From NCBI GenBank assembly GCA_014905825.1, contig JACGCN010000040.1, forward strand, positions 310,001 through 374,000: DNA of 64,000 bases. The letters run 5' to 3'. The translations under genes and the position numbers were made by a program. The notes beneath the pieces are model-generated. The model searched no databases and had not been told where the DNA came from. It saw only the letters and a program-made list of their open reading frames with translations. This document shows, one piece after another, positions 1 to 64,000 of the stretch (positions are counted from its first letter, which is position 1; each line of letters starts with the position of its first letter). Source of the stretch: Lyophyllum atratum (Eukaryota; Basidiomycota; Agaricomycetes; Agaricales; Lyophyllaceae).

Positions 1-1417
1 GCCGCACGCACAGCCTTCTCGTGGCCTGATAGTTGTGCGTGAAGAGCGGTGAGTGCAGGGAGAAGCGCTTCATCGTGAGCTTTTACCGTCTGGGCTAGCG
101 ATTAACACGGAATCGAGCAGTTAATTACGGTGGATGGCGTACGGAATCAAGGACCACACATTCCGCATCTAATATGGCTGCCTGATCAAGTGCCCACGCC
201 TTTTCAAGGCTTGCTTTCACGTCTAGGTCTTCTCGGTCCGCATCCCCGCCGTCCTCGAGACTCAAGTCAGTAATGGACCCAGCACGACCAAGAGCTTCGT
301 GCATCTGCCTCAGCTCAAGCGCGTATGCCGCCTCTTTCAATCGCACCCCGTCTTTCATCAGTGCTTCGAGACTACGTGAAAGGTCGGCCGCGTCATCAAG
401 CAGGCCTTCGGGCACTTTGGGTGTGAGCTGCGCGAGAGGGGAAGTGTGTTGTTCCGTGAGCGCGGAGCGGAAGTTAGCGAGGGTGGAGAGTGATTGAGTG
501 GGGGATATGAGGGAGGCATGTGAGTTTCCATCCGGGGTATTTTCAGGAGGTTTCGATTGCTCCGTTTGTGGTGGGGCGGCGAGTGTATCGAGGAGGCTGA
601 GAGCGGTGTCTCTGCCTGAGGAGAGCATCGTATCAGCCTGTCGAGCAGAAAGGTGTCGTCAGCTCTGTCCGATGCTAATATGGATAATTATGGATTCACT
701 CACAAGGATGGAGAGCTCTGCGAAGCGTTCCTGCATGTGTGCAATGGCAGCATCTTCACGCTTGATGGCGGCCTCGAGGGACGATATTGTTTGTGACACA
801 CGCTGAGATGCCTGCCTACATACGACTTGATTAAGCTTCTTTCTATGTTTGACATAATATTCTTACTTCGTTTGCCGTAGACGTGATTTGAGTGTGGCAG
901 ATTCAGCCTCCAGCAGACGCGTCTCAGCGTCAAGATGAGTCGCGTGTTTGCTGTGTATTGTACGGTGAGCAATTGTGGCATAAGTATGAAGAATACGTTG
1001 AGCTACTTACCGAAGATGGGAGGGTGGTGCATAAGCGAATGGCGCGTGAATTGTGTCCAAGTCCTGATCATTGTCATCTGCCAGTATGCTCTCAGCATGT
1101 TTTACGCTGAAGATAACAGTCTCCGTAAATCTCGATATTCGATAAAATACCCTGGAATTGTGAACTCACAGATGTATTTCTTCATCCTCGAGTGCAATGG
1201 CACGTAGAGCAGCGCCGAGGTCTATATCTGGTAGCTGAGTTGTGGCCAGCCCATCTTCATCATCGGATTCTAAAGCTATACAGTGCTCGACTAGCCACTG
1301 GACAAGATTTCGACCCGCGGGGACCTGAGAGGTCCATTCGATGTCGCCTGGTTCGATAGAGGGACCCCGAAGCTCGTGGACGGCTTTGGTGACGATGGCA
1401 GTTGGTGTCAAGGCCAT
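1..1417 (-). CDS. Coiled-coil protein resembling HAUS augmin-like complex subunit 3 (partial)
   Basis: Six exons close in phase: 1170-1417, 1011-1106, 867-950, 704-815, 143-637 and 1-89 (continuing beyond the window). The start is ATG 1415-1417. The first ~80 residues (GDIEWTSQVPAGRNLVQWL then an acidic stretch) resemble the N-terminal domain of augmin subunit 3; the remainder is alpha-helical and coiled-coil rich (for example LEAAIKREDAAIAHMQERF). Augmin recruits gamma-tubulin to existing spindle microtubules. The family call rests on the N-terminal pattern and helical architecture only; another spindle or kinetochore coiled-coil protein is possible. The C-terminus is missing. Introns are about 48-63 nt with GTAAGT or GTGAGT donors. 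Confidence 0.5.
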
Positions 1418-1890
1418 GATCGTATTGAATCCGACCCTGACCTTAGTTTATGGTTTCTCCGCAAGTTGTGAGTTGACAGAACGTAACTCACTTGACCACC
1501 TACCATCCCCACGCCTGATAGCGAAATCAATAAGATACCTAGACATTGTACTTCTTTCTAGTGACGATGCCTGTGAGCTCATGTCCACACAGGGTGCCAT
1601 TGCGGAAATTGCTTCCAAAGCCTTCGAATTCGTCTGGGGCTTCAGCAATCGTTGCGTGCTGTTACGCCGCTCAAGACCATCGGTCTATCTTGCGACGTCT
1701 CTTGAGCTAGAGGAGGCGTGACGGACATGTATCACCTTCCGCTTTTCCATGCGCTGCCGATGGCAAAAACTTATTCTTGACAACAAATCATTCAGATTTA
1801 GCCGTCGATGTCCCTGGTAAGTCTAGTTGACCAATTGCCCTCGAAAAACCGACATTAAAAGCCTGTATAGGTCGAAACACGCCAGTCTAT
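1418..1890. other. Intergenic stretch, no supported gene
   Basis: Only short overlapping ORFs on both strands. A minus-strand reading near 1560-1730 looks faintly coding, but its putative introns would be under 30 nt, so I do not call it. Confidence 0.5.
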
Positions 1891-1893
1891 CCA

Positions 1894-2870
1894 ATGAGCG
1901 ACCGAGGTAGCAGCTACTTGCAAGTTTTCAGTCCTAATCCCATTTGGTCTGAACCCTCAAGGAATCAAGTTAAACTGCCAGAGACGGCAGAGGACGATGA
2001 GACGGCAGAGGAAAACGAGGAGGAGACGGCGGTGGACGATGGGACCGCGGAAGAGGATGGGCCGGATATGGCGGAGAAGATGTTCGACTGGTGTATCGCC
2101 GAGCTTCAGTGAGGCAAAGACCTTTGAGACGACCGGCGCCGTCAGCGTGTACAATGGCGATGCCGTGAAATCTGACACTGCCGTTTCCGATTCACTGAAG
2201 GAGGCCTTGAAGGCCGCCGCTGCGCCACTCGAAGAGGTCCCTGCACGAGGAAAGGACTGGCATCCCGAATCTGACGACAAAGTACTGTGCCTAGTTCACC
2301 CGTCGCTCTTCCTCTTGATCTATGGCGCCGTCGAATTCTTCCAGACAGCCTCGTTGGTCTTGGTGATTGCATTGAACAGAGTAGTGAAGGAGTGATTATT
2401 CCTGCATCGGAAGAGATCGTCGTGACTCCCAAGCCAGCAAATTATTATTGGTGTCGGTGCACCTACACAACCCCCTACAGCAGACAATTCAGTGATTTCC
2501 CTGTGATCTTGACCTGTCTGGCGTGTGCGCAGCCTCAAGTACGTCGCAATTTCCCCTCGGCCCCTGCCCTCCTCACTCGCCTCCTAGGATTACGAGCTAT
2601 ATCAATAACTTTCATCGAGGACCATGATGACCTGTATAGTGTCATCGAAAAAGTCATCGCCTGCACGATCCCCTTGTGAAACATGACACTTACGCCGTTG
2701 AAGAACCCGGGCTCCAGATATATTCGCATCAAATACTCCAGATATAAACATGACCTAGATCCTGAGTCATGGCCCCAAAGCGAGGGACCACAGCCGGAGG
2801 AGGACGAGTATGAAGGGGAATATTATGAACGCAGGGAAGAATGGTATCGCAGCATCCGCGTCCGAGTCGC
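1894..2870 (+). pseudogene. DUF4246-family pseudogene
   Basis: Recognisable DUF4246 segments run in order along the plus strand but in different frames: AEKMFDWCIAELQ (frame of 1894), then TGAVSVYNGD and GKDWHPESDDKVLCLVHPSL (frame of 1997), then ILPDSLVGLGDCIEQ (frame of 2287), a short third-frame piece with ITSYINNFH, then DLYSVIEKVIACTIPL ending at TGA 2677-2679, and NMTLTPLKNPGSRYIRIKYS through RREEWYRSI. That is at least four frame changes plus a Trp-to-stop change just before NMTLTPLK. The C-terminal part of the family is not visible. No intron explains the frame changes. DUF4246 proteins are common, poorly characterised fungal proteins; this copy cannot make a full product. Confidence 0.8.
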
Positions 2871-3787
2871 TGGGTGCAGCCTCCGTCCGGTCGTCCTGCA
2901 ACATACCTTGATCAAGACTACGGCTATCGGTCATCGTTACGCATCTGGGGGACGCCCTGCCCGATACGTGGTTCTTTGGACTTGGTTGATGTCTCTTCAC
3001 TCCGAGGTCCCTGGACCGCGCCTGGCTTATTCCTTGGCGTCTCGAAGATGTTCCTCCGGCTTTTCAGAGCTCATCAGGGCACACCTCGTTCCTCTAACCG
3101 TGTAGAACAAGGATTATCGCCCTTCTCCCACCGTCAGGATCTCGGACGGTATAGCTGCTCGCGGACCGCTCCGCCGTCTGCGTCTGGTACCGTCTTGTCG
3201 ACCGCTTGGAAAGCGGCTGTTGGATAAAGACCTGCTGCATTTCGCCTGCCTCTGTGGGGATAGATACACGTTTTGCAAGAACACTAGAGACGAAACTAGG
3301 ACACGAAGAAAGATAACTCGAAGATCTCAGCCCTTGCTCGTATGTACTTGTTCGATCTATCTGTTTCTCTTTATCCATAAAGTTTACGCGTGTAGACCTC
3401 GTCAATCCGCATCGGAATATAAGTGGATATGATTCCGACCAGTTGGAAGAAGCGTTAGTAAAAACAGTTCAGGTTCACGATGAGCGCCATCTCAAATGCG
3501 TACGTGGTACTCTGGGTCTGTGATGATGGGCAATGTTTAACAATCGGATCGCAGCTTCGCGTTCCAATGAGCTTCAGAGTCAATAAACGGCACGCCAAAT
3601 AATACATAAAGAGGAACAACTAGGCGCTGAAAGGGACGATCGCGGCCAGGATTCGTATCTGAGTACAAGATAAACAATCAATCAGGCAGTCGTGGTGGAA
3701 CAACATTTCGCACACCTCGGGCTCAGCCTACAGCCCACCACCTGCGGAGCACGATACAGATGCGGACACTCCTCTTCTCGCGAGGTA
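2871..3787. other. Decayed intergenic DNA
   Basis: ORFs of 60-140 codons overlap on both strands with no family resemblance. The first part may include the unrecognisable tail of the DUF4246 copy. No RNA gene or repeat seen. Confidence 0.45.
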
Positions 3788-4930
3788 TCAACGCAAGTCC
3801 TTGCATCGAACGAGCTTCCTGTAAGTGTGAGGAGGACTCGCCACACAATCCTGAAACGCGACGTCCGCGACCACACAAACGATATGGCTTTGGGTGAACA
3901 ATCCCTCTGGCAACGGCAGGTTGTCGGCATCGAGATACGAGATGATGAGCTGGCGGATGGCAGGATCATCTACTGAGGAGAGATCCGGGTGAAATCCTGA
4001 GCAAATAAATTCTTCAACATAGTCGCAGTCAAAACTGTCGAAGGGTATGCATCCAGTATAGAGTTCCCATATGGTGATTCCGGTCGCGTAGAGATCGTTT
4101 GCTCTCGACAATGGAGCGCTGAGTCCCATCTTATGCTGAAAGGGAGAGTCATAAGTTACGGTGGAGGCAATGGCGTGTCGCTCTCGAGGCCCGCGCAGCC
4201 AAAATCGCAGAATCGTAGTTCGCCATCCGAAAGGCAGAACAGTATGTTCGAGGGCTTTATGTCGCCGTGGATAACACCTTTGGCGTGCAGGCGAGGGAGA
4301 AACTTGGTGAGCGCGTCAATAATACGCCTGGGAGAGGGCAAGGAGTCGAAATCTGGCGTGTAGCCCGCCTTGGAACAGGTAGGAGGGATCCGGCGAGCAA
4401 TGACCATCTCAAGGGGCATAACGATCCCGCAGAGCTTGCCATCATCGTATACTCGTCCGAGGGGTCGGATGGAGCAGTCACCGGCAGGGAGCATCATCAT
4501 CTAAAAGATCGGTCCTTATTATTCTTTTGGGGCGACTCATTATATCGCAGCTTCCTTGTGATGCATCTTGTTCTTCTGGCGGAAGAAGAGCCCGAATCCG
4601 TGGTAGTGGACAATTGGACGCTACTTTGACAGTGTTTTTGTGTTCAAATCTGACGGCTTGCCAGATTGCGACCGTGCACAAGTTTCACTGCGATTGCAAG
4701 GATTGAGTTCTTGGCGGCCTCAGATTAGTTTCTTGCTCAACGAAGAGTTCTTCACACAGGTATCCGGGGTCATGCAGAGTCAGATTCGGAAGCGCTTCAT
4801 TCCTGCCATTTGGGTCTACAGAGTTAGAAATGCAGCCGCAGGAACTGGGTCGTTGCCGGGCTCAATAGATTATGGCACGCCACACAACGAGAGATTCTCC
4901 ATCCAGGTATTGATGGTCATCGGGAGTCAT
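3788..4930 (-). pseudogene. Protein-kinase-like gene, disrupted
   Basis: Kinase signatures read right to left on the minus strand. HAKGVIHGDIKPSNILFC (catalytic loop) and LRFCDFGCAGL (DFG) lie at 4156-4500. The next block, TYDSPFQHKMGLSAPLSRA then DLYATGITIWELYTG, lies at 3788-4129 in another frame; the shift falls in the activation segment around 4150-4180 and no legal intron spans it. Upstream pieces with GYLCEELFVEQET and HKNTVKVASNCPLPRIRALL (near 4600-4760) match the N-terminal lobe of the same kinase type but carry in-frame stops. I infer a degenerate fungal kinase-like gene. An assembly indel could account for one lesion but not for all. Confidence 0.65.
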
Positions 4931-5131
4931 TTGGAAGCCCATCGTCCTTATCAATTGCGCTCACGGACCCTACAGCACGCCTTCATCCCTATCAATCTCT
5001 GCGCCCACAGATACACAGCATTAGTTGTCAAAGTTGACTCTTCGACGGTGTGGCCAATCCTAAAGCGACTGCACCCATTCCAAGAACAACACGTGCTTTG
5101 ACTCCTTCTGATGACGATTGTCCTCTGAAGG

Positions 5132-5138
5132 TATAAAA
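5132..5138 (+). promoter_or_regulatory. TATA box of the small Cys-containing gene
   Basis: TATAAAA lies about 90 bp upstream of a 5'-UTR intron donor (5229) and 166 bp upstream of the ATG at 5304. Position and sequence fit a focused fungal promoter. Confidence 0.5.
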
Positions 5139-5303
5139 CTATGGAAGGTTTGTCGTGGACGGTTAACCACACCTAGAACCATCGTACCCCATCAGCCTAT
5201 CTGCCTCAGCTCCGTTACTTTGCCTCTGGTAAGTTTGTCTCCATATCTGACCTGTAGTGACGTGTTGCTCATTGGATATCATTCCTCGCCGATCAGAATC
5301 GTA

Positions 5304-5537
5304 ATGTGCCAGACAATAACGACGAAGTACACGGGATGCCTCGGGGCGCCGAAGCATACATTTTTCCAAGATGTACCCTGCGACAATGCCTTGGCCAATC
5401 CCGCTCGCATTGCGTGGTGCCAACATATCCAGGACGAACCACCGTACTTTCCGGCTCAACACGCTGCGATGGAGACGTCAACGAAGATCCTTTGCCCATA
5501 CTGCAATTATCTCAGATACACGCTTCCCCAGCCTTAA
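5304..5537 (+). CDS. Small Cys-containing hypothetical protein (77 aa)
   Basis: ORF ATG 5304 to TAA 5535-5537. Visible features are an N-terminal MCQTITTKYTGC, two internal Cys and a C-terminal CPYC pair, a layout seen in small fungal proteins with a candidate metal-binding C-x-x-C. The gene looks real because it is flanked by two good introns lying outside the reading frame: 5229-5296 (GTAAGT..CAG) before the ATG and 5542-5595 (GTGAGT..TTTTTTTCAG) just after the stop. A TATA box lies upstream. No signal peptide. Function unknown. A longer product that splices out the stop is possible but no frame supports it. Confidence 0.5.
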   Translation: MCQTITTKYTGCLGAPKHTFFQDVPCDNALANPARIAWCQHIQDEPPYFPAQHAAMETSTKILCPYCNYLRYTLPQP

Positions 5538-5595
5538 ACGGGTGAGTATCCCTGCTACCGCTTTTTGAAATATTCTGATTGCTGCTTTTTTTCAG

Positions 5596-6522
5596 CGCTA
5601 CAAAATTCCCCGTCGTGCAACCGTCGTGTTTAGTAGCGACCGGCTTCGTTTACTACATACATGCCAATATTGTGGTCGAATATTGCTGAACAGCAAACAA
5701 TGATAAGTACATGGAAAGATATCATTATCTACCTCCTTCGTATAGGCTGTCCGCTCGTCCGACATCAAACGCTCGCGTGGTTATCCCGCGTTTACTTGGT
5801 CGTCTGGGATCCACTCTCAGCCGCTAGCATCTGCAGCGTGAATTGATTTTTGCCTTCGGCCCCTCTGGATGAAGGACCTTCAGTGTTCCGTTTATCGAGT
5901 TGCTACCAATGAGACCGAGCCTCGAGGGCCATTTCTGGAGTGAGTTTTGGGACCAGGAACAAAGCCGACACTACCTATCGAGGCTTGAGGGTAGATGTGT
6001 TAGTTCCCTGACAAACTTCAATGCACGATTCATATATGACCTGGTGGCATGGTGAGGATGCATTATGTTTTGTAGTTCTGAGGGCCGAGGTGGTAACAAC
6101 CATATAAATAAGCCTCGTCTGAACCGAGGTCGTGGTAGTAACGCACAGACGGCGACCTAATTTTGCTCCAGTGCTTGAATCTCGGCGGCTTCGCGCTTCT
6201 CAGTTTTCACCCTCCGGAAGAAAGTGGCTGCAGCCGCCGAGTGTCGAGACGAAGGAAACCTCTGACTTCGGCAGCAGTATTTGATGCCCCGAACGCAGAG
6301 ATGGCTCCGCCACTGCTCTTCACGTGGGGGCAAGGACTTGACTTCCTTGCAGGAACGCCTGAAGTTATAGAGAAGATCTGGGGCTGTACCAAGGAATATG
6401 CATATCCGAGTCGACCTGAGTCGACGTAATGCCACTGAAATGAGAGCCATTATACTACGAAGCGCCCGTGCTTTGCGGGGCGAAAAACGTTCGTCGATGT
6501 CCGTTGCAACTTTCCCCATCAG
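5596..6522. other. Intergenic, no supported gene
   Basis: A minus-strand ORF of 120 codons at 6157-6519 is Arg/Ser-rich with no recognisable domain and abuts the inverted-repeat element. Nothing else is supported. Confidence 0.45.
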
Positions 6523-6883
6523 TAGGGGTGCTCAATTCTGAGTTCAGTTCACGAGTTCAGTCCATCAACCACTTGTCGTTAGGACGTTGCTATGCTGCAA
6601 ATCACCGAGGGCTCGCTAAGGATTACCTTTCTCTGCTCGTTTTTCGCCACTTTTCACGCTGTATAACGTCGTGCACGACTCCAAAAAATGCGATTTTTGG
6701 TACGCTAAATGTAACTGTAATGAAGATGAAGTAGGCAAAAAAAGCAAGGATTTGGAGCACAGGTTGACGATCTTTCTTGATTTTCCTGAGATTCATCCTC
6801 CAAACCCTCGGACTTCGAAACTTACCAGGCACACACAGTGATGGACTGAACTCGTGAACTGAACTCAGAATTGAGCACCCCTA
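6523..6883. mobile_element. Non-autonomous inverted-repeat element (MITE-like), 361 bp
   Basis: Positions 6523-6567 and 6839-6883 are perfect 45-bp inverted repeats, beginning TAGGGGTGCTCAATTCTGAG. Both ends carry TA, consistent with TA target-site duplication as in Tc1/mariner-type elements, in which case the true terminus is GGGGTGC. Inside each arm the motif GAGTTCAGT occurs twice, so the arms are themselves internally repetitive. The 271-bp centre has no transposase-like ORF. Perfect arms suggest a recent insertion. Superfamily assignment is inference from the TA ends. Confidence 0.8.
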
Positions 6884-7207
6884 GTCGCACACATGCTCGT
6901 GCGTGCCCAACCACACCGCGAACATGCCAGAACTGCCTGCTACGCCTCTGCCCACTCCAATCCTGCCGTAGCTCCCGTCGCCAAGAGCACTTGCAAAGAC
7001 ACAGGCTAGGAGCTACGGATTTATCCATGTCATCATTCCGCATCTGCATTTATTATTGATGCAATTGCGACCATCTACGCACAGGACAGCGGGAACAGCC
7101 AAGATTCATTGAGGGTATACGAGGCCGTCATCGACCATGATTGGGACAGTAAAGAAAGCCGACAGGGCTAAAGACGTCAGAACGATAATAAACCACGAGA
7201 GAGTACA
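6884..7207. other. Intergenic between the element and the F-box gene
   Basis: No ORF with family resemblance and no RNA gene; it holds the probable 3' UTR of the F-box gene. Confidence 0.4.
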
Positions 7208-8274
7208 TCACCAATGACACCCCCATACCCATGGGCCACAATTAAGACTGTGACCGAACCGGAAGGTTGTTTCGATTTCGGAGCTGCTTCTGGTCAAAAT
7301 GATTCGTAATAGAAACATGAATGCCACGACATACAAGTTCCGGTCACCAACCGCAGCATAGGTCAGTCTTGCCCACGGCCCCGGAAGCGGCAGGTGCACA
7401 ACTTCACGAAGCCTCTGATTTGTCTGCACCTCGCTCGCAAAGTCTACGCCCCACCGATCATGTCGCCAAGCGCACCTGCTATAGATCTTCCGCACTGACG
7501 GATTTTTGACGACCTGCAGGACTACGTCGTTGCCCTGCAGAGAATAGGCTCGCGGGACATAGACGACTTCCAGATGCGGAGCATGAGCCAGAGTGCGGGC
7601 CAAGTCGATTCCACGTTGCCGAAGAGCTACGGGTTCCCGAGCGGTAGAATCATGATCCCACCCATAATCATCGTACGGATAATCAAAAGACGTCTAATCA
7701 AGACAAGAAAGCCCAAATGAACATTCATGTCATGGTTATGAGCTCGAGGGCTACTGACCATGTTCGACCAAACACCCTTTATGCATCTGATGAGCGCGTT
7801 AACGACAGTGCGCACGCCTCGGTTGGACAGGTGCCTTCGATCACGCAGGACTACGTGGACAGGATTGATGCGCTCCAGACCAGCACAGAGTCCCATCACA
7901 TTCTGCCCGGAGGAAATATCAAGGGATATGGATATGTGAGTGAGTTGCGGGGCGGACGTGAGGATGAAGCTCAGTGAGCCGCCACACCCTCCTTCGATGC
8001 GGAGTTTCCTGACATGGGAGCCGAGAGACTTGCGTTGGCGCAATAACCGCGCAAACGCTTGACTCTGCTTCACGGACTCCAGAAGGGTGACCTGGTATGT
8101 AAGAGGAGTGCCCACACGCAGCCAATTTTTGCAAACGAGAAGTAGGGAGACCGCCTCCGTGCGGTGACGACGAAGGAGATTTGGAGAGCGATTGGCGAAG
8201 GCGTCGTAATCAACATCAAGGCAAATCTGCAATACTTCGTGGAGGAGTTCCTCGGGAAGTGCACACACGGCCAT
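7208..8274 (-). CDS. F-box domain protein (agaric type)
   Basis: Exons 7759-8274 and 7208-7693, joined across a 65-nt intron (GTCAGT..TTGATTAG), phase 0. Start chosen at ATG 8272-8274 because it gives MAVCALPEELLHEVLQICLD, a typical F-box N-terminus; the frame stays open upstream but without another plausible ATG. It continues LLVCKNWLRVGTPLTYQVTLL and leucine-rich segments such as LRIEGGCGGSLSFILTSAPQ, the usual layout of basidiomycete F-box/LRR-like proteins. The F-box binds Skp1 and the C-terminal part would select SCF ubiquitin-ligase substrates. A further small intron starting GTATGT near the 3' end is possible and would slightly shorten the protein. Confidence 0.75.
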
Positions 8275-8661
8275 GTGCAGTGCCAAAGGGAGGTCAGTAC
8301 GAGCCGGGGTAACAAAGGCCGTGATTCTGAGAACTCCAGAACGTGGACTTTTCGGTGTCAAAACACTTATCAATAGTCGAAAAATATAATGTGACTAGGT
8401 AGCCTAACTTAGTCTCCAAACAGACCTTATGTAACAGATGATAGTCGATCTGTTATTATAAGAGCCTAACTTGACAACAAAGCAAACACGGACGACCATT
8501 CACAGTCTTGACTAATGTTACATTTGACGACATAGCAGCACACTGGGTGGAACAATTCGAATAATAAAGCTCTACGATATGATAACGACACACGGCGGAT
8601 ACTTCCTCTGCCCGCCTTTTGACCATGGACTCGGAAACACTCCCAAAGCACAGGATACGGC
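8275..8661. other. Intergenic
   Basis: Short AT-richer stretch with two copies of AGCCTAACTT about 75 bp apart (8400-8475). It contains the eL8 3' UTR and the F-box upstream region. No gene seen. Confidence 0.4.
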
Positions 8662-9957
8662 TTAGAGCTTCTGAATGGATGCAACGGAGATACTTTGACC
8701 AGATTCTTTGGCGCGTTTACGGAGCATGTCCTTGGACTTGTTACCACGGAGACCTCCACCCCACTGGCGGCGATGGTCCTCGTATTTATCATTGCTACAA
8801 GGCAAATATATGAGCACGCGGTGTGTCATGATCAAAGCGTATGCGGGTAACATACAAATTAGCCTTGGCGGCGGACACGAGGGTGGCGAGCTCGCGCTGG
8901 TCCTCACTCCTCACATCCTGAATGGCGAGCACGGTAGAAGTCTTCAGGTGGACAACTGTGCCGAGACGGGATTTGCCCTTGACGATGACGTAGGGGACAT
9001 CCATCTTGCGGCAGAGAGCAGGGAGGAAGATCACGAGCTCGATAGGGTCGACGTCATGGGCAATGACGACAAGAGATGCCTTCTTAGCCTCGATGAGGGC
9101 GACGATGTGGTTAACGCCGTACTTCGCGAATAGGGGTTTCTTGGTCTCCTGTGCCACAAAACGGATGAAACCCGGAAAATTGACGTGAGCGAGTAGACAA
9201 ACCTGAGGCGCTGCATCCTGGTTCTCCTCGGCAGCAGCAGCGGCGGCGGCTTGAAGACGAGCTTTTTTCTGGTGCTTGTCCTCAGGACGGTACTTGTTCA
9301 GGAACTTGAACAGCTGGATGGCGGTGTTCTTGTCCAGGGTGTGAGAGAACTGGGCGATTGGCGGAGGGACCTTGAGTCGTTGAATGAGGATGATCTTGTG
9401 ACGCTGAAGGCGGACATATTCAGGCCACTTCACGAAGCGGGTCAGGTCCCACTTGGGACGGATAGCCTGGCCTAAATATCCTTGGCAACCTACGACAACA
9501 TGGACAATTGAATTCCTGCTCACCGATACCGAAGTTCTTGGGGTGGGGCTCGAAGAGAGGGCTCTTCTTGGTCTTGCCAGGTTTCAAGGTGGCACCGATA
9601 GGGGCGGGAGCGGGCTTTTTTCCTCTTCCGGGTTTTGGCTGGTTATCGAGACGAGGTGTCAGCAATGGAACTGAGAAGGAAGTTGACAATGCGCCTCAGA
9701 GCTCTAGCGTTTGTATACAGAAGTGTAAGGCAACCCCGCAAAACGGGACCATCATTGTCTGGGTATATGGCCATGTTCTATACGAAGAACGCCAGATATA
9801 AAAATTTACTTGAGGGTAGTTCTGCGAAGTTGCTAAGTTACTTGTCATGAAGGTCATCCAAACAAAGAACTTACCACCCATCTCGAAGTCCGTCGATTTT
9901 GAGATTCCGAACTGCCAATGCTAGAGCTCGTCGTAACGAACGTCGGATACTCACCAT
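8662..9957 (-). CDS. RPL8: 60S ribosomal protein L8 (eL8, L7Ae family)
   Basis: Exons 9955-9957 (ATG only), 9524-9638, 9203-9471, 8856-9148 and 8662-8794 give 270 aa. Diagnostic text: [72 protein letters not shown] and [16 protein letters not shown]. These are the conserved L7Ae-type RNA-binding core and C-terminus of eL8, a structural protein of the large subunit. The ATG sitting alone before the first intron is common in fungal ribosomal-protein genes. The start is the uncertain part: the 315-nt first intron also contains a GTAAGT near 9870, so a non-coding internal exon or a different short N-terminus is possible. The intron may also hold a small RNA. Confidence 0.93.
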
Positions 9958-10501
9958 GTTGGTCCACTGATAGTCTTGAGGACGTCGAAAGAGGTGATCT
10001 TGTTTGGAGGTTGCGGCGCAAAGATAGGTCTCAGCCGACTCACTTGTGAGACACGAGCGGAACGGATGAACCGATCACAATTACGGCCTGGACGCGGCGC
10101 GATGAACATTCTAGTTGCATTCTAGATCTTCTGAGACCAGTCGCACGTTGAATCTGTGATTAGCCATGTCAAGCAAGACCAAACGAGCCCGCCCGAGGGT
10201 AGTCAGCGGTCTCTAGCAAGTTGTTGACCATAGCAAGTCCTTCCATAAAACCTCCTTACTTGCATCTTCAGGACTTCGATGATTGTTCATTGTATATGCG
10301 CAAAGGCAGGAGAACGAAGAGATAAGGTGAGACAAGATAGAGAAGTCCGAAGTAAGATCCTGCAGAATTCGTTCGCATCTAAGTAAGTCTGGTTCGAGGG
10401 TCCACTCCAACCATATCCAGATGTTGAGTCCTGAATGACCAACGGCCCCGTTCCCACATCGAGCTTGTTTCCGGGTCGACAGGTACTATGGGTGGGTATC
10501 G
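9958..10501. other. eL8 promoter region and intergenic
   Basis: Pyrimidine-rich sequence (minus strand CTCTTTC near 9985) just upstream of the eL8 ATG fits a ribosomal-protein 5' leader. The rest shows no gene. Confidence 0.4.
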
Positions 10502-11415
10502 CTAACGCAGAAGGGTGTGAATTGAGTCGACGCCGATGACCGGGTGAAAGAGGACGTGGTGTCGAGGAATGACATTGGGCTGGAAAGAGTATATGCCAAT
10601 GGGACCTCTATCGACCACGGCGTTGGCATCTTCGACGGGGGGAAGTGTGTCATCCTGATGTGATGCAACATGGGTAAGGCGCAGAATGGTCAAGCAAAGG
10701 AAGTAACTCACGATGGTGGCCTTGGTTTGGACATCCCCCGCGAAGACCCGGAATGGGAAGCACTTGTCCAAGATGATAGTAACGTCCTACAGGATAGGAT
10801 GAGGTCGGGCACGATGCAGAAGAGAAAGAAAGAGACGTACGATCAAGTCCGCCGCAGTATCTCGAAATAAAGGACGGCCGTGAGGAGCACCGTTGCAAAG
10901 GCCATCATGATACAGAAGCTAACGTTGTTATCAGCGCCCGGTGTAGGCTTGATGGCACTAGGCGTGGCGCAGTGATGTTGGCAGCCGAAGTTGAGGTGTT
11001 GCTGGTAATAATGGCGAGGTCAACAGTCGGGACGCCGACGAAGGTGACGGTGACCTTTCGCGGGATGATGTCTACCAAGGCGGGGGGCTGTACGAGTCGG
11101 CCGCCTACAGAACAGGTGGGAACGCATGAGATAACTAGACAGGGCGTGGAGAATATATGGATCGCAGGGAGGGCGGCGGCAGAGGTTATAGGCAAGTCGG
11201 GAGCTGAGATGGAGAGAGTCGAGGTGCTAGTGGACGGTTGCATCCTTGGAAGTGGCAATCGCCATTAGCAAAGTGGACTTGCAAGGGAGAATTGAGGCGA
11301 GGAGGGAGACGGAGGTGGTGCGGGTCACTTTGCGAGAACCCTAGCGGCGGCAAAGGGCAGGGGGACGCGAAGACTATCGACAGGGTCGAAGGAGGGAGGG
11401 ATAGCGGAGAGAGCA
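10502..11415 (-). CDS. Unresolved multi-exon gene, possible membrane protein
   Basis: The 3' part is well supported: exon 10712-10786 (DVTIILDKCFPFRVFAGDVQ) joins exon 10502-10654 (PVEDANAVVDRGPIGIYSFQ to stop) across a GTGAGT..CATCAG intron, and is preceded by a GTACGT..TGTAG intron. Upstream there is a Ser/Thr-rich segment (RKVTVTFVGVPTVDLAIITS) near 10990-11080 and a hydrophobic helix (MMAFATVLLTAVLYF) near 10880, but they lie in three frames and I could not join them legally. A TATAAATA at 11467-11474 and the first ATGs near 11410 mark the likely 5' end. It is either a Ser/Thr-rich ectodomain plus one membrane helix with missed small introns, or a partly decayed gene. Family not recognised. 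Confidence 0.4.
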
Positions 11416-11466
11416 TAGTGTGTACATCGTAGTCAATTGGACAAAGACGATCGAGAAAGTGGGCTC

Positions 11467-11474
11467 TATTTATA
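11467..11474 (-). promoter_or_regulatory. TATA box for the unresolved gene
   Basis: TATAAATA on the minus strand, roughly 50-60 bp upstream of the first ATGs of the unresolved gene. Confidence 0.4.
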
Positions 11475-11848
11475 CGAAAAGCTTGTTGAATGGCTGACAA
11501 ACTGTCGCGTACGCGTCGCGTCCTGTGCATGTGACCCATTGCGGAGGCATATCCGAGGTCGTCTGGGTAGGAGTGCTCGTCAAAGCTCGTCAACAGCGAG
11601 CATTCGAAGGTCGGAGGTGGAGATGGAAGTGCTAGAGCCTCGAGGTTCGCAATACTGATTTGCACTGATGCGCCATCAATAATAACTCCTTTAATTGTCA
11701 ATGATTTCAAGTGACTCGAGAAAGTATTTGTTCTAGTGCCGTATGCCAAATAACCGCCGTGTAATTTAGATTCTGATTTGAACCATCAACAGGATTTTGG
11801 TTTCGCCCAGGTGCAAGTCTTAGATTTGCACATCGCCCATTGAGCTAC
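11475..11848. other. Intergenic with an ORF fragment
   Basis: A minus-strand reading near 11600-11700 (SLTIKGVIIDGASVQISIAN) resembles an LRR/F-box fragment but has no start or partner exon. A GTGCAA..TTGCAC hairpin lies at 11811-11832, just beyond the RIT1 stop. Confidence 0.35.
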
Positions 11849-13522
11849 TCATCTCCCGCCGCGCCCTCCGGACATCAAGAACTCATTGACGCGCTTAAGC
11901 GTCACCCGCGCGGGGTTCACCCCCGGCCTGCACGCAATGATCCATTCTAGCCGCGTCCGTATGCGCGTCTTGTCCGTGTCAGGCGGGATCACCACCTTCT
12001 GTAGCAACCCTTGCTCGTTCCCCTTCTTCTCTACGCCGACGTCGTCTTCCTCCGCTTCAGGAGTATTTGTAGTATTCCCGCCCGTGAAAGAGATAAAGAC
12101 GCCTTCGCCGTCGAAAGACACGACAAGTGCAGCGAGGAGGATGGCTATGCCCTCGTCGCCTAACTCCGACTGTTGGTTTGCGTTCTCGCCACCACAGACG
12201 ATATAGACCTTCCGCCCCCGCGACAGCTGTACGTCGATGAATGGGAGCGCGCGGGGTAGAAGGGTTTGTGTCAGATGTGTTTTGACTCGAGGGGCGAGGG
12301 AAAGTGTCAGAATTTGCTTATTCGTCTGCTCGTGTCCCGAGGGGTTTGAAGTTGGAGGTGTGTCCGAGGGCTTTGTTGGTAAGAGCACATAGGCCGCATC
12401 TTCCTCCCTCCCTGCCTCCTTGAGCTCGGCGAACGTGCAAAGGTTCATCCGGCCACCGACTTTCGCGATTGCAATAATTTCGCTACGCTTAGTGATGCTG
12501 TAGTCGTTGCTGTTGCCACCAAGGTCCGAGGAAAGAAGTGTCTTTATAAGCTCAGATAATTCAGGGCGGCTGGCTGCGAGAAGCGTAGACGCATGCCGCC
12601 AATAGTGAGTCGGTGTAAGGCCCTACGTCAACGAAGTCAACATCCAGCTACGCAAAACTCTGAGCCAAAGTGAAGGGCTCACCATACTCCACAGCTCATG
12701 GTCATCGCCCGAACCCTGGATATACGCGAACCCCCCAGGTCGACGCGCGTCATCACTTTGCCGAGAGGCAGAAAGGCATATTACAGGGAGAAAGGGCGGA
12801 GGATCTAAATTTGGGAAGGACGGGAAGGTCGTCGTCGCTGGGGTTATCCAGAAAGGCCGAAGAGGCGCGGGCAGGGCTGGGAGTTCGAAGGAGGAGTTCT
12901 AAGTATGCCAATGGATAAGCAGAGGGAAAATCGGATAAGGAGCAAGTTGGACATACGAAAAGTGCGTCTGCCCATGCATCGATGCGCTGCTCTATCTGGT
13001 GATGTTCCTGTGCGCTGACGGCACCAGCGGCTGTGTAGAGGGCCATATCCCATGTAGCCTTGTCTGGTCCAGGAAAACGGCGCGCGATGGCACGATTGAC
13101 GACAGCGCACCATATTGGTACAGTCTTCGAGAGTGCATCGGGGATGCGCTTGCCCGCCCTGGTGGAATCTACAAGCAAGATGCTGGATTGGCGACATCAG
13201 TGCCGATAAGCCACGATGCAGATGGGACGCACCTGTTATACTGGGCGATAAAAGGAAGGAGATGAAGGTTGGCCCGCCGAAGATTGAAGCCCCAGTTATT
13301 GAAGTGACCATCCGTGGACTTGAAATAAGCCGGGACATTTGAAGCTATTGCCGGATCGGTGTACCAAGCGCCACACCGCAGGTTTGGAACCAGAGGCACT
13401 GTAGGGTAGAATTCATGTACGTGCGCCACAAAAGCAGCATCGTCTGCGATAGAATGGAGGCGGTTGTAGATGTCCAGCGACTCGCGACGGAGTTCCTGAA
13501 GAACGGAGGAAGGCTCGTCCAT
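11849..13522 (-). CDS. RIT1: Initiator tRNA A64 2'-O-ribosylphosphate transferase (Rit1)
   Basis: Exons 13233-13522, 12957-13182, 12683-12898 and 11849-12622 close in phase to 501 aa (yeast Rit1 is of similar length). Hallmarks: LRCGAWYTDPAIASNVPAYF, KSTDGHFNNWGFNLRRANLH, VDSTRAGKRIPDALSKTVPI, FAYIQGSGDDHELWS and the C-terminal TRLEWIIACRPGVNPARVTL then KRVNEFL. Rit1 adds a phosphoribosyl group to A64 of initiator Met-tRNA in fungi and plants so that it is used only for initiation. The N-terminal catalytic and C-terminal phosphatase-fold regions are both present. It faces the SET gene head to head with 55 bp between start codons. Confidence 0.95.
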
Positions 13523-13577
13523 TTCCGGGGCTTATCTAATCTTTCTTGATTCATCTGATCGTGATTTCCAGATTTTC

Positions 13578-14832
13578 ATGGCTTCATCCTCGTCGTCGTC
13601 GTCGACGTTCTCGATCCACACGCTCTCGTTCCCCGATGCACCAGATTCGCCATGTGCAGTGCTCGCTGACAACCGCATTATCCCGCATCTGCATGTCCCG
13701 GCACACCCAGCCCGTTTAACGCCTCTTGACGCAGACGGCAAACCATGCTTCGAGATTAGAACCGCCGGTGCTGACAAGGGCCTCGGCATGTTTGCGACGC
13801 GGCATATCCCAGCTGGCGCTCTCATTCTCGTCGATCATCCCGCAATCATAACTCCCGCCAACGTCCCACTCGTCGACGACGCCCGCTCCTCTGCCTACCG
13901 CGCCCTATTCGATGCTCTTCCCAAACATCGACGCGACGAGTTGCTCACCATGACGAATTGTCGGACTTCGGAGGAGTGCGAGACAATGGAGGAAGGAATC
14001 TCGCGGACAAACGGAACTGCCATTGAACTTGGCCTCCCTGACGAGATTGAGACCGAGGCAAGGGAGTACGGCGCCGTTTTCCTCACTATCAACCGCAGCA
14101 ACCATAGGTAAGCCACACCCTCCATTCCGACGCCTATTCCCTCTCACCCACGCCTTGCAAGTTGTGGTCCGAACGCTGCGCACAAATGGGATCCCGCCTC
14201 ATTCTCATCCTCCCTCTTTGCCCTTCGTCCCATTTCCCCCTCTGAAGAGATAACGATGATCTACACCGACGTCACCCAACCACGCGACACGCGACGCGCA
14301 CGTCTCTTCTCGCATTACGGGTTCATGTGCCTTTGTCCCGTATGCAAGCTTGCCCCTCCTCTCAGTGCGGAGTCGGACGCGGCCCGCGCGGCCCTTCGCG
14401 ACTGGCGACACACGCGCCCGGCCTTCGCGGGGTGGGCGACGGATCTGTGTCGCGCGGATGACTTTGTGTTGAAGTCGCATATGGAGGCGCTTGCGCTGAT
14501 TGAGCAGGAGGGTTTGCAGGGGATGGAGAGCGCGTTCGTGAGGGACGTGTGTTTGTGCTGGGCAATGCTCGGGGAGGAGGAGCGTTTTAGAGAATGGGCG
14601 AAGAAGCTGGAGAGACTGAGTGAGGTACGGGACCCTGTGATGGCAAGAGAGGTGAGGCGATGGTTGGAGGATCCGGGGAGGAGGGTGCCGAAGTGGGGGT
14701 GGAGGAAGAAGCAGAGGATGCGTGAGTTGGCAGGTTCGTTTTGGTGGCTGGGGCTGATCATTCTGTGCAGAGATGAGCAAGAGGGAGGCTGTAGAGTCAC
14801 CCGAGGCATACTACTCACCGCTGTTGTTTTAG
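13578..14832 (+). CDS. SET domain protein (SMYD/Set5-like)
   Basis: Exons 13578-14107, 14162-14721 and 14771-14832 give 383 aa. The SET core is clear: GKPCFEIRTAGADKGLGMFA then TRHIPAGALILVDHPAIIT, NRSNHSCGPNAAHKWDP (the NHSC catalytic motif assembled across intron 1), and a post-SET-like GFMCLCPVCKL. Such proteins methylate lysines of histones or translation factors; the substrate cannot be told. The poly-Ser start (ATG 13578) is the first ATG. The last intron (GTGAGT..GTGCAG) avoids a frame that would otherwise run 50 codons further, so the short C-terminus (SPEAYYSPLLF) is inferred. It shares a very short promoter with RIT1. Confidence 0.88.
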
Positions 14833-15383
14833 ATGACATGCGTGCCTCCCTTGGAGACGCAGCTACATATAGAGCGTGGCAAGTGCATGGATTGTACTGC
14901 AAATGGAGTGATATCCGGTCTGGACAAAGGCAGACGACGCGTCAATTGTATCTTCTCAGAGAATTTACCGGAAGGAAGTGAAGTCTTCAAAACGCAGGGA
15001 CAGCTTGAACATATTGCCACGAGCATTCAAGCAAAGCGATTCTTCTTGATTTCTATTTTTAGAATATTGATCTGTTCAACGACTCCCACGCACTCTCATC
15101 CTCTTTCAGTATCCTGTGCGTGGCACAAACTCGACGAAATCCGTCATGTACTATCTCAACAGCAGCCAGTCCTATCGCCCTGAGGAGCACTTGCCAGGTT
15201 GACATGTCCGCATATGGGGGCATCTAGTTCGCAAACTTATGTACAACCATATGTGGTCGAAGACGGGCAAACCTGTGCTCAGGAGTAAGGTCAACCTGTG
15301 TAGGTCCTTTGCAGAGTTATATCATCACCATTAATATCGCTATGTCTTCTTGACCCCCTGGATCTCACTACATTTCTTGCTGG
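14833..15383. other. Intergenic upstream of the homeodomain-kinase gene
   Basis: No ORF with family resemblance; CT-rich leader-like sequence precedes the next ATG at 15384. Confidence 0.45.
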
Positions 15384-17600
15384 ATGTCGGACTATCTCCC
15401 AAATCCTAGGATGATGAATGGCGAAGATGAGCAGGAACTCGACAACGGCGCCTCTTGGCTGCAGTCCATTGGGTCGGCGCACACTGGACCTCTCCTTGAT
15501 CCGTTCACGCCAGGTGCCTCCACAAGTGATTATGCATCGCCATCGCCCAACCCTATGACAGGAGCTGTTTTTTGGCAAGGGCAGCCCAACGACTCTAACG
15601 AACCCTCACCCGCCTATCCGCCTACCTCCTATTGGCCTGAGCTACAAACGGATCGTCCCATATATCCATACACGCCTGAAGAAATCGAAAATTGGAAGAT
15701 TACTACGAAGCCTCAAAAGCTCACTCTTGAGGCTGTCTTCCAACGCAACATATCGCCAGATGCCTCATCGCGTGCCCAACTTGCTGATGAACTGGGAATA
15801 ACTACAAGGCAGGTTCAGGTGCGTCTGTTTCGTCTTTCTCTGGCTTTTTCTTGTCTAAAGTATGGTCTCTGCCCCCAGGTTTGGTTCCAGAATCGGTGCG
15901 ACTCCTACATTCGTTTCCAACCAATTTTATACCAACGATGCATGACAGACGAGCCAGAGCAAGGGCTAAGGAAAGAAAAGCCGACATCGCTCCGCCTCCC
16001 AGGGACTCTGTAGGAGATAGTACAATACCACTGTCGAGCTCAGATCAAGACGCCTCGCCCTTCATTCCTCGCCTCATAGTGCACAACGAAATTCTTGATG
16101 CTGCCATTCCTCCCGACGCATCCCAACCCTATTCAAAGAGCGATCCTGAGGAGGCTGCTAGCACCATTGCGATTATAGTCACGAGACTCACGACCATCTT
16201 CAATGATGTGGCCCTGTATAAGAAACTGCTCAGCTCGCGAGATTCGGACGCTCAACAGCTGCTCGACTTATTTCAATGGGTGCGTATAACATGCTTGTGC
16301 TGATGTACAGTATAGCGTCTGACCTTTCAATAGCTTTTAGATGCTCCGGCAGTGGACTCGGTAATTAGGCGCAGTCTTATCGTTGCGATGCAAAGACTTT
16401 CGCGAAAGACAGGGCTGTACCCTGCGTGCTATAGTCTTCAAGGGGTCGAATATGGTGGTGATCCTGTAGCAGCTGGAAGCTATGCCGACATCTACAAGGG
16501 AACCATGGGTGATCAGCCGGTGTGCATGAAAGTTATCAGAGTCTATCAGACGACGCAAGTAGGCCACTTTTTGAAAGTAATTTCAGTCTATTCTGTTACC
16601 ATTCTTACATTTAACCTGGGTCTATTCTTTAGGCTTGCTCGAAGGAGGCCATTCTTTGGGGACAACTTTCGCATGCCAATCTACTCCCAATATATGGTCT
16701 ATATCGCCTCAACACTCGGATATGTCTCGTTTCTTCATGGATGGAACATGGAGTTATCACTCAGTATTTAGCCAACTATCCGGACGCGGACCGTCTTCTC
16801 CTGGTGAGCATCTACTCTACTTGAACCTGACAGAAAACTCACGATCTCCAGGTCTTAGATGTTACTCAGGGACTGGCGTATCTACACGAGAACAAGATCA
16901 TTCATGGGGACTTGAAAGGGGTACATCTCCCCTTAGCGCTCAGCATCCTATATCCTGGCTGACAGTTACTGAAGGTTAATATTCTTGTTTCTAAATCTGG
17001 AAGGGCATGCGTTGCCGATTTTGGCCTTTCGTCTATATCAGACGCAAATATCCTGGCTTGGACATCCAACTCGTCCGCTGCATCCAAAGGCGGTTCGATG
17101 AGATGGCAGGCTCCCGAGCTATTTGACCTTGATAATGATGAGCTTGTCCAGAACGATGAGGCTAGTGACATGTACGCTTGGGCCTGTGTTTGCTACGAGG
17201 TACGCGAATCATATTCCGGTAAGGTTCAAAGCTGACCTCGCCAAAGATATTCACAGGCAATGTTCCGTTCTCGCATCTCTCGCGGGAGTCGGCAGTGTTG
17301 CTACAAGTACAAGCTGGCAGACGACCACCCCGCCCCCTAAAGTCGAGCCCACCGTGGCTTACCTGGGGCCTAAGGGAGGATATGTGGTCGTTGATGGACG
17401 ACTGCTGGAACGGTGACTCTACTAAGCGTCCCACTGTGCAGAATGTCCTTGCTCGGCTGGAACCCATGCTTCCTCGAGATCGAAGACCTGCTGATAGTGG
17501 GGAAATGCTTACCCCTGCGCAATTTCGCGAGACGATGCGAGCACCTCTGGACGTCCGATCTATTTTAGAAACGCTCAAACAGGTCTCTAATCCTCCATAA
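15384..17600 (+). CDS. Homeodomain-TKL protein kinase fusion
   Basis: Eight exons close in phase to 614 aa: 15384-15818, 15879-15895 (17 nt), 15949-16279, 16334-16576, 16633-16803, 16852-16920, 16975-17199, 17247-17600. Residues ~105-163 form a homeodomain with LADELGITTRQVQ then VWFQNRRARARAKERK. Residues ~300-575 form a TKL-type kinase: glycine loop VAAGSYADIYKG, VCMKV lysine (K327), HGDLKGVN catalytic loop (D419), ADFGLSS (D437), MRWQAPELF. All catalytic residues are present. The linker SSRDSDAQQLLDLFQWLLD and MQRLSRKTGLYP is the usual N-terminal extension of Agaricomycete TKL kinases. Crucially, exon 15949-16279 alone is one open frame running from the end of the homeodomain recognition helix into this kinase extension, so the fusion does not depend on one doubtful splice. 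No signal peptide or membrane segment. Role unknown: a kinase able to bind DNA, or a DNA-binding factor under kinase control. Confidence 0.88.
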
Positions 17601-17966
17601 ATTCTTGACTTCTTAGGGATTCCGGATTCCAATTTAACTGTAGAAATCTCGTTGCTTGTTTTAGTCCGACATTACTCCATCATGTTCACCACTGCTCGTA
17701 CCATGGTTTTTTGAACATAATAGCCCGTATAGTGGCCAACGGATTGCTGTTGGTTTAGTGCTCCAGCGTAAATACTGAATTTCTCTCCACGTTCAAGTTG
17801 CCGTATTGTGTTTGGGTTTGTGTGGTGAAACTCGGACCGGTGAATCATTGTCGAATGGGACTCCAAAGCATCCAAGCTGGAAATTCTACATTCACTCCTT
17901 GGGACGGTCTAGCTGTCTGAACCTCCCTACAAGCTGTGCATATGTATATGAGCTCGTATACTTCCG
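17601..17966. other. Intergenic between the kinase gene and palB
   Basis: No gene signal; contains the palB promoter. No clear TATA box. Confidence 0.45.
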
Positions 17967-20900
17967 ATGAACAGACCCACTCGCCCCGTTGATCACGAAG
18001 CCGACGTGCGTGCCATCCCGTTCTTATGAAAATGACATCAACGTTCATGACATCGGATACAGCTGACCTACACTAAAGCTGCGAAGGCCGAGCTATCGTG
18101 CGAGTACGACCTTGCGTTTCGTCTTTACGTGAAATCGGCCGAGCTCTACCTCCATCTTAGCCGGTCAGGTACCGGCACCACGCCAGTACAAGCAGCGAAG
18201 TGTAAAGCGAGCGCTGGAAAGGCCCTGCAGCGGGCGGAGATGATCAAGGCTTTTGTGGACAAGCAAAAGGGTCCGAATTTGCAACAAGATGCCACGACCG
18301 GAGTATCCGGTACAGAGTTGAATGTCAACCTCACACCAATTGGCATTGATCACTTTTCGACGCGTGCGTGTGTAGCAGTTTTCTCAGCAAAGAATTAATG
18401 CCGACGCCCGCTTCTATGCACCGTTTAGAAGAACAGGCATATGTCTTAAGGAAAGGGGGATCAGTGAATGGACTATTCTTCCCTTTGTGGGACGAATATG
18501 CCCCGGGTTCTGCAGGCCCTTCATGTTCCACGTTATATGAGTATGTTATCGCCTCGTACGTCTATCACGCCTCCCTAACTGTGTGCAGAGACCCCGATGG
18601 ACAGCCTAAACTATCTCCGGAGCAAGCCAAAGTATCTCCTGTCTGGCGTCGCGGGCCTCTACATGAAACAGGTACTTCTCGGGATCATGAATACCGTCAA
18701 ATTCTTCCACGGGAAATACTTCAACACATCGTGACCGATTGCTCTGTCTGCGCCTCTATCTCTGTTTGTCTCGAGCACTCCCGGCGGTTCGGGTCCAATG
18801 TGAGTCGAGAATATCTATTTGAAGTGAAAAGGCGCTAGATATTTTCCATTAATTCAAAGCTAGCTGAGGCAGCAATAAACCACGTTTCGAAACGCACTTC
18901 AGACGACGAGGAACCACATTCCTCGGGAAGATATGATATCAAGATCCTTTTTAATGGTGCCTGGAGACGGGTAGGCTGTCTTTCCGTATGTTCCAGAGTC
19001 GGTGAACGTTCATCACTGTCTCTTTTCTACCTATCAGATCGGTGAGCCCTTACTCTCCCAATTCTTGATGAAAATGCTTATGCCAGTAGTTGTCGACGAC
19101 CGACTCCCGTACCACCCCGTGGACGGAACACTGATGTGCATGTCTGTACTGCCTAGAAAAGATGACTTGACTTCTCAGCGGCCAATCTTATGGCCCAGCA
19201 TCTTAGAAAAAGGAGTGAGTACGTCCATTCCTAAGGATCCCCTGGGTTTACAGTGTCATGCGTTACTTTTCTTTCTTTCAAGTACATGAAACTTCTGGGT
19301 GGATATGATTTTCCTGGATCGTTCGTTTGTGATACTGCCGCTCTGGACCGATTGTGACTCACGGCGCTTCTGTATACAGCAACTCAAGTATAGATCTCCA
19401 GTAAGTTACCTCCGCCCCTCAGGCTTTCATAGTGCAGCCCCTCACAACACCTACAGCGCCATCGCAGGTTGGATCCCAGAGCACATTGAGATCAGAGGGT
19501 GTGTCTCTTACCATACATCGCTTTGTTTTATGGTTCAATCGCCTCACGAAGATCGAGCTTCGAGCGAGAGAAATCCTGGGACAGGATTTTGGAAGGATTT
19601 TCAAGCGGTCAGACAATAGTTTCTCCCTTGCGAACTCATATCGATGCAGTAGATTATATACCAGGACGTTGCGTCCTGACTCTAGGCACAGGGACAAACA
19701 CTCTCGTTTCATGGCGGGAAGTAGAGCTTCTGCCGTCACATAGCTATGCGGTAATCGGTAAATATACTCGCATGGCATCCCGACTATTTTTGCTCGACCG
19801 CTCACAGAAAACCGTAGACGTGATTGAAGCAGAGGGGGCCAGGATTTTGACCGTCCTGGACACGTGGGTCAAGCCAAACCACGAAAATCAATCAAAAGAA
19901 CCATCTAGTGTGTTCTCCAGTCTTTTCTAAGGAGGGTGTTTCAAGGATTAACGTGAGCAGAAGCATTGCAGATACCTTGGTCGGACGTATTGAATGTCTT
20001 CGATGGAATATATCTCAGCTGGGATCCTTCACGATGGGCCAACAGTTTAACTTTCCACGGGTATGCTGCACTTCGCGTTTTATCAATACTTTCAATTCTC
20101 ATATAACGTGTAGTATGTGGAAGCGGCGGGGCCAGGATGAGCAATGTTAGTACCTCCAGCTTATGCTCCTCACTTCGCCTCACCTTGCATAGCTTCCACT
20201 CGGCAGATGTATCTCCGGTTCGGAAAGCGTAGCCCAACAATTGAACAGGAGATCTGGGTCCTATTGACGCGCCATGTGACGGATTCGAGCCGTACGTCAG
20301 ACTTTATCTCACTGAGAGTAGAAGTAGAAGACGAGCTGCGGAGTACTTCGCATGTCGTTGACCAGACGACGATTGCTGCCAAGGTAGGCCAGACTTCGAA
20401 TGCGCCGAACATGCCGACGAGTTTTGAACTTTTGTCATAGGGCACGTACACAAATAGCACTCACGTTCTGGTAAGCAACCGTAGACTAATGCGAACGCAT
20501 GGGGGACTGACGAGTTGTACAGATTCGGACCAGAGTGCTGGCATCTCAGCCTTCTGGTGTCTTGTCAATTTTCACATCGTACGACGGTGGCGCAACGGAA
20601 ATTGGATTCACTCTCACTGCGTGTACCACGTTCGACTTCGATATTGCCTGGGACGAAACAACTCAGACGCCTCCATTCACAAAGAGGGTGAAGCAACTGG
20701 CCCGCCTTTGTGTATTCGTGGTCGCTAAACTTTTCTCCTCTCTAGCTTGAGGGTGTCCTGACAAGCAAAAACGCCGGCGGAAACTGCACATACCCGACTT
20801 TCATGCTCAATCCGCAATACTATCTTCAAATACACCCGCGGATTACTAGTTCCGCCTCCGCAGGGACAGCCAAGGCGAAAGTGGCCCTCACATTGCAGAC

Positions 20901-21770
20901 CAGCCGGGACATACCTATCAACATCTCCCTTGCGTATTCCCAGGGAGGAAGAATAGACGAGTATGTTTATGATGGATCACACATAGAAATTTACACTAAT
21001 TTCGTGTAGGTTGGTGCAAAGCGAGCTTATGGCAAGCTCCGGAGCATACAGCTACGGACTGGCGAGAGTGAGGAAGGAGATAAGTCGTAAGTATGGGCCA
21101 TGCGAGATACAGTAGCGACTCACTATCAATATCCAGCTGGGGATTATACTGTAATTCTCTCCGCTTTTGAACCACATCATATGGGGCCGTTCTCTCTGAA
21201 GGTCGACAGCTCGCAGCCATTCGATATCAGACCCATCCCTCAGGAAGGTGCTGGCATGTATACAAAGGTCGTCCGTGGCGCATGGTACGTTTATGTCATT
21301 TACATTCACAAGATCGATTCCTGAACAGGTTTGCTTTTCTCTCTGCAGGAAATCCAAAACGGCTGTAGGCGGGTCAACCTCTGATCGTTATTCGAAGAAC
21401 CCGATATTCGAGATCGACGTCCCGTCCCTAACTCAAATCAAGTGCGCCACTGTTGCTTATTCATCGCTGTTGTCTTATCAGTAATCTGTGTCACAGGATC
21501 CGCCTCCAGCTCCTACGCCCGTTCACTCCAACATCTCTCAACCTAACAGTCTTTCCTGCATCCCCCGATGGCTCGCTTCGGCGCCACATTACCACTTCTG
21601 GTGCGTACAATGACGCCATCTCAGGGGTCGTGACGCCCCAGGTATCGTTGAGCGCTGGAAAGTACTGGGCTGTCCCGTCTACTTACAATCCCGGAGTGGA
21701 AGCTGGGTTCCAGTTATTCGTGTATACGACAGTTGTAGGGGTAAAGGTTACTCAGAGGGCAGACGGGTGA
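17967..21770 (+). CDS. RIM13: Calpain-like cysteine protease of the alkaline-pH pathway (PalB/Rim13)
   Basis: Twenty-three exons give 853 aa (PalB proteins are about 850). Exon starts: 17967, 18063, 18429, 18589, 18860, 19038 (4 nt), 19087, 19283, 19380, 19457, 19552, 19665, 19818, 19972, 20114, 20193, 20441, 20523, 20746, 21010, 21137, 21349, 21497. Domains: N-terminal MIT (LTYTKAAKAELSCEYDLAFR), calpain core with TDCSVCASISVCLEH (C202), GGYDFPGSNSSID, LLPSHSYAVI (H380) and LTVLDTWVKP (D400), then C2-like repeats (EIWVLLTRHVTDSSR, YTVILSAFEPHHMGPFSLKV). PalB/Rim13 cleaves the PacC/Rim101 factor after recruitment to ESCRT-III through MIT. The D-T-W segment sits where classical calpains have Asn-Pro-Trp. 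The least certain boundary is the end of exon 13 (19909). Confidence 0.93.
19038..19041 (+). other. 4-nt micro-exon of the palB gene
   Basis: ATCG is preceded by an intron ending CTATCAG (18971-19037) and followed by GTGAGC..GCCAG (19042-19086). Including it gives R-R-I-V-V-V-D-D-R-L-P, the conserved calpain stretch; skipping it yields an immediate TAG. No single intron between 18971 and 19086 restores the frame. Confidence 0.7.
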
Positions 21771-22372
21771 ATTCCACGATGATTAAATATAATCAAGGTA
21801 AAATAGGCTTCGTGTGCCCTGTTAAGTATATAACTAAGCCAGTGCGGTTGGTCGAAATACATATTATGGAATGTGAAGGAAATTCTGCGTGTACTTCTGG
21901 GTGCCGACAACCTGGAACGACAACAGGTCAAACTCTGGATAGCAATCTTGAACCTTCCACCGCAGGAACCTTAACAGAACCCTGGGGTGTGACCTTGCGT
22001 GTCTCTGTCACGGCTCCCATAATCCTAAGGTCAACCTTTCTGCACATGAGAGTTAATACGTAACAGTGACACATACAGACCTCATTCCTTCAAGTCATCA
22101 ACGAGCCGTTCTTTGCTAAACATTTATGCTGATATTCCGAAACTACATCGCACACTGGCGTGTACCTACGTACGCACTCGTTAAAGACGGATCACCCCCG
22201 TAACAAGACGATGCTTTAGGTAGTATACGAAAGGATGTTCCAAGATGATGGTAATACAGTTATTGTTTTCGAGATGCACGGGCATGCGTCGGCCGGCCAG
22301 CCACGTCGCAAAATAGTAAACATCGATAAGATTAGAGGTGGAGTCGAAAGTGAAGCGGAACGCGTTTTGTTC
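21771..22372. other. Convergent intergenic region
   Basis: Holds the 3' UTRs of palB and of the TM7S3-like gene. Some short ORFs without resemblance. Confidence 0.45.
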
Positions 22373-23676
22373 TTAAATGCTGAAACGATTGGCTTTGAGC
22401 TTCGCGCCGTCCCACAAACCAATAAGGAACGTCTGGCGCTGAGTCTCAGGTCGGGTTTTCGGGTCGAAGTCGATGGGGCCGATCTCCGAGTCCGGACGTG
22501 GCTTGCGGGAAAATGGCTGTTTGAAGACGAGGTGCTGGGCGTATGCCAGGATAGGTCTGGCAAGGGTAGCAGGCGAGGTTAAGTCATGGAAGACAAGGAG
22601 AGTGAAGGGGTTAGACGTACGTTAGAACTAAGGAGACTACCAAGAGGATTTGGGTTGAGAGGGGAGGTTTGTAGCCTCCTACGACGATATCCTGGTAAGG
22701 ACGTGAATTGAATTACTTGGTGAAAGTGCTCAAAAATTGATGGTTCCTTACGAGTACATGTGAAGCGTTCCTGTCGAAGAGGAACCGTAATCCACGGCTT
22801 ATGCCGGATTGGCGATTCACGATGAGGTCGATTCCGAGGAACACAAGGAAAGTCCCAACAGAAGCGGAGCCAAATAACTGCGCAAAGCAAGCAAAAGTTC
22901 AATACCGAGTTACGCTTCGGAGTGGAAGTTCACCTACGATACCAGCCCTTTGCGTTCTCTGCCATACCATCGCAATACCACCCACAGCACCGAGGAGCGC
23001 TACCAAAACCCAGTTCGCGGGATGCGCAGCAAGGCCAGGTATCAACAGACCCTCCCTCACGATCATGATACGAGTGCCAAAAGCTATTCCTGCCGAGATA
23101 CCGAGTGTAGCAATGCCTCCCACACGTCCTATTTCAAACAGCCCGAGCACAAAACCGAGGAAAAAGAATGCAAGCACGATAGCCGCAAGGATGGCGTCTG
23201 GGACACCGACGTCGTTCACCGAATTAATGAATGCAGCCCATGCTGAAGGTTCGGGTAGACAATGAGCGTCATGGGATCGCGAAACAACAGGGGGGGTGAC
23301 ACGTACCACAGACGGCCGCCGACAACCCAATTCCTACACCGGTGGTAAACCTCCAACACCGGATACCCGCGAGCGCCATAGGCGTCCCGACCACGAAGCA
23401 AAACGCGAGCCATATCAGCGCGGCCGCAGAGAAGTCCGCGCCGCTACCGTCCGTCCCTGGGCCCTGGGGAATGATCTGCTGCGACACGGGGCTGAATATC
23501 TGGGGGGTGCCGGTGGCGTTGTTGAAGATGAATTTACCGCGGGGGACGAGATGTGGCCGGGGTGGAGAGATCGTGAATGGGAGGAGGATCGGTGATGCCA
23601 GGGCGGTCGGGCTGAGGAGGCTGAAGAGCACCCAGAAGAAGAGGTGAGGCCTGAGGCGGACTGGGGCCGCCGCCAT
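22373..23676 (-). CDS. TM7S3/TM198-like multi-pass membrane protein
   Basis: Exons 23307-23676, 22938-23242, 22752-22877, 22621-22691 and 22373-22556 give 351 aa. An N-terminal signal peptide (LFFWVLFSLLSPTALAS) starts at ATG 23674-23676. A short lumenal region (FIFNNATGTPQIFSP) is followed by about seven hydrophobic segments including AILAAIVLAFFFLGFVLGLF, WVLVALLGAVGGIAMVW and VGTFLVFLGIDLIV, with an R-R between helices 1 and 2. This is the layout of the TM7S3/TM198-like (DUF4203) domain. Function of fungal members is unknown. The tail RQTFLIGLWDGAKLKANRF ends at TAA 22373-22375. A long plus-strand ORF over the last exon is an antisense shadow. Confidence 0.8.
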
Positions 23677-25171
23677 GGCGGTCAAAGAATATGGAAAGAA
23701 TGTGGTGGGCACGAGAATCCCGGCGAAGAAAGCTTCAGGAGAACAGCTCCTGAGTTAAGCCTCGAGTAGCAGCGCTGCTGTAGGAAGTGTGGTGATAGAT
23801 CAAGCCTGGGGAACCGCCAGTCTCGAACTGAGGAACGAAAACAAAAGGGTATCTACAGAACAAGAGACTTGTAAGTAGGGAAGTGACATTGACATACTGG
23901 GCAGTTTCGGTCACGGTCATGATCGTCAGTTTTGTTATCGAGTTGTTACCGTTGGGTTGGCAACATCATGTCGGGGCACGAGTGATCAGACCTACAGGAT
24001 AGATCGTTTGCGTTTTCCGTGAAGCAGTCATCCTGTTCTCGATACAGGTCGCGAACTCAGTTGCTCCAATGATCTAGGATGCTCGACAGTCGACCGAATG
24101 TGATGGTAAGCCTCTCAGACAATTAACGCTCCGGAGGGATATCACAAAGACATACTATAATTACACTGAAGATGATCATCATACATGTATTTTTAGAACA
24201 GTCGCCCAACAAACCCATCGTTAACCATCTTCGTTGGGTGGACAGCAATGTATCCCCCAGCCCTCGAATCTTCAAGAAGTCGGAAATTCGATCGTCCAAA
24301 TCCCGGGTCCTGAAATCAAATGCGTCAGCGAAAGTCCTGACTAATCGGCGCAGTAAAGAGAAAAAGAAAGGAGCGCTCAGTGCTGCGACGCAGACTTGGA
24401 TATGATCTCCTATCTCCAACGCCCAACCAACAACCCAGAACGAGAAAAAGAGCCCATCCAAAACCTCCAAACCCCCCTCTCACAACGGCCCCCGCTCCAG
24501 CCATTTTATGCACGTAACCACACGCCACGAGCAGTGTTTTCCAGCTCGGACGCTTATAGCGGGCACGTAAACGATGTGCGTCCGAATTTATAAACCACAT
24601 CTAGAGACCACCCGAGACAGAGTAGGAGGTTTTCTGCCAGGGCTCGGCTAGATGAACGCAGGAGACCATAATCCATACCAGAAGGCGAGGATTACGGCCC
24701 CCGGGTGTTTGTAAGACTCTGCCTTTGCTGCCAGGCCGTTGATATCGAGACCATGGCAACCATGAGAAAAAAGAGTCTGGAATGTTGGTCCGGCCTTACG
24801 ATACGCCACGGGGGAGCTCGTGATGGCGTATAGAGAATACAGACACTTTGAAGGGGTTCGGGAGCCAAGAGGGGGGCGAGGCTGGCGGTTCTGCTCCACT
24901 GGGGTCGGTGGGCGGGAGTCGACCCTTTTACTAGAACATCTTTGCGAGAGAGAGAGAGAGGTAAGAAGGGAGACTTGCCTTGGTGGAGACTGTTGGTGGT
25001 GGTTGTAGGAAGAGTGACGATTTGCACGGAACGAGGCGTGGGCACGGATTAGTCAAGGCTTAGTCATCGTTTTCTGCTCAACACGTCGACAGTGTCTTGC
25101 AGACAGCCGGTCTACATTGACTCCACGTTTCACCGCCCATTCCTCTCTTCCCCCGCCGCGTTCTGCCCACC
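23677..25171. other. Divergent intergenic region with weak minus-strand ORFs
   Basis: About 1.5 kb between two divergent genes. A minus-strand reading at 24123-24470 is hydrophobic then amphipathic (FSFWVVGWALEIGDHIQVCV, RTRDLDDRISDFLKIRGLGD), and another at 24648-24899 ends AVILAFWYGLWSPAF. Both may be pieces of an unrecognised small membrane-protein gene, but I could not join them with legal introns. A (GA)-rich run lies at 24949-24962. Confidence 0.35.
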
Positions 25172-26154
25172 ATGGCCATGAATATATTCCGGTTGCTTGG
25201 TACGCCCGACCTCGTCCTCATTTTCACCTTCGCCATGTTCTGACGTTATGCGCAGGTGACTTGGCGCATTTGGCATCCATCATTATTCTGCTGCACAAAA
25301 TTCAAACAACACGTTCATGTCGAGGTGCGTTCATTGCTTCGAACCGCCCAGAAGCGCAAAGGCGGGATGCCTTGAACGTCCGCGCAATCTGGGGGCTCGC
25401 CAAGTTGAATCTCGTCTAATTTCATTTCCGTGCTAGGCATTTCGTTCAAGACACAAGCACTCTATGTGGCCGTTTTCGTGACACGCTACCCCGACGTCCT
25501 GTGGCGATTCATTTCCCTATACAACACCTCCATGAAGCTCTTCTTCATAGGCAGCAGCTGCTACATCCTATACCTTATGCACTACCGTTTCCGGTCAGCC
25601 GCCCTTCCAGTATATCTCCGAGGTTTTAGCACTGACGCTTTTTTTGAACAGACCAACACATGATCCCTCCATTGACACGTTCCGCATCGAATACCTCCTT
25701 GGCCCGTGCTTCGTCCTCGGCCTCATCTTCAACTATGGGTTCAACTTTACGGAGATCTTCTGGTCCTTCTCCATCTTCCTGGAGTCTGTCGCGATTCTGC
25801 CGCAGCTGTTCATGCTTCAACGAACGGGAGAGGCAGAAACCATCACGACACATTATTTGGCTGCCCTGGGCGTGTATCGAGCGCTCTATATTCCCAATTG
25901 GATATACCGGTGCGCCTTTTGCATCCGTCGCCCATACGAAAGATGAGCTAACATGTCGCTCAGATATTTCACCGAGAACGGCACAGTGGATCCTATTGCC
26001 GTAACCGCTGGAATCGTCCAGACGGGCTTATACCTCGACTTCTTCTATGTCTACTTTACGAAGTATGATTCCCCTTATTCTCCTTGGGACCCTACTAACG
26101 TGCCTTCTATATCATAGAGTACTCCAGGGAGAGAAGTTCGAGCTTCCTGCGTAA
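25172..26154 (+). CDS. ERD2: ER lumen protein-retaining receptor (HDEL receptor)
   Basis: Exons 25172-25199, 25256-25324, 25437-25593, 25652-25909, 25964-26062 and 26118-26154 give 215 aa. Near-diagnostic text: [100 protein letters not shown] and the end [10 protein letters not shown]. It is a seven-helix Golgi receptor returning HDEL/KDEL proteins to the ER. Two in-frame ATGs six bases apart (25172, 25178); the first has the better context (CACCATGG), the second gives the family's usual N-terminus. Works in the same early secretory loop as the L-type lectin downstream. Confidence 0.97.
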
Positions 26155-26522
26155 CTCATGAGCGCGTCTATGTTTGCATATAATAGCCCGGAACTGTACA
26201 AGGAGTTAGAAGTTGTTAGCAGATGCGTGGATATAGAGGCTTGTAGTTTTGATAATTTCATGCTGCGCTTCGACTTTCTTGCTCCCAGTACTAGTGGGTC
26301 TGGATGGTTTCTTGTCCCAGGAATGCGTTTATGACGTCATAGGCAGGTCGTGTATGGATACATACCACGAGCGCAACTAGATTAAAAAAATATAAATAGA
26401 ATGAGGACATCCATCTCGTACACGCCAAGGTACATTTATCGAAAGAGCATTCCTTGAAGAGCCCAAAAGAGTGTCCAACCCAAGCGCGAAGACATGGTAA
26501 ACGTTCGGGATTCTATCACAGG
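26155..26522. other. Convergent intergenic region
   Basis: 3' UTR of ERD2 and the end of the next minus-strand gene; no other feature seen. Confidence 0.45.
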
Positions 26523-27333
26523 TCAATGTACGTTCATCACTTCCCGACGCTCTAACATTTCTGCCTGCTCTTTCCATTGTTTCGATACGAAGTCGGTCGT
26601 CGGCTCTTGAACCCGTAGTAAGAGTGTCGCGTCGATGCTCCCATCCTGGTCTGATCTCAAGGGGACACTAATGCCTAGCAGGAGAAAACATTCACAACAG
26701 GCGAGGGAACGCTCGGATTCCCGGACACCTACTCTTTTTGTCACCCCGCTTCCCCTGGAGAGCGAGCAAGGTGTCCACGCTGTACTCCTTCGACACCGCG
26801 ATCGTCGTAGCACTGCGCTTCAAAGCCCACGGCGTATATTGCTCGACCCGAAATGTGACTTTGTCACTTGCCACGACAGGGCCCATCCTGTACAAGTTTA
26901 GTGTCAGCTCTACTTGAGGGAACCAGCGCGTGGCGTCGTAGATTCACTGTTCCATGTTCTCGTCCCAGATCGAGTCAGCCTCCGCGACGGCGTCGGTGTG
27001 GCGCTGGACGTCGTGAACGCCTGTGCAGGTAGCGCATACGGTGCGTTTGATCATGTTGCGTGTTAGCATTGTTGAAGACGCTAGGGGTAGGCCATGGACA
27101 GAGACGACTATGCATATGTGGGTTGTGGGTTAGTGTGGCGCTATCGGTGTGATGGCTCTGGTCGACTGACTGTGGAATTGGATGTTCAACAGCTGGGGGC
27201 TGGAGGATTCTCGGCTAGTAAACTGAGAATTACAGGCTATAATGGAAGGGAAGGGGGCAGGGACTTACTGTAGTGATGATGCAAGGGATGATGTAGTCGA
27301 AGCTGGTGAGGGGATGGTCGTGTGTTCAGACAT
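26523..27333 (-). pseudogene. C2-like domain gene with one in-frame stop
   Basis: Exons 27269-27333, 27171-27199, 26745-27107 and 26523-26674 close in phase to 203 codons, all with good GT..AG sites. The one defect is TGA at 26944-26946, between DSIWDENMEQ and IYDATRWFPQVELTLNLYR; a single G-to-A change from TGG (Trp) would explain it. The text HIVSVHGLPLASS, VHDVQRHTDAVAEADSIWDE and VELTLNLYRMG resembles the C2-like modules found in agaric multidomain proteins. The protein would be short, ending KQWKEQAEMLERREVMNVH. A TATA box lies upstream. It is either a young pseudogene, a sequencing error or a stop-containing allele; the family call is tentative. Confidence 0.45.
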
Positions 27334-27386
27334 GCTTGACTATGGTTCTTAATGGTATCAGGCCCAATGGCAGGACTGTACCAGGC

Positions 27387-27397
27387 GCCTTATATAC
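27387..27397 (-). promoter_or_regulatory. TATA box of the C2-like gene
   Basis: GGTATATAAGG on the minus strand, about 55 bp upstream of ATG 27331-27333. Confidence 0.5.
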
Positions 27398-28068
27398 CTG
27401 CGGACGGTGTGGTCACTGCTACTCTTGATGCACGAGAAGATGAGGATATAAAGCTGTAGAGTTGTACATGAGCGTCTTCTGGGCGCCAATCAGGGGTAGC
27501 GCCACTTGTATAGTAGTACTTGTAACATCCGATCTTCTAGAATGTCGAAGATGGGTCAGTCTGTGACGGCATTGCACAGCCCAGCCTGCCTTGAAATGGA
27601 GACTCGAACGCCCTGGCACTTGGAGGCTCCAAGGTCGAATCTGGGCGAACTTCATCTAGCCACGTTTCTTTATCCTCTCAAGCATCTTCCGCAGCGTGTA
27701 AAGACTCGAAGTTGAACGAGATTTGTTCCGATTCTCGAAAGGTTGATGATCAAGGATTTGTCAAGCAAAACGCCTGTAATATGGCGGCGAATGTAACGCG
27801 ACACAGATATGCGTAGGGCGCTCAACATCAAGGACCTTCAAGCTGGTGATGAGAAAGAGAAGGAAGAGGCGCCGTCCGGCCACCGCAGGGCCACTGAATA
27901 TTACCAGACACGTGACTGCCATCACACCGTGGCCCATTTCGATTTGGACCTGCAGCAATATCTACAAGTCCCCTCACCTCCAGCGCCCAGCGCCCCTCAG
28001 GCTGCTATCTTATATCCCCATATCCCCCGAGCTTTGGTTCTTACGCACCCTCGAAAGGCAGTCTCGCT
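27398..28068. other. Divergent intergenic region
   Basis: No ORF with resemblance. A TATATC lies near 28010, upstream of the lectin ATG at 28069. Confidence 0.4.
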
Positions 28069-29857
28069 ATGTTGTCACGCTTTCTGAGCGTGTTCTCGGT
28101 CTCCGTCATCATCTCTGGGTTTCTGCTTGGGCTTGCGCATGCGGCGGAGGAAGACAAACTACGGATAGGAAATGAAACTATTGACAGAGTGAGTGCTCTT
28201 GCTTTTTGGAATGGGGGTGGCACTGTTGTAAGGCAGAAATTTGGAGGAAAGAGAGAGGTAGGCTGGCGCTATCTATAGTACCAGCGGGTGTCCGCGTTTA
28301 TGCTCTTGTCAATCACGACCATATATTCATGTCGACTGATTATTCTCTGTCTTGCAGACGGTACAACTACGCACGCACTCCATATACGCCCCATATATTG
28401 ATCAAGACCTGCAAAACAGGTGAGATTCCACCATTCTCAGTCTCTTCAAGATTAACCCAGTCTGTGCTACTGAAAGATGGTGGGACTTTGGCGCCGATGC
28501 ATACGTGGCGCGTAGTTTGTTCCACGATGTAGAGGACATATAAACTGACCTGATACCTCCCCAGAATACGAACAAGCACATCCGCCTCACTCAAAACCGA
28601 CGCTCACAAATGGTATGATACCCATCCGTGCTTTGTCGCTCGGAGAGCTCAGATTATCATTAGGGATGGCTATGGTCCCGTCTTGCCCTCACCGCCTCCA
28701 ACTTTGTCATCGAAGTTGAATTCAAGGTGCCCTTTTCTGCGCCGCGTTACATAGGAGCTATCTGATTCGCTTTCAGGTTTCGGGCGACTCGAGCCACCTT
28801 TTCGGTGATGGAATCGCAATGTGGTTGACGAAGGAGCGGAGACAGGAAGGACCTGTGTTTGGTAATCAAGGTGCGTCCGCTGTATTATCCTAACTGTATC
28901 CCCGCTGACTTCCCAAATCAGACAACTTTGAGGGTCTCGGTATCTTCTTGGACACGTAGGTGTCGAACTCGAGATCATATTCATATTACTGACCTCCTGA
29001 AATGACTAGCTACGCTAATGGTCGCCACGCTTACTCATTCCCCCGCATCAACGCTATGCTCGGCGACGGCAAGACGAGTTACGACGTGGGTAATGACGGG
29101 GACGAAACGAGTATTGGTGGTTGTTCCGTACGAGACTTGCGCCAGAGCATATCAACTCCTCACTAATATTTCCTTTCGTTTTCGTAGGCAAACTTCCGTC
29201 GGACCAATGTCGCGACAAAACTCAAGGTCACATACGTCAGAGACAAATTCCTCGATGTATGTTTATCTTCTTCGCACGTCTTCCCTCCGTATTCACCGCT
29301 GGACTTATTCGCAGGTCAAAATCCAACATAAAGCTTGTTCGTAGTACTTTTCCCCAAACACGATTCATGCTTACCGAATTCACATCACATAGGGGACGAC
29401 TGGTCCGACTGCTTCCACCTCAAGAACGTTTCCCTACCCACCAACCCCTTCCTCGGGTTCTCAGCCATGACAGGCGACGTAAGCGATGCCCACGAGTAAA
29501 TTACTTCCTCCTCTCAACCACCTTTCCCAGCGCTAACCTACTCCCGCCAGCATCATCACAGTGACAACCTACTCCGCCATCATCATGCAGCCTGACACCC
29601 CCAAGAAAAAGAAGGGAGGTATTTTCAGCGGGCCACGGTCAGCAGACCCGGAGGATGCAGGAACCTGGCTCGGATTCTTCTTCAAGCTGTTCCTCTTCGC
29701 AGGCGTGTGTGGTGGAGGCTACTACGGCTTCCAGGAGTACAAGCGGAGACAGGCTTATGGCGGTGGTGGAAACTTCAGGATGGGCAGGGGTGGTGCTGGA
29801 GGCTTCGGCGGGGGCTTGGGCGGGGGCATGTACTCGGGCAACAAGCGGTCTTTCTGA
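28069..29857 (+). CDS. L-type (legume-like) lectin, VIP36/Emp47 family cargo receptor
   Basis: Twelve exons give 355 aa: 28069-28188, 28358-28419, 28477-28504, 28565-28612, 28664-28726, 28777-28870, 28922-28955, 29010-29127, 29188-29256, 29315-29336, 29393-29495, 29551-29857. A signal peptide (FLSVFSVSVIISGFLLGLAH) is followed by the lectin domain: WWDFGADAY, FGDGIAMWLTKERRQEGPVF, GLGIFLDTYANGRHAYSFPR, WDDWSDCFHLKNVSLP, FLGFSAMTGDVSDAHDI. Then one membrane helix (WLGFFFKLFLFAGVCGGGYY) and a short Gly-rich cytosolic tail. These proteins bind high-mannose glycans and shuttle glycoproteins between ER and Golgi. The tail has no obvious KKxx signal. The exon 3 boundary (Y then NTNKHIRLT) uses a weak GTGGCG donor. 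Confidence 0.92.
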
Positions 29858-30408
29858 TGCTGTAATACAGGATAATAGTATCTTATTTGTTACCCAGATC
29901 CTTGGCCCTCACTTCTTCTGGTGCAATCTGAAAGTGCTCAAGAATATGGTCAAACGTCTCTCGTCTGATGATTCGGGGGAGGGGGTGTTGATACAGGGTA
30001 CTTGGGACAGGTATCTACTTGCAGGATGATGAGAAGGGCTAATGCTACTGACTACTATGTAAACTACTGACTACAAATGCTACGTAAAAATGAGGATAAG
30101 ATGTGACAGGGTGAGGGACAGTGGATGGGCGCATGTCGATATGCGCCGTGACGCGGCCATGGGACAATGTAATGGGACAAATGGTAGGTAGGTAGGTAGG
30201 TAATGACACATGTTTAGAAGAATCAACAGAAACCAGAAACCGGACACAAGGGATGGGGGCAAATGACTACAGCTACGCAAAATCCGGATGCAAGAGACGA
30301 GACGAGGAAAGCACATTAAATAAAGGGGGTACGCAAGTGGGGGGATGCCGGTCGCATCCGCGTAGACAATACAATTCGATGGCTGTCTTGGGGGGTTGAC
30401 TGAGCACT
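29858..30408. other. Convergent intergenic with a GGTA microsatellite
   Basis: 3' UTRs of the lectin and transportin genes. Contains the repeat at 30183-30202. Confidence 0.5.
30183..30202. repeat. (GGTA)5 microsatellite
   Basis: Five perfect tandem copies of GGTA in the convergent intergenic region. Confidence 0.9.
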
Positions 30409-33400
30409 CTAAACCCCGTAGCGCGTCGCAAGTCGCTCCTGGATGGCAGGAGGGAAGGAGGCAGTCTGCGCAGCCCACCCAGCAGCGTCGTGCTGCTTGA
30501 AGCCTTGAAGGAGTTGCTGGAACATCTGATTCAGCTCTGGCGACGGCTGGTTCCAACGAACGATCGAGTTGCAGAACCAAAGCAGACTCTGTATCCATCG
30601 ATGATCAGCTCTTGTCCCATCTGGAGAGTCGGGGCTAGCTACATACCTTTGCAATACCAGCAGGATTGGTCTGCACAAGAGTACAAAGTCCACGGAATGC
30701 GGAATCTTTCTCCTCATTGTCCCGAATCTCGTAGAGAGCCTGGCACCAAGCCTGCGCAAACTCGGACAGATGGGGAGCGACGAGGGAAGGATGCATGAGG
30801 CCAATGCGTCCTATCGAGACTGCAGCGTTCTCGTGAAGACTGCGAGGCGCCTTCGGGTGCAAGAGGATGGGAATCAAGCGCGCGATAAGTGGGTTGACCC
30901 ATTGTTGGAACTCGACATCGTCTAGGGAAGCTGTGATCAGCTGTATGATATTACAGGGTGTAATCAAATCTCACCTCGTCCATATCGCAGTGCCACCTCA
31001 CCGACCGACCAAGCCGCGTTGTTGGAAGCAGAGATAAACTCTAGTTTGGGCTCTGGATCGAGCTGCAGGATCAATTCCGACATGATGGCGGGCATGTGGG
31101 GGCGGAGCAAAGGGAAGCATCCCATGGCCATGTCGCCGACGAGAGCATATGCTGACTGTCTCACGGGAGCTTGGGGATGCTTGAGGCATACAGTGAGCAG
31201 ATCTAGCAGGTTCGGTTGGCTCGCCCCTATTAGCGGCTCCAAAGCCGATCCTAGGCCTTGTGTGAGGCCCGACAAGAGATCCAGAGCGACGACGAGGAAC
31301 GACTTGTCGGGTTCGTCGAGCTCAGGGTTTTGCTGGAATTGCTGATACTGAAGAAGGGAGTTGTGGATGATGTTATTGCACCGCTCAAATACTGGTCCTG
31401 CGTACGGCAGGAATGCCGAGCCCATGGCAATGGTAACAGAAGCGAGACACTGAAGGCAATACAGAGTTAACAAAGTTTAGAAAGAGAATAACTGTTGAGC
31501 CGGACAAACCTCTAGCAGGGGGATCAAGTTGTCGTCATCATCTTTAAGCTTAGCCCACTTGTTGGTCAACGGAGGCATGAGAATCTCGACGTATCGTGGA
31601 TCCTGCAGGGCTCTTCCTACAGCATCAGCCAAGGTGCCGACAGCGTCGTACAGGATAAGCATATTCTTGTGCTGGTAAAGGTCGAATGCGAAAACGAGGT
31701 TTCGAAGGACTGGTTCAAGATAGGGTGCGAGCTCAGGGCCAGCGTCCTCTTCTAGGGTAGCGAAGGCACTGCATCCTGCTTCTTGGACTCGTTTGTTGGA
31801 GTCTAGGACCATCCTGAGAAGCTGTAAACCAGTCAGCAGTGAATGAGAGTCCAGATCGCGAACGCACGTACACCTTCCATGGTTGGGATGAAATACTGGT
31901 TTTTATGCTCCTCGGAAATGTTCTGAGTGGTCCAGCTGGCATACCGACCTAAGGTCCAACATGTAATGGAACGAACAAGTGGCTGTTTTTCGGAATTAGC
32001 GAGCGTTAAGTGGAAGTGGAATGTGACGAAATTACCTTAGGATCGTTGAGCGTGTTGATAAGGTACGGAACAAGGGTAGACAGATGGGGCTCGATAGCCT
32101 CAATACAGCCTGATTGACGTTATTCATCAGAGAACATCGGGAATACATCAGCAGGACTCACCCTCTGCCATAGCTCCTAATGCAAGAATACCACTCTCCC
32201 TTTGCAGCCAATCGTTACTCCAAAGCTTGTCTTTCAAGGGACCAAGAAGGACATTTAACAAATCTCCGCTAAACCTCACAGCCAGAACGTCAAGGGCCGC
32301 TGCAGCGCACTTCCTCAGGTTCCACTCCGTGGACATCTCATCGGCGAAATCGTCCTCGTCAGGATCATAATCATCATCCTCGTCAGAGTCATATGTCTCC
32401 TCCCCATAAGCGCCAACGCGCGGCTTCGGGGGTGCAGATGCATCGGTGCCTTCTACACCATTGGCTGCTTCGCGTTCCAGGCCATGTGATTTGCCTCCGT
32501 AATGGCGAGGCTTGATATCTGTCTCCTTATCGGGGACAGCCGCGTCCTCTGCATCCCCCTCGAGCCACAGCAGATCGTCCTCTCCGTAGACCATGCAATC
32601 CAACAACACTGGCGCCACCTTCCCCAGCAACGGGTGCAGATAGGCTGCAAGGTCGGCATCTTCGGCGAAGGTGAGCCAAAACTCGCATGCCTCGAGGGCC
32701 ACGTTCTCATTCTTGTCCTTTGTCGAATAGAGCATATACTCCGCAACGTTGGACATCTCCGGCATGAGCTTCTCTGGACGGGCTGCCAGGAGGAGCACGA
32801 GGGCCTGACAAACATGACGGCGAACTGAAGGGTCGTCATCGGAGGCACGCTTGAAGAGACAGGCGATGAAGCTGTCGATGTGCACGTAGAGGGACTGGCA
32901 ATTGATCGGGACAAAATACGACAAGCACGCCACAGCATGAGAGCGCATTTTAGCCGAAGGGTGCTCGGTGAGCATGAGGAATTTGGGGATCATAAAATCG
33001 AGCGGGCGGGTGCCACCAATCTCCACGTCCATCTTGCGGGGATAATCTTCGCACGCCTTTTCCAGTGCATTGAAGGCCGCCTAAAATGAAAAACACATGA
33101 ATCAGTATCGCCCTGGATGGTACGCTAAAGTTTTGGAGGACGCGAAACTTGGCCGAAAAGTGGCGAGACCTCGAGTCCGGCAAGACCCTGATGTTGAACG
33201 GCGACTCACCTCCTGTCTATCAAGATCACTCGAATCCAGCGTGTTCACCAGCTGCTGAAGACACTCCGGCCAGTTTTTCGGTTCGAGCACACCGAGGAAC
33301 GCCACTATATCTTGGCTGGCCGCGTTACGAATCATGATGGAAGGGTCGTTGAACGCCTGGAGGACGGCGCCCTTGACGTACTCGGCGACGTCGGGAGGAG

Positions 33401-33707
33401 ATCCCAAGATCAGACGCGAGTTGTTCTTGAGGAGGTAGCCTGCGATCGTCCGAATGCGATCCTCTTCGTTTGTCATTGAGCTGAGGATGTAAGCAAGATA
33501 TGCAATATATTCTGGTGCGCGCGTAAACTGGTTCAGTTTCTATAGCGAGAGCGCGGAGGGTGATCAATGAGAGTTGGATATACGAAATGAACGTAGGAGA
33601 CATACTTGAGTGATTGTGCGCTGCACCGTGGTGTTCATGTCGGTAGAGTCATGGATGGTTTGGAGGATTTCCTGGAGACCAGCGGGCTGAGGCGTCCAGG
33701 GGGTCAT
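30409..33707 (-). CDS. KAP104: Transportin-1 / importin beta-2 (Kap104-like nuclear import receptor)
   Basis: Nine exons give 925 aa: 33606-33707, 33210-33539, 32162-33080, 32036-32109, 31872-31982, 31510-31821, 30975-31449, 30647-30921, 30409-30588. HEAT-repeat text is diagnostic: [20 protein letters not shown] at the N-terminus, [41 protein letters not shown]-like repeats, an acidic loop ([19 protein letters not shown]) and [20 protein letters not shown]. Length matches Kap104/TNPO1. It imports PY-NLS cargo such as hnRNP-type proteins; the acidic loop is the Ran-coupled cargo-release loop. Start ATG 33705-33707 is the first in frame. Confidence 0.95.
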
Positions 33708-34357
33708 TTTGTCGGGCAAAACGCGTTCAGGCAGCGGGAAATGGGCCGTCTAGAAGAAGAAAAGGCAAGGCTGACAGTCGGAAGAAGAGAACGCTCCTCA
33801 ATCGAATATCGCCAAAGATATTTCTTTTGTGTGCCAGTATTTGCGCTAGACCTCGTCACACATGTCACACCGCCACATCAGACGTAAATCTGATGCAGGC
33901 GCTCCTCCAGCAAGCATAGTCCGCCGATGTTCGTTGAATATGCGAAGGAACAGCTGATCCAACCTTGAAGATCATCCACTACAGTTGCTACTAGATCTGC
34001 TCCGTCATTACGGATTGTGTATTGACATATGATGACCTGCCACCATGGTCCAAGAACGATCGATAGGGCTGATATGGAATCGCGCTAGTACTTAGACAGG
34101 GTAGCTGAATGGATTACGTCGGTAATCTGGGGATAACAAACCCGCAGAAGATCAGTCACATCGATTGCCACAAACAGGAGGTGCCGGTGATCATTAGCTG
34201 GACCCATACCCATCCAATAGCATTTCTTTAGTGTGCACTATCTATAGCAGTTGAAGTATCTGTGCCGTGGAAGTTAGGAAGACTCGTCAGGGAAAAAGAC
34301 CCCACTGGGCATACTCACACTATCTTCTAAGGCGTGACTATAGTATGCCGAATCTAA
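33708..34357. other. Intergenic upstream of transportin
   Basis: Transportin promoter and FSH1 3' UTR. No gene recognised; no clear TATA box. Confidence 0.45.
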
Positions 34358-35607
34358 TCAGAGTTTCATCATCACCGCAGATCCATTTATAGATTCTGTG
34401 GGTGTCGCCGTCCCGGAATTAGGGACCGAAGATCCTGAGAGGCTAGGCGAGGGCAGGTCCGCAGAGGGGTCCATCATATATCCACGTAGGAACTTCAGCC
34501 ACTGGCGCTTCGAAGGCACAAAGTGACCTGAGAATCGGTATGGATAAGATGTCCGAACGCTGCGAACGGTGATACACACCTCCTTCATGCTCCTCGACCC
34601 GCTTATTAGACGACGTCTCAACAAGCTGCTTAGACCTCTCCTCATGCACGATTACATCGTTCTTGCCAATCACATGCAGCGTAGGGGTGGAATATTGACC
34701 ATCGAATAGCGGATCACAGAAGGGATCGCGAAGGCGGAACCCTGATACCGCAACGCAGAAATCACTGTTGACTGGTAAGATCTCAATTAACGATCACCAA
34801 GACGGGAGCACTGACAAGGGTGGATGTGGCGGTTGTCCATCGACCATAAATGGGGCGTAGAGATGAGGCTTCTCCAGCTTCGCGAAGATCATGATCGTGA
34901 GGATGATGGTCAGACCGCGAAGCATCAACGATAACCCACCAAGGCTGATATTATCGACGCAAACGCAGCACCTTGACTGAGAACACCGTGCACTGAGAAA
35001 CATCCATTGCTACCCTTCAAGCGGGAACGCACCTAAACCCGAACACTCCCTAAAAGCAACGAAATGAAACATCAGCGTCGTATCACAATACGTCGAACAG
35101 ACGCACATCAAATCTCCGAGTCTTCAGGATATCACGGACAGCTTCTATCGACTCTCTCAGTCCGTACGCAACGGTCTTGTCTGCGTTGACCTTCCACCAC
35201 GCCCTCGGTGTGAGGCTAGGGTCGACGTCCGCCTTCGCCGCTTCAGCGGCGCCAAACGAATCCAGACTGCTCTCAGTTGTTTGCGAAGTCGATCCAGGAA
35301 GGTCGGCGGGTTGTAGGATATGGGGGGCGTCCATGAACACTATAGGAAGCACGATCAGCTTCATTTCAAGTAGCATGAAGTCTATCGCGTACCAAGCTCC
35401 ACGCTATTCCCGCACTCTCTTCGAAGTGCTCCTAGCTAGAGGCTTGTCAGCTACTAGAATCCCAGACGAACTCAAAAGACTCACCCGCTTGCTAAAGATA
35501 GAGGCATTCTGGGAGTACCTGTCGAGCTTTTAGCAACAGAAGACGCTTTGAGCGAAATGCTGCCATTACCCATGCAGGACTAAGACAGTTCGTGCTGCAG
35601 CTGCCAT
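34358..35607 (-). CDS. FSH1: FSH1-family serine hydrolase (alpha/beta hydrolase)
   Basis: Nine exons give 272 aa: 35570-35607, 35485-35518, 35393-35435, 35107-35339, 35033-35049 (17 nt), 34940-34976, 34816-34877, 34580-34764, 34358-34527. Family text: RTVLVLHGYSQNASIFSKR, LGALRRECGNSVELVF, MDAPHILQPADLP, GVFGFSQGAAFASI, VAVSGFRLRDPFCDPLFDG, LHVIGKNDVIVHEERS, GGHFVPSKRQWLKFLRGY. The triad is S122 (GFSQG), D191 (KNDVIV) and H218 (GGHFVP). FSH1-3 are small esterases related to human OVCA2; the natural substrate is unclear. The catalytic Ser codon is split by an intron (AG|T). The Ser/Pro-rich C-terminal 40 residues go beyond the catalytic fold. Confidence 0.9.
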
Positions 35608-35984
35608 TTACGCTTTGAATCGCCGAAGAGTTATGAAGATAGCGTTGGCCTGCAACGTTCCTCCGGAATGCTCTATGTTAAGGAAGGGTCAAGGTAAAGT
35701 GTACGGGATTGGCTGAATGAACGACCATATGATATCGGCTAATGCCATTGCCGGGTGATGCATGATGGTAGAATCTAATCTAAATGTGCCTCTCCGTAAT
35801 TACTGTACCCAGCTTGCAAGGCCTCCCACACCCTTGTTCATTCATTGTTCTGACATAGGACAAGCATGGTCGAGACTAAGCGACGGCCTCTAGCCTTGAC
35901 AGCATATTATGTGTTGGTTCTTGGTATCTATGCTACAAAAATGCCGCTACAATGCAAAGTCGATCCGAAATCAGGGGTTTACCT
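35608..35984. other. Intergenic between FSH1 and the carrier gene
   Basis: Nothing recognised. Confidence 0.45.
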
Positions 35985-37214
35985 CTACTCCGAGTATTGG
36001 TTTTCTTCCCGTATAAGTGTGATCTTCTCCATGATCATGCTGACTCGCTCATAGACAGCGAAAACAATGGCCTGCCCAGGGGCTACACGCAGCACTCGTG
36101 GCGTAATTCCTTTGTAGAAGGACCGGAACCCTTCCGTCCTCCACATATCCTGAGCAATGGCGATTATCCTCTGAAATGCGGTTGTGCCTGGTACCGCTGT
36201 AGCCTTCTGAAGACCTACGAGACCGGACCTCAAGAATTAGGACAATCTCGACAGAAGGAACGAAGAGCACGAACGAGTTTTGATGGTGTCTATAGGCGCA
36301 TTGGAAAAGGGACCCATCGCTCCGGATATAAGGCCGATGATCATGTGTTGGTATGAGGGAAGCTCAGTCAGGCCTGGCTGAAAATGGTGTGCGAGTTTCT
36401 TGATCTCCTGGTAAGCCGTGAAATTTGCGCCTTTAAACGCTCAACATATCAGGAATTGTGAGATCGGATCGAAATACGTCTGCGTACCCTGGTTTGTCGC
36501 TTGCCGTAACGCAGTGAGGGAAACACCACGGTAAAGGGCTGAGAAGCCTTCCTCCCTAATGATCGTGTACACCGCATGTCCAGCATTTCGGTATCGCGGT
36601 GCCTCTAGGGGATCTGCCAAGGAGTGTTGCTGGGCTTGCAAACGAATCTTCACAACTTCCATTGGCGTCACGACGCAGACGGCTTCTGTCGTGCCCGCAC
36701 CCAATCCAGCTGCTCTGTGGCGTGAATAGACGTTCAGCCACGAGAAACATGGGGACGTACCGATGAAGATATTTCCAACACTTGTCTGTCCCGTCTTCGG
36801 ATCAGCTAGCCAACCCTTGTACGCCTCGAAACTGGCGAAACGGATGGCCATCTTCGGCACGATCCCGGATAATACAGCTCCAAGCCCTTTGTACAGTGCG
36901 AGAGGGGTTTCTCGTCTGACGATGTAGGCCGCTGTGGCGAAGAAGCCCCTAGCCTTCGTCTACAGAATATGTCAGTGGAGGATCGGCTTGCAACGATAGA
37001 GAACTGACTCCTGGATGTCGTCCAGACTTGGATAGCTGCATGCGCACTTTGATCGTGTCAAGAGGTTGGCATACTAGCTGTACGATCGGGTCGTCATCAA
37101 CTGAAATTCGAAACCGGTGGTGGTACTGCTCACCGCTTCGCAACCACCAGCGATGCCTCCAGCAGTAATATGTGTCGCAAACCCGACAGGCTTCTTCTTG
37201 TTACCGGATGGCAT
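35985..37214 (-). CDS. SFC1: Mitochondrial succinate/fumarate carrier
   Basis: Exons 37134-37214, 37009-37077, 36761-36959, 36488-36709, 36275-36430 and 35985-36214 give 318 aa. The three carrier repeats are visible by their PxDTIK/PMEVVK motifs: LVCQPLDTIKVRMQLSKSG, VVTPMEVVKIRLQAQQHS and SNAPIDTIKTRLQKATAV. ITAGGIAGGCEA, RFASFEAYKGWLADP and LRQATNQGANFTAYQ are typical of Sfc1/Acr1 rather than citrate or phosphate carriers. The protein exchanges cytosolic succinate for mitochondrial fumarate during growth on C2 compounds. The substrate call comes from sequence resemblance only. Confidence 0.9.
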
Positions 37215-37640
37215 GTTGTAGTGGGGTGCTCGTTCCGGAGGCCAGGGTGAAGTAGAGAATGCGGGGGGTGATTAAATGGTCTATGACTACATAGGAGGAG
37301 CGATTTTAAATTGCATGTGAATGCGGTATTCGATCTGGAACATACCCGTGTCAAATTCAGACGACCTGTGCCAGCGTCAGCCTCCGTTCCGTGTCTTCCT
37401 CGGCATCACTCGTGCGGAGACCCGCAGTACCTCCACTGTCCGACAGGCTTTCATGATTCTGCGGGGAGGCGGGAGAAGATGGATGAGCCGTGGCCGAGCG
37501 GAGTTTGGTTGTGTTGAAGCGATCTTTGAAGATAACAAGGTGAGATAAGCCCTGGAAGCACATAGAACAATACAAAAATTGCCAATTTCAATTAATGAGA
37601 TTCTCTTTGATCTTGTCCCTCTCCTCCTCCACCGACAGCC
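37215..37640. other. Divergent promoter region
   Basis: Shared upstream region of the carrier gene and the homeodomain-like gene. No further features seen. Confidence 0.45.
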
Positions 37641-38899
37641 ATGTTCGCCGGTCCTTCAAACCCTCCTCCAGGCCCCGCAAAACGCCGTTACAGACTCCCG
37701 AATGCCGGTATCGCCGTCTTGGAAGGTATTGTTGATCAATCACAACTCATCACAAATCGTGGCGCTTACGACCGTCCCTTAGCTTTTGTGAATGAAACCA
37801 ATAATTACGAACCTTCGCCACAGGAGCGTCAACTCCTCTTGCACCAGATTCAAGTAAGTAATACCCCGCCCCTTGGTCCCAGCACGATTCTCACAAGAAA
37901 AAAAGGCAATCCCTGGATGCGAAACATACCTTCCTGCTTCCCTCCATGCCTGGTTCAAACGTCGACGAGTACCCCTACCCAGCGAAAGCGCACCGAAACC
38001 CGACCGCAGGCGAAAGAGCGCCAAAGTACCGCCGAATTCACCTTGTGAGCCAAACCACTCACACCTCGAGTGGCACAATTAAAACACCACCCTGGCAGAT
38101 CCAAGCTTAACAAGATATGCTATCGAACACCTCACAACACTCTCACGCGCGCAACCGTCTCCTCCGCCGGGTGTCATCCAGACATGGGCAGAATTGCTTC
38201 ACGCAGGCGTGGAGGATATCAAGATGTGGCTCTTTGACCAGCAGCAACTGGACGCGACGCGACCCCGATCCCCTGTTTACCACCTGCCGACGCCCGTTTC
38301 AACATCACCAGAGCCTCAGTCCGATTATCATTGGGGCGCCGCCCCGTCTCATCCGTACAAAACCGATCCTTTGCATTCTCCAGTCATCCCGTCTTCACTT
38401 CCGCCAGCATTTTACTCGACCTCCGTTCATGTACGTTCTTCACATTCATGTTCTTCGTTTCTCACACTCGGACGGCCGTACTATTAGAATCAAGAACTAG
38501 GTCTCCTCTCACCGTTGCAGTTGCTGGAAGCCATAGCAGAAGCCTCGACAACCGCTAAAAATCCCACATCACTTCCATCCTCAAAGGAGGAATTTGAAGC
38601 GATGTTCGCACCTTACGAAACCCGGATACGATCCATTACAGAAAGGAATCTGGAGTATCTGCAGGAACTACCACGATGTGCGTCATATCATTTTTTGTTA
38701 TATCGGGTAGCATCTAACCAGCATACATACCAGAATCACCTCATTTTCTTGTTATCACTTGCATTCCTGCTCTCCTGCTAAACCTACCCTATGTGCTCTG
38801 ATAAATTATTCAGTTTCCCTCCGTACCCTCTTTGCAACATTCTCCACCATGTCTATCCATATACCCTCCACACATCGCATTATAAGTTTAATACTGTAA
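37641..38899 (+). CDS. Divergent homeodomain-like protein
   Basis: Exons 37641-37853, 37906-38044, 38099-38430, 38521-38677 and probably 38814-38899 (about 308 aa). The first helix-turn-helix segment reads ERQLLLHQIQAIPGCETYLP then ASLHAWFKRRRVP, where WFKRRR aligns with the WFxNRR signature of homeodomain helix 3. It is preceded by a basic Pro-rich start and followed by a basic DRRRKSAK. A second, weaker copy may follow (LTRYAIEHLTTLSRAQPSPP, GVIQTWAELLHAGVEDIKMW). The rest is Pro/Ser-rich, then a charged helical tail (KEEFEAMFAPYETRIRSITE). Probably a DNA-binding regulator, but the Asn of WFxN is replaced by Lys. The last exon is uncertain; without that intron the frame ends at 38781. Confidence 0.6.
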
Positions 38900-38963
38900 A
38901 ATATGTACAAAACGTCCAAGTAAATAACAACAGATGAATCACGAAATACGGCCTCTATATCAA

Positions 38964-41900
38964 TTACAAACGCCACTCCCGGAAAAACTCGTAGTCCCTT
39001 TGAACCACAGCAATCATATACTCGGCGACGGAACCCCCCTCCTCAACGTCCTCTTCAAGCTCATACCCATCATCCGGCACCGCTTCTCCAGCACTCGGTA
39101 GTGGAGGAGTGTCAGCCTCTTGGGGGCCCTCTCCAGTCCGTGAACTCACCACCGGCTCACCCATGTCCCCCGCAAAGTCCGCCTCATCTGCACCCTGCAT
39201 CACAACTTCCTCCGTCGCCGCAACAGCAGCCGCATGCACGTCTTCCCTATCCTCAAACTCCTCCAGGGCCTTCGACAAAGCGCTTTCATCATTAAACAAC
39301 GACCGCCAGTCAAACTCGCCCTTCTGTATGACAAGCTCATCGAGCGACCGCTTCTGATTCGCTTTTCGAAGGAGAGCCTCTTCGACAGTGTGCTGCGACA
39401 CGAAGCGGTATATATGCACGTCGCGAATTTGGCCGATTCGGTGTGCCCTGCGAGGTGCCTGCTATCAATATCGAGATAGGGATCCGGAAAAGGTGGGCAC
39501 GTACCTATCTTCACATTGCCTGTCCATCTGCGGGTTGAAGTCACTGTCGTAGAACACCACCGTGTCTGCCCCTGTAAGGCTGTGCAAAACGGTCAGTCTT
39601 TATTGATACCGAATATTACGGGAGACTATCTCACTTGATACCGACACCACCTGACCTCGAAGACGCAATGAAGCAAAAAATTCGCGGATCAGCGTTAAAG
39701 CGTTCAGTAATATATTGCCGATCTTCGATTTTGGTCGCACCATCGAGTCGAAGGTAGAGGTATCCATGGAAGCTGAGGAAGATCTCCAAGATGTCGAGAA
39801 TCTTCGTCATCTGTGTGAAGATAAGCACCCGATGGCCTCCTGCTTTCTTCTCCCGGAGCAGCCGCGTGAGTTCCTGCAGCTTGCCGCAGTCATATTGCAG
39901 CAGGGAGGGGTCTGGGAACGCTATCTGTAGCTTGACGCTCGCCTTGTGCAGGACGTTGTCGAAAGTCACCGGTTGATCGAGCAAGGGTGCCTCACGTCCA
40001 GAAAACGTGATACGCGGCAAGTCTAGCGCGACGACGGCGGGCGTCAGGAAGGCAAATCTATCGACGACGCTTGCCATTTCTTCGGCGCGTGTCTCGTAAG
40101 ACTTGACCATAGCGTTGACGACTGACACGGCTTCCCAATTCGGACGGCGGCTGTTGAAGGACGAGACGGGCATGATTGGCTCATGGAAACGAGAGGCCAG
40201 AGCAAGGAGCTCGGAGCTGTATATTGGACGGGCGCTGCAACGGAGGCGATTGAGATATCCTATGTGTGACCAGCGAGCGATCGTGCTTGCGCGCTGCAAG
40301 TATGCTGAATACTTCCGGAAGCCGTCGATAGTTCGAGTATCCTTGGGAGGCGGTTCGCCTGGGCTTTCTGAGACGAAAGGGAGAAGTGGAGTAGCGTCCA
40401 ACCGGCGAGTTTCAAGCGCAGTTATGAATGGTTGGTCTTGGTTGTCGATGAAACGCAGTCCAAGGGAACCGAGGTTAACGTCGTCCTCTGCACCTTCTAT
40501 CAACCGCTTTCGAAGGAGGAGCTCCTTAATCTCGAAATCGGCTACTGCTGATCTTTCCATGGCAAATGAAGTTACGATTGGCCGCACTTCGAATAGATCT
40601 GGATGGTTGCAGACTTTTCGGAGTTGCATCAGGATATTAGCGATCTTTTGATAGACTCCAGACTGCAGAGCGTCGCGGGTATGCGCACGAGACATGAACT
40701 CGTCATAGAGGAATCGCTGGCGTTTTGATAGCGGGCAGAGGACGAGGTGCTCGTACTTGCTCGGTAGCTCTTTCTCGACATCACGCTTTAACCGGCGAAG
40801 AAGGTAAGGTCGTAACACGGTATGCAACTTCGACACGCGCTGCATCGTATCGTCGTCAAGGGCATTTCCCATCTCGATGGCCTTCTCCAGAGGATCTAGA
40901 AAGGACATGTTAGAAATGTAAGGAGGCTAAGCTGAATCGCAGCTTACTGGAAAACCAGTCGCCAAAATCTTTCAACGAAGCAAAATTGGCGCCAGACATC
41001 AGAAATTGCAACAACGCCCACAACTCCGTGAGATTGTTCTGCAAGGGCGTTCCGGTCAAGAGGAGACGTCTGAAGGAGCGGAACATGAGGAGAATGTTCC
41101 AACGTTGGGATTTGAAGTTCTTGATCATGTGTGCTTCGTCGAGGATCATGTAGTACCAAGCTTTCCGTTTGAAAATATGCGCATCCCGACTGGCCAGAGT
41201 GTACGATGTGATGCAAACATTGAAGTGATGCCTATCGTTCCAGCCTTGCCGAAGCTCCTTCCGTCGTTTGGTGCTTCCATGGTAGCTGAGAACCTTGAAA
41301 CCTGGAAGAAACTTTTTGAACTCCATCTCCCAGTTTAGCAACACGCTGGTGGGTACGACCTATGCAGTGCGGTTGAGAATCAAGCTAGGAGTAAAACAAA
41401 ATAGGCTTACGATCAGGTGTGGACCCCATATGCCCCGGTCACAAGCAAGGTGAGCCAGCAAAGCAATAGTTTGAATGGTTTTTCTACGTTGTCATATATT
41501 TGAGCATTCATCTTAACGAAATTCGGAAGAAAGCACAAACCCTAATCCCATTTCGTCTGCAAGAATGCCATTTAGGTTATTCGTGTGAAGGCTGGCCAGC
41601 CACTCCAGTCCAGATTGCTGATAAGGTCGAAGAACCCCTCGTAGTAAAAGCGGAGGAACAACCTTCGCATCAGGCACCCACTCAACGGGTGCCACAGCGA
41701 AGGGCTTGAGGTAAGCAGGAACAGCTATTTCATCCTGGTGTGCCTCAAATACCGAAGGAGTTTTGGCGCCAGCGTCTTGGCCTGAATCGCTCTCCATGTC
41801 TGATGCCCCTTCAGTAAGTGTCTGATGACCAACCCCCGGACCCTCCTCTTCCTGGCGTGGCGGAGTCGATGACGACCGAGTATCTGAGTTGAGTGAATAT

Positions 41901-44664
41901 AGATTGGAAGGAACTGAGTCGGCTTCAGGGGATTTTCCGCCTGAGGAAAGCGTTGGCCTGCCCACATCAAGTTGACTGATGGATGCAAAAGAGGGTGAGT
42001 GGAGAGGGGAAGAATGAGAGTCATGATATAAATTAATAGGAGGGTCGGAAGCTGGAGGCGTTGAAGGGGGGCATGGTTCTGGAGTATCCTCTTCTAGGTT
42101 GGCCTCCGAGGGGCCTTCTTGGTCGGATGAGGCATAATCGTCGACCAATTGTGGAAGCGATTGGTAAGATGGGGATGAGGTTTGGAGGGGCGGGGTCTGC
42201 CATTCTAGTGAGGCGCTTTGGGAATCTGCCTCAGAAGCGGGGGTACAAGATAATGGCGAGCCTAGCTTGATTGGAGTTTCGGAGATTACATTGTTTGGCT
42301 GGGCCATTGCGGCCTCCGAATGGAGGGGGGATGGGCGTTGGGGGCGCTGGGGAGGGCTGGAGGGTGCAGCATTGATAAATTCATCGACTGCGAATATGGA
42401 TGACCCGTCGGACTGGTCACCCTCATCCGGAAGATGGCGGTCCACGGACAGCTGAGAGGTTTCAGTCTCAGGGAGGTCCTCGGACGTGCTTGGATGAACA
42501 CTGGCGTGCGCCTGAGGTACGTCTAGACTGTCGAGTAGCATATGGGTATTGGTGTCGTCTTCTACGTCGCTTGGGATATCCGCGTCCAGATGTGAAGGAC
42601 TTCTGGCTTGATCTGTTTCCTCTGTTTGCGTCCCGTCGAGGCCTTCCTTCCCTTCATCATCCATTCCCTCATCGCCAGCGCCATCATCGGAGTCCTCGTC
42701 ATCAGCTGCATCGACACTTTCCCCCTCATCTTCATCCTCCTCATCCTCGGAACCCCAACCTTGATACGTTAGAGACATACTACTCGACCGGCTGCGAGAG
42801 ATTTCGCCGCGCGTCAGATCCCCTTGCTGGGTTTCCAGAAGCTGGCCGCTCTGATCCAAGATGGCGTCTAGATGATCACGACCACGCTGAACTTCCTCAG
42901 CTTCAAGTTTCTGCCGCTCCTGCTCCCGGATATACTACGGAAGGGTCCCTCAGTCAGCAAAAAACACTTTAGAGTAGAGGTGATGACTTACGAAAACAGC
43001 CTTCTTCCATTCATCTGTGACCATCCGGATCGTCGCTTTGGCCAAACCTCTCAACCTGCGCTCTTCCAGTAACCTAAGTTTCTCCTTCTTTGATTCTTGT
43101 CCATCCCAATACGCCCGGACTGACTTGGCGATTTGGCCAGCTATGTGTGGGCCTGATGTCTGCCTTGCCCAAAGTTGACCAAGGCGACAGGCATCCTCGA
43201 TAACGTGGTCCCAACGATCCTTTGCAATTCGTTGAGGTGTAATATATGACTTGCTCCCAAAATCAAAGTCGATAGGCAGGTCGGAGTCTGGAGGCTCATA
43301 GCCTTTCTTCCTACTTCGCTCTGCGCGCTCGAAAATTATCGCATCAGTCTGCACCTGGCGTTGTAGCGTGCTTTCGTCAACGTCCTGGTCATTGAGAGTG
43401 ATGTAGGAAGACAGGAAAGCGTTGACAGAGGAATTATACTGGGCGGGGGGAGGTCGTTGCCGAGGGTTGGTTATGGGAGGCGGAGGCCTACGAATGATAA
43501 GCTTTACCCGCTTGACGTTGAATTTAGGGGCGGCTGGGGGTGCGGATATGGTGATAGGCTTAGCTTCCTTTACGTTCTGTCGTTGTGAGAAAGGTGGAGC
43601 GGCGGACTAGATAAGATGATAAATATATTATTGGAAAAATGGCGAAAAAAGGGATATAAGACTGACCTGAGTGGTATGATGATCACATTCGTGAGGATCT
43701 ATGAGCGGCACATCAGGTGCAGATATAGGCCCCTTCAGCCTGCCACTTCTTCTGCTCACAGAAGGAACAGATTCTCCAACGCCATTAGATGTCAACTTCC
43801 GCCTTTTTGCTGGAGGCGAGGTCTTCCGGACGTCCTCGTCATTCGCCTTGCGAGAATTTCGGTGGACCAGAACGGCAGAAATAGATTCTCCTAGAGCATC
43901 CCCTGGTTGCTCGTCATTAAACACGCTGACGCCGCGGCTCTCAAGTACGTGATCAACAGCGTGTGCTTTGCCCTTCACTTGGGTAGCTTCCGAACGATCT
44001 GCGGTCGCAGTGGTCGTCTTGATCTTGACGCGTTTCTTAAGAGAAGGTGCAGATATTGGTAAAGGCGCGGAAATAGATGCAGCTTTCAGTGATTGCACTT
44101 GTTGCGTACGGCTACGTCTAGTCGGGCGCGAGGAACCGGGGACTGCCTTCTCGACCAAGTCGAACTTTGCCTTGTACTAGCAGGGGATAAGTTAAGGAAG
44201 GAACGTTGTTGAACTATGAAGTTACGTACATTTTGAAAAACTTGGGTAGTATCGGATTTGGCTTCCTAGCATCAGTTGCCATTTCAGTGTTTATATCACT
44301 AGGGAACGTTGAAATAGACTTACGCTTGGGTCGTAGCCTAGCATCATGATGAAATTCTCCATATGGAACAGTTCTCTGACCTACAACCATACGTGAGCTA
44401 CGAGCAGGTAAATCAGAAATGTACGAGACATACCAGATCGTCATGACTATCCAACACTGTTTCCAACCGTCCTTGCTTCTCTGCAATGAGATTCGCCCTC
44501 TCAGCTTCCAACATCCCCTCTGTGACCACTGTGCTCTTCTTTGGACCCTTTTGCCTCGACTTTGCTTGCGCCTTCCCATACCTGCTGCCCCCCACACCTC
44601 CATTCTCAGGTAACCGCACCCGTGCCTCCTGTTCCCGACTACCCCTTATCCCATTCGCTGGCAT
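38964..44664 (-). CDS. SWR1: Swr1-type chromatin-remodelling ATPase
   Basis: Eleven exons give 1715 aa: 44434-44664, 44324-44380, 44230-44265, 43667-44176, 42992-43606, 41541-42934, 41411-41483, 40948-41359, 39635-40895, 39505-39579, 38964-39447. Order of domains: basic N-terminus, HSA domain ([36 protein letters not shown]), a long acidic low-complexity region, then the split Snf2 ATPase with [56 protein letters not shown], a long insertion, [20 protein letters not shown] and [20 protein letters not shown]. These segments match Swr1 better than Ino80. Swr1 exchanges H2A-H2B for H2A.Z-H2B in nucleosomes. The acidic region may help bind H2A.Z dimers. It ends 65 bp from the convergent homeodomain-like gene. 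Confidence 0.95.
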
Positions 44665-45305
44665 CCAAACACTTCCAAACCGCCCACTCCAGGTTCCAGG
44701 AGACCCTACGCGACGCCAGTCGAGTCTAGTAACTCAAACTGGGAAAAACAAAGCCCAACTGACTCAATCTCGGCAGATCCGGGATGGTTCGACGTGGTTC
44801 TTTGACACAGCGGCAGCCAGTTGCGCTCTCAAGACGATGGAAAGGGAGTTGGAGAGTGGTCGAAATGTACACCCCCGTGGTTGGAGAGGAACGTTGGTTT
44901 TGACGGCATTATTTTTTGGGTGTGATGTATTTGTTTGGATGACAAACAGTCTTGCATTCAGTTCCTCCTGAAAGCCAACACACAGGGGCATCGAAACGCC
45001 GCACGATTTCATAGCATAAACTAACTAATTTAGAACCCATATAGCTCGACGATAACCAGCTCGCAGGAATGCACCTAGGGTATACTTTTCTAGGTATAAA
45101 GAAGGACCGTGGAACAAAAGTAGTGATAACAAGGGGGGAAAATCCAGCGTACATACATCCAGAGGTCATTCAGTCGTGGGTGTCGTACAAATTTCTGTTG
45201 AAATACAAAGGTGCAACGGTGTCGCTTGACACTACGCATGTCGTGATATCAGCTAGGTAGCTGGAGTGATTTTGGAGTAGAAGGGCCCAAATGAAGATGT
45301 TCGCG
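44665..45305. other. Intergenic between SWR1 and PKA genes
   Basis: SWR1 promoter and PKA 3' UTR. Short ORFs only. Confidence 0.45.
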
Positions 45306-46791
45306 TCATGACATGTCGCCTGCATAGTCAAAATCAGGAAAGGCTGAGCCAAAAGGGTCCGGTCCTGGTTGGCCATATTGCGCCGCTGCATTATCTTCAG
45401 GGTATTGGTCAAAACTGCTGTATGATTAGTGTGCAGAAAGAGACAAGAGGATCACTTGGAACTCACGCGCTAGCGTCCCCTTCACCACTAATCTTCGGAA
45501 GGTATGGCGCAGTAATTTCTCGCGCAGCGAGTTTATCCCAATCTACCTCTTTGAACCATGGGTGGGCAAACACATCACCAGCCCCATTTCGCATATTACC
45601 AAACCGCTTCGAGGGGTCGCTTTCCATGAGCTTCAATATCAAATCCGTGGCAAGGCCATTGAACGCAGGCCATTTGATAAACCCGGGTCCTCGAATAATC
45701 CTTTCGTATAGTAGAACAGGGTTCGGGTCCGGATGGTGATAAGGCGGAAGTCCGGAAAGCATCTCAAAGATCAGAACACCAAGCGCATACCAGTCAACAC
45801 TCTTGTTATAACGTTGTTGACTAATGACCTGCAAATTTTGACGTTTTGCCGAGATTAGCAGGTTAAATGGGTGAAAGATTAGATCGTCACCTCAGGAGCG
45901 AGATAGTCAGGAGTGCCGCACAGCGTCCATGTTGTTAAGGTACATGTCTTTGCGAAGCCGAAATCGGCGACTTTAATATGCCCGTCTTGATTGAGAAGAA
46001 TATTTTCCGGCTTCAGGTCTCGGTAGATGATGTCGAGAGTATGTAAGTGGTTCAAGGCTAATGCGACCTCCGCGGCGTAGAATTTAGCAACAGGGTCAGG
46101 GAATCTCTGTGGGGATGACGTCTGTACAACGGATGCATGGGCGAGCTGTATACTCACGTTAGATCTTCGTAGGAGAGTGAAGAGTTCGCCGCCAGGAACG
46201 AAGTCCATGACCATGTAGAGATTCGTTGAGTCCTGGAAGCTGCCCCAAAGGTTGATGATGAAAGGGTGCTGCACGGCTTCAAGCATGTGCTGCTCATTGT
46301 TCGTGTGTTCCACTTGTTTCGTCTTGACCACTTTCTCCTTGTTAAGCACCTTGATTGCGTAGAATCGCAAGTTGTGTTTGCTTCGCACTGCGTGACAATC
46401 GAAACTGAATTATCAACGGAAGCAAATACAAAGAAAACTTACCTAGATGGACCCTTCCAAAGCTTCCCGTCCCGAGTGTCCTCTGTACAATGAAGTCGGA
46501 TAATCGATATGTACCCTTTGGCCGTTTGATGACCCGCTGAACTACCGGCTTTGCTTCCTGCACACCTTCCATACTGCCCTCCTCCTTGCCACTCCAAGCA
46601 CTGACAGAAGTCCCAGCGGTGGATGTTGACGCTCGATAGTCAGACTGCGATGTAATAGAGCTCGAGCTGTAATGTGATGACACTGGTGTGGGGGGTAATC
46701 GCTTCCCATGGTCCTCCTCTTCGATCGTCTTGTGGTGGAGACCGCCTAGATGCGACCCAAATTTTCCTGCCATTCGTTTGATCGATATCAT
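45306..46791 (-). CDS. cAMP-dependent protein kinase catalytic subunit
   Basis: Exons 46443-46791, 46158-46387, 45891-46106, 45467-45828 and 45306-45414 give 421 aa. AGC-kinase text: [20 protein letters not shown] (glycine loop), [20 protein letters not shown] (VAIK), [41 protein letters not shown] (activation-loop Thr then APE), [37 protein letters not shown]. The C-terminal tail ends near [15 protein letters not shown], the PKA-type hydrophobic motif region (FxDF). The ~115-residue Ser/Thr-rich N-terminal extension is usual in fungal PKA. The last acceptor is a CAGCAG tandem (exon could start at 45414 or 45417). Confidence 0.95.
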
Positions 46792-48504
46792 GGAAGAGGA
46801 TGCAGGGGCCAGTTGGGGGTATGGCTCGAGAAAATTGGAACTAAGGAGAGGGAGAAAGAGATTTACAAAGGTACTTCATCCAAGCTGTTCCTGGTCATTG
46901 TTCGTTAAGCGAGCCAATTGTGGTCATTACCAAACAACGCCTCGAGGTGGGACCAAATTCGGCTGATCAAAATACAAGGACATCTATCTACTTGGAACAA
47001 AGACAGGTAAGCGTAGGTAGGACTACTTACCCCAAGACTTTCAGAAGACACTATGTGCCTGTTTCAAAGTTCCCATACACTTGCCGTACTATAGCCGACC
47101 CAAAACCCATGATGCACTATACAATATGACAGACTACAGTGGTACTCACTAGTACTACGACATGTCATGATCTATCAGTAGTATTGAAGCACTCGACCGT
47201 GTGGACACGACACAAGAATGAATTTCACTAGAATGGATTAGTTGACGAAAATTTCGAGAACTTCCAATATAATCGAGGCGCCAGCTACTTAATCTCAACT
47301 ATGAAAAAATGCCATATCTCTTAACTGATCCACTCCACTGTCCTTTAAATTTTGGGTAAGCAAATAATCAATATTTAAATATGATTTATTTAGTCTTACC
47401 TATATAGTTTGTATACTAACATATAGACGCAGCAACCTGTCTTCCTGCATCCGATGGAAGGAGTAGAATATTTCTATGGTACAGGTATGCCCGGACCGGT
47501 TTGGGACCGGATATTGAACTTCATCTCCAAATATCTCCCGCTGCCGAAAAATTCGACCTGATCATGAAAACAACAAGCGCAGCATGAATTTCGGTGGGCT
47601 TATTACTGTAGAACGTCACCATGTCAGGGCGTCATGCGCGAAATTTCATTCTAGGGCGCGTCCCTTCGGCTATACAGAGACCACAGCTCAGCCTGAGACG
47701 CGAAAGGTGTGCAAATGATAACGCTGTAGACAGTCAACATTCTTTCAGACTTACCATTAGGAAACGTGCAGGAAATGGTTGTCGTTCGGATAAGAGATCG
47801 GGGGGTTTTTCTCAGGAAATCTACGCCCAACGCATTTGGCAAGATCTAGATGAGCGATTGATGCGACGCCACAAAAGCACCCCCGAATAGTCATGGAATA
47901 TGGATGTAAGAAATGTGGCGAATTTTGAGTAGTTCACAGTGGTTCATACAAGTTGAGACAGCTATCAAAAAGCATCGAGTAAAACTGGACCCGCGAACCG
48001 CCAATCGAAGTGAACGGTGAAAACAAACATCGGTGGTCGTACTATGAAACATCAGATTCGGCCTGGTGTCAATGAATACCTCGCAGTGCGCACGTATAAC
48101 GAAGATAGCCTTTGAACTATCAGACACCCAACTCAATTCAATACGGCCCCATGGGGACGCTCGTGTCAAATGATTTCCACGATCAGACATGGCACTCCGA
48201 GCGCCGACCAGTCAATTCAAAGTCATAACATTATCAATTAAAGCTTGTGGAGATGGCGGTATTCCGAGCCCCGACTCGGAGTTCTCACAAAATGCCTCGT
48301 CATGGCATCAACATCAACATATGAATTGCCGTGTCGGAGTGATTGGAGGAATGCAAAGTGAACACACTACTCATGGAGGCAGTAGTAGCATGATATCCTC
48401 CCACGAAGATATACAGCTGTCCAGAATGGACTGTTCTCCAATTGCGATAGTCAATGCGTCCCTCGTACGGCCCATTTCCGGCGGTAACGTCTTCCAAAAA
48501 AAGA
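46792..48504. other. AT-rich intergenic region
   Basis: 1.7 kb with no gene-like ORF. 47250-47420 is AT-rich (AATCAATATTTAAATATG). Short ORFs overlap on both strands without resemblance. It contains the upstream region of the PKA gene. Confidence 0.5.
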
Positions 48505-50256
48505 TCATGAGCAAAGAATTTTACTCATGATGTAGAAGTAGAAGCCTACGTCTAAGATATCGTTCAAATCCCTGGATCCTGAAGCGCTCTCTCCCAAGCG
48601 GGATTTTCGGAGGAGACAAAGGCTAATCAATGAACGCGCCAAACCGACAAGGCTGCGAACGTCTCGAGTAAATCGTTGATGATCACCCTCGTGGTCACCG
48701 CCTGCTTCAATCATATTCTCCAAGGCCAGTTGGGACTCCAAAAGCGCCCCGAGCTTAGCGGTCATGTTGCCCAGCGGTTCTGGGAGTCTTTCCTGACAAA
48801 AGGGTATTGCAAGTAATATCCACAATTGGTGTGATATTCTGCCATCAGCATCAAGACACAGGCTTCCGTTCGACGTATCCGTGTGGAGGTAGACCAGACT
48901 GGAGTCGGCGAAACGCCTGAGAGCCTGGTGATGGGCGACGCTTCGTATGGCTGCCGACCAAGAAGCTTCCACTTCCAGAGGGTTCAAAACACCATCCTTT
49001 ACGAGCTCTGTACAGCATGTGTACACCTCTATAAAGTCCCAACATAGACGATCGTTGTCATTGACGTCAAGAACGAATCCATATTGAACCAATAGCTGTG
49101 CATTCGTGAGCGTCTCGCCGTAGGTATTGAAAATTTCCTCGTTCGGCGAGATCGGGGCGTTAGATACCATTTCGTAGTAAGAATCAAATTCTTTCTCTCT
49201 GTAAGAACACATAACATCGCCTTGTCGCAGCAGCGGTGCTGGACTCTCGCTTGTTGATCCTTCAGAGTCGTGCTCGCATTCTTGTAGCGATCCGCATTTG
49301 AAGCATACGTCGAATTCAGTCTTCGGCAGATCTGAGAATTGTTCGGATCAGAATAGACAAAGCCGTACCTCGAGATGCACATGGTTCTCCTGCGAATGGT
49401 TGAAACTACACAACATGAGACGGAAATAAGGTGATTGAGAAAGTACAGGACTGACGCATCAGCGATGGGAACCATCGACAAACCGTGATATGAATCGACG
49501 AGAAACGCTCTGGAGGAGACAAGGGTATATGCATAGTAAAATCCATCCAGAGTTGGCGTAATAGAATCATGTGTTTCAAAGTGTCGAAGGAGAAGTGGCT
49601 CAGCGACGGTCGCATAGTACGTGTCCTGAGATTCTGATTATCAGCCGAAGAGACAGCTGAACAGGAAGACATACAATTGCTGCCAAGCTGTGACCTGGTC
49701 GCTGGGTAAAATATCTCTCTACTTCTGTACCCTGTAGCCATTGCGAGCCTTCAATACCATCATCAAAGTCATGATCGTTAGAGCACTTGCGCCTCCAAAA
49801 AAGTGGAAGAGGCACAGCGGCGGTTGGCAGTGATTGGAGATAGCCGAACCACCGAGAACTTTCACCGTTCAACCTTCGCGGTCGAGTCGTCAGAGCCTTC
49901 AGAGCCATGACCTTGCGTTGACTTACAATTCCACATATAATGCAAGAGCGAGAGAAAGCTGCGCTGCGACGCCAGATATTACGGGTTCGATAGAATCGGA
50001 CAGGGAGCAGGACCGGACGGAGAGAACGGAGTTTTTATGAATATGCACCACTTGATCCAGGTTGAAAATATGCTACGATCATCCAAAGGTACAGGAAATA
50101 CTCACAGGTAGTATTCGGAGGAATATATGCATCGCCTGCGTATACTGCAGTACGATTAGTGGCTTCATGCCGAATGTGCAGTCTTGAATCTATTCGAATG
50201 TCATTGTCTGCGCACCATTGTAGCAGCGTCTTCACGGTTTGAGGAGAAGATAGCAT
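48505..50256 (-). CDS. SET domain protein methyltransferase (SETD6/Rubisco-LSMT type)
   Basis: Exons 50106-50256, 49675-49958, 49456-49625, 49369-49405 and 48505-49320 give 485 aa. Split-SET layout: N-terminal LLQWCADNDIRIDSRLHI, an inserted region with SSRWFGYLQSLP and LFWRRKCSNDHDF, then YYAYTLVSSRAFLVDSYHGL, MVPIADAFNHSQENHVHLE (catalytic NHS motif) and ISPNEEIFNTYGETLTNAQL (NTYG). A Cys-rich insert (FDVCFKCGSLQECEHD) lies between. The C-terminal helical part resembles the Rubs-subs-bind domain. Family members methylate lysines of non-histone proteins such as ribosomal proteins. The intron before TEFDVC is 48 nt (49321-49368, CCGAAG acceptor); without it an in-frame TGA would end the protein. 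Start ATG 50254-50256 is the best of several. Confidence 0.85.
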
Positions 50257-50368
50257 GTGTCGGCAAATGCCAGGGATCGTTGACTCCACAATTCAATAGG
50301 ACCAAGCAACGTGACGGCCCTCACGCGTTTTTCTTTACAACTCCGAGCCTCTGAGATTGACTCTGCCT

Positions 50369-50492
50369 ATGCCGCGGCTACCTGTCCTAGACGTTCTTCA
50401 CAGAGGCGTAGTCTTGTCTCTTGTCGGTCTGTCTGTTTGGGGAGTTGTTATGAGTGTTGCCGTTCATCGAGATACCATTCAGCGTGGAAAAG
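50369..50492 (+). CDS. Possible small single-pass membrane protein (first exon)
   Basis: ATG 50369 opens a 41-codon exon: MPRLPVLDVLHRGVVLSLVG then a hydrophobic LSVWGVVMSVAVHRDTIQRG, ending at a GTCGGT donor (50493). A short basic N-terminus, one membrane helix and a charged tail is the pattern of small mitochondrial inner-membrane proteins such as Cox14-type assembly factors. Downstream exons at about 50536-50565 and 50619-50670 could follow, but several joins are possible and I cannot choose. The ATG lies 112 bp from the divergent SET gene start. Confidence 0.35.
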
Positions 50493-51158
50493 GTCGGTTT
50501 AATCTTTCATGAACTGCAGAGTGTTTCTCACCCTTTCATGCGACGTGTTTTAGACGTACGTGACCAATCCCCATGTTTTCAATAAGCAGCTGAACTAATT
50601 CTGTGGTTTGATTGCAGTACATGGCTACGAAGGAAGCGGCTGTCCAATTGAAAAACGTGGTGTGTAACATCATCTCCGACTCCAAATGCACGACTAAAAC
50701 ATTTGGTGTGGTGAGCAGGAAGAGGAGAAAGAGAAAGAAATCTCCCTGGCTGAAGCAGCGCAGTCTGCCTTACCGAGCCGGCGTTAACGATGCACCGGTG
50801 ATTCACTACTCCTGATTCAAACATCCAAAAAAGTTCCAACATAACATATGAAGTTTAGCTCGACATGACGTGACCCATCTTCTGTGGACCTATAAATTAC
50901 TCAGAATGCTCCTAATCCTCAGCCTCGCACGAACAATTATGGGGTGTTTGCATCAAGTTTCACGGACGGATAAATACATTCTACTGGGCTGTACAAGACA
51001 TGCCGTAGGAAGGGCACTTGTTCTATCGCTACAGAATATCAGAGAGGTAGGGGCGGATGTAGTCGAGGTCTAGTGAGAGGGCGGATATAGTGGTATGTAT
51101 GATAGTACTAATCATTATGTTATGAAATAGGAGAGAAGTCGTGAAGTCTTCCCTCGCC
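50493..51158. other. Intergenic or 3' part of the small membrane-protein gene
   Basis: Contains candidate downstream exons of the small gene (basic stretch RKRRKRKKSPWLK around 50720-50760) and the GNAT 3' UTR. Confidence 0.3.
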
Positions 51159-52302
51159 TCACCAATGGCCGAGATCGACCTCGGCGAAGTCGAATCCAAC
51201 CTCAAGCCAACGGTCGACCCCTTCAACAGCAGGTCCGTCTTTTGAAAGGCCGGCGAAACCGACGCGGTGGTACACATTTGTTGCTGCCTGGTTGTCGTGG
51301 GCGACATAGAGAACCACACTCTCTTTGCGGCCAGGCCCAGTGAGCAAACTATCACAGAACTTGTTAGTGATATGAACATCGACCTGCTGGGGGAATAGAC
51401 GCACTGTTTGCACACGCGCCGAACAAGGCGTTCCGCACAACCACGTCGCCGCCATTTGGGGTTCGTGCAGACTTTAGTGATCGCTGCTACTTCGTCACTG
51501 TTCCGCGTGAATGCTACAATGGAGGCAATTTCTTTTGGCTGCCCGGGGTTACGGGCCTCGTGCACCCATACTAGGTTCTTCGCTACTGACAGAGCGGCTT
51601 CCTCGTCTGCTCTGGATCTTGAGAGGCAGAAAGGGAACTGCGAATGACAGGAAGGTTAGAAAATGAAAAGATTCTGAAGTGGATCATACACACTGATTCC
51701 TTTGCGAACAGGAAATTCAACTCTCCAATTGCAGGTATGTCCTCTGGCGATGCGGGGCGGAGGTTGTACCCAAGAGAGACGTCGATGGTGGCATTCCGTT
51801 TATCCAGATTTTGGGCTGTGCAATACGATATTTTGGCGGCGTAGAAAGGCTTGTCGGCATAGTTCCCAATGCCTTTGAAGTGCGTCCATTCCTCTGCGAA
51901 CAGTAAAGTGATAGGCTCTGCCGCGAAGACGGAGTACACACGACGCCGGGGAACGGCGTCGTCTAGAGCTCTGACCAGCATATTAATGCATGGTCGGATA
52001 TAATCGTCGGTGAGAGTGTCAAAGGGAAGGGTTGTGAATATGAAGATAGGATATGAGCCCATGTCTCCCTCAGTGACGCCGAGAATGAACTCGATCCCGG
52101 AAAGCGAGCTGCAGGTGATCCAAACAGAAGGAGGCGCGCTTCTACTGACAGGGTTTCGCTCCTGGGAGAGCGCCTTGAGTGCTTGGGGTAGAATAACATT
52201 TGCGTTCCTAGGGCTGGCGTGGAGCGCGTCCCACACGGCCTTGGGAAGCTCCCCTGCACTGCGGTAGGTGTTGGTAAAGAGATTGGATGGCATGGAAGGC
52301 AT
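51159..52302 (-). CDS. GNAT-family N-acetyltransferase
   Basis: Exons 51694-52302, 51405-51637 and 51159-51348 give 343 aa. The C-terminal half carries the GNAT fold: YNLRPASPEDIPAIGELNFL, IASIVAFTRNSDEVAAITKV, the acetyl-CoA loop NPKWRRRGCAERLVRRVCKH (R-R-x-G-C-A variant of Q/RxxGxG/A), and YVAHDNQAATNVYHRVGFAG. The N-terminal half (residues ~1-170) has the alternating pattern seen in fungal GNAT-like proteins that carry a degenerate first domain. Substrate unknown; a small-molecule or antibiotic-type acetyltransferase is as likely as a protein one. Confidence 0.85.
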
Positions 52303-53755
52303 TTAGAACGAGTAAATGACGAGGGGAGTAGAAGAAATGGAGCGTGTTCGAGGGTGGTTTTGGGTGTTGATGAATTCGGTCATCGAGTTGACCTTTATAT
52401 GATTCGAATTGGTGTGTATATTGATCGATAGACAAGAGAGGAAGTATCCTTCAGTTCCGGCACTGCAATGAATTTCCTGTCAAGTCCACTGGAATGGGAA
52501 AGGCTGAATGGAGTTCAGACGCGGAAACATCCCATAAACCTGGCTGGATCAAGAGATCATTAGATTATGATAATTAAACCAGTATCCAACGCACCTGCCG
52601 CGCTGCTGTCAAAACAAGTAGCTGACTCAAGTAGTACAGCTTTACAGCACTCGGCGGATGTAACAATTTCCGACCATTTCTTGCCTAATATAAGGCGCTA
52701 GGTTAAGCGCCTAAGCTTTGGCCACCAAAATTCGAAGTGAGAGCTTGAGTCAGTGCTATTTTAGATTCACATATACGCATCTGGCTACAAAGCTCCGACA
52801 GATAGGGTATGGACGTGCTGCGCGGGCGCCTCCGAATTATTCGAGTCATCCAGGTGTTCGCTGCACCTCGAGGTTGTAAGCTTTCACGGAATGTAGAGAA
52901 AAGTCCCAACTGCCGCAACCTATTTTCTGAAAGCTGCCGGTGTTGGGGTAGTAGTTGAGGTCGGGGATCATAGTCATACAAGTATATGCTTGATCGCGAC
53001 GGTATGGCCGGAAGTAAATCTTTCATCGATCGGCGATCGCACGATCGGAATCGTCAACCCCAACGGATCAGCCCACGTGGGCAAGCGATCTATGTCGCCC
53101 GAGCTAGCCAACTGAACTCCCAACGACGATCATAAGATAGCCAGAGTATGCAAGGGCACACTGATATATCTCACGCAGGATTCCACCCTGACTACGCTAT
53201 TGGGGGTAATAAAAGAATATGAGCATGATGTCCAGATCTCGTCAACTATCTGATCCCTTTGACCCATCTTAACCGATGACGGTCTACATACAGCAGTGTA
53301 CAGGCCCCATGCTGAGATAACAACGTAAAAATTTCAAGCCCCTCTTGCGGTATGTGGTGCAGCAGGTGGCTCCGCAACGTTTCCTGGACAGCAAATGCAC
53401 TGATATTGGATGTCACATCCCGCCTCGAGCAAGCCTCGAGGCTTTCTTAAATTTATTGATATCCAGTGCTCTCTCAGACAGATTTTTGTGCTTTGTCGCT
53501 TTTACTTAATTCTTACTCCGGATATCGCAATTTCTACTCCGCATTATTCGTTCTGTTCTGCTGATCATTGAAGGAATGATCATTGCACTATGTAGCTTCC
53601 TGTAGGTTGGTGATCGGCTGCTGGTATTCAGCTCGCCTTGTTGGAAGGGCTACCGCATGGTGCAGATATCATATCACGGAAAAATTGAATCAGAGCGCCC
53701 CGTCTCCTGGTACCATGGGCGCCAATACCCCGCACAGCCGTCGGTGACACCATGA
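52303..53755. other. Gene-poor region
   Basis: No supported gene. A minus-strand ORF at 52703-53026 (107 codons) shows no domain. A perfect 8-bp inverted repeat with a 5-bp loop (TGATCATT/AATGATCA) lies at 53562-53582. Confidence 0.45.
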
Positions 53756-54925
53756 ATGGCTCCCTCGTTGCGGACTGGGACGCTCCCCCTTCGGAAAACT
53801 TTAACCGAAATTAATACTGTCAATTTGCTAAATTGCAAGTCCTGCAGAGCCGTATACCCTCAGGATAGCCACTTAGTACGCCAAGCCCTTCCACAGCAGA
53901 GGCAGCGTCCTTCAGCCACACATACGGCGGCATCGGCGTTCACGGGAATTCCTCAACTCAAAGGCCCTCTCAGCGGACTGCAACGCCTTGTACCACAGTT
54001 TGTTTCAATTACTTTACGCTCTCGGCCCCAGCTGGAGTAACCTGATTGAGCCAATTAACGATGTTCATCAAGCGAAGTTGTCTCGCTGACCAGACTTCGA
54101 GCTATGCTCTCCTGTGGTAGGCGCAACCGCCAAAGGTACGAGACAATTCAGACGACAGAGGCTTTATCAACGATGGCATCATACAAACAGGGAGACATGT
54201 TGCATCACGCCGTCATTCGAAGCTCGAACCGTACAGTTCAATGTCAGACTTTGGCGTTTTGATATTTTGATATTCTAGATATTGACGTTCAGTTCTTCGA
54301 TCAGATCTTCGAGTCGTCTTCTCCTGATTTATGATACCAGTCAGGCTCCAGGCTGGCTGTATCTCAATCTTGCTACCTAGAGACAGTGAAAATGCAGCTG
54401 TAGGCTGTGTGCGTGCGTCTTCGCTCCCTTAATGGTCACAAGGCCAGACGAATACATGTACTTACACATCTATAGAGTCCACCCAAATGGAGGAAGCGAA
54501 CTGGCACAGCTGGGAAAAGCTTGCTCAAATCTCGTATGAAGAAGGCTGGATAACAATCTGTTTTTTCCAAAGCGTCGTATGACTTCCCGGGACGGTTTAA
54601 GGGTCGTCTTCATTATACTGGGGAAGTCCTCCTAGACAAGTGCTCTGGACTAATCAATTCTTGATCTGCCTGCTTTAGCGAGTATTCGCGTGACGCCCCG
54701 CAACACTTCTACAAATGTGAATCCCATGGCCTGTACGCCGGTCGTTCCGGGCCCTCCACTTACTGAACTAAACGCATCTACCTGACAGAAACCCGAGAGC
54801 AGTCGAAATGACTGCGGAAGAAGCTGAATACAGCGCCACTGCTGTCCAGATTAAGTCATCGTAGAAAATGAATACGTATCCAGTCCGGAATAATTCACCG
54901 GCACAGTGTCGCACCGAGGCTGTCG
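53756..54925. other. Gene-poor region, ORF debris
   Basis: A plus-strand ORF at 53756-54040 and a short one from ATG 54487 show no resemblance. I see no repeats or RNA genes. Confidence 0.4.
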
Positions 54926-55898
54926 CTAGATATCAAGTTCTCGGGAAGTCCAGTTTCTTTTCCGAGCAAGAATAGGCGTCACGATGGGAGCGCTTATTTC
55001 AAGCACGTACCGAAGCGCCGCCGATAGCGTCAGAAAAGCCCCGCTATCGCTATTTCCAGACGTGGAGAAACCTGCATGTTTCATTAAACACACGTTCAGT
55101 ACCTTTCCCCCCAGAGCCACTGCTGCGTTGAACACGGCTTCGACCCAAGGAATGGAAACGATAGCGGATGACCAGTGACTTCGCGTGAAGTTTAGAACGA
55201 AAGCGGAGCCCACATGCGCGTGAAAAAATACTCAATGATCCATGGCAGCTCGGTCAATAATAGGATCAACATGAAACAGACACAGACTATTCGTAGAACA
55301 AAGAATAACTTACTTATACTTGTATAAGGTTGAACAAAGTGATCCAGGATGTCCTTGGTCATGTCCCAACCAGGTCCGCGATAGATGGTCAAGAATAACT
55401 TTTACTTACACTTGTATAAGGTTGAACAAAATGATCCAGGACGTCCTTCGGCCACGATAGATGATCGCCGCCAAGGAGCTCATGAGATTGGGCTTACAAT
55501 ACGCGGGATCTTCCTAGACCCTTTCCAGTGAGCTACTATCTTTGCGATGAGGGCTCTAATTGAATTTGCACAGGAGTCCACCTGCATTTCCCGCGAATCC
55601 ACATATCGAGTTATTGAGTTCAAGTCGGATGTTCCGCTGAGATCGCGCGCAAGCTCTGCAGAAACATGAGGCCTGGTCAGTTTTCGCTGCCACGCTGTAA
55701 CGTCCCCACAGGTGTAAGTGCTCCAGCACAGCAACATACAGATATTCTCACAGCACATTCATCATGAAAATTAAAAACACATTGTGCCAAGTAATCTGCG
55801 AGAGAGTAGAAGGGAGCGAAGACCGATGTTGTGGACTGTTTGGCAAAAAGTTCCCCAATTAAGCGCTGAACCTTCCGGACCGACTGCCCGATTAACAT
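54926..55898 (-). other. Unrecognised minus-strand ORF cluster, possible gene
   Basis: Three minus-strand readings look coding: MLIGQSVRKVQRLIGELFAK and YSLADYLAQCVFNFHDECA (55750-55898), then DLSGTSDLNSITRYVDSREM (55480-55680), then AVALGGKVLNVCLMKHAGF with SALRYVLEISAPIVTP (54926-55213). GTGAGA, GTATGT and GTAAGT donors lie between them, but the phases do not close with any joins I tried. It could be a real gene with missed exons or a decayed one. The middle overlaps a tandem duplication. Confidence 0.3.
55301..55463. repeat. Imperfect tandem duplication, ~90-bp unit
   Basis: Copy 1 (55301-55390) and copy 2 (55391-55463) both begin AAGAATAACT, share TTGTATAAGGTTGAACAAA, TGATCCAGGA and GTCCTT, and end near CGATAGATG. 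They differ by a few substitutions, and copy 2 has a short deletion. In the minus direction each copy encodes LDHFVQPYTS followed by a GTAAGT-like sequence, so an exon end may have been duplicated. Confidence 0.8.
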
Positions 55899-56661
55899 TG
55901 AACGTTGAACTTGAAATACTTCGACTCTTCAAGGACATATAATCATATTAATATTGTCGCTAAAGCAGATTCCATCAACAGCTTATCGCAGAATTTGCAT
56001 GGTCGGAGACCCGTACAGCTGGTTACTGCACAGGATATGACTCAGAAATCGTCATGTTGACTGTAGGGAGAGGTGCGACGATGGGGTTACGCCAAAGATC
56101 AAGGATGATCTTTGCATGATCAGCGCGCTCAACAGCAAGTCGTTCACGGGCACCCCGGAAATGACCGCCTTAAGGGATAGAACGGAAGTCGGCGATGCTC
56201 TCATACAGCCTAATCTGTCAGTCTCCCAACGGCTTTCTGGTGCTTCTCCAAATATGTACCGGAACTTCAACATGCACCACGGGATTACTATATACTATCG
56301 AGTCAGCTCAGCTGAGCGTACATTATTACAGCCAATCGCATGAACGAAGCGGGATCTTCGGGTTCACAAATGGATGAAACTGGTTCATCCAGTCAGCTGC
56401 CTTTACTGACAGTCCAGGTCCAAGTCCATTAACAATTACAAGGGAAGGTAGAGATATCTTTTGTATGTCGCATACATATGGCAACACCAAGTGGAGGGCC
56501 TAAGTTCTTCTAGGCGTAACTCTCAAAAGGTGGGGATAGCTCGCAAACAAGTTGTTCAGAGAATTACGATCACGATATCGATTGCAAATGACTATATATA
56601 CACACACATGAGGCGGATAAGCTATTAGACACAGAATAACATTACGCTAGCGACCTGGAGC
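55899..56661. other. Degenerate coding fragment (minus) and 3' flank of the subtilase
   Basis: Minus-strand text VHVEVPVHIWRSTRKPLGD, RLYESIADFRSIP and ADHAKIILDLWRNPIV at 56050-56300 is broken by stops within one frame, suggesting a pseudogene fragment of an unrecognised family. Confidence 0.35.
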
Positions 56662-58353
56662 TTATGATGAAGTCGCATTGGTGAAGATCAACAAGTTCGG
56701 AGTCCCGGAAGGGAGGTCGGTGAGCATGCCGCGGGTCGCGAGCCTCTCTACTAACGCCGTCTTAAGACGGAGGGGCGAGAGCTTAGGGCGCCCGGGAACT
56801 GGAGCGAAGATAGAGCCGGCAAGAGCGGGAGGGGGGAGGAAGCAGGAGATCCAACGGGGAAGCGCGGCATGTGCAACGGTGTACACCGACGAGGACAGTA
56901 CGAAAGCCTGCTGGGGCTGGGTCATGGAGATAAGATTGTCATCCTTGTCGAAGACGGGGTTGAACTTCTCGGAAGGATATATGGAGAGGAGGTAAGCGAG
57001 AACACCAGCAGTGTGGGGGGAGGCCATCGAGGTGCCTGAGAGGGTGGCTGTCGCGTCGGGTCCGCCGATGTACGTAGAAAGGATGTTCATGCCTGTACCA
57101 GAGACAATGAGGTGATATTTAAGAGGTAGACGCGGAATATGGAACATACCAGGTCCGAAAACGTCAACACATTTACCGTGGTTAGAGAAGTAGGCGCGCT
57201 CATCGCCGAGTGTCGATGCACCGACAGTGACGGCCTTCTCGGCCGCGGCCGGAGAGTACTGGCACGCGTCGCGGTTATCGTTACCTGAGAGGAAGAAGTC
57301 AGTGACTAGTGATCCAAATACACGAGAGTGTACGCATACCGGCAGCGACAGCAAAGTGAAGTCCAGCATCGACTGCCCGGTTAACAGCATCATCGAGGGC
57401 CTTGGATTTACCACCACCGAGACTCATGTTCGCAACAGAGCCAACGTGCTTGGTCTTTCCGGTGGCCAGGAACTCCGCGTCTGCAGCATCGGCATTGGCC
57501 TTGGCTTGCTTCACAGCCCAAACGACACCACCGACAACGTCCGACATGGAGCCGCTTCCATTAGAGCCGAGAACCTTGACAGCGATGACGTTGGCCTCCT
57601 TGGCAACACCATACTTCTTGGATGCAATGGTACCAGCACAGTGAGTACCATGGCCGTTGCCGTCGTCGTCAACGTCGTTCGTGGGGATAGTCTTTCCCCA
57701 GGATGCGCGTCCCCCGAATTGTGTGTGTTTGACGTTGATACCAGTGTCGATCACGTAGACGTCAACGCCCTTGCCGGCGCCAGCTTCGTACTCATACTTA
57801 TTGAAGGTACCGAAGCCCAGTCTCTTACGATGGCTAATACGAGCGAGCCCCTGGTAGTCACATGTGTCAGCCATTTGAATGATCACACGATCGCGATGTG
57901 ACTCACCCAAGGTGCACCTCTTTGGGTCTCGATATCCATGGTACGAACGATCTGGTCTTGCTCGATGTAGGCCACCTCTGGCATGGCTCGTAGCCGCTGT
58001 ACAACACCCTCCGAGAAGAGTCCGGCGTAGCCGGAGATGACATGGCTGTCATAGACCTGCTGGATCCCAGAGTCTCCTGAGAGAGGGTCTTCGCTGTGCG
58101 CCATCTCCAGGAAGTTGAAGTGGTTGGTCTTCAGAGATTGAGGCAAGTCATGCTTGAGCACAACGATGTAGGAGTTGTTGACAGAGCCATGTGGATGATC
58201 GGACACAACGAATGGTGCCAACGTTAAGGGTGAGTTATACGATGGGGAAACATGGGGGGAGGTGGAGAGAGGGGTTGAGCTCGCGAGTGAGCCGAGGGAT
58301 AGTGCGACCAGCGACCACTTAGCAAATGTAGTCATGGTGGGGGAAGGGGACAT
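56662..58353 (-). CDS. Secreted subtilisin-like serine protease (S8, proteinase K type)
   Basis: Exons 57907-58353, 57340-57850, 57150-57284 and 56662-57092 give 507 aa. A signal peptide follows ATG 58333-58335 or 58351-58353 (MTTFAKWSLVALSLGSLASS). The I9 propeptide (NSYIVVLKHDLPQSLKTNHF, GYAGLFSEGVVQRLRAMPEV) precedes the catalytic domain: VYVIDTGINVKHTQF (D184), DDGNGHGTHCAGTI (H216), NMSLGGGKSKALDDAV and LSGTSMASPHTAGVLAYLL (S386). It matches cerevisin/proteinase K-like S8A enzymes of saprotrophs. The C-terminus extends past the usual domain end with ~70 residues that contain another hydrophobic, Pro-rich patch. Processing and secretion are inferred from the signal and propeptide. Confidence 0.95.
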
Positions 58354-58969
58354 GGGGACACTTCAACGCCGCTCCGCCCTGATAATGGGGTTGTGTTGAC
58401 GTCTGTTTGGTCGAACGCGCAAGCCCCACGTCACTTCCCTATCGGTCACCACTGCCCCAAAAAGACGCAACCCCGCCTCATGCGCGGGAGCTAAGCATAT
58501 ATATCACCAGTCCGCGGCCGGACCATTGCCTTCAAGTATGTGTGAGAAACTGCGTTGCTCCTTGCTGTACGTATATGCTATCTCGACGCTATCGGTCTAT
58601 CGGTCGCTATATTTGCAAATGATAAGAACATCGATCTCTGTTTTTCTGCTGCGGATAAATGTACCATACGATCACGGGTGCGGGACATGTTCCGAGGACA
58701 ACCTCAACTGAATTGCCTTGGAGTCCGCACTGGCAATAGAGCAAATTAGACATCGTGACAGATATCAGGAAGTGGAAGGTGCAGTACATTCCAGACGTCA
58801 TCCGAAGATAGCCTCGAACATTCCGGAAGAACCAATAGAGTTGTATTGTATCTCAGAGCAAGCACACCGAGAAAGTGGAAGCATATGTAGTACTAGCAGC
58901 TGGCCCGCAACCATCTATTTGCTGCAATTCAACGCTGCGTCAAGAGACGTGCATCAAAGTTGCAGCAAA
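58354..58969. other. Subtilase promoter and U2 3' flank
   Basis: CGCATATATATCAC-like TATA sequence near 58494-58503 may serve the subtilase. No gene seen. Confidence 0.4.
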
Positions 58970-59168
58970 AAGGAGGAAGGGAGATCCCCCGACAACACAA
59001 GCCAGTAGTGCAGCGGCAAGGTCATCGCGCCCCCGTGTTGCAAGCAGAGCACAGGGGACAAGGGCGGCAAAAATAAGATAACCAAGAATGGAGGCGGTGC
59101 CTCCATAATAGTGGTTAAACTATTAAGAACAGATACTACACTTGATCTAAGCCAAAAGGCCAGAGTGG
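58970..59168 (-). ncRNA. U2 spliceosomal snRNA
   Basis: The minus strand reads GGCCTTTTGGCTTAGATCAA then GTGTAGTATCTGTTCTT (59122-59161), the near-invariant U2 5' region. GTAGTA at 59134-59139 is the branch-point recognition sequence. Next come stem-loop IIa (AATAGTTTAACCACTATT), a strong IIb hairpin (ATGGAGGCACCGCCTCCAT) and an Sm-type site ATTTTTG at 59068-59074. Stems III/IV follow less clearly (ACACGGGGGCGC). The 5' end is placed near 59165-59168 by the family and the TATA box; the 3' end is approximate. U2 pairs with the intron branch site in the spliceosome, which fits the intron-rich genes here. Confidence 0.92.
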
Positions 59169-59196
59169 TAAGGAAACAGGAAGGCCGGCGGGCTGC

Positions 59197-59203
59197 TTTT
59201 ATA
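59197..59203 (-). promoter_or_regulatory. TATA box of the U2 snRNA gene
   Basis: TATAAAA on the minus strand about 30 bp upstream of the inferred U2 5' end, the spacing of a Pol II TATA promoter. Confidence 0.65.
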
Positions 59204-59422
59204 CTCCTCCTTCATCGCGCACGGACCATAGCCCTAATTTAGCTGATTAAGGGGCGGGAGCAATGTTGAAGCGGTTTGTGATCTATAGCAAATTGATAAG
59301 ATCGATCTCATTTACTAATAGGGTATTCGAAAGATCCCTACAAGGTCTCTACAATCCATTCAGAATATTTGCTGTCGCAGGAGCTTACATAGCGTCGAGA
59401 TGCAGGAGGACCTACGTCGAAT

Positions 59423-60094
59423 ATGGATACCAGTACCATAATCGATCTATCCCACAAACTCGACTCCAACGTCCAGATTTACCCCGGTGACCCCCCATTC
59501 ACCTGCACACCCTGCACCACCGTCGCGAAAGACGGATACAGCGTCCACTCCATCACCATCGGCTCACACACCGGCACGCACATCGATGCCCCCTCGCATT
59601 TTATCGCCAACGGCAAAACCATCGACCAGATCCCACTCCCGACGCTCATCGGTCCGCTCGTCGTCGTCGATCTCACGGCGCGTAACCTGCGGGATCGCCA
59701 GGTGATCACCTGGGCAGATATCGAGCCGTCCGCCGAGCTTATGCATCCAGGTGTGATCTTGGTGCTGCACACTGGATGGTCAGCGTACTGGGGCACGCCG
59801 AAATATTATGACCACCCATTTCTTGCGAGGGAAGTGGCTACGAGAATCCTCGAGAGAGGTGTTCGTATCCTCGGCGTAGACACTCTCAACCCAGATGAGA
59901 CACAGTATCAGGGTGTTGGCGGTGGGGAAGGTTTTGGCGTACATGAAGTAATTCTGGGCGCTGGAGGCATTATTGCCGAGAACTTGACAAACCTCGCAGC
60001 TGTTGACGGACACGACCAGATTGCCCTTATCCCATTAAATCTTGAAGGAAGCGATGGGTCGCCTGTCAGAGCATTTGCGTGGAAAGCTAGCTGA
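59423..60094 (+). CDS. Cyclase-family metal-dependent hydrolase (kynurenine formamidase-like)
   Basis: Intronless, 223 aa, ATG 59423. The PF04199 signature HTGTHIDAPSHF follows TIGS, with IDLSHKLDSNVQIYPGDPPF at the start and VLHTGWSAYWGTPKYYDHPF, GVDTLNPDETQYQGVGGGEG and VHEVILGAGGIIAENLTNL later. Its His/Asp residues would bind divalent metal. The family includes bacterial kynurenine formamidases and uncharacterised cyclases, so the substrate is open. Being intronless in an intron-rich neighbourhood and of bacterial-like length, it could be an old horizontal acquisition; this is inference. It is divergent from U2 with about 255 bp between. Confidence 0.85.
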   Translation: MDTSTIIDLSHKLDSNVQIYPGDPPFTCTPCTTVAKDGYSVHSITIGSHTGTHIDAPSHFIANGKTIDQIPLPTLIGPLVVVDLTARNLRDRQVITWADIEPSAELMHPGVILVLHTGWSAYWGTPKYYDHPFLAREVATRILERGVRILGVDTLNPDETQYQGVGGGEGFGVHEVILGAGGIIAENLTNLAAVDGHDQIALIPLNLEGSDGSPVRAFAWKAS

Positions 60095-60267
60095 AAACAA
60101 TGGAAATGTATCGGCGTGGGGGTTGGATGTATAGAGGTGTGTTACTACGTAGCAGTAGTAGTGTAAGTAGTCGTCAAAATTGCATGAACCATCAAGGACA
60201 TTATGATTATCTATCTATCCATTCCTGAGTTACTTCAAAAGCATTCTAGGTTTCTGTATGGCGTGAG

Positions 60268-63183
60268 TTATCGTGATCTCTCTATGAGGGCTATGGCGTC
60301 GGCAACATTTTCCCGGAAAGCATCGGCACCCAGGAGGTCGACGATGCCAGCTTTGACAAACGTTTCACGAGGTCCTGGTGCCAGGTGTGTGATGAACAAA
60401 CCGACACCGCGACTCTGGAATAAGAAGTACGTCAGCGACTATAGATGCCTACGTGTAAGGGGAGGAACACACCTTGTACTCTTCCAGCAGTTCGTACATG
60501 ATTTGTGCAGCACTATAAGTAAGGATAGTCAAGCAGCGAAAGGCTCAAGAACAAGGATTAGACTTACGAGGCGTCTATGGATTCCACATCCGCCATATGA
60601 AACACAAGTACCGAAGCTTGCTGGCGGCGGGGATCTTCTGAGGGGTGGCTCTTATGAATACCATACAACTCGAGTCGCCGCAGTCGTTCTGCAGATTAAA
60701 GTGAGTAAACTGTACGTCCATAGAAAAGCGGCGTGTTATCTATACCTTTCAGCTGAGCAGTATTAGCTACAGAAAACGACGTCAATACTATATCAACGGC
60801 AATTGAAGGAAGCAGGTACCGAAATCGAGGTTTTCGCGGATCCGGATAATCAGTGCACCTTCAACACTTTCCTCAGCCTCCGGATTCTCGTTTATCGGCT
60901 TCCACCGGTCAGTTCCAGGTATGCGCCCCTAGAAGGCGCAACACTTTGAGTATCAACGGAAGACACAGCGGACGATGCGGTAGGCTACTAACGAGGATCG
61001 CCATACGTGCCCTCGAGGACCGCCGTACAACCAGAAGCAAAGAGATGATCAAGCTAACAATAACGCCAACTTCGACATCCCAGACGATGGAGAAGACGAA
61101 TGTGAGGGACATGAGCGCTAGGTCGACCCATGCACCCATCCTAGTGGCGACGAGAGTCAGCCCAGGCACAAGTATCTAGACATGGGAACGTACCTCCAGT
61201 AGTACATCACGTCATGCGGAGTCTCTACCAGGAGACTGAAGACGATCAAGCAGATACTGACCAAAGGTCGGTCATCGTTAGCCGCTTTCCGAAGAAAATC
61301 AGGAAAATAAAAACGAACATGGATGCCAAAACGCATTTCGGGAGGAAGTACAACCACGGCAGGAGGAAGAAGGTCGCAAGAAGGATCACACCCGAGCATA
61401 CGAGTGAAGCCATCTGCGTCCGGCCGCCTACATCGCCGTTGATTCGGGATCTATTGATACGAAGCTCAATAGACCAGTGTTTTCATGTAAGAAGTCGAGA
61501 CGCACCGAGTGATGGAACCATACGCCGGGAGGGTACCAGGTATGAACGAGCCGACAAGATTTGCAGCGCCTAACGCAACCAGCTCGCGGTTGGGGCTGAT
61601 GATATAACCAAATCGGGCACCGTTCTGTTTAGCTGCGACAATGCTGTCCAAGAAACCGACAATAGAGATCATACTGTTCAAGGAAGACGGATAACATTCA
61701 TAAGTAGGGTTCCTCAGCACGATTGTGAAAGGATCTAGAACTTACACAGCTGTAGATGTCGTTCGTCGAAGATACTGAAGGTTAGAAGATCGGACGGGGA
61801 ACTGTACAAAGGAGCCTCCCGTGGTGATGGGCACCGCTCCGAGAATATCGACCCCTTCCTTGTCCCATCGAAATTCTCTGCACAATACTAAAAATCCGCC
61901 CGTTCTTAGTTTTGCTCATAGTCAAGTCAAAGAGAGGTCCCACTTACTCGTAGATACGATAACGACTATCAAGACCTCCGGGATGCGATAGATCCACCAG
62001 AATCTTTTACACAGGTTTTTGATAAAGCGGAGAGCGATAAGAGCCGCCAGAGCGGTGAAGCTGATAATGGTCGTGCGAACGTTGGCTTTGGTGAAAGCAT
62101 GCTCTATCAGGAAGAGTACTTTGTCGAACGTCGTATCAGGGTGAAGGCTTCGCTGAAGAGGGACAAGACCGAACATCGGAATGAGTTGCTCGCTGAGTCA
62201 ATCTGATCAGCATGCGCGACTTAAGCAATGATGCGGACATACATCATGATCACAACCGCCACAGCGGTGATGAAGCCTCGCAGAAGTGCTCTGCTCAGGA
62301 CAACATCAATAAACCCCAGCCTGAAGAAGCCGAGCAAGAACGAAATCAGGCCAACCTAGAAGACCTTCATGAATAACGCGAAGTAGAAAGGTTCAAACTA
62401 TTGCGCACCTGAAAAGTGATGATCGTCGCCACACCAATCCCTATCCCGTCTGACGCTGAATCATCACCGCCTGGTACATCATGCCGGATATCGGTAACAG
62501 CCTGTCCAAGCAGCAAGCTCAGAGCTGCTTCCGGCGCAACGTTCAGTTGTCGAGAAGTTCCTAGGAAAGCGTACACAATGCCAGGAATTGACGCCGAGAA
62601 CTTGAAGTTGTCAGCATGGGCGGAACATGATGCGCCAAGGAAAATCGGCATACCAACCCAGTACGAGGGCTTAGCTTTGCCAGCGACGTGGCGTAACTAA
62701 CGGACTGTGGAATGAGCATGCTCGCCACTGTGATCCCAGCGAGTACATCCCCGCCTAGCCTGTTGGACAATGAGTGACCAGAAGTGTCGTGAAGCCAGGA
62801 TAAGTGCTCACAAAGACGGAGAATAGTTGGGTATCCATGAAAAGGCTGGGATGTAGTATTTGATCTTCCTTGCCAGCGCCGATGTTTGCTTCTTTTGTCT
62901 GTCATCATCTGGACCTAAGGATACCAAGTTCATTCAGTGTCACGTTCAAAGCGCTTCCCCAGCCCATAGCGCGACGCCTGCGTCGCACGAGAGCATACTA
63001 AGCTGCAGACTCACCAGTCACTGAAGAAGACACACTGCCGTACCGTACATCTCCTAGTTCGTCCACGCTGCTGTCAAGGAGTGCAGTCCGTTCCTCGTGG
63101 GTAGCATCGATATCCATGACGGAGCTCGAAGCGGAGGTGTTCAGAGATCGACCGAAGTCCTGAGCTCTGAGATACCCGGACAT
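60268..63183 (-). CDS. SulP-family sulfate permease with STAS domain
   Basis: Sixteen exons give 672 aa: 63015-63183, 62812-62914, 62654-62759, 62409-62600, 62243-62355, 61948-62192, 61746-61887, 61506-61673, 61319-61450, 61194-61256, 60993-61140, 60820-60928, 60746-60766 (21 nt), 60568-60688, 60473-60512, 60268-60414. SulP text: YYIPAFSWIPNYSPSLLGGD, GITVASMLIPQSVSYATSLA, GTSRQLNVAPEAALSLLLGQ, ISIVGFLDSIVAAKQNGARF, LVGSFIPGTLPAYGSITRSR. A C-terminal STAS domain follows (GALIIRIRENLDFANTAQLK, FHMADVESIDASAAQIMYEL). It is the usual fungal SLC26-like arrangement. Plasma or vacuolar membrane location cannot be told; sulfate is the default substrate, other anions are possible. Confidence 0.93.
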
Positions 63184-63482
63184 TGTAAAGACTCTTATAA
63201 AGCCAGAGAAGGATGTGGTTGGAAATGAGCACACCGAGATTCTAAACGCGTGGCATGAGCCTATGTATGTAAGGAACTTCAAGAGCTTGTTCGGCTAATT
63301 TCATCTTCGGAACTCGGCCGCGGATTCCGCTGGACGAGGTCCGGCAGGGTCCAATCGGGAGGGCATAGAGTTCACTGTGGGCCGCAGCGACACCGTTTGA
63401 AGATGGAGGGCATCTATTCCCAATGTATATACGAGTACCTTCACCCGGGGTATTGGTATCTATTCTAGTCCAGAATACAAAA
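63184..63482. other. Short intergenic
   Basis: Upstream of the SulP gene and 3' of the dehydrogenase; nothing else seen. Confidence 0.4.
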
Positions 63483-63957
63483 TTAAAGATCATACTCATA
63501 AAATCCTTTGCCGTTTTTCTTCCCATACCACTGGGCGTCAACCATCCGCTCAAGAAGGACGCTGGGTCGGTATTTTGAATCACGAGTTCCCTCGTATAAC
63601 GTCTGCTGAATAGCAAGGCAAGTATCAAGGCCGATGCTAAATATAGGCGTATGAGAAGATGAGAAAGGCACAAGCAGATCATAAGAGGATTAACGTACAA
63701 GTCAGCTGTTGGATAGGAGATGCGCCAGGGACATAGACGGGACATTTGATAGGAGAATGGGGTGGGTGAATCCGCGGGGCACAACGCAAGAATAGAGATA
63801 GCTTACCAAGTTGGAGTGGGCCCATGGGATGATTCATCCCCAACTTGAGGGTAGTGTCAATGTCGTCACGAGTTGCTGTTCCCTACGCCGCGACGAAGTG
63901 AGTCAAAGGCACGCAGCTGTTAAACGAGAATAAAACCTTCTCTAAACACATGATCGC
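63483..63957 (-). CDS. 3-hydroxyacyl-CoA dehydrogenase, C-terminal part
   Basis: Exons 63937-63957, 63807-63882, 63699-63705 (7 nt) and 63483-63636; the N-terminal NAD-binding part lies beyond the right edge. Text [60 protein letters not shown] and [17 protein letters not shown] is the C-terminal domain of 3-hydroxybutyryl/3-hydroxyacyl-CoA dehydrogenases. The 7-nt exon CTGACTT is needed to make the conserved A-D-F. Role in fatty-acid oxidation is inferred from the family. Confidence 0.92.
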
Positions 63958-64000
63958 CTGCAGAAGACAATAATTAAGCTTCGGTCCAGTAATGTTGCAT

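What the first reader, a model, noticed from the sequence alone, without database searches (positions are those of the whole stretch)
15384..17600. Homeodomain fused to a complete TKL protein kinase
A canonical WFQNRR homeodomain (residues ~105-163) and an apparently active kinase (K327, D419, D437, APE) are encoded in one gene. The connecting exon 15949-16279 is a single open frame containing both the end of helix 3 and the kinase-family N-terminal extension, so the link is seen directly. I know of no established family that joins a homeodomain to a kinase; TKL expansions are known in Agaricomycetes, but usually with other N-termini. It suggests a kinase that acts at specific DNA sites or a factor that phosphorylates its own partners.
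Basis: partly seen in the sequence, partly recalled or inferred. Interest (0 to 1): 0.88.

Follow-up and report, generated by a model that had tools for sequence, protein, structure and literature searches.

The report
Mushroom homeodomain–kinase fusion gene
In the mushroom Lyophyllum atratum the tail end of a homeodomain (a DNA-binding module) and the head of a protein kinase share one exon, on both chromosome copies, so the gene is predicted to make a single protein that would bring a kinase to places in the nucleus; deposited records show only separate halves, probably because a 17-base exon was missed.

Summary
An eight-exon model at 15384-17600 (+) is open for 614 codons and carries a homeodomain (64 bits) and a complete TKL-like kinase (E 4e-37). 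The strongest evidence for one gene is exon 3 (15949-16279). It starts at a homeodomain-family intron, shared, with a 17-nt microexon encoding VWFQNR, by the genome's closest homeodomain factor. It ends at a kinase-family intron, present in all 21 other distinct relatives of this genome in which the motif was located. The second haplotype keeps the whole gene. The deposited records found are halves: a kinase starting inside intron 2 and a homeodomain stub ending inside intron 1. No homeodomain was seen in 120 listed relatives, so the fusion looks lineage-specific. The kinase half is strongly conserved (dN/dS 0.07); the homeodomain half is weakly constrained (0.3-0.6), though free of frameshifts, and has lost its basic N-terminal arm (Arg5 to Trp). 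I favour a nuclear kinase whose homeodomain is a targeting module taken from a duplicated transcription factor; a kinase with a fading passenger homeodomain is the main rival. No transcript evidence was available.

The parts
15384..15818 (+). Exon 1: start codon, disordered-looking N-terminus (residues 1-91), homeodomain arm, helices 1-2 and start of helix 3 (to Q145)
15819..15878 (+). Intron 1 (60 nt, phase 0), same position and phase as in the homeodomain factor on C108/C143
15879..15895 (+). Exon 2: 17-nt microexon encoding VWFQNR (first two bases of R151); same length in the C108 factor
15896..15948 (+). Intron 2 (53 nt, phase 2), homeodomain-family intron; holds ATG 15938-15940 used as start by the deposited kinase-only model P0001
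15949..16279 (+). Exon 3, chimeric: end of homeodomain helix 3 (RRARARAKERK), unmatched linker, start of kinase-family helical extension (to W261)
15960..16140 (+). Linker-region DNA with no match found in the genome other than its own allele; the fusion junction is placed in or beside it by inference
16280..16333 (+). Intron 3 (54 nt, phase 0), conserved kinase-family intron
16334..16576 (+). Exon 4: rest of helical extension, glycine-rich loop, catalytic Lys K327
16633..16803 (+). Exon 5: kinase N-lobe, alpha-C Glu E347
16852..16920 (+). Exon 6: start of the C-lobe, ending just after the catalytic loop HGDLK with D419
16975..17199 (+). Exon 7: DFG D437, APE 468-470
17247..17600 (+). Exon 8: end of kinase C-lobe, C-terminal tail, stop codon

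Best explanation
This is a chimeric gene model in which exons of homeodomain transcription-factor type, likely from a duplicated copy, run in one open frame into the kinase exons of a large mushroom kinase family, and its protein is predicted to be a nuclear kinase that its homeodomain would carry to the parent factor's partners or target sites. Shown by sequence: one open spliced frame on both haplotypes, family introns on either side of exon 3, and intact catalytic residues. Inferred: origin by duplication and recombination, a single transcript, nuclear entry through the basic helix 3 (RRARARAKERK), and phosphorylation of proteins near the bound site. Because the basic arm is lost, docking on proteins or weak DNA binding is more likely than strong sequence-specific binding.
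Against: No RNA evidence. Deposited records show halves: P0001 kinase-only and P0121 homeodomain stub from the other haplotype. Homeodomain exons diverge between haplotypes as fast as the introns (10.8% against 11.0%) and faster than the 5' flank (5.7%), slower than the 3' flank (15.3%); dN/dS of exons 1-2 0.56 (P 0.052), core 0.31 (P 0.067), residues 92-161 0.52 (P 0.2). Arm residues K3, R5, R7 of the C108 factor are E, W, I here. No orthologue with this architecture found. In codons 1-82 of the C108 factor 0 of 4 allelic differences change an amino acid, against 9 nonsynonymous and 5 synonymous in residues 92-161 here.
Confidence: 0.45

Rival explanations
1. One chimeric gene, but the kinase does the work and the homeodomain is a fading passenger that mainly supplied promoter and 5' exons when the kinase module came to lie there; a kinase-only product may also start at the ATG in intron 2.
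For: Kinase dN/dS 0.07 against 0.56 for exons 1-2; exon 1-2 divergence equals intron divergence and exceeds that of the 5' flank; basic arm lost; the intron-2 ATG is present in both haplotypes and is the deposited start.
Against: No frameshift, stop or splice loss in the homeodomain exons of either haplotype; helix 3 residues kept; core dN/dS trends below 1.
Confidence: 0.32
2. Two separate, abutting genes, as deposited: a short homeodomain gene and a kinase gene starting in intron 2.
For: NCBI models P0121 (162 aa, on C69) and P0001 (467 aa).
Against: P0121 ends by reading into intron 1 and lacks WFQNRR; P0001 starts 11 nt before the exon 3 splice site; neither contains the 17-nt microexon, which the homologous factor has. 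Exon 3's first codons complete the homeodomain.
Confidence: 0.08
3. Integrated bait: the homeodomain is a captured copy of a regulator that some antagonist targets, and the kinase signals when it is hit, like plant kinase-fusion resistance proteins.
For: Relatives in this kinase family carry varied extra domains: by my count 29 of the 120 rows listed; ten of these 29 were scanned. Fast-changing homeodomain. The plant model is set out in PMC10260397 (passages seen).
Against: No functional data; those other fusions are predicted gene models that could be annotation errors; the two tested (P0050 RPA-kinase, P0120 ENTH-kinase) have no adjacent counterpart listed in this genome.
Confidence: 0.08
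4. Assembly or annotation artefact that brings two loci together.
For: Only one species shows it in the lists seen.
Against: Present on two separate contigs, the two haplotypes, at 91-92% DNA identity over 8 kb, with matching exons and introns.
Confidence: 0.01

Closest known systems
Mushroom TKL-like kinases with a helical N-terminal extension (e.g. P0016, P0023 of L. atratum, P0012 Tricholomella, P0014 Hypsizygus)
   Same: Kinase and extension by sequence; HGD/DFG/APE motifs (37 proteins); in L. atratum paralogues also the intron 3 position
   Different: None of 120 listed rows carries PF00046; this kinase sits on a long branch with no supported sister among 113 relatives in the tree
Homeodomain factor at C108:1961459-1961674 / C143 in the same genome, next to a Wee1-like kinase gene (name recalled)
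   Same: 49% identity over residues 74-146, same 17-nt microexon and flanking intron phases
   Different: Basic arm intact, long C-terminal region in place of the kinase
GATA-kinase models P0035 and P0049 (Tephrocybe)
   Same: Same kinase family joined to a DNA-binding domain
   Different: Zinc finger lies after the kinase, not before it; gene models not checked
Fungal kinase with a Fungal_trans transcription-factor domain (PMC2838846)
   Same: A precedent for a transcription-factor domain listed once among fungal kinases (passage seen)
   Different: A different domain, not a homeodomain; which kinase it was I did not see
Fungi-specific kinase lineage FslK (PMC3937382)
   Same: Expanded in Agaricomycetes, lacks tyrosine-kinase motifs; only 16 of 241 members had extra domains (passages and section 7 seen)
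   Different: Membership not tested by a joint tree
Homeodomain-interacting protein kinases, HIPK (recalled)
   Same: Kinase action linked to homeodomain factors
   Different: HIPKs bind homeodomain proteins and do not contain a homeodomain; a different kinase group (recalled)
Plant kinase-fusion resistance proteins such as Sr43 (PMC10260397)
   Same: A kinase joined to an unrelated domain
   Different: Plant proteins, no homology tested, immune role not testable here

Membership tests
Homeodomain (PF00046) | Profile match above curated cut-off | tested here: met
   64.2 bits, cut-off 22.9, residues 107-156
Homeodomain (PF00046) | Recognition-helix residues W48, F49, N51, R53 (importance recalled) | tested here: met
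   VWFQNRR at 146-152 in both haplotypes
Homeodomain (PF00046) | Basic N-terminal arm with Arg5 (importance recalled) | tested here: not met
   E3 N4 W5 K6 I7; allele E3 N4 W5 N6 N7; C108 factor K3 H4 R5 K6 R7
Homeodomain (PF00046) | Binds DNA | not testable with these tools
   needs EMSA, SELEX or DAP-seq
Protein kinase | Kinase profile and fold | tested here: met
Protein kinase | VAIK Lys, alpha-C Glu, catalytic Asp, DFG, APE | tested here: met
   K327, E347, D419, D437-G439, A468-E470
Protein kinase | HRD arginine in the catalytic loop | tested here: not met
   HGD; Gly in all 37 aligned rows, P0001 included, so a family trait
TKL group of kinases | Placement in the TKL rather than the TK group | tested here: inconclusive
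   Best solved chain by sequence is a Src-Abl ancestor (4csv), then RAF and B-Raf; structure rows mix RIPK1, RAF and tyrosine kinases; no classification tree made. The DLKGVN loop lacks the AARN motif that PMC3937382 gives for tyrosine kinases
Mushroom kinase family with helical extension | Extension and conserved intron after FQ[W/x] | tested here: met
   22 of 22 distinct sequences with the motif, this gene included, from 26 of 28 loci; no motif in L024 and L025
FslK lineage | Placement in the FslK clade | not tested
   paper's sequences not fetched; only motif remarks compared
Plant-type kinase-fusion immune receptor | Recognition of an antagonist | not testable with these tools
   no functional data

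The most novel reading that the evidence does not exclude
A homeodomain-guided kinase: the first enzyme of a kind that is carried to genes by its own homeodomain, and one product of a mushroom kinase family that repeatedly captures the heads of conserved regulators as targeting modules or baits, a fungal counterpart of plant kinase-fusion receptors.
Probability: 0.15. Interest if true: 0.82.

Novelty: new variant of a known kind. Interest (0 to 1): 0.56.

Why it matters
If one protein is made, it would be a kinase with a built-in DNA-binding-type module, a short path from signalling to genes. It also shows a chimeric exon made from two families, with family introns marking both ends, and suggests why automatic annotation missed it: a 17-nt microexon. 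The same blind spot may hide other homeodomain-kinase genes in mushroom genomes, where this kinase family is large and often modelled together with other domains.

Tried and rejected
Region search with residues 86-166 of the full protein gave no hit at E <= 0.001 among 114 candidates, and the 168-aa N-terminal search gave only P0121 at E <= 1 among 64. Neither returned ordinary homeodomain factors, so both are weak negatives. One search scored only 7,994 candidates and lists 120 of 1,533 hits, so a fusion lower in the list is not excluded.

P0030 (Collybia nuda, starts MVRRSFSRQ) looked like an orthologue cut at the same place; its match over residues 148-221 is not significant (it is absent from the hits for that stretch), so I dropped it. 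First-draft introns 4 and 7 were wrong and were corrected by frame and by comparison with P0001 and its relatives. ENTH-kinase and RPA-kinase models of L. shimeji were sought in this genome; their heads match genes with no kinase-family match listed beside them, so I do not use those fusions as proof of a general rule. The FastTree run used 115 rows: this gene, its allele and 113 of the 119 other listed proteins (six dropped because their match covered under 300 residues or did not pass the cut-off; P0001 left out as the same gene); it gave no supported sister (local support 0.36). The four-helix extension (residues 217-287) was not compared with known folds: the VIA-align rows cover model residues 141-429. 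No structure of the spliced homeodomain part was attempted, since the prediction tool states that it takes only direct translations or database proteins.

Paper searches for a homeodomain-kinase fusion: no paper for 19, 29 and 42, one review on genome evolution for 62 (listing only), and for 63 one listed preprint on a kinase-transcription factor interactome (listing only). Searches were seen as listings. Passages were seen of PMC2838846 and PMC10260397; of PMC3937382 passages and section 7.

Full report
What was checked. The finding names a gene at 15384-17600 (+) that fuses a homeodomain to a TKL kinase. I rebuilt the gene from the sequence. Eight exons joined by seven GT-AG introns of 47-60 nt give 614 codons without a stop. 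Pfam finds a homeodomain at residues 107-156 (64.2 bits, cut-off 22.9) and a kinase at 306-568 (PF07714, 128.3 bits).

Where it comes from. The window is on contig C87. A second contig, C69, carries the same 8-kb stretch at 91-92% identity on the other strand and matches three further stretches of the window at 94-95%, so I take it as the other haplotype. The C69 copy encodes 615 codons with all seven splice pairs kept and both domains.

Why it is one gene. Three results point the same way. First, exon 3 is bounded by two introns of different ancestry. On its 5' side, intron 2 (after NR, phase 2), the 17-nt microexon that encodes VWFQNR, and intron 1 (phase 0) are matched in position, phase and microexon length by the closest homeodomain factor of the genome, at C108/C143; the factor at C88/C97 shares intron 2 only. 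On its 3' side, intron 3 follows the AQxLLDxFQx motif of the kinase family. Among 28 kinase loci examined (some overlap), 26 held the motif and L024 and L025 did not; they gave 22 distinct sequences, this gene included and several others allelic pairs, and all 22 have GT at that codon boundary and an acceptor before [LVI]LD 48-60 nt on. Second, the homeodomain is completed by exon 3: the Pfam score is 40.0 bits read through exon 1, 56.2 with exon 2 spliced and intron 2 read, 66.3 when spliced into exon 3. Third, both haplotypes keep the whole arrangement.

What the databases hold. The record P0001 is a 467-aa kinase, identical to the model from its fourth residue (R151) on, that starts at an ATG inside intron 2, 11 nt before exon 3. 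P0121, from the C69 haplotype, is a 162-aa protein that runs into intron 1 and stops there, without WFQNRR. I read these as two halves of one gene, split because the microexon was missed. That is inference: I had no transcripts, I do not know what evidence stood behind those models, and I did not see which models, if any, cover the other half on each haplotype.

How old and how rare. None of the 120 listed relatives of the full protein carries PF00046 in the precomputed column (1,533 hits in all, 7,994 candidates scored). A search with the homeodomain region alone and one with the N-terminus found no other species, but both also failed to return ordinary homeodomain factors, so they say little. 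Of the 22 homeodomain hits listed in this genome, only this gene and its allele have a match of the kinase family close by: none of the matches listed (a capped list) lies within 10 kb of any of the other 20. In the stretches fetched around those hits a protein comparison found one other kinase, a Wee1-like gene upstream of the C108/C143 factor (the name is recalled). The linker DNA 15960-16140 has no other match in the genome at that sensitivity. In a tree of 115 kinase sequences this gene and its allele stand on a long branch without a supported sister.

Selection. Between the haplotypes the kinase domain has dN/dS 0.07 (34.5 synonymous and 9.5 nonsynonymous differences, P 6e-15). Exons 1-2 have 0.56 (P 0.052), the Pfam homeodomain core 0.31 (P 0.067), residues 92-161 0.52 (P 0.2), the linker 1.63 on six differences. 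Exons 1-2 differ at 10.8% of bases, introns at 11.0%, exons 3-8 at 4.9%, the 5' flank at 5.7% and the 3' flank at 15.3%. Against free decay, exons 1-2 show one indel, of three bases, while 1,224 flanking and intron bases show 18 indels, 14 of them frameshifting; about 5.2 frameshifts would be expected and none is seen, P about 0.006, or 4.7 and 0.009 if the indel-rich 3' flank is left out. In the C108 factor, codons 1-82 have four synonymous and no nonsynonymous differences between alleles. So the homeodomain is kept open but changes faster than its nearest relative in the genome.

What the parts can do. Helix 3 keeps W48, F49, N51 and R53, but the basic arm K3 H4 R5 K6 R7 of the C108 factor reads E N W K I here and E N W N N in the allele. 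By general knowledge of homeodomains Arg5 contacts the minor groove, so DNA binding is probably weakened. The kinase keeps Lys, Glu, Asp, DFG and APE; its HGD in place of HRD is shared by all 37 aligned rows. The DLKGVN loop lacks the AARN motif that the FslK paper names as diagnostic for tyrosine kinases (PMC3937382, section 7). A model of P0001 has mean pLDDT 80.8, a low-confidence stretch at its residues 14-60, four helices at 70-140 (217-287 of the full protein) and a kinase fold.

Mechanism. My best reading is a chimeric gene made when the kinase module (extension plus kinase) came to lie in exon 3 of a duplicated homeodomain-factor gene. The protein would enter the nucleus, hold on to partners or sites of the parent factor, and phosphorylate proteins there. 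The gene structure is shown by sequence; transcript, location, binding and activity are inferred. The main rival is that the homeodomain is a passenger.

Setting. By my count 29 of the 120 rows list a Pfam domain that is not kinase-like (PF19974, whose name I did not look up, was not counted), among them GATA, RPA, RhoGEF, G-alpha, SAM and ENTH (named) and WD40, BTB and HECT (names recalled from accessions). Ten of the 29 were scanned: the extra domain lies before the kinase in 4 (P0012, P0050, P0065, P0120) and after it in 6. Some may be gene-prediction errors; in this genome the genes matched by the heads of P0050 and P0120 have no kinase-family match listed beside them. A survey of fungal kinases lists a Fungal_trans transcription-factor domain once (PMC2838846, passage), so a transcription-factor domain on a fungal kinase is not wholly without precedent. 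If even part of this is real, the homeodomain fusion is one case of a kinase family prone to joining with other genes.

Verdict. The reading as a kinase that acts at specific DNA sites is possible but weakened by the lost arm and the weak constraint.

Noticed in passing
window at least 2000-20400, against C69:713730-730574: The two haplotypes differ by an inversion that includes this gene: window 2000-4000 and 12401-20400 map to C69 on the minus strand, 30000-32000 and 52000-54500 on the plus strand. Breakpoints not located.
   Followed up: partly
window 16250-16425: A run of 176 identical bases between haplotypes (end of exon 3, intron 3, start of exon 4), the longest in the 8 kb compared, while exons 1-2 and introns differ by about 11%; it may mark a gene-conversion tract.
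   Followed up: partly
window 2000-4000: First 581 bases match C87:208755-209336 at 92%, and parts match C57, C74, C60 and C70 at about 68-76%: a dispersed repeat or gene family.
   Followed up: no
L017:2500-5300: The closest homeodomain factor lies directly downstream of a Wee1-like kinase gene (name recalled), which looks like an ordinary separate kinase gene, not a fusion.
   Followed up: partly
L. atratum genome, kinase loci: The extension-bearing kinase family is large: 156 exon matches counted, 150 of 166 candidates scored and not all matches listed, many in allelic pairs.
   Followed up: partly
P0002, P0003, P0004, P0009: Several relatives appear, by eye, to be tandem kinases with two kinase units (two matched stretches for P0002), resembling the layout of plant tandem kinases.
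   Followed up: no
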